A stretch of 29,562 bases of DNA, taken from positions 1-29,562 of the IMG/VR virus record IMGVR_UViG_3300013104_000062; one strand, given 5' to 3'. Below are positions 1 to 29,562 of this stretch, piece by piece. Source of the stretch: a virus. The notes under the pieces were generated by a model. The model did no database searches and had not been told where the DNA came from. It saw only the letters and a program-made list of their open reading frames with translations. A program made the translations under genes and the position numbers. Numbering within the stretch: position 1 is the stretch's first letter; each line of letters opens with the position of its first letter.

Positions 1-1
1 C

Positions 2-967
2 ATGTATCTCACGCGCAATGACCGCTTTCTTTCGCCGCTGTTTATCGCGGGCGAAAGCTACGGCACCTTCCGTGCCGCAGGACTGGCCGGCACGTTGCTC
101 AACTCGGGGTTTGCCGTCAACGGGATTGTGCTGATCTCGACGATTCTCGACTATGGCGTCGTTCGCACGAACGAGCGCAACCCCATCGCCAACGCGCTGC
201 TCCTGCCGACGTTCACGGCCGATGCGTGGTATCACAAGAAGCTCGACGAAGATTTACAGAAGGATCTGCAAGGGGCGCTTCGCGAATCGGAAAAATGGGC
301 GATGGGTGGATACATCGAAGCCCTGAACAAGGGAGATGCCCTCAGCAAGGAAGAGCGCGACGCCGCGATCAAGACGACCGCCCGGCTCACAGGTCTTTCA
401 ACGAAATATGTGGACGAAAGCAATCTTCGGATCGACGTCGGCCACTTCACGCGCGAATTGCTGCGCGATGAGCGCTTGACCATTGGCCGATATGACGGGC
501 GCATCACCGGACCTTCGCCAATGGATGCGGGCGAAGTGGCTGAGAACGATCCGTCGGAGGCTGCCGTCAAGGCGCCGTTCACCTCGGCATTCCTTCACTA
601 CGTCCATTCAGATCTGAAATATCAGACGGACGAAACTTATTACGCCCTCGGCGGCGGCATCATGCCATGGGACTTCGGCCGGCCCAACAGCTACGCCGAG
701 ACGACGTCCCTGCTGCAATCCGCCTTCACCCAGAACGCGCATCTGAAGGTGCTGGTGTGTGCATCCTACTTCGACCTGGCCACTCCCTTTTTCAGCGCCC
801 AATACACGCTGAATCACATGGGAATCCATCCCGATCGGCAGAAGGACATCAAATGGGCCTACTACGAGTCAGGCCACATGATGTACATCGAGAAGAATTC
901 TCGGGCGAAACTCCATGATGACGTGAAGGAATTCGTGGAATCGAATTCGCCGAAAGGGGACGAGTAA
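2..967 (+). CDS. Serine carboxypeptidase (peptidase S10), 3' part of the gene
   Basis: This is the C-terminal 321 residues of an S10-family serine carboxypeptidase, cut by the window start, so the true start is not visible. Family S10 enzymes remove C-terminal residues from peptides using a Ser-Asp-His triad, and all three elements can be seen. GESYG near residue 18 carries the nucleophilic Ser. YFDLATPF near residue 258 carries the Asp. ESGHMMY near residue 290 carries the His. The fragment is therefore catalytically complete from the nucleophile onward. It lies on the host side of the tRNA-Gly junction and is a chromosomal gene, not a phage gene. Bacterial members are often exported, but the signal-peptide region is outside the window. 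The stop is followed by a 250-base gap with only a weak CCCC/GGGG hairpin around 1050-1062. Confidence 0.9.
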   Translation: MYLTRNDRFLSPLFIAGESYGTFRAAGLAGTLLNSGFAVNGIVLISTILDYGVVRTNERNPIANALLLPTFTADAWYHKKLDEDLQKDLQGALRESEKWAMGGYIEALNKGDALSKEERDAAIKTTARLTGLSTKYVDESNLRIDVGHFTRELLRDERLTIGRYDGRITGPSPMDAGEVAENDPSEAAVKAPFTSAFLHYVHSDLKYQTDETYYALGGGIMPWDFGRPNSYAETTSLLQSAFTQNAHLKVLVCASYFDLATPFFSAQYTLNHMGIHPDRQKDIKWAYYESGHMMYIEKNSRAKLHDDVKEFVESNSPKGDE

Positions 968-1224
968 GCGGGCGCGGAACGCGCTGCAGGTGCGAGTTTG
1001 CTTAACGATTGACCGCCGACGCGCAGCGGCGCCCTCATCGCTTTAACCACCCCTTTTTGGGGCGCGTCTCATAGCGCGGTGAGCAATCGCAGCGTAAGAA
1101 GGACGATTGGCGCACCTTGGTTGATCAAGGCGGTGACTTGCGCTCAGTGCCCCTGGAGGGTCTTCGATGCAACAAACATCAGAGTCTTGCCCTGAGCGCA
1201 ATCATTTATGGGAGGGGAAAAAAA
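968..1224. other. Host-side intergenic region with a 10-bp inverted repeat
   Basis: No convincing gene is seen between the carboxypeptidase stop and the tRNA remnant. The region holds a perfect inverted repeat, TTGCGCTCAG at 1138-1147 and CTGAGCGCAA at 1192-1201, separated by 44 bases. It lies just downstream of the tRNA 3' end in tRNA orientation. A run of T residues directly follows the tRNA 3' end on the minus strand (1218-1224) and could end tRNA transcription. Confidence 0.4.
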
Positions 1225-1265
1225 GCGGGCGATGGGATTCGAACCCACGACGTCAGCCTTGGGAA
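1225..1265 (-). other. Prophage attachment-site half: 3' remnant of tRNA-Gly(CCC)
   Basis: Read on the minus strand, the 41 bases fit tRNA geometry exactly. The order is anticodon loop TT-CCC-AA, 3' anticodon stem GGCTG, variable loop ACGTC, T stem GTGGG, T loop TTCGAAT, T stem CCCAT, acceptor 3' strand CGCCCGC, and then a T discriminator at 1224. CCA is not encoded. CCC is a glycine anticodon. The 5' half (acceptor, D arm, CAGCC anticodon stem) is absent: bases beyond 1265 do not pair. Tyrosine-recombinase phages commonly cross over in the anticodon loop of tRNA genes and carry a copy of the 3' half. The intact tRNA is then rebuilt at the far end and a bare 3' half is left here. The phage side is therefore to the right. 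The exact crossover and the core length need the other junction. Confidence 0.85.
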
Positions 1266-1380
1266 AATGATTTATCCCGCTCTGACAAAAGCGAAAAATA
1301 CCCTTGTTTTGTAGTGTATAACTCACTTTTGGACCTTTTGCAATACTTAGCAAACGAGCGCAATCGATAGCGGTTTTTTA

Positions 1381-1418
1381 CTGGACGGCGGGGGGTTATT
1401 CTGGACGGCTCTGGACGG
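1381..1418. repeat. Three CTGGACGG direct repeats, candidate integrase arm-type sites
   Basis: CTGGACGG occurs at 1381-1388, 1401-1408 and 1411-1418. The copy starts are 20 and 10 bases apart, so all three face the same side of the helix. They lie 116-153 bases inside the prophage from the tRNA core. Lambda-like attP sites carry short tandem arm-type sites bound by the integrase N-terminal domain at similar positions. The alternative is an operator for the rightward gene that starts at 1443. No clear sigma70 promoter was recognised. Confidence 0.5.
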
Positions 1419-1442
1419 TAATGTATCTGCCACGGCCTTATC

Positions 1443-1610
1443 ATGATCAACGATCGTTCTTTACTCCGGTTCATCATTGCTGCCTTGGCGATGCTGATCG
1501 TCCTGCAGGTCGTCGGCAGCGGCATGCTGGCCCACTGGCAGGCGCAGGACGAAAAGCTTTCACAGCCGGACCCGGCGGTGGGGCGGTTGCTGGCGGATCA
1601 AGGGCGATAG
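1443..1610 (+). CDS. Small single-pass membrane protein, 55 aa
   Basis: This short rightward gene starts at ATG 1443 and ends in TAG at 1610. It encodes a 55-residue protein. A short basic N-terminus (MINDRSLLR) is followed by a hydrophobic helix, about residues 9-30, and a polar C-terminal tail with a Q/D/E-rich stretch. Topology by the positive-inside rule would put the N-terminus in the cytoplasm. No family is recognised and no good Shine-Dalgarno is visible. It sits 25 bases after the CTGGACGG repeats and directly before a second membrane-protein gene on the same strand. Both run opposite to the late operon. Genes at this position beside an att site are often lysogenic-conversion (moron) genes; that role is inferred. 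Confidence 0.55.
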   Translation: MINDRSLLRFIIAALAMLIVLQVVGSGMLAHWQAQDEKLSQPDPAVGRLLADQGR

Positions 1611-1626
1611 TATTACTTTGGCCACA

Positions 1627-1956
1627 ATGCCCGATGACCCTAAACCAGTCTTGCCCTATTCCTCGGGTCCTGATTCCCCGCCTCCATCCGTGCGCAGAAA
1701 GGTTTCACCTTGGACGATCATGGTGTTAGTCCTGCTCTGCGTGGTCGCTGCGGTCGTCTGGTTCAAGCTCGATAGAGAAGAAAAGGAAAAAGCTCAATAT
1801 CAGCGCCAGTTGGACGCGGAGCGGGCGGAGTTTCGCCAGACAAATTTTCAGGCAATAAAAGCATCCCGTGAGGTTTGGGACCAAATGCGCAAAGAGACTG
1901 ACGCTGCAAACGCTCGGGCGGCTGAGATTCAAAAGCAAATCGACGATGGTAAGTAG
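1627..1956 (+). CDS. Membrane-anchored coiled-coil protein sharing a motif with the tape-measure-like protein
   Basis: The protein is 109 residues from ATG 1627; a TTG at 1618 would add three. A proline-rich N-terminus (1-25) is followed by one transmembrane helix (about 27-48) and a charged helical C-terminal half (50-109) with coiled-coil character. Residues 61-79 match residues 141-159 of the tape-measure-like protein encoded at 7356-9215. The shared pattern is QLDxERAEFRxxxFxAIKA, with 14 of 19 residues identical and two more conservative. Ten of the 14 identical residues use different codons, so this is not a recent DNA duplication. It is transcribed rightward, against the late genes, and its stop is 1 base from the convergent gene's stop. 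Membrane-anchored prophage proteins that touch an incoming tape measure protein are known superinfection-exclusion factors, and this role is proposed by inference. No named family is recognised. Confidence 0.6.
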   Translation: MPDDPKPVLPYSSGPDSPPPSVRRKVSPWTIMVLVLLCVVAAVVWFKLDREEKEKAQYQRQLDAERAEFRQTNFQAIKASREVWDQMRKETDAANARAAEIQKQIDDGK

Positions 1957-1957
1957 G

Positions 1958-2287
1958 CTATCCGCTCGCCATGCCCTGCAACTGCTTCACCGCCCTTAGC
2001 GCCGTGGCCAAGTCGCCGACCTCGATTGCCTTTTGGTAGACGTGGCGTGTCGCCTCGATACACCAGCCTCGAATTACATCCGGCTCGGCATCGGCGGATT
2101 TAGCGATACGCTGCATGGCCGCGACGATCAGGGGCATTGCCTTGGCATCTTCCCACGTTTGGGCGATGGCATCGGTGATGTCGTGCTCGGACCCGCCGGC
2201 GATGATCCAATTAAAGACCTGGTTGACCCGATCTGCCGGAAGATCCGGAACGGTCGCAAGTTCGGTGGATTTGGCGCGGCGATTCAT
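1958..2287 (-). CDS. Small helical phage protein, last gene of the late operon
   Basis: This 109-residue, probably all-helical soluble protein contains a WIIAGGSEHDITDAI segment that could be a helix-turn-helix (about residues 27-43). It is followed by amphipathic helices ending in ATALRAVKQL. Its start overlaps the stop of the upstream methyltransferase gene by ATGA, so it is translationally coupled to it. Such a small HTH-like protein can recall a terminase small subunit, but a better terS candidate sits beside terL at 23004-23501. It may therefore be a DNA-binding partner of the methyltransferase or an unrelated accessory protein. It is the final minus-strand gene before the rightward genes, and no intrinsic terminator is visible after it. 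Confidence 0.7.
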   Translation of the reverse strand: MNRRAKSTELATVPDLPADRVNQVFNWIIAGGSEHDITDAIAQTWEDAKAMPLIVAAMQRIAKSADAEPDVIRGWCIEATRHVYQKAIEVGDLATALRAVKQLQGMASG

Positions 2288-3054
2288 ACCGGTTGTTTGA
2301 TCCTGTTGTTGGCCGCGAGCTGCGCTTGCGTGATGCGTTGCTGTGCGATCTTGAAATAGCTCGCGTCTTTCTCAATTCCGATGAATCGACGGCCAGTGTT
2401 GACGCATGCCACGCCGGTTGTGCCGCTGCCCATCGTGTTGTCTAACACTAAATCGCCCTCGTTGGTGTAGGTACGGATTAAATATTCAAAAAGGGCGACG
2501 GGCTTTTGCGTGGGATGCGAGCCGGATTCGGTGATAAACTTTTGCCAAGACGACGGAACCCTCTTTTCTTTCAGAAACCCCCTACTTGATCGCATTTTTC
2601 CGTAGTTTTCCGAGGTCGTGAATTGCGTTACCTCATACTTGATCCGCGCGGCACCGGATGGAGCGCGATCTTGCATCTGCTTGTTGTATGTCCATCTGCC
2701 GTTGGCAAAGACCAGAACCTGTTCATGCTCTTTTAGCGGCTCACGGGACGTATTCGCGAAGTTCGATCCCTTCTGCTTTATCCAAATCCATTCATGCCTA
2801 AACCACTTCGGATTGCTCATTACCAGCGCCGATGTAAACGGCTGGCTTGCCGTCAGCACAATCGCTCCTCGCGGCTTGATGATCCTTTTGTAATGCGCCC
2901 ATAGCGGCTCAAACGGGATGACCGAATCCCATTTGCAGGCGGTCACTCCGTAGGGCAGGTCGCACGCGATCAGGTCAATCGACCCATCGGCGATGCGCGA
3001 CATTTCGGCGAGGCAGTCGCCGCAGAAAAGAGCAAGATCATCGAAAGGATTCAT
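2284..3054 (-). CDS. Phage DNA methyltransferase, N6-adenine/N4-cytosine type
   Basis: This 256-residue protein belongs to the N4/N6 DNA-methylase family (PF01555-like). Motif IV appears as DLPYG (about residues 32-36), a phage variant of the usual (D/N/S)PP(Y/F). It is followed by W-D-x-x-I-P-F and LTASQPFTS. The AdoMet-binding motif is C-terminal: HPTQKP and then DNTMGSGTTG (about 202-211). Having motif IV before motif I fits the beta class. The protein transfers a methyl group from S-adenosylmethionine to a base in DNA. No restriction endonuclease partner is seen, so protection of phage DNA from host restriction, or regulation, is more likely than a complete restriction system. ATGA overlaps couple it to the PLD-like gene before it and the small helical gene after it. 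Target sequence and base cannot be told. Confidence 0.9.
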   Translation of the reverse strand: MNPFDDLALFCGDCLAEMSRIADGSIDLIACDLPYGVTACKWDSVIPFEPLWAHYKRIIKPRGAIVLTASQPFTSALVMSNPKWFRHEWIWIKQKGSNFANTSREPLKEHEQVLVFANGRWTYNKQMQDRAPSGAARIKYEVTQFTTSENYGKMRSSRGFLKEKRVPSSWQKFITESGSHPTQKPVALFEYLIRTYTNEGDLVLDNTMGSGTTGVACVNTGRRFIGIEKDASYFKIAQQRITQAQLAANNRIKQPV

Positions 3055-3698
3055 TTAGCGCTATTGAACAAGTCGAGAATCCAGCCGCGATGGAACGCGT
3101 GCAAGCCTGGGTCGCCGATCAGCGTCATTTGCTCGATATTCTTGCAACTGCGGAGATTCGCGGACGATTCAACGGTGATGGTGCGCATATCCGACAGGCG
3201 GAATAGAAGTAGCTTGGCGTGCGTCCTGAGACTCGCAAACGACGCCTTGCCCGGTCGATCAGCGAAAAGCTTCTCTGCGTGGCTGTAAATATCGTTCGAC
3301 GTGCCTTTGAAGTAGTGGCTGGCCAGCAGATAAACGCGCTTGATCTGGCCATCGTCCAGCATCTCGCAAAGGGCGCTGATATTGCGTTTTGAGAACCCCA
3401 GCGTGGCGATAATGAGCTCGTCAATCTGAACGCCAGAAAGCTTCAGCACTGCGGGCACAATATGCCACAAGGCAAAGCGCCCTGATACTGCAAGGTGGAT
3501 CGCTTCATCGGCCCACGGTATGTGGTCGATGGCGTCGGCGGCGTCGGTCATTTTCCGCACGTCGCGGAAGTCCCGCCGAACGTGGCGTATGACGTGGCGC
3601 TGATCTCCCTTCAAATGCGGAAGCCGGCGCAGCTGGTCTTCAATCGCGCCGGCGCCGGTGCTGTGCAAAAGAGGATTGACGGATCGCTTGAGGCTCAT
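3051..3698 (-). CDS. Phospholipase-D-like domain protein
   Basis: The protein has 215 residues. The C-terminal half carries a single, partly degenerate PLD-type active-site signature: H160-A-K162 (HAKLLLFRL) followed by E-S-S-A-N at about 177-181. The usual Asp of HxKxxxxD is not in place. Many phages carry single-HKD proteins of this kind with the pattern HAK...SSANL...IEQ. PLD-fold proteins in phages include nucleases and DNA-binding proteins, so a nuclease or DNA-end role is possible and lipid hydrolysis is unlikely. A helical middle region (KRVYLLASHYF) precedes the motif. It overlaps by ATGA both with the upstream glycosyltransferase gene and with the methyltransferase gene, suggesting a common DNA-modification module. 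Activity is uncertain because of the missing Asp. Confidence 0.7.
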   Translation of the reverse strand: MSLKRSVNPLLHSTGAGAIEDQLRRLPHLKGDQRHVIRHVRRDFRDVRKMTDAADAIDHIPWADEAIHLAVSGRFALWHIVPAVLKLSGVQIDELIIATLGFSKRNISALCEMLDDGQIKRVYLLASHYFKGTSNDIYSHAEKLFADRPGKASFASLRTHAKLLLFRLSDMRTITVESSANLRSCKNIEQMTLIGDPGLHAFHRGWILDLFNSAK

Positions 3699-5854
3699 GC
3701 CGCTGCCGAATACTCCGGCAGCTTATCCCAACCGTGCTGCGCAGCTGCTGGCTCCCACGCCTTTTCGGGCTTGTGCAATTTTCTGTTTACGCTGTTGTGC
3801 CATTGCCAGATATATCGCGCCAGTGCGAGCGGGCTGGAAATGTCGATTGGATTGGCTGCCAGATACTTCACGGCGCCGGGCTGGCATGAGCAACTAAAGC
3901 GGGGAAGCTTCGCCACGATCTCATTCACGCGTTGCCGCACTATCGACAGGTCCGGCAGCAATGGCAGCGCGCTGAGCTCCGCCCAAACTGCCGGGCCGTC
4001 GAACGGTTCTTGCGGCGCATCCATCCGCGGCGACACTCGCCCCCGCCAGTCTACTCCCGGCTCGCCAAGGTGATGGGCGGTCAAGTCCAGTGTAATTTGC
4101 TTGTCCTGCGGCCATTGATCGCGGAAATGAATATCGGAGTGGCCAGCGTCCGGCAGAGCTTCTCTATAAAACCGCTGCTGTGATGCGTGCCAGCATTGGA
4201 AAAATCCGCTAATCGGTTGAACGTATTTTTCCTCGCTCGAATGACCTTCCCGGCGCATGCCATGAATCGCGTCGGCCTGTAGGTCCGTCTCGCAGAGCTT
4301 GGCCGCGAGGTGCGCGGGCATAATCATGTCGGCGTCAATGTGCACCAGCCAATCGCCGGAGTGCTCCGCATAGAGCAGGCGCAGACCGTCATTGATCGCC
4401 GCGCCCTTATCGAATCTCGAGCCGTTGAGGTAGAGCTTATCCGTCAAGACCACGCGAACATCGTGCTTGGCGCAGACTTCCTGCGTTTCGGTGTCGCGGG
4501 CGATGGTGACGACGGTGTAGCTGTCAAAGTATCGGCGATTGTGTCGCAACGTCTCTGCCAAGCGGTCGCCGAAGTCCACGCAAACGGTTAGAGCATGGAA
4601 GCGCGGCCGCGTCGCATCCCAGTGCTTTTGAAGATCCGAGACGTAGCTTTCTGCAATCGCCTCGTGCGGCGGCATATGGGCCGGGTCCTTCGCGGGCTTG
4701 CGCGTCCATGCCTTCCATCCACTGCACGTGATGGCTCGCTTACCGGGACAGTTGTGGGAGAAGATATATCGCTTCTCCGTGGTGGTTGGATCATGTTGGA
4801 GCAAGCTGGGAAATCCCGCGTCCCATCGATGTGCGGGCATGGCGTAGTCCAAGCCAAGATATCGCCACGCCATGTGGAAGCATTCTTTATCGCCGAACCA
4901 TAGACGCCAATAATATTGCGCACCATGTATGCGGTTCATCCAGTCGGCCAGCATCAGCGCTCGGTGGCATCGCTCTTTATCGATGACGATTTGGCCAGAT
5001 TCAAAAGCCCACTCGTCGCGGAAGGGAATACCCAAAGCCTCGAACGGAGCGGGCCCCAAGTCGCGCGACATATCCGATGGGGACAGAAAATAGTTGTCTG
5101 GCCAGAAGATGGCGCCATGCCTTGCGAACGGCTCGGAGTCCAGCAGGAAAGCCGGATCGGCGAGCGGTTCACTGTCGGCGTCGAGATAAATCACCTTGCG
5201 ATATTTGCAATTGAGGATCGCCCACGTCTTGGCGGCCCAACCGATGCAAGGCGCTTCGAGAAATGTGACGTCCAGGCCGTCCAATAGCCTTTTCTGCCAG
5301 TCGGGCATTTCATGCGGCCCGTGGACCCATTCAATGGGCAAGGTGCATCCGTAGTGCTCGCGCAGCAATCGCACCGTTACGTAGCCTGAGCAAAGGTAGC
5401 TGCCGCCGGCAAGGATGCAGATTCCGCGGCCTTCGCCTTTGAGGTCGGGCAAAGGCTGGGTGACAAAATCAGCCATTGCAAGGCGATAAGCCTCCCGCAC
5501 ATTATTCCATTTCGTCCAGCGATCAGCGCCGGGATGATCGGCACCGAGAAGCGGAACGATTTCGGCCGGCGGTGTGGCCGGCGTGAAAGGCGCGGGCTTT
5601 TGTCGCTCGATCGCGGCGCGTGTGGATGGTGAGAGCGGGCCTTTGTAGTCGAATTGCTGCGTGCGCGGATCGTTCTTTTTTACTCCCCATTCCAGCCCGT
5701 GCGGGCATTCAAAATCGACGATGTTGCCGGGTACCGTCCATGCCCGTTTAACCATGGCGCGGAAGTTCCGGCCGCGCTCCAAATCGCGGCAGACAAAGCA
5801 ATGCCCGCGGGATTTGCACTCGGGCGTTTCGGCAAAAACTGTCGTAAGCATCAT
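3695..5854 (-). CDS. Two-domain glycosyltransferase with Erv1-like C-terminal segment
   Basis: This 719-residue protein appears to contain two GT-A-type glycosyltransferase domains. Residues 1-110 include a Cys-rich start (C13, C19, C22, C50). Domain 1, about 143-370, begins ICILAGGSYL and carries the metal/nucleotide-binding DxD as IYLDADSEP (D225, D227), resembling Mnn1-like/GT71 or GT8-type enzymes. Domain 2, about 420-610, carries HIDADM (D507, D509), as in GT2-like enzymes. The tail, 640-700, has a CSC pair and a WQWHNSVNRKLHKP segment that resembles the HNxVNxxLGKP helix of Erv1/Alr sulfhydryl oxidases, without the CxxC redox centre. Such enzymes transfer sugars from nucleotide-sugar donors; the acceptor is unknown. 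It follows a cysteine-rich virion-like protein by 3 bases and overlaps the PLD-like gene. Tandem ATG codons (5854, 5851) leave the start ambiguous by one residue. Confidence 0.8.
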   Translation of the reverse strand: MMLTTVFAETPECKSRGHCFVCRDLERGRNFRAMVKRAWTVPGNIVDFECPHGLEWGVKKNDPRTQQFDYKGPLSPSTRAAIERQKPAPFTPATPPAEIVPLLGADHPGADRWTKWNNVREAYRLAMADFVTQPLPDLKGEGRGICILAGGSYLCSGYVTVRLLREHYGCTLPIEWVHGPHEMPDWQKRLLDGLDVTFLEAPCIGWAAKTWAILNCKYRKVIYLDADSEPLADPAFLLDSEPFARHGAIFWPDNYFLSPSDMSRDLGPAPFEALGIPFRDEWAFESGQIVIDKERCHRALMLADWMNRIHGAQYYWRLWFGDKECFHMAWRYLGLDYAMPAHRWDAGFPSLLQHDPTTTEKRYIFSHNCPGKRAITCSGWKAWTRKPAKDPAHMPPHEAIAESYVSDLQKHWDATRPRFHALTVCVDFGDRLAETLRHNRRYFDSYTVVTIARDTETQEVCAKHDVRVVLTDKLYLNGSRFDKGAAINDGLRLLYAEHSGDWLVHIDADMIMPAHLAAKLCETDLQADAIHGMRREGHSSEEKYVQPISGFFQCWHASQQRFYREALPDAGHSDIHFRDQWPQDKQITLDLTAHHLGEPGVDWRGRVSPRMDAPQEPFDGPAVWAELSALPLLPDLSIVRQRVNEIVAKLPRFSCSCQPGAVKYLAANPIDISSPLALARYIWQWHNSVNRKLHKPEKAWEPAAAQHGWDKLPEYSAAA

Positions 5855-5857
5855 TGG

Positions 5858-6877
5858 TTAAAAGTTATTGCAGGATGTTAGCGACACCGTGCCAAAGTCG
5901 CCGTTGTTGTGCGGACCTATGGCCCAATCGGTTGTCGTGCAAAGGCATGGATCACAGCCAGACGCGGAAACTGTGAAGCCGTTCCAGGTGCTTGGGTGTC
6001 CAGATACAGGATTGCCGGCGCCGCATGTCCCGGTTCCCGGCGTGAAGCTTGGGGGTCCGCTGTTGCAAGTAAAGCTTCCTCCGCCGGCAGTGCCGTCTGG
6101 CCATCCAACGTGGCCGCTATTTTGGTCATAAGGCGAGTTGCCGGGCGAATGAATCGTTACAACAACGGTTCCCTGCCAATCTGTAGTAGCCGTCGAACAA
6201 TCGGAGCTGCCGTCGTTTGGAATTGCCTGAACGTGACAAGTAACTTGCAAGTTGTATGGCAAGTCTGTCGCGAGCGTTCCTGTCGTTTCGCAATTGACAC
6301 CGATGAATACTGAGCCGTCGCTCGGTGGCGTTTTGTAATATTGGTAATCGGTGTAGCAACTTAGATCGTTGGTGCATGTCCAATCGGTCGTGCAGAGTCC
6401 ACCAGGGGGCAAGCCGCTGGTTGGTCGAGGTTGAAGGCAGCAATAGAACGGACCAAAAAGCGGACTGTCTAGAAAGTGAAGATTGACAAGATTCCCGCTG
6501 CCGTCATTGCCAAGAAACAAGCAATCACAGCCCGCACTCATGCCCCAAACAACGCGCACGATGCTGGGCATCGATTCATCTGCGCTGAGCGTGCAATCGG
6601 TACATGAGCATCGACAGCCGAAGCACGGTTGATATGGGCTCCCAGCCTGAAACCACTTGCCGTAATTTGGATTGGTTGTACCCCCGTCGATCGTGTGCCG
6701 CATGTCTTTGAATATCTTGCCGGTCCAATGATCGATAAGATATTTTTTGGATGGATCGATGCCGATGCGCGGAGCACTGCGGCGCGGGAGATAAATTCGC
6801 GACTGACGGCGCGCAGGCTGGCGGCGCATCGGCCGAAACACTCGCGGCATTCGGCCAAGTTCTTTAATCAGTGGCAT
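5858..6877 (-). CDS. Cysteine-rich, probably virion-associated protein
   Basis: The preferred start is ATG 6877, giving 339 residues, because it overlaps the upstream stop as TAATG; an earlier ATG at 6898 is also open. Residues 1-40 are strongly basic (R-rich). The body is rich in Gly, Thr, Ser, Pro and Cys, with about 21 cysteines often paired (PCFGCRCSCTDC, CDC, YCC, GCDPCLC). The low-complexity beta-rich composition, and its position after the tape-measure-like and small tail genes, suggest a distal tail or adhesion protein held together by disulfides or metals. No family is recognised. The neighbouring glycosyltransferase with an Erv1-like tail is the next gene. A disulfide-rich, possibly glycosylated surface protein is an inference. 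Confidence 0.7.
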   Translation of the reverse strand: MPLIKELGRMPRVFRPMRRQPARRQSRIYLPRRSAPRIGIDPSKKYLIDHWTGKIFKDMRHTIDGGTTNPNYGKWFQAGSPYQPCFGCRCSCTDCTLSADESMPSIVRVVWGMSAGCDCLFLGNDGSGNLVNLHFLDSPLFGPFYCCLQPRPTSGLPPGGLCTTDWTCTNDLSCYTDYQYYKTPPSDGSVFIGVNCETTGTLATDLPYNLQVTCHVQAIPNDGSSDCSTATTDWQGTVVVTIHSPGNSPYDQNSGHVGWPDGTAGGGSFTCNSGPPSFTPGTGTCGAGNPVSGHPSTWNGFTVSASGCDPCLCTTTDWAIGPHNNGDFGTVSLTSCNNF

Positions 6878-7353
6878 TAGGCTGACGCTCCTGAGCAACT
6901 AATACCGGCAATCGCCATGAATTCGTAAATTAGCGTACCGTCTGAGTTGGTATGCAAAAGTGAGCCGATGCCGATAGAACCGGAAGCAAGGTTATTCGTC
7001 CCGTCTGCGATCTCTAGAATATTGATTCCCATGCCCGTCGCTCCTGCTGTGCCAAGCTCCGTAGATGCAACGGGGGTTGAGCCGGTCGTGAGGATGTCGC
7101 TGGTTGGGGGATTGAGAGCGGTCACGTTGTACATTGCGCCGCGGCTACCGGGCGCGCCGATGGAAAGGATCACCAGACCCTGAGCGGTAATCTTTGTAAG
7201 CGGGGTCTGCGGAGGCGGAGGATCGATATAACAGGTGAATGTTTCATCTGTGTTGGTGACGCGCACATTCGGACCGCTGATCCGCATGTGCTGCATCTTC
7301 CGCCAGAGTTTTTCCAACTGGCGGGCCTGAGTTGGGCCGAACTTCGCATCCAT
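6877..7353 (-). CDS. Putative tail/virion protein, 158 aa
   Basis: The protein has 158 residues. An N-terminal charged helix (about 1-25, AKFGPTQARQLEKLWRKM) is followed by a Thr/Gly/Pro-rich, beta-prone region with a proline run (DPPPPQTP, about 45-52) and Gly/Ala-rich C-terminal half. The N-terminal helix plus beta-rich body is typical of small trimeric virion or fibre-associated proteins, but no named family is recognised. It starts 2 bases after the tape-measure-like gene and its stop overlaps the next gene's ATG as TAATG, so it belongs to the tail part of the operon. Confidence 0.65.
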   Translation of the reverse strand: MDAKFGPTQARQLEKLWRKMQHMRISGPNVRVTNTDETFTCYIDPPPPQTPLTKITAQGLVILSIGAPGSRGAMYNVTALNPPTSDILTTGSTPVASTELGTAGATGMGINILEIADGTNNLASGSIGIGSLLHTNSDGTLIYEFMAIAGISCSGASA

Positions 7354-7355
7354 AA

Positions 7356-9215
7356 TCAGAAGCCAAAAAGATTGGAGCCGTTGTCGTCGGTTTTGAAGCC
7401 GAGCGCAGAAAGCCCTTCCTTGACGGCGTCGGCGATGACTTTGGGGGTAGGAAGCTTTTTCAATTCGGTAACAAGATCCTGAACGGCCTTCGCTATTTCG
7501 CGTTGCGGATCGCGCTGGCTCACAAGCTGCGCCTCTTCCTGCGCATGTCCAAGCGCTCCGGCCGCGGCGGCGCTTCCGCGTCCGGAAATAGTCTGTAAAT
7601 GTGCGAGATTGCCGGGAAGCGGGCGCGTGTCGTGAATGCCGGCAATAGCCTGGGCCATTAGCAATGGGAGCATGCCAAGCTGGTGGCTGGCGGCAGCGCG
7701 GGCATCGCCGCTCATGGCCGGGTTTTCCATGATCGACAGCAATTCCCTCTGTAGGTCGCGATACTTCTGCGCGGCCTCAAGCTTCTCAATTTCAAGCTTG
7801 GCGGTACGGTCGCCGACTTCGGCCTGGGCGCGCAGAACATCAAGATTTGCCTTGGCAAGCTGCGCCTCTCGCTCCTGGGTCTTTACCCGCTCCTGCTCGT
7901 CGAATTGCTTTTTGGATGCGCCACTTTGCGCGGTGAAATTTTGGTAATCCGCCGCGGCTTCACGCAAGCCCATGAAAATATCCGTTCCGACCTGTCCGGC
8001 TCGGGTGGGGAAAAGGCTAAATGTCGTGTCGCGCAGGTCCTTCTGAATCTGATCGCGCGTCTTGCGGTTAAGATCGGCAAGCGCATCGGCAAGGGACTGC
8101 TTTAACTCTGTGAGATGCGCCTCATATTGCTGGCGCTCTTCGGTAAGTCCCGCCGCCCTGGCGTGGGCCAGCGTGTCTTGAATCCGCTTCTCGCCTGCCT
8201 CCAAGACGGCCTTGCGTTGCTTCTGCTGATCCTCCCGAAGCTTGGTGATTTCTTCCTCTGCCTGTTGATCCTTTCTCAATAAGTCGGCATTAAACGAATC
8301 CGTGGTTTTTTGGAGTTGTTCGTCGTGGACTTTTTGCTGTGTTGCCTGTTTCGTGTTGAGTTCTTCAAGGTGCGACTGAAGGGATTTGGCACGTTCCTCA
8401 AGGCGATGCCGTTCACGCTCTGGATAATATGCGTCGGAAAATTTTGCTTCGCCGTTCGCGATACGGCGCTGCTGGTCTGCCTTTTCTTTCTCGGTCTGTT
8501 CTATCTGCTTGTGGATTGCATTGATTTCACTTTGCCGCTTTTCCAGCTCGGCCTGTAAATCGGGCACCTTGGCCTTAATGAGTGCGTCGTTCAAATCCTC
8601 TTTTTGAGTGCGATGCCGTTCGTCGATCCCTTGGCGTAACTGGGCAATGGTTCGGCTGGGACCTTCGAGATATGTGTTGGCGGTGGCATTCTCGGAGGCG
8701 ATAATAGATTTGGTGAATTCCCTCTGTTGATCATGAAATGCCTTAATGGCCTCGAAGTCATGTTTACGAAATTCAGCCCGTTCCTTGTCCAGTTGCGCCA
8801 ACTCTCGTTGAATCTCGAGCTCACCGCTCATCAGGTCAACGATATTGCGCGTCGCTGAATAGAAGTTGCCCAGCAGCGGTAGGCCCTTGGCGATCTCGTC
8901 GACCATTTGGCCGCCGGTGATTTTCCCTTCATCGAATTTCTCGACCAGTTCTTTAAGCTTCTCTGTCCCTTCCGACAGTTCGCGACCCAGCAGGCCCACG
9001 CCAAACAATGCGCCGCCGCCCTCGGCAGCATGCAAGACGTGGCCGAACGTGCTGGAACGACCGAATAGCTCGTTGGCCTTTTCAAGCTGGCCGTGGATGC
9101 CTTCGCCAAACTCGCGCTCGAATACTTCACGCGCCTCGCGCGCAGCGTATTGGATTGAAGGCGCGTCGGTAGACGCCTTCACGTTAAATGTGAGGTCGTT
9201 GGGTGACTGGCTCAT
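7356..9215 (-). CDS. Tape-measure-like coiled-coil protein
   Basis: This 619-residue protein is dominated by long charged helices (about 130-500) rich in E, K, Q and R with heptad-like patterning. It has a Gly/hydrophobic stretch near 63-80 and a second near 108-130. It is the longest gene downstream of the tail tube and the frameshifted chaperone, the position of the tape measure protein in siphoviruses. Tape measure proteins set tail length at about 1.5 angstrom per residue, which would imply a tail near 93 nm if all residues contribute. Clear transmembrane helices are missing, unlike many tape measures, so a different internal tail or chaperone-like scaffold role is possible. Residues 141-159 match the membrane protein encoded at 1627-1956. 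It lies 2 bases after the preceding tail gene. Confidence 0.65.
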   Translation of the reverse strand: MSQSPNDLTFNVKASTDAPSIQYAAREAREVFEREFGEGIHGQLEKANELFGRSSTFGHVLHAAEGGGALFGVGLLGRELSEGTEKLKELVEKFDEGKITGGQMVDEIAKGLPLLGNFYSATRNIVDLMSGELEIQRELAQLDKERAEFRKHDFEAIKAFHDQQREFTKSIIASENATANTYLEGPSRTIAQLRQGIDERHRTQKEDLNDALIKAKVPDLQAELEKRQSEINAIHKQIEQTEKEKADQQRRIANGEAKFSDAYYPERERHRLEERAKSLQSHLEELNTKQATQQKVHDEQLQKTTDSFNADLLRKDQQAEEEITKLREDQQKQRKAVLEAGEKRIQDTLAHARAAGLTEERQQYEAHLTELKQSLADALADLNRKTRDQIQKDLRDTTFSLFPTRAGQVGTDIFMGLREAAADYQNFTAQSGASKKQFDEQERVKTQEREAQLAKANLDVLRAQAEVGDRTAKLEIEKLEAAQKYRDLQRELLSIMENPAMSGDARAAASHQLGMLPLLMAQAIAGIHDTRPLPGNLAHLQTISGRGSAAAAGALGHAQEEAQLVSQRDPQREIAKAVQDLVTELKKLPTPKVIADAVKEGLSALGFKTDDNGSNLFGF

Positions 9216-9217
9216 GG

Positions 9218-10186
9218 CTAATTGTTCTGGCGCAGAATGTTGATGAAAGGCACTGATCGCAATCGAGTGAATTTGAGAATCGTAACGGTCGGCGTGCTTA
9301 GATCGGCGTCAATCGGCGCGGGTCCGGAAACCGGAAGCGATGCCGCAACCGGCGTCTGTGCGCTGCTTCCATCCCACACATACCAGCGCGAATCGAGCGG
9401 CTTGCCGGTGCCGTCAAGCAAAACATCTTCGTTGGCGAAGTCGCCCTTTTTGGTACAGAACGGGCCGCGCTCCTGCGAACCGCCGGAGCTGTACCAGCCA
9501 TATCGGCCCTTATCGACCACGCGCGGTTGCCATGGGTCCTTGATGTCGGTGCGGACGTTAAGAATCACGTCCATGGCCACATATTTGTCGGTGCTCTTGA
9601 CCGCTGTAGCCAAACCGTACTTCTGGCACCACGCTTGTCCTGGTGTAACGGTCCCGATTCCGGGAATGGTGATCACGTCGCTGTTGACGGCGTTCTCATA
9701 GGTGGTTGCGGCACTTCCGTTATAAAAAGTGGCATACCAGCGGGCGCGGAAAGAGCGATACCCCTTATTGAGCGTCAACTGTGGATCGATCGGCGACTTG
9801 GCGGAATTCTGAATGGTGACGCCGGAAAGGTCCTGCAGCACCGGCTCGTAGTTCTCAACCGGCTCAATCATGAGCTCCATCGGAAGGAGGATGCGATTGA
9901 GCGGAAACGCGACGTTGTTCGAAAGCGTAAAGCTGATGCTGACCAGCCACGCTAACGGGGCAATTGATCGGGCATTGACGTGGGCCACAGTGAGTCCGGC
10001 AAATTCCGGGTCCGGGTGTGGGTCTCCGCGCTGTATCGGCGTCCCGCTGCTGTTGAGGATCTGGTTCTGTGCATCGATCTGGCTTGAAACGCCTACGATG
10101 GTCCATGCCTCGATAGCGGTAATCTGATTACCCTCGATCGCGTAGGATCGGCCGGACCAGTTGCGGGTTACTGATGGCGTACTCAT
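9218..10186 (-). CDS. Putative tail protein, 322 aa
   Basis: This 322-residue protein is beta-rich and has no transmembrane segment. It starts MSTPSVTRNWSGRSYAIEG. A central region with W, Y and N residues (RARWYATFYNGSAATTYENAV) suggests a virion structural domain. It begins 4 bases after the stop of the frameshifted chaperone fusion and ends 2 bases before the tape-measure-like gene. This is an unusual insertion between two genes that are normally adjacent in siphoviruses. A second tail tube-like protein, a distal tail protein or a baseplate component are all compatible. No family could be named. Confidence 0.65.
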   Translation of the reverse strand: MSTPSVTRNWSGRSYAIEGNQITAIEAWTIVGVSSQIDAQNQILNSSGTPIQRGDPHPDPEFAGLTVAHVNARSIAPLAWLVSISFTLSNNVAFPLNRILLPMELMIEPVENYEPVLQDLSGVTIQNSAKSPIDPQLTLNKGYRSFRARWYATFYNGSAATTYENAVNSDVITIPGIGTVTPGQAWCQKYGLATAVKSTDKYVAMDVILNVRTDIKDPWQPRVVDKGRYGWYSSGGSQERGPFCTKKGDFANEDVLLDGTGKPLDSRWYVWDGSSAQTPVAASLPVSGPAPIDADLSTPTVTILKFTRLRSVPFINILRQNN

Positions 10187-10190
10187 GGCT

Positions 10191-10879
10191 TTATGTGGGT
10201 TTCATCCACCGCGCTATTTCCTTGCGGAAAAAGCGAACGGCCTGATTGAAGCTGGCGGATTGATTTAGCGCGCCGCCGGCGATGGGCGGAAGTCCGTTTT
10301 CCAGCATGTCCGCGAATTGCAAAAACTCGACGATCGCACTCGGGAGTGACTGTTTTGGACAGGCATAAAGCGAGCGTTCGCCGTCCTGGCAGTGCTTGCA
10401 GCCTATTCCTTCACATTCGGGGCAATTGACGACTGTGGGGCTTGTCCTGCAATCGGTTTCGCATTTGCCTCGGCAGCCGGTGCAGATTCGCCCTGCCCTG
10501 AGTCCGGCTGCGATTCGGAGAAAAAACGATCTTCCTCACCGATAAGAATGGTCTTGAGCTGGCCCCACGCCAGTTGTGCCAATTCGCGGCTACTCAAGAA
10601 TTCGCCGAACCTTTTGATCTGTTTGAATTCGATCTGCTGGCCACGATAGACGACGTTTTTGCAGCCGACTACGCCGATGCGAATGGCCTCTTCGATCAGG
10701 TCTGTTGCTTTGTCGGCGTCCTTCTCGGCCGCTGCCTCGTCCAGAAGCTTGCGCAGCCTTCGGTATTCGATGTCGTTAAGGAATCGGACGAAAAAGGTTG
10801 GCCGACTTTCGATCGGCTTGCCCAAATCGTGTTTGAGGTAAAACGGCTCGGTTTCGTTGGGGTCGGCGTTGATCGGCAT
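10191..10879 (-). CDS. Tail assembly chaperone, -1 frameshift fusion (gpGT-like), 229 aa
   Basis: A long product is predicted by a -1 ribosomal frameshift at T TTT TTC (10520-10526). Residues 1-120 come from the zero frame. Residues 121-229 come from the -1 frame, which stays open from the slip site to a TAA at 10191-10193, just 4 bases before the next gene's ATG. The extension has nine cysteines (fusion residues 133, 136, 140, 144, 153, 156, 161, 164, 174) in pairs such as CTGC and CPECEGIGCKHC, like a DnaJ-type or zinc-ribbon metal site. A helical tail ends EIARWMKP. In lambda the homologous gpG/gpGT pair is made the same way; gpGT binds tape measure and tail tube proteins during tail assembly and is absent from the virion. 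The -1 frame has no start codon or ribosome site of its own. Confidence 0.8.
10403..10879 (-). CDS. Tail assembly chaperone, short form (gpG-like), 158 aa
   Basis: This is the zero-frame product from ATG 10879 to TAG 10403, 158 residues. Residues 1-118 form a charged helical domain (FVRFLNDIEYRRLRKLLDEA) as in siphovirus tail assembly chaperones. Residues 121-158 are a low-complexity Ser/Ala/Pro/Gln tail, which is what read-through without frameshifting would give. It lies between the tail tube gene, behind a strong terminator, and the tape-measure region, the standard place for gpG. In lambda most ribosomes make this short form and a few per cent make the fusion. Confidence 0.8.
   Translation of the reverse strand: MPINADPNETEPFYLKHDLGKPIESRPTFFVRFLNDIEYRRLRKLLDEAAAEKDADKATDLIEEAIRIGVVGCKNVVYRGQQIEFKQIKRFGEFLSSRELAQLAWGQLKTILIGEEDRFFSESQPDSGQGESAPAAEANAKPIAGQAPQSSIAPNVKE
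10520..10526 (-). promoter_or_regulatory. -1 ribosomal frameshift slippery heptamer T TTT TTC
   Basis: On the minus strand the bases are T TTT TTC, in the X XXY YYZ phase of the zero frame: codons 119 and 120 are TTT and TTC, both Phe. After a one-base slip the -1 frame is open for 109 codons. This heptamer type is a recognised -1 slip site. A downstream RNA structure was not folded. Confidence 0.8.
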
Positions 10880-10901
10880 GGGAAGTCCTTCAGCATGGGA
10901 T

Positions 10902-10940
10902 AAAAAAGGTCCCGGCAGCGCCCATGCACGCCACCGGGAC
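10902..10940 (-). terminator. Intrinsic terminator after the tail tube gene
   Basis: On the minus strand a 12-bp stem (arms at 10929-10940 and 10909-10920, ten Watson-Crick and two G-U pairs) closes an 8-base loop. A C and then six T residues follow (10902-10907). It sits 18 bases after the tail tube stop and just before the chaperone gene. This would let the abundant tail tube be made in excess over the catalytic-level chaperone and tape measure. Confidence 0.8.
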
Positions 10941-10957
10941 GCACAACACTTTCGCGT

Positions 10958-11914
10958 TTATGCCTGGGTGATGGTGAATTCGTCCTGCCCGGCGCTGCTA
11001 TTGCGGTTGCATTGAAGCTCAAGCCCGTCCACCAGCATGCGGTTGCGGTCTTGTTCGTTCGGATCGCGCACGAGTTGCACGGCGGGCGCGGCAAACGTGA
11101 AATTGTTATTCGAGGCCGCGCCGACTTTGACGGAGAAAGCGCCTTGGGTAGTAGCCAAGTAATCGGCAAACCAATTCACAGTGGCCAGCGAAAGGGCCTC
11201 GGGCGCAAGGCGCAGCATCGGCTGGCGCTCCGTGATGTATGCAGCGCGGAAGCCAGTCGCCACGCCATTGGTATCCACCGCGTTGGTATCTTCGCGCAGG
11301 ATCACACTGTTGCCGGCGTCAATGTTGATATCGGGGAAGTGCAAGCCAGTCTGGCTAAAGAGCGTGAAGTTCGACGTACCGGCCCGTGGCGCCACAACGC
11401 TGAAGTAGGTCGGCGTCGGGTCGCTGGCGTCTGCCGGCGGCTGCTGCACTCCGGTAAACGTCCATCGCACTCGCACCTTTTGGCCGCGACGGATGGCAAG
11501 GCTAAACGTACCCATGCAGCCCGACAGCGTTTTCTGCCGGCCGTCAATCCACTCAACAATCGTGAGTGTGGTCGTCGCCCCGTCGACCGGGGCCCAAATT
11601 CCGCCGGTGTTGGTGTAACCACAGCCGGACAAAAGGACCGTCCACGGTGCGTTGCCCGATGCACCGTTGCCCACAAGCTCTGTCTCAAACGTGGCGGTTC
11701 CCGATCGTGCGCCGATGGCCTGGGTAACAGGCGACAGCCCGCCGAACGGTTCGCGGCGTACCGGCTCGGTGGAATTTTTGATAATTGGAATCTCGCCAAA
11801 TGCCGGCATGGTTGCATTGCTGGCGTTGACGGTTGCCGGCGTGCCGGTGGTCGTCTCGGCGGCTACGCCGATGAATCGCTTGCGTGTAAGTTTTGGGGGT
11901 GAATCAAGAGCCAT
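10958..11914 (-). CDS. Major tail tube protein
   Basis: This 318-residue protein has the features of a siphovirus tail tube subunit. The N-terminus is KLTRKRFIGVAAETTTGTPATV, the middle is beta-rich with repeated TATFETELVGNG/RVRWTFTGV-type strands, and the C-terminal region is FTITQA. Tail tube monomers stack into hexameric rings around the tape measure. A good Shine-Dalgarno (AGGAG) lies 10 bases before ATG 11914. The gene is preceded by a tail-terminator-like gene and followed by a strong terminator and the tail chaperone, the canonical order terminator, tube, chaperone, tape measure. Internal Cys (GCGYTN, GCMGTF) are present. Confidence 0.8.
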   Translation of the reverse strand: MALDSPPKLTRKRFIGVAAETTTGTPATVNASNATMPAFGEIPIIKNSTEPVRREPFGGLSPVTQAIGARSGTATFETELVGNGASGNAPWTVLLSGCGYTNTGGIWAPVDGATTTLTIVEWIDGRQKTLSGCMGTFSLAIRRGQKVRVRWTFTGVQQPPADASDPTPTYFSVVAPRAGTSNFTLFSQTGLHFPDINIDAGNSVILREDTNAVDTNGVATGFRAAYITERQPMLRLAPEALSLATVNWFADYLATTQGAFSVKVGAASNNNFTFAAPAVQLVRDPNEQDRNRMLVDGLELQCNRNSSAGQDEFTITQA

Positions 11915-11926
11915 AGCGGCACACTC

Positions 11927-12403
11927 CTAGCGGTTGTAAGGATCCTCGTACAAAGTTCGGTAGGTAACGGTGGCGAAGATGATGACGCCTTGAACGTCGT
12001 TGGCATCAGCAAACGTAAGGGGGTCGTGCAGTTCGGTGTTTTGAGCAGTTCCGCCGCGGTATGGATCGGCAACGATTGCCTTTTCCACGTCGGCGCGGAT
12101 CACATTGGCCCATGTCTCGAAACGCGTCTTTTTGAATGCTTCGGGGTCCTTCAGGATGTAGACCATAAAGCCGTAGGTCCGGCGCCACTCTTTATGATCT
12201 GAGGGGGTTTCATCGTCGGTGCATTCAACGTCGTCGCCGACGTGAATCACGCACTGCATATCCACGGGCGAAGTCTGGCCCGACATGTCGGGGAAGCCGA
12301 CGGGGCTGAGAGTCACCTGGAAATTGTTGGCGACGGTCACGCCCTGCAAGGTCTGCAAAACGTTCGCGTCCACCTGTTCTGAATATGGTGGCGTGAAGCT
12401 CAT
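11927..12403 (-). CDS. Tail terminator-like / minor tail protein
   Basis: This 158-residue protein reads VDANVLQTLQGVTVANNFQVTLSP, then VQGVIIFATVTYRTLYEDP at the C-terminus. The alpha-beta pattern, a start helix then strands and a final long strand, is that of tail terminator or tail-to-head joining proteins (gpU-like). Those proteins cap the tail tube and connect it to the head. Position supports this: it lies directly before the tail tube gene and directly after a gpZ-like gene, which it overlaps by ATGA. Sequence similarity alone is not enough to name it. Confidence 0.65.
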   Translation of the reverse strand: MSFTPPYSEQVDANVLQTLQGVTVANNFQVTLSPVGFPDMSGQTSPVDMQCVIHVGDDVECTDDETPSDHKEWRRTYGFMVYILKDPEAFKKTRFETWANVIRADVEKAIVADPYRGGTAQNTELHDPLTFADANDVQGVIIFATVTYRTLYEDPYNR

Positions 12404-13065
12404 GGATTTTGGGAAAGGTCGGGGGACGTATCGGCCGGCTGGCCCTTAGTGAAGCGATCAACCTGGCTCTGCGCCTGCTTGGCCATGTAGGCGGCGGCGT
12501 CAAATCGGATGCGCTGCAGTACGTCGGGAATAGAAACCAGCTTGTGAATCGACGGCCCGAATTGCTCTCTAATGGCCAGCCTGCCGGCGAAGCCTGCGGG
12601 GGTAAGCTTCAATGCGGGACGGCCATGCTTATTGAGTCTGCTGGCGTTGGGTCCTTTGGTCGGAAGATGCCGCGCGCGCAGGAAAATACCTTCGTGGTCG
12701 CCGCTGCCGACGTTGGCCATGAATCCGTGGCGCAGGACTACAGGCGGCAGCAACTTGCTGACCCGCACTGAGACACCGCCGCGCTTCAGCACTCGCGCCT
12801 TGAATGCTGCCAGCGGGATTGCCCGCTTTTTGACGATGACCTTGCCGACAGGCGGATCGCCTTGGGGGCTGACCTGGGTAACGACCCGATCAACCCATTT
12901 CTTGTTGATATTGACCTGACCGCGCACCTCGCGGCGAATCAGCTTCACAAGCTGCGCAGTCGTCCGCTTGACGATCTGGTAGCTTGCGCGGCGGAGCTGG
13001 CCAGCGCTGAGGCGCTCGGCAAGCTTCTGGCGCTGATCTTCCGGCAATATCAGTTCGATGGGCAT
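12400..13065 (-). CDS. Minor tail protein Z-like / head-tail component
   Basis: This basic protein has 221 residues. The N-terminal half is helical and Arg/Lys-rich (ASYQIVKRTTAQLVKLIRREV), followed by VRVSKLLPPVVLRHGFMANVGSGDHEGIFLR and a C-terminal helix. This fits prophage minor tail protein Z (PF06763-like), where a helical start leads to KRIPLAAFKARQ-like strands, a central H-G-F segment and a REQFGPS motif (here REQFGPSIHKLVSIPDV). gpZ acts in tail completion and head joining. The start overlaps the upstream stop as TAATG and the stop overlaps the downstream start as ATGA. Confidence 0.75.
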   Translation of the reverse strand: MPIELILPEDQRQKLAERLSAGQLRRASYQIVKRTTAQLVKLIRREVRGQVNINKKWVDRVVTQVSPQGDPPVGKVIVKKRAIPLAAFKARVLKRGGVSVRVSKLLPPVVLRHGFMANVGSGDHEGIFLRARHLPTKGPNASRLNKHGRPALKLTPAGFAGRLAIREQFGPSIHKLVSIPDVLQRIRFDAAAYMAKQAQSQVDRFTKGQPADTSPDLSQNP

Positions 13066-13568
13066 TACTGAGGCAGTTCGTTGACGGTGACGGAAGCAAA
13101 CAGGCCCTGCGCTAGCGTTCCACCGCCGGCTGTCGCGGTAACAACGACCTCAAGCACATCGCCGGATGCGACTGCGGTTGTGGTAACGGCTCCGGAAACC
13201 AATTGCCGGGCGGTCTGTGTGTTGTTGAGAGTGATGACGGCTGAGAGAACCGTCGTGCCGTTCTTTCGCAAGTCCACGGTACACGTTGCGGCCCCGACGT
13301 TGGGCACGACAGCGCCGGCACGGAACGCGATAATCGTTCCGCTGGTTCCGTAGACGGTGAATATGACCTTAGTGTCAGCGGCGGCTGTGGTGCTGCTGCT
13401 GCCCTGGGTATAAACCGCACGGTGCTGGTGCATGACTTTGCTTGCGTCGATGGCTGCCGCTGCCGGTATTTGGCTGTTACCTACACTGGCGGCCGGAATG
13501 ACCATGTTCTGTGCGTAGAGCGTTCCGGAAATGACAACATCTGTCGGAATGTTTAGGGGCGTACCCAT
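13065..13568 (-). CDS. Beta-rich virion protein, possible decoration or fibre protein
   Basis: This 167-residue protein has a short N-terminal motif (TDVVISGTLYAQNMVIPAASVGNSQI, about 9-34) resembling the linker of fibre or capsid-binding proteins. A beta-sandwich-like body of alternating Thr/Val/Ala strands (about 50-167) follows. Similar modules bind capsids or form short trimeric spikes on phage heads. A head-surface decoration role is inferred from its place between head-tail joining and gpZ-like genes. No catalytic motif is seen. It is separated by 18 bases from the upstream gene, with a GAGGAT ribosome site, and overlaps the next gene's ATG as TAATG. Confidence 0.65.
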   Translation of the reverse strand: MGTPLNIPTDVVISGTLYAQNMVIPAASVGNSQIPAAAAIDASKVMHQHRAVYTQGSSSTTAAADTKVIFTVYGTSGTIIAFRAGAVVPNVGAATCTVDLRKNGTTVLSAVITLNNTQTARQLVSGAVTTTAVASGDVLEVVVTATAGGGTLAQGLFASVTVNELPQ

Positions 13569-13586
13569 GCTGATCCTCGAAAGGGT

Positions 13587-13931
13587 TTAGCGGCAGCGAA
13601 CGAGCCAGCCGGTCGCGTCCTGCTGAACGATTGAAACGAGCGTGTGAATCGACGGCTGGCCGCCCTCGATCGTCGGGAAAGAAAACTTGTCGCCCGATTT
13701 GGTCGGCTCGGACGGGAAACTGCTGGCGGGGATCCAAAATTCAAAAAAGGGAATGAAAGTCTCTTTGACCTTGTTGGCGCCGGCGACGGTTTCAGGCGAA
13801 ACGCGTTTGATGACGGCGGTAAATGGATATTGCCGACCGTCGGCGCGCGTGGCGGTCACTGATTCGCTAAAGATGCCCGATGACATAAAAGCGGTATGCA
13901 TCGACGCGATTTGGTCGAACGGAATGCTCAT
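13587..13931 (-). CDS. Head-tail joining protein (gpFII-like)
   Basis: This 114-residue beta-rich protein begins MSIPFDQIASMHTAFMSSGIFSES and continues with A-D-G-R-Q-Y-P-F-T-A-V and ends WLVRCR. Small phage proteins that start with a helix containing an F-G-E/S-x-x-T/V pattern and continue with a small barrel are head-tail joining proteins or connector-assembly factors (lambda gpFII class). It lies between the glycosyltransferase genes and the gpZ-like gene. An ATGA overlap couples it to the last glycosyltransferase gene, so those genes must be translated in the head-tail operon. Confidence 0.65.
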   Translation of the reverse strand: MSIPFDQIASMHTAFMSSGIFSESVTATRADGRQYPFTAVIKRVSPETVAGANKVKETFIPFFEFWIPASSFPSEPTKSGDKFSFPTIEGGQPSIHTLVSIVQQDATGWLVRCR

Positions 13932-14440
13932 GCCAAAACTCGCTTTACTTCAATGCCCCTGGCGTCGATGAGGCGAATAAGGCGGCTGTAAATTTCGCGC
14001 TCAAGCTTCCATCGCTCGGGGCTGCGATTGCCGGCCTGATTCCATCCGTCAAAGTCATTCGTGCCGGTCCAGTCACAACCGAATATCTCGATCTGCTTCG
14101 CGCCGGCGTGCGCCGCATACACAATCGCGGCGGTAAACGTGAACATGGTCCATGAACAAGAGGCAGGGTCGAGGTACGAAAATAGCTGCTCAAACTCCGT
14201 CACCTTGCCCGGCCATTCGCGTCCCTTGTCGCGCAGGTAAGCGTTGGTGTTGGCGGCAGTGAAAAGCTCCGGCTTGCCAATCACGTCAGGGCGCTGGTCG
14301 GTGAGCATGGGAATGTCGCCAGCGGCCCAAACGTCGGCGCTTCGGAAACCGATCGCCCGATTGACGGCGATGGTTAAATCGGCCGGGCTGGGCACTGCGG
14401 TTCGCAAGCTCGGACCTGGGCAAAGGATTTGGGCTCTCAT
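13928..14440 (-). CDS. Glycosyltransferase-like protein (DUF115/sialyltransferase-like fold)
   Basis: This 170-residue protein begins ILCPGPSL (residues 5-12) and goes on with AVNRAIGFRSADVWAAGDIPML. The GxGPSL...VNR...D-x-x...D arrangement is typical of the nucleotide-sugar domain of DUF115/MptE-like and sialyltransferase (GT42-like) enzymes. The second half has IFGCDWTGTND and a terminal helix. It is short for the family, so it may be a minimal catalytic domain. It is the third of three consecutive glycosyltransferase-like genes joined by ATGA overlaps inside the head operon. The acceptor is unknown; virion protein or cell-surface glycan are possible. Confidence 0.65.
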   Translation of the reverse strand: MRAQILCPGPSLRTAVPSPADLTIAVNRAIGFRSADVWAAGDIPMLTDQRPDVIGKPELFTAANTNAYLRDKGREWPGKVTEFEQLFSYLDPASCSWTMFTFTAAIVYAAHAGAKQIEIFGCDWTGTNDFDGWNQAGNRSPERWKLEREIYSRLIRLIDARGIEVKRVLA

Positions 14441-15084
14441 GCGGCAAACGGTTCGTGGCCGGGAAATCCGGCGTGCTTGCGCTGCTCAAATAGCGCCTTC
14501 GAAATTGCCCACTGGCTTTGCGCTTTGCCGAGGTGTGGCGGCGGTTGATTGGTGGAAAGCGACCAGTGCGCGTGTCGCTGGCCAAGATCGCGGCGGCGCC
14601 ACAAGACGGTTAGCCGATCGGCTACCTCTCCCGCCTCGGTATCATCAAAAAAGTGGTAGTAGTCGGGCCAGTAAGGACCGGCGCCGCGATTGATCCGCCG
14701 GGCATAGTCGGCACCCATCCAGCAATGATCGGTGGATTGTCCCTGGCTCAAGTCATACTTGGCCAAGTGCATCACGCCAAACCCATCGGGGAAGCGGGCA
14801 AAGAAATCAGCGGCAAGATCCTGCGCCGACTTATCCGCGCACGGATAAAGATCGTCGCTGCCGGCGATGATGATGTCGGCCACATCGGTTACTTCACGCC
14901 ACAACCGGTTGATTGACTTGGCATAACCTTCGTAGCGGTCTTCGATCGCCAATGAGCAATTTTTCGGCACGCGGGTTCCGGGGTCGATAAATGCCGCGAC
15001 GTGGTAACCTGCGCACGTCCACCGCGCAAAAACATCATCGGCATCGAGGCGAATCGACGGTGCGAGCATCCAGACGTTTTTCAT
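14437..15084 (-). CDS. GT-A-type glycosyltransferase
   Basis: This 215-residue protein has a GT-A-like Rossmann start (VWMLAPSIRLDADDVFARWTCAGYHVAAFID) and the acidic nucleotide-sugar motif IIIAGSDDLYP (D77, D78) after a helical segment. This resembles GT2-like enzymes in phages and bacterial glycan clusters. HWSLSTNQPPP and a C-terminal helix follow (about 173-200). It would transfer a sugar from a nucleotide donor to an unknown acceptor. The gene overlaps its upstream and downstream neighbours by ATGA, so the three transferases form a translationally coupled set. It is similar in layout, not clearly in sequence, to the large transferase at 3695-5854. Confidence 0.7.
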   Translation of the reverse strand: MKNVWMLAPSIRLDADDVFARWTCAGYHVAAFIDPGTRVPKNCSLAIEDRYEGYAKSINRLWREVTDVADIIIAGSDDLYPCADKSAQDLAADFFARFPDGFGVMHLAKYDLSQGQSTDHCWMGADYARRINRGAGPYWPDYYHFFDDTEAGEVADRLTVLWRRRDLGQRHAHWSLSTNQPPPHLGKAQSQWAISKALFEQRKHAGFPGHEPFAA

Positions 15085-15638
15085 CGCCTGAGCCTCCGGC
15101 TAGCCTGCATATGCTCGATAACCGGCTCGCCTGCCGATGCCATGACGTCGAAAATCTGTGTATAGGACGGCGGCAATTTCTCAACCTTCAAATCGGTGCG
15201 TCCGTCCACCAGATTTTGCAATACATGCTGATCCCATTCGCGCGGGCGCTCGTGGCATGCCTGGGCCCATTCATTTAAAAGCCGGTCGGCCCCTCGCGTG
15301 GCTCCGAAATAGAGCGTCCCGGATAAGAGCTCCGTTCCGTCTTTCCAGTGTGCGGCAAAATCCACGTCGGTGGGCATCTCGGGAAACAGGCTTGGGTATT
15401 GCCTGACCCGCGCATCGGCGTCCAGCCAAACCAGCGGACGGTCGGGGCCGTGCTTGGCTCGCATATGCCGGAGAAATTTCGGCTTGTATGCGCACGCTGC
15501 TACCCAATCCTGGAACGGCGGCACCGCTACTAAATCGGATGGCAGTTGGTAGCGGTCGAGAGTATGGCCAAGCTCCATTGCCTCGGCTTCGTAACCGTTG
15601 CCGGTGGTATAAAAGCAAACGTAAATTGGTGTGGGCAT
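15081..15638 (-). CDS. Nucleotide-diphospho-sugar transferase-like protein
   Basis: This 185-residue protein opens PIYVCFYTTGNGYEAEAMELGHTLDRY and has YKPKFLRHM followed by LVWLDADARV, with the DxD at D73 and D75. This pattern, a K-P-x-F helix then a strand ending in LDAD, matches the nucleotide-diphospho-sugar transferase family (PF03407-like). It then has ELLSGTLYFGATRGADRLLNEW and DQHVLQNLV, also typical. It is a short, probably single-domain enzyme with an unknown acceptor. It is the first gene of the three-gene set and lacks a clear Shine-Dalgarno. A perfect 7-bp hairpin lies 13 bases upstream. The gene before it is the DUF2190-like head decoration gene. Confidence 0.75.
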   Translation of the reverse strand: MPTPIYVCFYTTGNGYEAEAMELGHTLDRYQLPSDLVAVPPFQDWVAACAYKPKFLRHMRAKHGPDRPLVWLDADARVRQYPSLFPEMPTDVDFAAHWKDGTELLSGTLYFGATRGADRLLNEWAQACHERPREWDQHVLQNLVDGRTDLKVEKLPPSYTQIFDVMASAGEPVIEHMQASRRLRR

Positions 15639-15650
15639 GGGAAAGGCAAG

Positions 15651-15670
15651 GCGCGGCGGTTAGGCCGCGC
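15651..15670 (-). promoter_or_regulatory. GC-rich hairpin before the glycosyltransferase set
   Basis: A perfect GCGCGGC/GCCGCGC stem with a 6-base loop lies 13 bases before the first glycosyltransferase start. It is followed by CTTGCCTTTCCC, not a true T run. It may weakly terminate, stabilise the upstream capsid message, or limit ribosome loading on a gene that lacks a Shine-Dalgarno. Confidence 0.4.
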
Positions 15671-15678
15671 ATTGCTGG

Positions 15679-16029
15679 TTAGGGCTGGTTAAGAAGGATG
15701 CCGGCGGAAGTCGCGGCCGATGCATAGGGACCATCGGAGCGCCCGGCGTTGGCGTTGCCCGTGCTGCTGCTGGTCAAGCGGGTATTGGTAGAATCCCAAT
15801 AAATCCGCTGACCGGTCGTAAACACGTCGCCCGATTTCTTCGTGAGCGTGTGATTGCGGCGCACTTCCAGTTCGCCCGTTCCACCGTTGGCGGCAATCGT
15901 ATCGACAGCGATGCCGAGGTAGCCGGCGGTATTGGAATTGACGAGAACGACAACGGCACCGGAAGCGATCGCGCTGCCAGTGGTGTTGGTGTACGGAATA
16001 CGCACACCTTCTGCTTTGAACGTAAGCAT
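15679..16029 (-). CDS. Capsid decoration protein (DUF2190-like)
   Basis: This 116-residue protein contains RIPYTNTTGSAIASGAVVVLVNSNTAGYLGIAVDTIAANGGTGELEVRRNHTLTKKSGDVFTTGQRIYWD in outline. This matches the DUF2190 family: V-P-Y-T-N, S-G-x-V-V, G-x-A-x-x-D-I, G-x-x-G and a late GxxVYWD strand. DUF2190 proteins are found beside major capsid genes and act as head decoration or stabilising proteins. A purine-rich AGAGG lies 9-13 bases before ATG 16029. It follows the major capsid gene by 59 bases and precedes the glycosyltransferase set. Confidence 0.8.
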   Translation of the reverse strand: MLTFKAEGVRIPYTNTTGSAIASGAVVVLVNSNTAGYLGIAVDTIAANGGTGELEVRRNHTLTKKSGDVFTTGQRIYWDSTNTRLTSSSTGNANAGRSDGPYASAATSAGILLNQP

Positions 16030-16060
16030 TGCGAAATACCTCTTCTAAGTTTTGAGAATT

Positions 16061-16087
16061 GAAGAAAGACGCGCCCCCCTGAGCGTC
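16061..16087 (-). terminator. Weak terminator-like hairpin after the capsid gene
   Basis: On the minus strand GACGC and GCGTC form a 5-bp stem with a 10-base G-rich loop, followed by TTTCTTC. It starts at the base next to the capsid gene's stop. The stem is short and the T run broken, so any termination would be partial. Confidence 0.35.
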
Positions 16088-16088
16088 A

Positions 16089-17723
16089 TTATTGACCGTT
16101 GTCTTTCACGAGCCCGCGATAATCGAGCGCCTTGGCGGCGACGGTATGGCGGACGGCAAATTTCATGTCTTCGGTGTCGAATTCCTGTTCCTGGCGGAGA
16201 ACCGGCTCGGGTTCGCCTTCAAGGAATGACACTTCGACCGTTTCGACCTGAGCGTCCGCCGGGTCTGCGGCCAGATACCACGCTGCGGTAGAGTTGTCGT
16301 CCAGACGCGGATCGGTCACCAGCGTCAAGCGGTTCGCCCACGGATTGTTTGAGCCGACCGTCTGCGGCGCGGTGCTGGTGGTGCTGATCACTGCCAGAAG
16401 CTGAGTGCTGTTCAAGAAATTCTGAGCACTCGTTTCCAGACTCACCGGCGCCAGCATGAATTTCGGAGTGATATTCAAGCGGGCGGCGCCAGCCAAGCCT
16501 TTCTGTCGGCGCATCAGTGCGGCTGCCTTGCCGACTTCCGACACGCTCGGGGCCGTGCCAGAGCTGATCAAATTGCTATGGTTGGCATGGAAGAGCGCCG
16601 TATTGTCGGTAATCATCGTGGGGTTTGAAGTCACGATGGCATACGCCACGTCGTCTTCCTTACGGCCTGCGGCGTTACCCTGCTGAACAGGAATGCGTTG
16701 GAACGCGTCAAGATCGTCGTTGATCATCGCCTGGCGCGTTAATTTGATACCGCCGATGTACTCGACGAGTGCATACGTCTCGTTCGAATCCTTCAGCACG
16801 GTGTAGATGATTCCACCGCCCTGGGCGCGCTGCTGAAGGTCTCCCGCTTCGGAGATGTTTGTCCGGTTGATGGTCTTGAAGTCCGGAGCCTGTCCGCGTC
16901 GCGCCCATTTGCGCCACGTCGGCGTCTGATCGCGGTAAGCCTGCAGAAGCGACTTATTGGCGGCGTCCTTCAGGATGCCGGGGAAATCGCCGATCGATTC
17001 CGCCAGCATGACCAGCCGGCCTCCGCCTTCGTTGCGAAGATCATCACGATTCATGCAAAGCCGAATAACTCGCGAGGGCGTCATAAAGTTCACTTCGCCC
17101 ATGCCGATGGCGCTGAGGTATTGCCGGCCCATGTCCACCAGCGACAGGCTTTGGAATCGCTGAGCGCGTTCGTAGACAGACAGGCCGACGGCGTCCGTCG
17201 GCTTCTCCACTCGGCCCAAACCGCAACGGGCCTGGGCACGCAATCGAAGCGCGGTGGAAATTGTTGCCTTGAGGCTGACGGTCCCGGCGTCTTCGCCGAC
17301 GCGGATTTGTACGGCGGGGTTATTGTCGGCCATGGCTTTGAGGGCGTTGGTCTGGACCGTGGGAAGATCCCACTTCTGCGAGACAGCCAGATTCACAAAC
17401 TTTTCGTCCAGCTTGTAAATCGTGGCCAACGATTCGATATCCGTCCGGCGCTTCCGCTCCAGCGCGATAAGGTCGGGCGGCTGATTAGCCGGCGTCGCTG
17501 CGGGCGCAGCTTGGCCCGGCAGCTTGGCCGCCAGCGCTTCCGGCGTTTCGCCGGTCACCTTGGACAGAAGCTTGAGCGCCTTCTCGCGGGCCTGGGCCTT
17601 CGTGAGCTTCACCGGCGTTTTTGCCGGCGTGGCGGCAGCGCCGCTATTGGCGCTGAGGGAAACGAGCCTGACGGGCACCACGCGCGAATTGCCAGCGGTG
17701 CCACGATGAGACAACTGGTTCAT
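16089..17723 (-). CDS. Major capsid protein (Mu gpT-like, HK97 fold expected)
   Basis: This 544-residue protein has a low-complexity, Ala/Pro/Lys-rich N-terminal region (about 1-150) and a C-terminal capsid domain (about 155-544). The capsid domain contains NISEAGDLQQRAQGGGI, ALVEYIGGIKLTRQAMINDD, ALFHANHSNL, GLAGAARLNITPKFMLAP and FAVRHTVAAKALDYRGLVK. These are features of the Mu-like major head subunit family (gpT / Phage_capsid_4 type). The N-terminal region may act as a delta domain or scaffold removed by the prohead protease. A GAGG ribosome site precedes ATG 17723. It is preceded by the protease gene and a hairpin, and followed by the DUF2190-like decoration gene, the usual head order. 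Confidence 0.85.
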   Translation of the reverse strand: MNQLSHRGTAGNSRVVPVRLVSLSANSGAAATPAKTPVKLTKAQAREKALKLLSKVTGETPEALAAKLPGQAAPAATPANQPPDLIALERKRRTDIESLATIYKLDEKFVNLAVSQKWDLPTVQTNALKAMADNNPAVQIRVGEDAGTVSLKATISTALRLRAQARCGLGRVEKPTDAVGLSVYERAQRFQSLSLVDMGRQYLSAIGMGEVNFMTPSRVIRLCMNRDDLRNEGGGRLVMLAESIGDFPGILKDAANKSLLQAYRDQTPTWRKWARRGQAPDFKTINRTNISEAGDLQQRAQGGGIIYTVLKDSNETYALVEYIGGIKLTRQAMINDDLDAFQRIPVQQGNAAGRKEDDVAYAIVTSNPTMITDNTALFHANHSNLISSGTAPSVSEVGKAAALMRRQKGLAGAARLNITPKFMLAPVSLETSAQNFLNSTQLLAVISTTSTAPQTVGSNNPWANRLTLVTDPRLDDNSTAAWYLAADPADAQVETVEVSFLEGEPEPVLRQEQEFDTEDMKFAVRHTVAAKALDYRGLVKDNGQ

Positions 17724-17744
17724 AGGAACCTCTTAAAGAGAATG

Positions 17745-17774
17745 AAAAAGCACCACCGGGCAACGCGCCCGTGG
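17745..17774 (-). terminator. Hairpin plus T run between protease and major capsid genes
   Basis: On the minus strand an 8-bp stem (CCAC+GGGC pairing with GCCC+GTGG around one bulged G, 5-base loop) is followed by TGC and five T residues. It has the form of an intrinsic terminator but stands 21 bases before the abundantly needed capsid gene. Partial read-through, or mRNA processing that protects the capsid transcript, is more likely than full termination. No separate capsid promoter was recognised. Confidence 0.5.
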
Positions 17775-17816
17775 CAAGAAAGTTCAAGTTGGTAAGGGGG
17801 AAGAGAAAGAGGCGGG

Positions 17817-18971
17817 TTACAGTAGGCCGTTGCGATTGCTGGCGGGGTCGCCGGTCAAATCACAAGCGACCGTGGATTTAGATCGCCCGACCGGGTTGCC
17901 CATTTCGTCCACCTCGTAATCGTCCGGTTCGAAAACCGTTGACAATCCGAATGCGGATGGATCGCTATCGGCAAGGTCCATCAGATAGCCGGACACGTCG
18001 CCCAGCCCTGGAACTTTCTTGGCGTGTGGGCCAAACTCGATGTCGCCGCGCACTTCATCGCCGGCCGGGCTAACCTTCACATTGGTCACTTTGCCGACGT
18101 GTGTACCCAGCGAATCGACCGGCTGAATGCTGCCGTCCTCGCCTTTCTTGTCCGGATGGGTGTAGCGCATCTGCACACCGTTTTTCATCTGGTCCGCGAT
18201 CTGGCTGAGCATCTGCTTGTCAATGACAAAGCCATGGCCCAGCGCCGGCCCGGCCTGCATCACGGAAACATTGCGGATAGCGCCGTTGCCGTCGCGTTCA
18301 ACCGTGGGCTTTGTACCTTTGGCGATGTCCATTGAGCGAAGCGATACCCTGTGCGGAAGCTGGCCAGCGGAAAGCTTCTTTTTCTTCTTGGCCTGGGGCG
18401 GGGTGGTTCCATCCGGATCGGACGGGTTGCCAGTTGATTCATCCGCTTGGGCGGGCGTCGTATCGTCGGTAATTTCCTCGTCCTCGTCTTCGTCGTCCAC
18501 CAAATCGTCCGGGTCCTCTTCCGGGTCTTCGTTTTCTTCTTCCTCCGGTGAATCGGATCCGCCTTCAATCACGTCGGCGTCCATTTCCTCCGCTTCCTCC
18601 GGATCAATCGTGAGCAGCTCGTCGCCGTTGTTATCATCATCGATCGACATTTCCTCTTTCTTCGCGTCGATCGCGTCTGAAACGTGGCCAATAGCGGCGG
18701 CAAGATCATCGTGCTTGCCCGTCTTGGCAAAATCCAGCGCCTTCTGCACGGCGTCTGCGTTCACCTTGCCATTCTGCACGATGGGCAACTTGTAATGCCC
18801 CGGCTTATCCGGCTTCGCTTCGCTGTCGGTGGCGGCGGAGCTGTTGTATTCCAGCGCCGTGGCCGGCTCCGTGCTCATTTTCGCCGGATCGCTGGGGGAA
18901 TGATCGATCTCGCCTTTCTTGACAAGGTTGAGCGCGTGAACGATCGCCGCATGATGGGGGTTCATTGCCAT
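17817..18971 (-). CDS. Prohead protease / scaffold protein with acidic domain
   Basis: The start is set at ATG 18971 because GGAGG lies 8 bases upstream and the portal stop is 1 base away; this gives 384 residues. The N-terminal part has HYKLPIVQNGKVNADAVQKALDF and a helical region. A very acidic linker (about 118-170) with long D/E runs and a KKKKK patch follows. The C-terminal domain (about 205-384) contains GPALGHGFVIDKQMLSQIA, YTHP, HVGKVTNVKV, FGLSTVFEPDDYE and a final DLTGDPASNRNGLL. This resembles phage prohead proteases (gpI/XkdF-like group), which end in a V-D-L-V-D-x-P-A-A-N-P-like motif. The acidic stretch suggests an attached scaffold. The catalytic residues were not identified with certainty. 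Confidence 0.65.
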   Translation of the reverse strand: MAMNPHHAAIVHALNLVKKGEIDHSPSDPAKMSTEPATALEYNSSAATDSEAKPDKPGHYKLPIVQNGKVNADAVQKALDFAKTGKHDDLAAAIGHVSDAIDAKKEEMSIDDDNNGDELLTIDPEEAEEMDADVIEGGSDSPEEEENEDPEEDPDDLVDDEDEDEEITDDTTPAQADESTGNPSDPDGTTPPQAKKKKKLSAGQLPHRVSLRSMDIAKGTKPTVERDGNGAIRNVSVMQAGPALGHGFVIDKQMLSQIADQMKNGVQMRYTHPDKKGEDGSIQPVDSLGTHVGKVTNVKVSPAGDEVRGDIEFGPHAKKVPGLGDVSGYLMDLADSDPSAFGLSTVFEPDDYEVDEMGNPVGRSKSTVACDLTGDPASNRNGLL

Positions 18972-18972
18972 A

Positions 18973-20832
18973 TTAGTAGCCTCCGGGCGAAGCCTCGGGA
19001 TTGTGCTGAGGGTTATCAAAAACGTCGTCCGGGCCGAACGTGTCATTAGGCGCACCAATCACGCGGCCGGTATTCGTGATGGGTGGCGCATCGTCGGGCA
19101 AAGTCCGATCTTCAGGGGCAAGCACGGTATCGAATGACTGCTCAAGCGGGGCTGCATCATCGATATTGACCGGATCAAAATGTTGATCGTCCTCGGGGCC
19201 GGTCGGAAGAGGCTTTGGCGTGCCGTTTTTGTCTGGCGCGGCTCCATTGGCTGCGCCCGGCTCGTCTGGCGTTTGCGTGGCCGGCGTGATAACTCCACCC
19301 TTGAGCATCGCTGCGCTGTTGATGTCCTCGGGGAAAGCAATATCGAGTCGCTGACTGAGCTTCTTTTCCGATGAAATATCTTCCATCGTGTTGTGAAATC
19401 GGCCGCCCCTGGATGTCACGATCTCGTTGCGCGTCATGAGTCGCAAGGACAGGGCTTTCTCGTATGCGGTCACTTCTTTGAGCGGATCGACCCATTCGTA
19501 GCCGTCCCCTACAAACGTCGCATCGGTGTACCGCGCCGGCGATGCAAGAAAATCACTGATCGAAACAATGTCGCGGAATTTCCCCTCCAAAAACGCGCAC
19601 TGGATGAATTTGCGATACATCGGCTGGATGAAATGGCTAACCAGCCGATCTTGTTCGCGCCGCCACGCTCTGCGGTCCTCAAGCATGCCCTGGCGTTGGG
19701 CGGCGTAGCTGCCGCGCGTGAAGTCGCGGACAAGCTGCTCGTAGGATGTGTCAATCCCGGCGGCGATGCCGCGCAGAATTGCTTCGGTGAACGGATCAAA
19801 GTTGTTACCGCCAGCAGTCGGCAGGAACGGCACCACGTCTTCACCGGGGCGAAGTACCGGCGTCATGCCGGGCACAATGTCAAACGTCGGCATGCCGCTG
19901 GGCGTGGTGCCTGGGTCGCCGGGTTTGCGTGGTAGGCTGACCGATGCGCCGTTTGCAGTTGGCGGCGCAAGCATCGTTTTGATAATGAAACCAATCGACG
20001 ATTCCATTCGCGCACGCCACAAGTGTGCCTTCCACAGACTGTTGAGGTCGCGGACATCCTGCATCACCGGCGCGAACGCCGAAATGGCTGATACCTGGCG
20101 TGGCCGCTCCTGCTTGAAATAGTGGAAGACACGATCACGCGGAACGCGGACAGGCTTAAAGTTGCTGCGGAAAAGGTAGTCGTTCGGATTCTGCGAATAA
20201 AAGTGGTAGGCCACCGGCGCTGAAACGTCGTCGATCTCGACACCGCCGCGCACCTGATTGCCAGTGTCGGGATTGCTCTGAATAATATCGTAGAGCAAGT
20301 CTGCTTCTACGCTCTGAAAGCGAAGCCCTACGCCTGATTTGCCGCGCTGGTATGACCACAGGGTGAACGCTTGCCCGGCGACAATGCGCTCTTCTGCGTT
20401 CCACGCCTGCTTCTCATAAAAGGTCTGTCGCCGCTCCACGTCGCACAAGTTGCGGTCCTCGGCCCACTCCTGGAAGAGTCGATTCGCGCGGCGGTTGTAG
20501 GCTGTGAGCTCCTTGCCCTTGGCATCGCGTGCCACAGCAACGGGCATGATCCCGCGCCCAACGACATTTCGACCGGTACAGTAGACGGCGGATTTTGCGA
20601 CCCATGAATTGCGCACGAGGTCACGGGCACGATTCAGGACCAGCCGAAACTCGGGGATGATGGTAAGGTCGGCGGAACCCGGATTGGGGTTCCAATCCAT
20701 GTTCCTGCGGCCTCGGTCCGCGGCAGTGTGCGCGGCAAGCATCTCCAGCGCTGCACGCGCGGCAGCCCGCTTGACGCCAGCCGACGGCGACACTGCGGCA
20801 ATCGTTTTGTCGAGCAGCGCGGTAAATTTCAT
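18973..20832 (-). CDS. Portal protein (lambda gpB-like)
   Basis: The start at ATG 20832 overlaps the joining gene's TGA as ATGA and gives 619 residues; the open frame continues upstream to 20892. The protein matches the lambda-type portal family (Phage_portal_2): NPNPGSADLTIIPEFRLVLNRARDLVRNSWVAKSAV in outline near the N-terminus, LFQEWAEDRNLCDVERRQTFYE, and then SFDTVL-type acidic segments near the C-terminus. Portals form the dodecameric ring at one capsid vertex where terminase docks and DNA enters. The C-terminal 120 residues are rich in Pro, Asp and Asn and are probably disordered. Neighbours are the gpW-like gene before and the prohead protease after. Confidence 0.9.
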   Translation of the reverse strand: MKFTALLDKTIAAVSPSAGVKRAAARAALEMLAAHTAADRGRRNMDWNPNPGSADLTIIPEFRLVLNRARDLVRNSWVAKSAVYCTGRNVVGRGIMPVAVARDAKGKELTAYNRRANRLFQEWAEDRNLCDVERRQTFYEKQAWNAEERIVAGQAFTLWSYQRGKSGVGLRFQSVEADLLYDIIQSNPDTGNQVRGGVEIDDVSAPVAYHFYSQNPNDYLFRSNFKPVRVPRDRVFHYFKQERPRQVSAISAFAPVMQDVRDLNSLWKAHLWRARMESSIGFIIKTMLAPPTANGASVSLPRKPGDPGTTPSGMPTFDIVPGMTPVLRPGEDVVPFLPTAGGNNFDPFTEAILRGIAAGIDTSYEQLVRDFTRGSYAAQRQGMLEDRRAWRREQDRLVSHFIQPMYRKFIQCAFLEGKFRDIVSISDFLASPARYTDATFVGDGYEWVDPLKEVTAYEKALSLRLMTRNEIVTSRGGRFHNTMEDISSEKKLSQRLDIAFPEDINSAAMLKGGVITPATQTPDEPGAANGAAPDKNGTPKPLPTGPEDDQHFDPVNIDDAAPLEQSFDTVLAPEDRTLPDDAPPITNTGRVIGAPNDTFGPDDVFDNPQHNPEASPGGY

Positions 20833-21056
20833 TCGGGATCTCGGTTCTGGCCAGCCACAAAAAGGCCACTGGTTGCGCGTGCGACGCGCCACTCATATTC
20901 GCTGATGAGTTTCTGAATCTCGGCCCCGCCCATTTGCGTCATTTGCTTACCGTTCATGCTGTAGCCGGTAGCAAACGCCGAATTGACCAGCGCCATGCGC
21001 AGGACCTGAAGGATTTGCGCATCGGAAAAGTTTGGGACTGTGGAAAGATCGACCAT
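20829..21056 (-). CDS. Head-tail joining protein (gpW-like), 75 aa
   Basis: The start is placed at ATG 21056, 4 bases after the terminase stop, giving 75 residues. Upstream in-frame ATGs lie inside the terminase gene. The sequence is a helix-loop-strand-helix: FSDAQILQVLRMALVNSAFATGY, a short MNGKQMTQMG loop, IQKLISEYEWRVARA. This fits gpW, the small protein that closes the lambda head-tail joint, or a related connector. Its order, after terL and before the portal, is that of lambda W. The stop overlaps the portal start. Confidence 0.75.
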   Translation of the reverse strand: MVDLSTVPNFSDAQILQVLRMALVNSAFATGYSMNGKQMTQMGGAEIQKLISEYEWRVARATSGLFVAGQNRDPE

Positions 21057-21060
21057 GGGA

Positions 21061-23007
21061 TTAGTTCCAACTCTTGGGGCGTTCGCCCATCCAGTCGGGA
21101 CGATCGGCTTGCGTGGCTTGCTGCTGGGGTTCCGGAGTCGGCTCGGGCTCGGCAGGCGCGACAGCAAAAGCGCCTACCTCATGTGCGGCGGCACATTGGT
21201 ACACTTCGCAGTCGAAATAGTGATTTGGAGCGCCTGAAGTCTTGGTTACCCAATCAAGTTCTTTGCTCTGCGGATCAACGATCAAATGCTCGGCAGCTAC
21301 TTGGGCACAATAGTTGTCGTCAACCTCTTTATGCGGCAGCCATTTTGTTGCGTCGGGGTCGTTGATGAGACGGTCGAGCGTGTTTTTCAGCGCGAACGTA
21401 TCCAGCACCCATAAGACGATGCTCTTTTCCTTCTGGAAGCTCTTTTGAATCGGGAAATTCTGCCGGACACTGGCGCCCTTAATCGGTTTGATGCGCGCCG
21501 GGTCGGCGGCGGCAAACTCATAGACTTCCGCCGTGCGAGTGGAAGCGGTATCGACGTTCTTTCCACCGCCGGAGTCGATCAGCAGCCAACAGGGTTGCAC
21601 CTGGTCGCCTTGTTCGCGGACGAAAGCGCCGTCGATGGTGCTTTTCTTCAATTCTTCGAACGTGCTCACGATTCCGTGATGGATGAGCTGCGAGCGATTT
21701 TCATATCCCCACGCGCGAATCGTATATACGAAATAATCCTTTTGGGTGTCGGCGGTAGCAAACAGCCACACAGCCCACTTCGGAACGATGCGGGGGCCCG
21801 GCGACATCTTCGCTTTCTCTCGGATGATGTTCGCCTCGATTTTCCCGACCTGAATTTCAAAGGGCTCGGCAAGCCGGCTATTCCTGAAATTCATAGTTTT
21901 GGCCGGATCGTCCTTCGCCCGGATGAATTCCGCTGCGATCTCCGAAAAGTTGCGCCACGGGCTATACAAGCCGGAAATGTGGAAGCCCACGCGTTTTGCT
22001 TTCGGCCGCGGGCCGATCAACCGATCTTCCATCGTCCGGGACGTGAGTTCTTTGAAGCTGGCTACCGTTCCGTGATTTGAAATTGGCATCGGCTCGTCAT
22101 AGTCGCGGACCGTCTGCCCCTCGCTGGCCCAAACGCCACGCTCAAGCATTTTCTGTTTATGCGTTTCGGTGATTTTTCCTTTGCACCGCTCACACTCGTA
22201 ATAGGCAAGCTGCTGTTGCTCGATGGCGTCGGCATGCTTGATGTGGTTGACTCCCTCCGGAAGTTCTGGCCACTTCAATTGCGGAAAAACAAGGCGCTGA
22301 TATTGGCGGCAGTGCGGACAAGGCACCAAAAAATAGCGCTTGTCGCCGCACCGCTCAAACTCTTTCATGATTGCGCCGTCGCGCGTCGTCGGCGTGCTGG
22401 TGATGTAGTGGCGACGGCGGTGCAGGTAGGTGCCGGTGCGCTCGAATACAAGGCTGATGGGGTCTGCCGCACGGCCGGCGAACGGTGGAAACTTGTCCAC
22501 CTCGTCGCAATCGGCGTAGCGGCACGTATCGGCGGCAAGCGATTGCGGGGATCCCGCCCAGCCGCTGTATAGTGGCATCGTGTCCAGTTTGATCAGCGGA
22601 AGCGTGTTGTCGGAAGCGCGGGGGCTCATGTGGGCGCGGAGCGACTTGCAACCTTCAAGCAGCGGCCGAATTTTCGTTTTTATGTCTTTTTCGCAGGCCG
22701 CTTCGGATGGCTGTACTGTGATTTGTGGGCCGGGATCGACGTCAATTCGGTAGCCGGTATTGATGAGTCGAACCGTTGTGCCTCCGATGCGCGTCGGCTT
22801 GACGAAAACAATCTCCTGCACGCCTGGCTCAACGAAACAATCCACGATGCCACGCAAATAGGGGGTTCGGGAGAATCGAAACTTACCGGGCTCAGAGTTG
22901 CCTTCGCTCGGCAGGACAAATCGAGCCTCGGCCCACTGACTCGGAATCATTTTTCGCGGTGGGCGCCACGCATCCCGCCACGCCTGGACGATCCTGGTAT
23001 TCATCAC
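21061..23007 (-). CDS. Terminase large subunit, GpA-type
   Basis: This 648-residue packaging motor belongs to the GpA family. The N-terminus has WRPPRKMIPSQWAEARFVLP. The ATPase domain (about 30-345) has a Walker-A-like KPTRIGGT (70-77), a Walker B ending in DE (168-169), and a zinc-ribbon pair CPHC (229-232) and CERC (271-274). The nuclease domain starts near 410 with FATADTQKD (D419) and LLIDSGGG (D477). It translocates DNA with ATP and cuts it at each packaging round. GpA-type terminases usually act on cos sites. The start is one of two adjacent ATGs and overlaps terS by ATGA. Confidence 0.95.
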   Translation of the reverse strand: MMNTRIVQAWRDAWRPPRKMIPSQWAEARFVLPSEGNSEPGKFRFSRTPYLRGIVDCFVEPGVQEIVFVKPTRIGGTTVRLINTGYRIDVDPGPQITVQPSEAACEKDIKTKIRPLLEGCKSLRAHMSPRASDNTLPLIKLDTMPLYSGWAGSPQSLAADTCRYADCDEVDKFPPFAGRAADPISLVFERTGTYLHRRRHYITSTPTTRDGAIMKEFERCGDKRYFLVPCPHCRQYQRLVFPQLKWPELPEGVNHIKHADAIEQQQLAYYECERCKGKITETHKQKMLERGVWASEGQTVRDYDEPMPISNHGTVASFKELTSRTMEDRLIGPRPKAKRVGFHISGLYSPWRNFSEIAAEFIRAKDDPAKTMNFRNSRLAEPFEIQVGKIEANIIREKAKMSPGPRIVPKWAVWLFATADTQKDYFVYTIRAWGYENRSQLIHHGIVSTFEELKKSTIDGAFVREQGDQVQPCWLLIDSGGGKNVDTASTRTAEVYEFAAADPARIKPIKGASVRQNFPIQKSFQKEKSIVLWVLDTFALKNTLDRLINDPDATKWLPHKEVDDNYCAQVAAEHLIVDPQSKELDWVTKTSGAPNHYFDCEVYQCAAAHEVGAFAVAPAEPEPTPEPQQQATQADRPDWMGERPKSWN

Positions 23008-23501
23008 AGCGCGGCGATCTCGGTAAGGACTTCATTGATCCGCTCGTCGATCAGGGCTTGGCGTTCAGCAACGTCGCGCCCTTCCATCAGCGGGGCCACG
23101 GCGGCGCCGATGCCGATGAGGCGAAGCTTGGCCACGCCGAATTGCTCGGATATCCACTGGCGCATGTCTTGGATGGGGACAAGCTCGCCCTTTTCCTTGG
23201 CGACTTGAATTTCATATTTCTCGGCCAGCGCGTTTTCTTTGCGGAGTCGCGCGGCCTCGATATCGGGCGATGCCGTTCCCGGTCGGCCGACGGCACCGGT
23301 GATGTCGCTCTCTTTCATCCATGCGGCGACTTCGGCAAGATCGAAAAAATACGGCTTTCCCTTCGCGCCGCCGCCGTCTGCCGGGCATCCCTTGCCGCGC
23401 ACCCATGACAGAAGCGTTTTGGGGTGAATATCAAGCTGCTCGGCGACTTCTTCGGCCGAAAGGCTGCGCTTGGATTTTGGTTTTGCGCCGGTGGAAAACA
23501 T
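23004..23501 (-). CDS. Terminase small subunit (Nu1-like)
   Basis: This 165-residue protein has an N-terminal winged/MerR-like helix-turn-helix, LSAEEVAEQLDIHPKTLLSWVRGKGCP (about 15-41), then a beta-wing (KPYFFDLAEVAAWM) and a basic linker. A C-terminal helical region (about 80-165) with FGVAKLRLIGI and VAERQALIDERINEVL would mediate oligomerisation and binding to the large subunit. This matches lambda gpNu1-type small terminase. Its start overlaps the stop of the large spike gene (TGATG) and its stop overlaps the terL start (ATGA), so there is no non-coding space for a cos site next to it. Confidence 0.85.
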   Translation of the reverse strand: MFSTGAKPKSKRSLSAEEVAEQLDIHPKTLLSWVRGKGCPADGGGAKGKPYFFDLAEVAAWMKESDITGAVGRPGTASPDIEAARLRKENALAEKYEIQVAKEKGELVPIQDMRQWISEQFGVAKLRLIGIGAAVAPLMEGRDVAERQALIDERINEVLTEIAAL

Positions 23502-25906
23502 CAGGAATAAGAGCCAAGCAAATCGGGCAGGGCATAAGGCCCGCTGGTCGGCACGATGGCCGAATTGGGCGAGCCGGTTGTCGTCCAGTATTCGAAGCCC
23601 CAGCCGATCGGCAGAGCGATCTGCACCAGCCCATTCACGTCACTGGTCACCTGCGTAGCGACCTCGTTGAATGCGTCACCAGTTGCGCCAGCCGGCGGCG
23701 TGGTCAACTCGAATTGCACAATCACGCCGCTCTGTGCCGCGCCGGAAATGGTCCGTGTGGTGAGATAGACCGTCGTCGTGTTCGGCGGGCCGACAACAAA
23801 GCTGATCGCGTTGCCTGTAATCGTCTGCGTTGTCGTCCCGTTGACGGTCAAGCTCGTGTTGCCGAATAGCATGCCGGCAGTGATTGCCGCTGCGACAGTG
23901 TAACTACCGTTCTGCGCTCCGAACGTCGCCACGCCGCTTGCGTTGGCTCGTCCCGATCCGATGCCGACAAGAGTAAACTCCACGTTCGGTACGGGGTTGC
24001 TATCGGCATCGACAAAAGTGAGCGTCACGGACGATGGGCCGGACAATCCACCTCCACCGCCGCCAGTTGGAGCATTAGCCAAAGCGCCGGAGGTGAACTG
24101 ATTCGCCGTCACCATCGCATTCCATTCGGTGATGAAGGCCAGCAATTCCTTGCCGATGCTGCCGTTGGTCGTGAAATCGCTTCCGGCAGTCAGATCCTGC
24201 CAGAGCTGCGTTGCAATCTGCACGGCCGTCGGCGGAGCCACGCTGAGGCTATAACCGGTCTTATCGTTGTTGGTGCCAACGGTGACCGCCGTCTGCGGCG
24301 TGCTCTTGACGTTATTGGAACCATCGAACGTGAGTTTGTCGGTGACCGCCTTGATCGCATTGACCGCCGTCGTCGGATCGGTGCGGCCCAGCAAAGTGAC
24401 CAGATCGCTCAATGCGGTAACGATGTCTGCGTTATCCGGCGCGACGTAGGAGCTGGCGGCAAGCCGGCTGCTCACCGTCGCATCCAGATCATCCAGCTTC
24501 ACGGCGCGGGCGGCTGTATATCCCTGATTCGTCAGGTACGTTCCCGGATCCTGATTGGTCGCATAGCTGCTGACATTCACATCCGGCACCACTTCGCTAA
24601 GCGTGCCGTTGGTAATGACCTTTGTTGGGTCATAGGGCGAATTTTCCGCCACAATGAACGTCCCTGAATCGGTCACCAGGTTGCCGATCGTGGCTCCATC
24701 CACATTCAAATAAATCGGGGAGTCGATGAGGGTGATGCGCGATCCGGCGGTCGAAACGTGCTCGGCATGGATCATCTTCGTGACGCGGCTGGCGTTGGTG
24801 TCGATCGCGATGTTCTGCGCGGGGCAACGGACCAACGTAACCTGCGCGCCTTCGGAGCATTGAACGGTGCTATTGGCATTGGGCGTACTCGTCGCGTTGT
24901 GCGCCTTGGTGAACAGCGTCGTATCCTCGACGACGACATTCACGGCACTGCTCTGGGCGAAGATGCAATCCCAATTACTGATCAACTCACAGCGGCGCAC
25001 CAGAACATTCGTGGCATTCGTGCAGTAGAGGGCGTCCGTGATGCCGATGACCCGCACACGTTCGATCAGCAGGCTGGTCGTTCCAGATTGATCGCTAATC
25101 GGAAGCTGGAAAACGCCATCGGCTGAAACCGTCTGCACCGTCAAATCGCAGATCGTGCCCGTGTTCGCCCAGAGCGTCCCCTTCGTGTTGCCAAACGGAT
25201 TGTAGGAGCCGGTGATGATCGTCTGATCCATCCCCGCGCCCGCCAGCGTGACACCCGCCGGCATTTGCCACCAGGTTGCGCCGACGGCGCAGGTCCCCGC
25301 GCAGACGAAAACCAGATCGCCCGCACTGGCCGCATGCGCTCCGCCTACGGCGGTCGGAAGGATCGTGGCGAAGGGCGAAGCCCACGTCCCGGTATTCGAA
25401 TCGCTGCCGCGGATCGGATCGACGATCCAGACTGTGCCGGTGATGCCGTAGCGGATTTGCAGGGAAGTGACTTGAGCCGCCGCGCCCAGCTTCGCGGAAA
25501 TATCGCCGTTGGCATCGAGCGTCGGAAGCCCGCCGCTGGCGGTACCCGCTGTCATTTGCGGCACGGCCCCGCCATTGATGCTGGCCGAGAATTCCGACCA
25601 GAGCGCCGGCACGTCCACGTTATCTACGTCCGTTGAAGTGCCGGTGTAATGCGCGGTGGCGAGGTAGTCCGCGGCCGGGTCGAGGCCGGAGACACCGACG
25701 ACGTAGAGCCCTTTGTTGTTGGTACTATCGACTTCCGTGACGCTGCCCACCGTGATCGCGCCGCCAGTGGAAACGGTCGTGATCGTGGGCGAGCTGCTGC
25801 GCGTCAGCTTTTTCACGGTGACCGTGATCGAGCCCGATTTGCCCGTCACGCCCGCGCCGGACTTGGCGAACTGGAAGAAGAAGTTGAGGCTTGCGGACCA
25901 ACTCAT
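23501..25906 (-). CDS. Large tail spike / receptor-binding protein with beta-helix
   Basis: This 801-residue, beta-rich protein shows several regions. Residues 1-140 form an N-terminal fibre head. Residues about 165-430 contain GSDSNTGTWASPFATI and FVCAGTC, followed by repeats of TL-x-N/D and V-x-V ladders, the entry and body of a right-handed beta-helix. A Ser/Asp/Ala linker (about 440-600) follows, with LDDLDATVSSRL and AIKAVTDKL elements common in fibres. After a GGGGGG hinge come two Ig/carboxypeptidase-regulatory-like domains (about 645-800). It probably adheres to or degrades a host surface glycan. The gene lies upstream of the terminase, unlike most siphoviruses. No Shine-Dalgarno is evident; a heptanucleotide repeat precedes its start. 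Confidence 0.75.
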   Translation of the reverse strand: MSWSASLNFFFQFAKSGAGVTGKSGSITVTVKKLTRSSSPTITTVSTGGAITVGSVTEVDSTNNKGLYVVGVSGLDPAADYLATAHYTGTSTDVDNVDVPALWSEFSASINGGAVPQMTAGTASGGLPTLDANGDISAKLGAAAQVTSLQIRYGITGTVWIVDPIRGSDSNTGTWASPFATILPTAVGGAHAASAGDLVFVCAGTCAVGATWWQMPAGVTLAGAGMDQTIITGSYNPFGNTKGTLWANTGTICDLTVQTVSADGVFQLPISDQSGTTSLLIERVRVIGITDALYCTNATNVLVRRCELISNWDCIFAQSSAVNVVVEDTTLFTKAHNATSTPNANSTVQCSEGAQVTLVRCPAQNIAIDTNASRVTKMIHAEHVSTAGSRITLIDSPIYLNVDGATIGNLVTDSGTFIVAENSPYDPTKVITNGTLSEVVPDVNVSSYATNQDPGTYLTNQGYTAARAVKLDDLDATVSSRLAASSYVAPDNADIVTALSDLVTLLGRTDPTTAVNAIKAVTDKLTFDGSNNVKSTPQTAVTVGTNNDKTGYSLSVAPPTAVQIATQLWQDLTAGSDFTTNGSIGKELLAFITEWNAMVTANQFTSGALANAPTGGGGGGLSGPSSVTLTFVDADSNPVPNVEFTLVGIGSGRANASGVATFGAQNGSYTVAAAITAGMLFGNTSLTVNGTTTQTITGNAISFVVGPPNTTTVYLTTRTISGAAQSGVIVQFELTTPPAGATGDAFNEVATQVTSDVNGLVQIALPIGWGFEYWTTTGSPNSAIVPTSGPYALPDLLGSYS

Positions 25907-25909
25907 GTT

Positions 25910-25942
25910 CTAGAGACTCGAGACTAGAAACTGGAAACTAGA
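25910..25942 (-). repeat. Heptanucleotide tandem repeat (TCNAGTY)
   Basis: Minus-strand bases read TCTAGTT-TCCAGTT-TCTAGTC-TCGAGTC-TCTAG, 4.7 copies of a 7-base unit. The repeat fills the gap between two tail-fibre-type genes and includes the upstream gene's TAG stop. Short heptamer repeats of this type are known in several bacterial genomes. Confidence 0.75.
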
Positions 25943-26231
25943 CAGTGGCAGCGGCGACGGTGTTATTGCCGACCGTTTGCAGGGCCTGGAATTCGGCCGT
26001 GAGTGCCGACGCTTCGGCGTTGTTGTTGGCCAGTGCCTGATTCGACGGCGCGGCGTTCGCGGCGTTGGCGATGTCGGTGAAGGTCGGGCCGTAGGTCGTG
26101 CCGATGGCCGCCAGATCAGCGATGGCCGATTGGAATTGCGCCTTGGCCACTTGCATCTTCTGCCGCGCCGCCACGAGCGCCGAGGTCGCACCGGAAAGAG
26201 CCTGAACCTGTTGAGAGAAAGTGGTTGCCAT
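25938..26231 (-). CDS. Small helical tail-fibre-associated protein, 97 aa
   Basis: This 97-residue protein is almost wholly helical and rich in Ala, Gln, Thr and Asn. An N-terminal amphipathic helix (FSQQVQALSGATSALVAARQKM) is followed by two more helices with a YGPTF loop (about 48-52). The Ala/Gln heptads suggest a trimeric coiled coil. It lies 3 bases after the LamG adhesin gene and 31 bases before the spike gene, so it may link fibres or act as a fibre chaperone. No family is recognised. Confidence 0.65.
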   Translation of the reverse strand: MATTFSQQVQALSGATSALVAARQKMQVAKAQFQSAIADLAAIGTTYGPTFTDIANAANAAPSNQALANNNAEASALTAEFQALQTVGNNTVAAATV

Positions 26232-26234
26232 GAG

Positions 26235-26999
26235 TTAAATCCCTGCGGCGTAGTGCGCCGCGATCCGTGTTGAAGAAAGCGTCGTGCTGTAAAGTGCTAC
26301 CTCGTCAACTTCGCCGGCAAAAAACAGCGATGCGGACACATCGTGGGCGATATTGAAATTACCGAGATTCGCAGCACTATCGAGCGAAGTCGCGGGAGTG
26401 GTCGGCCAAGAGAGCGATTGTGCAACGGCATCTATGTACGCGACAATCCTAGCGGTCGGGCCTTGGGTGCCATCGTAAGCCAAAACAAGATGATGCGTTC
26501 CCGTCCCCCCCAACGCACAGAATCCATAGCCGAAAGACCCGCCATTCTCAGCGACCCAATAGATGTTGCCGTCGCTGTACCAGGAGATTTCAAATCGCGA
26601 ACCGTTGACGGCGTTAAATCCGACCTCGAATGTGTCGCTCGCAGATGTGCGATTCACCCATGCCTCGATCGTGCCATGGCTCGCGCCAGCAAAAACCGAT
26701 TTCACCGTCGCCTCGGCGACATACCCGCTACTTCCGTTGAAAAGAGCGCAAGTATCCGGATCCGCTATGAGTCCGCTTTGCCCTAACGTTCCGCCGGTCC
26801 ACGATCCGCTTCCCGGCGTATACGTACCATTATGCCCGTTGCCGCTGGAATCGATTGCGGTCGTCCCGCTGCCTTCCCCGAGCCGCCAATACGCGACCGG
26901 CGAATCGGCCAACACAGCCGCTGCATAGGCGCTCGCCACCGCCGCCACTTTCGGCGGCGTCCACAGCGGCATCAGAGATTGGGACAGGGGAGAGAGCAT
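26235..26999 (-). CDS. LamG/concanavalin-like adhesin (tail fibre)
   Basis: This 254-residue protein has an N-terminal segment of about 30 residues and then a LamG-like jelly roll (about 35-254). Diagnostic features are SPVAYWRLGEGSGTTAIDSSGNGHNGTY, ALFNGSSGYV, GTIEAWVNR, HHLVLAYDG and FFAGEVDEVALYSTTLSSTRIAAHY. These are the L-G-E-x-S, F-x-G-x-x-x-Y, W and D-E-V-x-x-Y elements typical of LamG_3 domains. Such domains bind glycans or other surface ligands, so this is probably a phage adsorption protein. It sits upstream of the beta-helix spike and the terminase. The start (26999, or an internal ATG nine residues later) lacks a clear ribosome site. Confidence 0.8.
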   Translation of the reverse strand: MLSPLSQSLMPLWTPPKVAAVASAYAAAVLADSPVAYWRLGEGSGTTAIDSSGNGHNGTYTPGSGSWTGGTLGQSGLIADPDTCALFNGSSGYVAEATVKSVFAGASHGTIEAWVNRTSASDTFEVGFNAVNGSRFEISWYSDGNIYWVAENGGSFGYGFCALGGTGTHHLVLAYDGTQGPTARIVAYIDAVAQSLSWPTTPATSLDSAANLGNFNIAHDVSASLFFAGEVDEVALYSTTLSSTRIAAHYAAGI

Positions 27000-27059
27000 T
27001 CAAATGAAGCTCGCCCGGCCGGCAGACTCACGACCGGGCGTAGCTCACCGCAAACCCCT

Positions 27060-27557
27060 TCATTGGCAACGATGCGCGATCGCGTTGACCGTTTGTTCCG
27101 GACTGGTCGCAAGCAAAACCTGAATGCGATGGCAATCGCGATGATCGAAGCGCACTTCAGCTATCCGGTTTGTGGCGGGCGAATTCACTTCAAGCTCGTT
27201 GACAAAAACCCTGGAAATGGCAATCTCGCTGACGAACCTATGTTCGATGCTGATCGGCGTACGCTTCACGCCATTTACTGGGCCAAAGGTCAAATTCAGA
27301 TTGGCAAATGGGACCGGAATCCATAGCGGATCGTTGTGGCCGGGGAGCATTCTCCATCCGACAATCCACGCAACAGCTCCGGCGCCGATCGGGCCTTTGC
27401 CAAAGAACGTCAGCGAGATTTTGCGGTGGTCGCCAGGGCCGATGACTAGGACTCCATCGCCCTTTGGATCATCGGACTGCGTGACGGGAACCGCGATATG
27501 GTTCGCCGTGGCGTCCTTGGGAAAGAGAATTGAAGCGTGGATTTCAGGGGCTGGCAT
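27060..27557 (-). CDS. Hypothetical phage protein, 165 aa, beta-rich
   Basis: This 165-residue soluble, beta-rich protein has motifs VLVIGPGDHRKISLTFFG, VAWIVGWRMLPGHNDPLWIPVPF and VNELEVNSPATN. No signal peptide, transmembrane helix or catalytic pattern is seen. It lies upstream of the LamG adhesin and after the 307-residue protein; a GAGG ribosome site sits 7 bases before ATG 27557. A virion or baseplate-like role is possible from context only. Confidence 0.65.
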   Translation of the reverse strand: MPAPEIHASILFPKDATANHIAVPVTQSDDPKGDGVLVIGPGDHRKISLTFFGKGPIGAGAVAWIVGWRMLPGHNDPLWIPVPFANLNLTFGPVNGVKRTPISIEHRFVSEIAISRVFVNELEVNSPATNRIAEVRFDHRDCHRIQVLLATSPEQTVNAIAHRCQ

Positions 27558-27575
27558 GTTGAATCCTCGAAGAAG

Positions 27576-28499
27576 TTACGCGGGCACGGCTACGCGGTAG
27601 TCTTTGTGGGTGATTCCGTTCTTTGCCTTGCCGCGCATGTGGGGCGGATGAAAGAATCGACCGCTGTACTTGCCGAACAAGAGGCCCTTGCCGAACTCGG
27701 GGCCATATTTCGCGTAGCCGCCGCGGCACTTGTGGAGTGGCATCAAGCCTTTGTTGACCGCGTCTTTTGCTTCGCGGATATATTCACGTAGCGGCTTATC
27801 CCACACGTTCACCGTCCGGAATTTGTAGCCGCCTTCGCGTTCGCCGAACTTGCGCAGGCAGTGCTTGGCGTGGCGGGCGTCGATTGGCTGCTCGTCAGTG
27901 GTGACGTTTTTTGTGTGCAGCATGCTGATGATGGCAGCCATCAAGCCCGCTTGAAACGACTGGTCGTCTCGCCATTGCGATCTTTGCAAGTCGTTCCAGT
28001 GCTCGTGCTCATATGGCGTGAAGAGTTTGCAATCTTTCGTCATGCGCCCATCAATGCCGATCTCGAACGTAACGGCACCATAGCCAATAACTGGCGGGGT
28101 CCCGTCAATCGCTTGGGCTAAAACCAGAGCGAAGGAGCCCGGCATGTCAGCAGTTGGGTAATGATCCACAAGGACTAGCGCGCCGCATCGGCCCTTGCCG
28201 CTCGGGTCGACGTGCGGCGGGTACCCATACTCAATCCACATTCGGCTGAACGGCGGGGTGACAATGTCGGCTTCATCCCATGGCGATTTTTCGGGTTCGG
28301 ACGAGTCGAAGAGGGATTGCACAACGTCATCCGCCCAAATAATTTCCGCCAAGCGCATGTTTCGAAGGAATTCTGCGCGCTGCGCGTCCTTGAAGCCGAT
28401 GGCGAATTTCCCGCCTTCAGCGGCAATGCGTTGGTACAGCCGCGGGCGAGGATCGGACAGACGGCCTAGATATGGCTCGTCGATTAACGTGGCAGGCAT
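27576..28499 (-). CDS. Conserved phage protein of unknown function, 307 aa
   Basis: The start at ATG 28499 is preferred, with AGGA 10 bases upstream; the open frame extends to 28559. The 307-residue protein ends in HKCRGGYAKY, LLFGKYSGRFFHPPHMRG, KNGITHKDYRV. This C-terminal block is similar to a recurrent phage protein family with H-x-C-R-G-H-F...PLFGK...G-x-F/Y-W...V-R-G...KDY. Its role is not established to my knowledge. The N-terminal half has VVQSLFDSSEPEKSPWDEADIVTPP and VDHYPT. It is probably a soluble enzyme or DNA-related protein. Confidence 0.65.
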   Translation of the reverse strand: MPATLIDEPYLGRLSDPRPRLYQRIAAEGGKFAIGFKDAQRAEFLRNMRLAEIIWADDVVQSLFDSSEPEKSPWDEADIVTPPFSRMWIEYGYPPHVDPSGKGRCGALVLVDHYPTADMPGSFALVLAQAIDGTPPVIGYGAVTFEIGIDGRMTKDCKLFTPYEHEHWNDLQRSQWRDDQSFQAGLMAAIISMLHTKNVTTDEQPIDARHAKHCLRKFGEREGGYKFRTVNVWDKPLREYIREAKDAVNKGLMPLHKCRGGYAKYGPEFGKGLLFGKYSGRFFHPPHMRGKAKNGITHKDYRVAVPA

Positions 28500-28518
28500 G
28501 TGGGTTTGTCCTATTGAT

Positions 28519-28812
28519 TCATGCGAGTTGGCCAAGCACGAGCCGGCGCGGCGGCGCAAGGCGGATCACTCGCAGGGTGGTGTCGTGGGGTAGCCGTGGC
28601 TCGAAGTCGCCGCGCGGCGGCCAGCCGACCAATGATGCGCAATCGGGACAGCGATCGCCTTGGTCAAGGTAGACTGTTGGCGTCCATGCTCGGCAGAGCG
28701 GATTAGAGCACCGCCGTTCGTGGCAATGAGCCGAGATACCAATCAATCGAAGTTCGTGGGGCGAAATAAAACGGAAGCGGGCAGCGCCGCGATCTGGCCG
28801 CCAGCCAGCCAA
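28519..28812 (-). CDS. Probable small zinc-ribbon protein
   Basis: This frame encodes up to 97 residues from a TTG at 28812; no ATG is available, so the true start is uncertain. The central part is HCHERRCSNPLC ... RCPDC, with Cys/His spacing of a zinc ribbon. The C-terminus is basic (VIRLAPPRRLVL). The stop lies 19 bases before the start of the 307-residue gene. The first 20 residues overlap another plausible frame (28743-28946), so the N-terminus may be wrong. Confidence 0.5.
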   Translation of the reverse strand: MAGWRPDRGAARFRFISPHELRLIGISAHCHERRCSNPLCRAWTPTVYLDQGDRCPDCASLVGWPPRGDFEPRLPHDTTLRVIRLAPPRRLVLGQLA

Positions 28813-29069
28813 TACTGGATCAGTGAGTCAACCACTGCCGATGATTGCGGCGTGGGACGGCTCCGGCGGGCGCGCGGCGTTCGGGACGGCTGACGCATCG
28901 AACGGGGTGTGCGTGCTGGCGTCGGAATGATCGGGGCTGGAATCACGGCAAAAAGTGTGGACGGACCTTTAGCGATCCCGTCCCGCTCAGGGACAGGCGA
29001 AAAGGGCGAAGTTGTGTGGCTGGCATTTCTTCATGCCTTCACTCTAAGGCGCAGAAGTGGACGTTTTTG

Positions 29070-29562
29070 TCATTTTGCCCGCTGTCGCCAACGATTTTTC
29101 TCCCAATTGCCGATGGGATGGCGGCGCTTAACCATTTGCTGGCGATGTGGTTGAGAAAAATGCGAGATTTTTGATTTTTTTGGCGTCTCGACACCAAAAA
29201 GCGCTGCTTTTACCTGGGCCAGACGAGCCTCATCGTCCCGCTTTTGGTTGGCGTGGTCCCTGAGAAGCCACTGACGAAGCTGCTCTACCTGATCGGCCTC
29301 ACAAGGGGGACGGGGGGCAACCAAACCGGCTGTATCTGCTTGTTCCGCAACGGGTAGAAAATCTTCTTCAGTAATTTCAATGCTGGTTGGGTCGGGGAGC
29401 GATTGCCTGCGGATCGCCGCGCGAAATGCGTGGCGCACGCTAACGGGGAAGCTAGCCAAGTTTTTGCCCTCGCACTTGGCAATCACTTCCTCGTCACGCT
29501 TCGCGGTTTCAGGGTCAATCACCGGCAAGCTGGCGGCGTGCCGCTCCGCGGCGTCAAGCTGG
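29070..29562 (-). CDS. Phage protein of unknown function, partial at the right edge
   Basis: The reading frame runs open through the right window edge (QLDAAERHAAS upstream of the first possible TTG at 29528), so the gene probably begins outside. About 163 residues are visible. They are charged and helical (DPETAKRDEEVIAKCEG, VSVRHAFRAAIRRQSLPDP, QLRQWLLRDHANQKRDDEARL). A basic tail rich in K, R, H and Q follows. No family is recognised. It is the first visible gene of the leftward operon. Confidence 0.55.
   Translation of the reverse strand, partial: QLDAAERHAASLPVIDPETAKRDEEVIAKCEGKNLASFPVSVRHAFRAAIRRQSLPDPTSIEITEEDFLPVAEQADTAGLVAPRPPCEADQVEQLRQWLLRDHANQKRDDEARLAQVKAALFGVETPKKSKISHFSQPHRQQMVKRRHPIGNWEKNRWRQRAK

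Follow-up and report, generated by a model that had tools for sequence, protein, structure and literature searches.

The minus strand of the virus record analysed here very probably encodes a tail assembly chaperone of the lambda G/GT type, whose T domain belongs to a distinct, cysteine-rich family that is probably stabilised by zinc. Frameshifted tail chaperones are themselves classical; what appears to be new is the recurrence of an unnamed family of cysteine-rich T domains in many distantly related phages, a subtype with eight cysteines, and the alternation of the family with the domain DUF1799.

Genomic context

The window, that is, the whole 29,562-nucleotide stretch of the IMG/VR virus record that was analysed, carries a head-tail module on its minus strand, including:

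21061-23007, minus: terminase of the GpA type
18973-20892, minus: portal protein of the lambda family
16089-17723, minus: protease-capsid protein
12400-13065, minus: neck protein
11927-12403, minus: tail terminator, a weak match
10958-11914, minus: tail tube protein, the presumed partner of T, recognised by tblastn against its counterparts in several phages
10403..10879, minus: G, zero-frame tail assembly chaperone of 158 aa, by ORF and by the G profile of relatives
10191..10520, minus: T domain, 109 codons and TAA, with a cysteine-rich N-terminal part and a helical part reading G-LPP-x-x-GG-x-x-NQ
9218-10186, minus: ORF X, 322 aa, separating T from the probable tape measure
7356-9215, minus: probable tape measure, 619 aa, coiled coil, the presumed partner of G, by position and composition only

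The G gene immediately follows the tail tube gene identified by tblastn. A profile search with the 619-aa coiled-coil ORF gave no significant match. In relatives the tape measure lies downstream of T, whereas in the window ORF X stands between T and the presumptive tape measure; no homologues of ORF X were found in IMG/VR or among GenBank phages at the sensitivity used. The intervening ORF X and the unmatched profile of the 619-aa ORF weigh against the G/GT reading.

The slip site and the -1 frame

The zero frame of G ends at a TAG (10405-10403), and its first 120 residues are common to G and GT; the 38 residues past the slip site are rich in Ala, Pro, Ser and Gln. Within the codons CGT TTT TTC the slippery sequence is in X XXY YYZ phase. 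Upstream of 10535 the -1 frame is not open, so that a switch of frame is possible only between 10535 and 10403, an interval in which TTTTTTC is the sole in-phase X XXY YYZ heptamer, and in whose 44 codons 0.045 classic heptamers would be expected by chance. The following elements mark the site:

10520..10526, minus: slippery heptamer T TTT TTC, -1 phase
10534..10540, minus: GGTGAGG, Shine-Dalgarno-like by sequence, 7 nt before the heptamer
10473..10511, minus: 8-bp GC-rich stem GCAGCCGG/CCGGCTGC, 8 nt past the heptamer

The Shine-Dalgarno-like sequence is a possible stimulator of slippage. The stem could be another, its z-score of -1.2 being no better than that of shuffled sequence. Counting against the site, the zero frame stops 38 codons past the slip in the window, as against 0-9 in most relatives; over all loci this tail ranges from 0 to 51 codons, and in L043 and L061-L065 it covers 20-51.

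The T frame ends with a TAA (10193-10191) four bases ahead of the ATG at 10186 and contains nine cysteines in its 109 codons. An earlier note on this DNA had described the zero-frame stop, the heptamer and its phase, the extent of the -1 frame and its nine cysteines, and all were borne out by codon phase and translation. No ATG, GTG or TTG precedes the cysteine region in the T frame of the window, and a start before the cysteines is likewise absent in L010, L031, L040, L043, L064, L065 and L066. Past the zero-frame stop, codon usage of the -1 frame is gene-like, the other two frames scoring negatively, and GC content at the three codon positions (0.59/0.46/0.67) is close to that of the other genes (0.59/0.47/0.68). 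In the 39-codon overlap, on the other hand, codon usage of the -1 frame is poor (-8.9 bits), which counts against it.

Homology of G and T

A T profile built from eight relatives, with the window left out, placed the -1 ORF of the window above all others of the 602 window ORFs and above 2000 shuffles of that ORF (18.6 bits; highest-scoring shuffle 8.3). Similarly, a G profile from eleven relatives gave the window G 29.2 bits, the best of 2000 shuffles reaching 7.2. In an alignment of 15 T sequences seven columns are invariant (C, C, C, C, G, G and Q), and the window has all seven residues, namely C13, C16, C24, C54, G76, G82 and Q87. This comparison of G and T is decisive in placing the -1 frame far beyond chance. 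The earlier proposal of a gpGT-type tail chaperone is thereby upheld, being supported by the synteny with the tail tube gene, the homology of G, the heptamers and the conserved -1 domain.

Named families offered little help. Searches of Pfam, PHROGs and NCBIfam linked the window G directly to none of their named chaperone families, and the cysteine-rich T domain is unmatched in Pfam, PHROG, NCBIfam and the PDB. Flu_PB2, suggested for G by Pfam and by matching PDB hits, was rejected as a chance match, covering about 50 aa below the Pfam cut-off with no biological link.

Relatives and their slip sites

No close relatives of the window chaperone were found in the collections searched. Direct searches of IMG/VR with the window G, T and ORF X, and of GenBank phages with the window G, found no relatives, while the window T had merely insignificant matches among GenBank phages (E 0.3, Synechococcus phages); scans of viral sequences queried with A6 and with the tail tube protein of the window returned nothing. 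Relatives were instead reached through the capsid protein (IMG/VR contigs) and the tail tube protein (GenBank phages). The first eight GenBank phages read showed the order tail tube, small G ORF, -1 ORF and tape measure, with an in-phase AAAAAAC, GGGAAAC or TTTTTTC linking the two chaperone ORFs. The last of these, the heptamer of the window, recurs only in Microcystis phage yong1, the T domain of which is not of the cysteine type.

Two kinds of T domain are prominent among the relatives, DUF1799 and cysteine-rich. The latter was first seen in P24, JP1, L010/L011, L018, L023/L026 and L031, and further searching added Rhizobium phages L338C, RHph_I4 and RHph_TM16, Rhodobacter phages RcTiptonus and RcZahn, and Microcystis phage Mae-JY22. 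Sampling of genomes from two phyla yielded further, prophage-like loci of the cysteine type (3 of 294 and 5 of 398 genomes). In total, related -1 domains were identified in 22 loci, every one of which has an in-phase slip heptamer (22/22), placed 11-19 codons before the first cysteines in 21 of them (12 in the window). In the remaining locus, L032, the first cysteines have been lost and the distance was measured from the CP. The alignment of relatives proposed in the earlier note therefore gives a heptamer at 22 of 22 loci and four cysteines invariant in 15 sequences; loss of the heptamer or of the -1 frame, which the note had named as evidence against its claim, was not encountered among these relatives, all of them distant. 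Submitters of the Rhodobacter phages label members as tail assembly chaperones, and many deposited records annotate the -1 ORF as a separate gene.

How the T domain is made

Several other accounts of the open -1 frame have to be weighed. That it is an accident or a pseudogene remnant without a product is barely credible. Taken alone, its composition has a P of about 0.003-0.02, made up of about 0.02 for an open frame of 109 codons and about 0.003-0.01 for at least nine cysteines; the earlier argument that random sequence would not give such a composition thus holds moderately for the cysteines, is weak when taken alone, and leaves the decision to homology. The poor codon usage of the overlap also favours an accident, against which stand the independent T profile match, the invariant C, G and Q columns and the gene-like codon usage past the stop. 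Independent translation of the -1 ORF, with ribosomes re-initiating internally or by coupling, would fit the close succession of G and T and the separate annotation of the second ORF in many records; with no start before the cysteines in the window and seven further loci, and a slip heptamer at every locus, it is most improbable. Transcriptional slippage on the T6 run would yield mixed frames and the same products as a ribosomal slip, and the heptamer does open with six T. Six bases are, however, short for polymerase slippage, and relatives use GGGAAAC or AAAAAAC in the strict phase for tRNA re-pairing, which indicates the ribosome, so that this route is very unlikely. The use of a programmed -1 slip here is well supported by sequence; its efficiency is inferred.

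The cysteine sites

The conserved residues of T fall into three groups:

10359..10484, minus: core cysteine site C13, C16, C24 and C54 of T (CxxC-x7-C ... CP), a probable zinc site, invariant in 15 sequences
10389..10424, minus: inserted CPEC-EGIG-CKHC module (C33, C36, C41 and C44), a probable second zinc site, its spacing shared with L018, L023, L031 and L060
10260..10295, minus: conserved G76...G82-G83...Q87 motif, of which G76, G82 and Q87 are invariant

Across the family, the N-terminal part of T has the typical spacing C-x2-C-x4-11-C-x16-35-CP, and the helical C-terminal part a G-LP-x-GG-x-DQ-like motif. The window and L018, L023, L031 and L060 form an eight-cysteine subtype, in which C-x2-C-x4-6-C-x2-C (C-x1-C in L031) is inserted before the last core cysteine, the next cysteine following 9-10 residues on. 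In the window the insert spans the zero-frame stop and reads CPECEGIGCKHC, which looks like one half of a CxxCxGxG centre of DnaJ; C20, the ninth cysteine, belongs to neither site and is not conserved. The earlier note had thought a zinc-finger-like extension a less common version of the chaperone. This calls for refinement, the cysteine-rich T domain itself being a recurrent family and the rarer form being the subtype with a second CxxC-CxxC module.

From these spacings, the core cysteines probably bind one zinc ion and the insert a second. Structure prediction with AF2, from few input sequences, was of low confidence, with a mean pLDDT of 55 for the window T and 69 for the L023 T, and gave no reliable model of a metal site; a Foldseek search with the predicted T domain returned nothing at E <= 0.001, and VIA likewise had no usable match. 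The cysteines might instead hold an iron-sulphur cluster, or form disulphides as a redox switch. The spacing of CTGCRGKCETDC resembles that of iron-sulphur proteins, and nine cysteines exceed by one the number required for two zinc sites. The core and insert spacings of relatives, however, are CxxC pairs as in zinc ribbons and knuckles, C20 is not conserved, and the phage cytoplasm is reducing, which makes such a cluster or switch rather unlikely compared with zinc.

Resemblance to the DnaJ/Hsp40 cysteine-rich domain (BSD2 and anti-TRAP type) is seen in the CxxCxGxG-like spacing of CPECEGIG-CKHCQDG in the window, and the window T has subthreshold matches to BSD2_CRD and Anti-TRAP. Identity with this domain was rejected, one full motif being present rather than four and the Pfam and PDB matches not being significant. 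Separately, L032 contains a T-like sequence (14976-15296; a weak match, E 0.04) that keeps the CP and G-x-x-x-EQP while the first three of the core cysteines are gone, suggesting that some lineages may do without the metal site.

Comparison with known systems

As with lambda gpG/gpGT, the gene lies downstream of the tail tube gene, the -1 slip falls within the 3' part of G, and T, without a start of its own, is made only as a fusion; this shared layout makes G/GT the best reading of the locus. The lambda heptamer is G GGA AAG, unlike the T TTT TTC of the window. The window further differs in its cysteine-rich T domain, that of lambda not having been described as such to our knowledge, and in the extra ORF ahead of its presumptive tape measure.

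The nearest parallels among named phages are Alteromonas phage P24, Agrobacterium phage JP1, Microcystis phage Mae-JY22 and the Rhizobium (L338C, RHph_I4, RHph_TM16) and Rhodobacter (RcTiptonus, RcZahn) phages, which share with the window a slip heptamer and a -1 T domain with CxxC..C..CP and G-LP-GG-Q; P24, JP1, L338C, RHph_I4, RHph_TM16 and RcZahn also have a tail tube protein homologous to that of the window. Unlike the window, these phages have no cysteines beyond the core four in the region of the metal site, slip on AAAAAAC, AAAAAAG or GGGAAAC, and lack a large ORF between T and the tape measure. The members of the eight-cysteine subtype, IMG/VR contigs L018, L023 and L031 and the prophage-like L060, differ from the window in slipping on AAAAAAC or AAAAAAA and in having the zero frame stop 0-1 codons past the slip; the T domains of the three contigs are about 20-25% identical to that of the window. 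In these four loci the spacer between the two cysteine pairs of the insert is 5-6 residues long, and the following cysteine lies 10 residues on.

DUF1799 (PF08809) is significant for the T domains of S-LBS1 and RC1, with which those of S-CBS1, RcWaterboi, ThpS-P1 and L004 align. Phages of this kind resemble the window in tail tube family, position of G and -1 slip arrangement, whereas their T domain lacks the cysteine site. Homology of the window T to DUF1799 was rejected, as there was no hit and hhalign gave a probability of 0.2% between the families. A single tail tube family is found with either T domain, DUF1799 in L035, L036, L037, L038, L041 and L004, and the cysteine-rich type in L010, L039, L040 and the window; two T domains with no detectable similarity thus serve one tail tube family.

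Proposed mechanism and significance

In lambda, the tape measure is held by G and by the corresponding part of GT, T attaches to the tail tube subunit, and the virion retains neither G nor GT (PMC5009743). By analogy, most ribosomes in the window would make G (158 aa), while a minority would slip by -1 on T TTT TTC to give GT, a protein of 229 aa made up of a 120-aa G domain and a 109-aa T domain. Both products would coat the tape measure through the G domain, and T would bind and recruit the tail tube protein, whose gene lies immediately upstream. The ratio of G to GT would then set the orderly polymerisation of the tube, after which both would leave. The N-terminal cysteine domain of T would most likely carry one structural zinc, to which the window and the four other loci of its subtype would probably add a second site on the insert.

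A more far-reaching proposal is that the cysteine-rich T domain, under the control of metal or redox state, gates the loading of tail tube protein on the tape measure, and that phages with a common tail tube family exchange it with DUF1799. This is unlikely, but if true, tail assembly in the lineage would depend on the zinc or redox state of the host.

Searches of the open-access literature for cysteine, zinc or CxxC tail chaperones, with most subscription papers outside their scope, found no description of a cysteine-rich T domain, and neither these papers nor Pfam, PHROGs, NCBIfam or the PDB yielded the eight-cysteine subtype or the way the family alternates with DUF1799 within a single tail tube family. 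Within the chaperone, handling of the tail tube falls to T. The searches matched the cysteine-rich family to no solved structure, and its strictly conserved cysteines offer an assayable handle, through zinc content, cysteine mutants and a small domain, on how T recruits the tube. For annotation, a heptamer followed 11-19 codons on by CxxC..C..CP..GG..Q forms a usable signature for tail chaperones missed by Pfam, PHROGs and NCBIfam.

Other genes of the window

At the edge of the window, on the opposite strand, ORF 2-967 (plus) has no Pfam match at 0.01; by eye, its GESYGT motif resembles that of serine carboxypeptidases, and the region is possibly the host flank of a prophage. A 719-aa ORF beside the tail genes (3695-5854, minus) matches Pfam Mannosyl_trans3 and Evr1_Alr, with Glyco_tranf_2_4 subthreshold, and on these matches appears to be a glycosyltransferase-like fusion. 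Three small ORFs within the head-tail module (13928-15638, minus), with a Nucleotid_trans match in 15081-15638, are possible sugar-transfer cargo among the structural genes. A 346-aa ORF of the tail region (5858-6898, minus), without a family match, is also cysteine-rich (CFGCRCSCTDC...), and an N6_N4_Mtase DNA methylase is encoded at 2284-3054 (minus).

Follow-up and report, generated by a model that had tools for sequence, protein, structure and literature searches.

A recurrent cassette of glycosyltransferase-like genes within the virion operon of an uncultured phage

To our knowledge, phage-encoded glycosylation of the virion has so far been documented mainly in mycobacteriophages. In Corndog-type phages, an O-methyltransferase gene and a set of three genes for glycosyltransferases lie between the portal gene and the protease gene, as described in PMC4351075, and the Corndog capsid is reported to be glycosylated with a requirement for gp38 (PMC12363180, citing Freeman et al. 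2023). Pelagimyophages possess a host-recognition cluster (mean 44.6 kb) holding tail fibres and glycosyltransferases, for which the authors propose, in PMC7029224, modification of the host O-chain. Glycosylation by enzymes that a phage encodes among its virion genes is already known as a kind. Here we describe a real and recurrent cassette of this kind, comprising genes g1, g2 and g3, in IMG/VR record IMGVR_UViG_3300013104_000062 of an uncultured phage, analysed whole (29,562 bases; hereafter the window). In the portions of the literature that we examined, the enzymes of this cassette had not previously been linked to virion-operon glycosylation, and no description of the trio, or of the g3–g1 fusion found among its relatives, appeared among the titles and abstracts listed.

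Position of the trio in the virion operon

The minus strand of the window carries, in series, a terminase, a portal, a major capsid–protease fusion protein (16089..17723; PF25209, E 1.4e-55; phrog_4523, E 7.5e-108), a cement or decoration protein (15679..16029; PF09956, E 7e-16; phrog_122, E 3.7e-14), g1 (15081..15638), g2 (14437..15084), g3 (13928..14440), a 114-aa gene (13587..13931), a 167-aa gene (13065..13568), a neck gene (phrog_27) and the tail genes. A first-pass annotation had placed three reading frames here, joined by ATGA-type overlaps to one another and to a head-tail joining gene, and had set them between the capsid decoration gene and the tail genes; both points held. Overlaps of 4 bases link g1 to g2, g2 to g3 and g3 to the 114-aa gene, a presumed head-closure gene by position only, and the codon usage of the called frame beats that of the other five frames for each of g1, g2 and g3. 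The trio is bounded by the cement gene on one side and the neck and tail genes on the other. A 4-base overlap by itself says little, because 7 of the 20 listed gene pairs of the window have one, which makes it ordinary for this genome. The G+C content of g1–g3 (58–59%) equals that of the neighbouring genes.

Two further minus-strand genes of the window may bear on glycan biology. The 167-aa protein between the head-closure and neck genes, a candidate surface protein, is 22% Ser plus Thr and especially rich in these residues near positions 54–83; its only PHROG match is phrog_12702 (E 0.033), and it has no Pfam match. Farther away, a 719-aa protein (3695..5854) combines two glycosyltransferase-like domains (PF11051, E 3.7e-21; PF13704, E 1.6e-4, below cut-off) with an Erv1/ALR-like C-terminal domain (PF04777, E 3.4e-7) and possibly belongs to the same glycan pathway as the trio. 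No relatives of this protein were found in viral contigs and phage records.

We compared 33 viral loci that hold relatives of the window capsid protein (best identity 35%). Profiles of g1, g2 and g3 matched in none of the 33, a set that includes several near-copies and in which, by hand count, 17 loci extend for 3 kb or more beyond the capsid match. Because none of these loci carries the trio, comparative sequence evidence identifies it as an insert in the head-gene block of the window. The earlier description of such a set as foreign to the normal head module is apt for relatives of this capsid and too broad for phages generally, given the Corndog-type arrangement. In L066, L069, L061 and L048, the cement gene is followed by a 102–116-aa gene and a 222–247-aa gene, without transferases. 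The cement protein alone is significantly similar to its positional equivalents in L066, L061 and L048; similarity of the window head-closure and neck genes to theirs in these three loci is not significant, and none of the four loci has a counterpart of the 167-aa gene at the same position. The cement gene is doubled in L061, and L048 has an extra 99-aa ORF after it.

Predicted identities of the three proteins

The 185-aa product of g1 is a nucleotide-diphospho-sugar transferase-like protein that passes the curated Pfam cut-off for PF03407 (24.2 bits against 22). It resembles this family in its above-cut-off score and its DxD motif and differs in partial coverage, with a match limited to the second half of the profile (103–176 of 208); PF03407 is matched by 8 of 15 g1 family members. 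Residues T11, Y16, W45, K52, D73, D75, G107, W124 and H176 are invariant in all 15 aligned g1 sequences, and we take the D73/D75 pair to be a functional metal- or nucleotide-binding DxD motif. A PDB profile search gave weak matches to xyloglucan xylosyltransferase (E 0.69) and Skp1 galactosyltransferase (E 0.95). A single-sequence scan of viral contigs returned no relatives, and tblastn against 50,697 phage records matched one uncultured phage. Together, the Pfam score and the invariant DxD make g1 a well-supported predicted glycosyltransferase.

For the 215-aa product of g2, the evidence is structural. Its predicted model (pLDDT 89.6, pTM 0.87) has b4GalT7 (3lw6, E 1.3e-6) as best Foldseek match and 9omm as best VIA match (Z 15.1, 181 aligned, rmsd 3.0), and the 50 VIA matches listed are glycosyltransferases or sugar polymerases throughout. 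The protein shares its fold with the GT-A enzymes b4GalT7 and WrtF fucosyltransferase at low identity, about 6–17% among the matches listed. No family was reached in Pfam and PHROG up to E 1, a PDB profile search gave nothing meaningful, and tblastn against the same phage records found no match. The 12 g2 orthologues all retain D77, D78, D148, H171 and H173, and a conserved D77-D78-x-x-P stands in place of the classical DxD. Of the DxD or GPSL motifs that the first-pass annotation assigned to the three proteins, those of g1 (D73-x-D75) and g3 (GPSL at residues 9–12) are correct, and g2 has the D77-D78 motif instead. On its model, g2 is nonetheless well supported as a predicted glycosyltransferase with a GT-A fold.

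The 170-aa GPSL protein encoded by g3 is more distant from known families. Neither Pfam nor PHROG gave a family up to E 1, phrog_4603 (‘alpha-2,3-sialyltransferase’) not being reached directly, and neither a single-sequence scan of viral contigs nor tblastn against the 50,697 phage records found relatives. A profile built from 8 g3 relatives and L015, with the window left out, finds g3 at E 4.1e-5 (Z=1000; next match 0.51), and three smaller sub-profiles of g3 relatives did not find it. Its model is of moderate confidence (pLDDT 70.8), and no structure matched it in Foldseek at a threshold of 0.001. In VIA, GT42 enzymes (Z 8.2–8.6, 136–157 aligned) did not outrank thiamin pyrophosphokinase (Z 10.1, 116 aligned) or HPPK (Z 8.8, 119). 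This ranking suits an account in which g1 and g2 are working transferases, whereas g3 is a Rossmann-type protein, either diphosphokinase-like or without catalysis, that assists them by binding nucleotide or acceptor. The same account draws on MptE-like matches in 7 of 9 g3 relatives (the scores displayed lie under the Pfam cut-off) and on the HxxY motif, whose H180 and Y183 are invariant in 6 g3 relatives and which is absent from the window g3, a shortened protein that also lacks the C-terminal segment of its relatives. We think this account doubtful: the g3 family profile finds CstII, a GT42 enzyme, at E 0.01 and reaches no kinase, and the fused relatives in L121 and L112 match phrog_4603. 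For the cassette as a whole, it also agrees with the explanation that we prefer. We regard g3 as a protein remotely like MptE and GT42 sialyltransferases, linked to phrog_4603 by remote homology through its relatives and of uncertain activity. The fold prediction proposed in the first-pass annotation bore out the glycosyltransferase assignment for g2 and returned a divided answer for g3; the assignment stands for g1 and g2 and only remotely for g3.

Recurrence and genomic settings of the cassette

The first-pass annotation had also suggested a search for similar gene blocks, and these are present in unrelated phages. Profile scans with g2 and g1 found further viral loci. After removal of L001 (the window itself), L012, L013, L025 and L026 (contigs of L003/L004) and L027 (identical to L002 in length and match position), 19 viral g2 loci were counted, namely the window and 18 distinct others. 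Among these, 14 contain g1 and 10 contain the full set of three families, in a count that includes some short or cut contigs and weak g2 matches in L017, L019 and L020. Locus L015, which contributed to neither the g1 nor the g3 profile of this count, shows the order g3-g1-g1-g2 behind terminase and portal. Because the same three families recur together in other loci, their grouping is not due to chance.

A further view came from a scan seeded by six g3 relatives of other phages, with the window left out, covering 80 loci of 142 relatives. The g1 domain is fused or nearby in 51 of these 80 loci: g3 and g1 form one ORF in 37, g1 lies within 400 bases in 9 and farther away in 5, and 29 have no g1, including two (L084 and L151) with less than 300 bases of downstream DNA. 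Grouping at 70% identity gave 51 groups (27 fused, 7 near, 5 farther, 12 without g1), and setting aside five already-known contigs (L078–L080, L118 and L138) left 75 loci (36, 5, 5 and 29, respectively). A g2-like domain occurs in 22 of the 80. Fused proteins of L134 and L119 match PF03407 above cut-off. When the fused proteins of L112 and L115 were compared with the 50,697 phage records, 13 and 20 records matched, respectively, and no single place spanned 80% of the query. That the two domains are fused elsewhere and separate in the window is strong evidence, at the level of sequence, that the g3 and g1 families work together.

The settings of these loci are varied. Upstream of the 80 g3-type loci, a 387-aa phrog_24820 protein of unknown function recurs; a 339-aa phrog_24071 protein stands directly upstream in 44, and a decoration-type gene (phrog_122) two genes upstream in 41. 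The phrog_24071-type protein, for which a PDB profile search gave no match, is presumed from its position to be the major capsid protein; in the 16.9 kb examined of Microcystis phage MACPNOA1, such a gene is present (E 5.9e-43) with no match to the g1–g3 profiles. Elsewhere, the cassette follows a Gp13-like major capsid protein (PF20036; L112), accompanies terminase and portal (L004), or takes the form of a fused gene immediately after a head-tail adaptor and connector (L121). It lies behind tail genes, not head genes, in L005, L014, L166 and the giant phage CcrColossus. A prophage in Acidobacteriaceae bacterium KBS 96 (L031) has the order terminase, portal, protease, capsid, GT2, g2, FkbM methyltransferase, GT2, head-tail adaptor and head closure. 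A g1 search of 343 genomes of the Planctomycetota phylum matched four; in one of these four, L166, a g3-g1-GT2 series sits behind a tail-like region, with a putative large serine recombinase (identified by eye) 4 kb on. Because the carrier loci have differing head modules (terminase–portal, decoration–phrog_24071, Gp13-like capsid and HK97-type prophage), these sequences point to repeated insertion of the cassette beside virion genes. No family of non-glycosyltransferase proteins common to the window and other cassette loci was found.

Sister islands also carry FkbM methyltransferases, sulfotransferases and a sugar epimerase, genes that accord more readily with glycosylation of protein or lipid than of DNA. 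Phage glycosyltransferases that act on DNA are known (as PMC12619734 reports), and the window contains a DNA methylase gene (PF01555), so that the transferases could in principle glycosylate modified bases of the phage genome. We consider such DNA hypermodification highly improbable, as no base-hydroxylating or thymidylate-synthase-like gene was seen among the window proteins scanned, which represent part of the ORFs of a record that may be a fragment.

A more serious alternative is that the late transferases alter lipopolysaccharide or another surface glycan of the host, such that progeny avoid re-adsorbing to debris or rivals are excluded. The authors' reading of the pelagimyophage structural-region islands, given in PMC7029224, favours this, as do homologues of g2 in bacteria: a scan of bacterial and archaeal genomes gave 18 loci, 14 of them in Planctomycetota chromosomes, some beside HldE/KdsB-like surface-glycan genes (by eye). 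Yet in a tree of 36 g2 sequences, 15 viral and 3 virus- or prophage-like sequences (L028, L031 and the putative L032) split from 18 Planctomycetota chromosomal rows (97/92). Neither g1 nor g3 occurs at any of the 14 chromosomal loci, and g1 was found nowhere in the 14 genomes concerned, by a profile that does match elsewhere. Because its clade is separate, g1 and g3 are absent from the chromosomal loci and g1 is absent from their genomes, phage g2 is, on phylogenetic grounds, an established viral lineage and no recent copy of a host gene. The islands are also almost devoid of membrane proteins such as a flippase, GtrA or polymerase. No hydrophobic stretch was found in g1–g3 (KD19 at most 1.06), and KD19 exceeds 1.7 in only 1 of 93 proteins from 10 islands and 10 of 287 from 75 loci, most being soluble types by eye. 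With hydrophobic stretches nearly absent, a protein target in the cytoplasm, synthesised concurrently from the same operon, is more likely than a glycan that is exported or flipped, and we judge host-surface modification rather unlikely overall. Peripheral transferases acting on lipid-linked glycans remain compatible with few membrane proteins.

Virion glycosylation and its precedents

The reading that we favour, and hold to be somewhat better than evenly balanced, is that the trio serves glycosylation of the virion. A virion target is suggested by the position of the genes, the g3–g1 fusion, the scarcity of proteins for export across the membrane and a precedent in which the enzymes are unrelated; of the two targets proposed in the first-pass annotation, virion proteins or a surface receptor, it is the former that gains this partial support. 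In the proposed mechanism, the glycosyltransferase cassette, as an insert among the late virion genes, would have its translation coupled with that of the head genes. While particles assemble, its soluble enzymes would draw on sugar nucleotides of the host and, within the cytoplasm, equip one of the structural proteins of the phage with a short glycan. Transfers would be made by g1 (PF03407-like, GT-A) and g2 (GT-A), with g3, often fused to a g1 domain in relatives, as a partner that may be either a transferase of the GT42 type or a subunit that has degenerated to substrate binding. The cement protein and the 13065..13568 protein are candidate acceptors, and the modification may shield the particle or alter adsorption; activity, acceptor and purpose are all inferred.

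The cement protein has 13 Ser/Thr in a stretch of 30 residues. We dismissed Ser/Thr-rich stretches as proof of an acceptor, there being no comparison with cassette-free relatives. A search for an acceptor family common to the cassette loci found none. Several carriers have the cassette after tail genes, which counts against a head target in general, and the missing HxxY of g3, the 29 g3-type loci without g1 and the non-homologous Corndog enzymes count against virion glycosylation as such.

Tentatively, and as a possibility that we would not rank as probable, the GPSL/GT42-like and PF03407-like domains may together constitute a two-domain engine. Alongside a second GT-A enzyme, this engine would both initiate and lengthen a glycan on a capsid decoration protein or another protein of the head as particles assemble, and the whole would be a widespread, repeatedly inserted module that is scarce among sequenced phage records. 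If virion glycosylation is correct, recurrence of the cassette in other uncultured lineages suggests that glycosylated phage particles are widespread. The host-linked carriers, namely the Acidobacteriaceae KBS 96 prophage and the Planctomycetota prophage, would allow virion and host-surface targets to be separated.

Among described systems, the pelagimyophage island is much larger than the trio and holds tail fibres, a comparison made by description and not by enzyme homology. In the Caulobacter giant phage CcrColossus, gp126 (phrog_4603) belongs to the GPSL family by profile (E 3.4e-20), as do the g3 relatives; it lies directly behind a tail protein, with gp129 (a sugar transferase) and gp131 (GT9) nearby. 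The differences are that gp129 is not recognised by the g1 profile and that the window g3 itself has no direct phrog_4603 match. The Corndogvirus sets (Firecracker gp33–gp36, Catdawg gp33–gp36 and Corndog gp35–gp38) are, like the trio, glycosyltransferase genes with 4-base overlaps within a head module. They occupy the portal–protease position and include an O-methyltransferase, whereas the trio follows the cement gene, and no homology of the Corndog-type enzymes to g1–g3 was found. By analogy, Corndog-type phages appear to be the closest functional precedent for the cassette, one to which the trio is alike in arrangement and not by membership.

Candidate targets of modification in the window

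Between the presumed head-closure gene and the neck gene, the minus strand of the window (13065-13568) encodes a Ser/Thr-rich protein of 167 aa. An equivalent at this position is absent from L066, L069, L061 and L048, viral loci with relatives of the window's capsid gene and without the glycosyltransferase-like genes g1, g2 and g3. The gene is possibly a second insert, and its product may be the acceptor, the phage protein that would receive the glycan if virion proteins are glycosylated.

Also on the minus strand, a 719-aa protein (3695-5854) combines two glycosyltransferase-like domains and an Erv1/ALR-like domain in one chain, the latter with CSC in place of the usual CxxC; no relatives were found in phage records or viral contigs. 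Because the adjoining product (5858-6898) is Cys-rich, with 21 Cys, its oxidation and glycosylation are conceivable.

Fused and neighbouring genes at g3-type loci

At L119 and L120 (3896-6961 in both), a 1,021-aa ORF unites a single g3 domain and a pair of g1 domains in the same protein. A 116-aa cupin-like gene (cluster 9), possibly encoding a sugar isomerase, adjoins the g3-g1 gene at 14 of 80 g3-type loci among the matches listed (L106, L152 and others), preceding it in 7 and following it in 7.

Related genes in bacterial genomes and a cultured phage

L166, from a Planctomycetota-phylum genome, represents a host-linked carrier: g3, g1 and a GT2-like gene (8464-10861) lie behind tail-like genes, near a recombinase-like gene. 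Homologues of g2 occur on Phycisphaerae chromosomes (L029, L030 and L035; tandem copies in the first two), near genes resembling, by eye, the surface-glycan genes HldE or KdsB.

In CcrColossus, a tail protein gene is immediately followed by gp126-gp131 (L158, 13956-18509), among which are a member of the g3 family and genes for a sugar transferase, a methyltransferase and a GT9 protein. This cultured giant Caulobacter phage is tractable for glycan tests.
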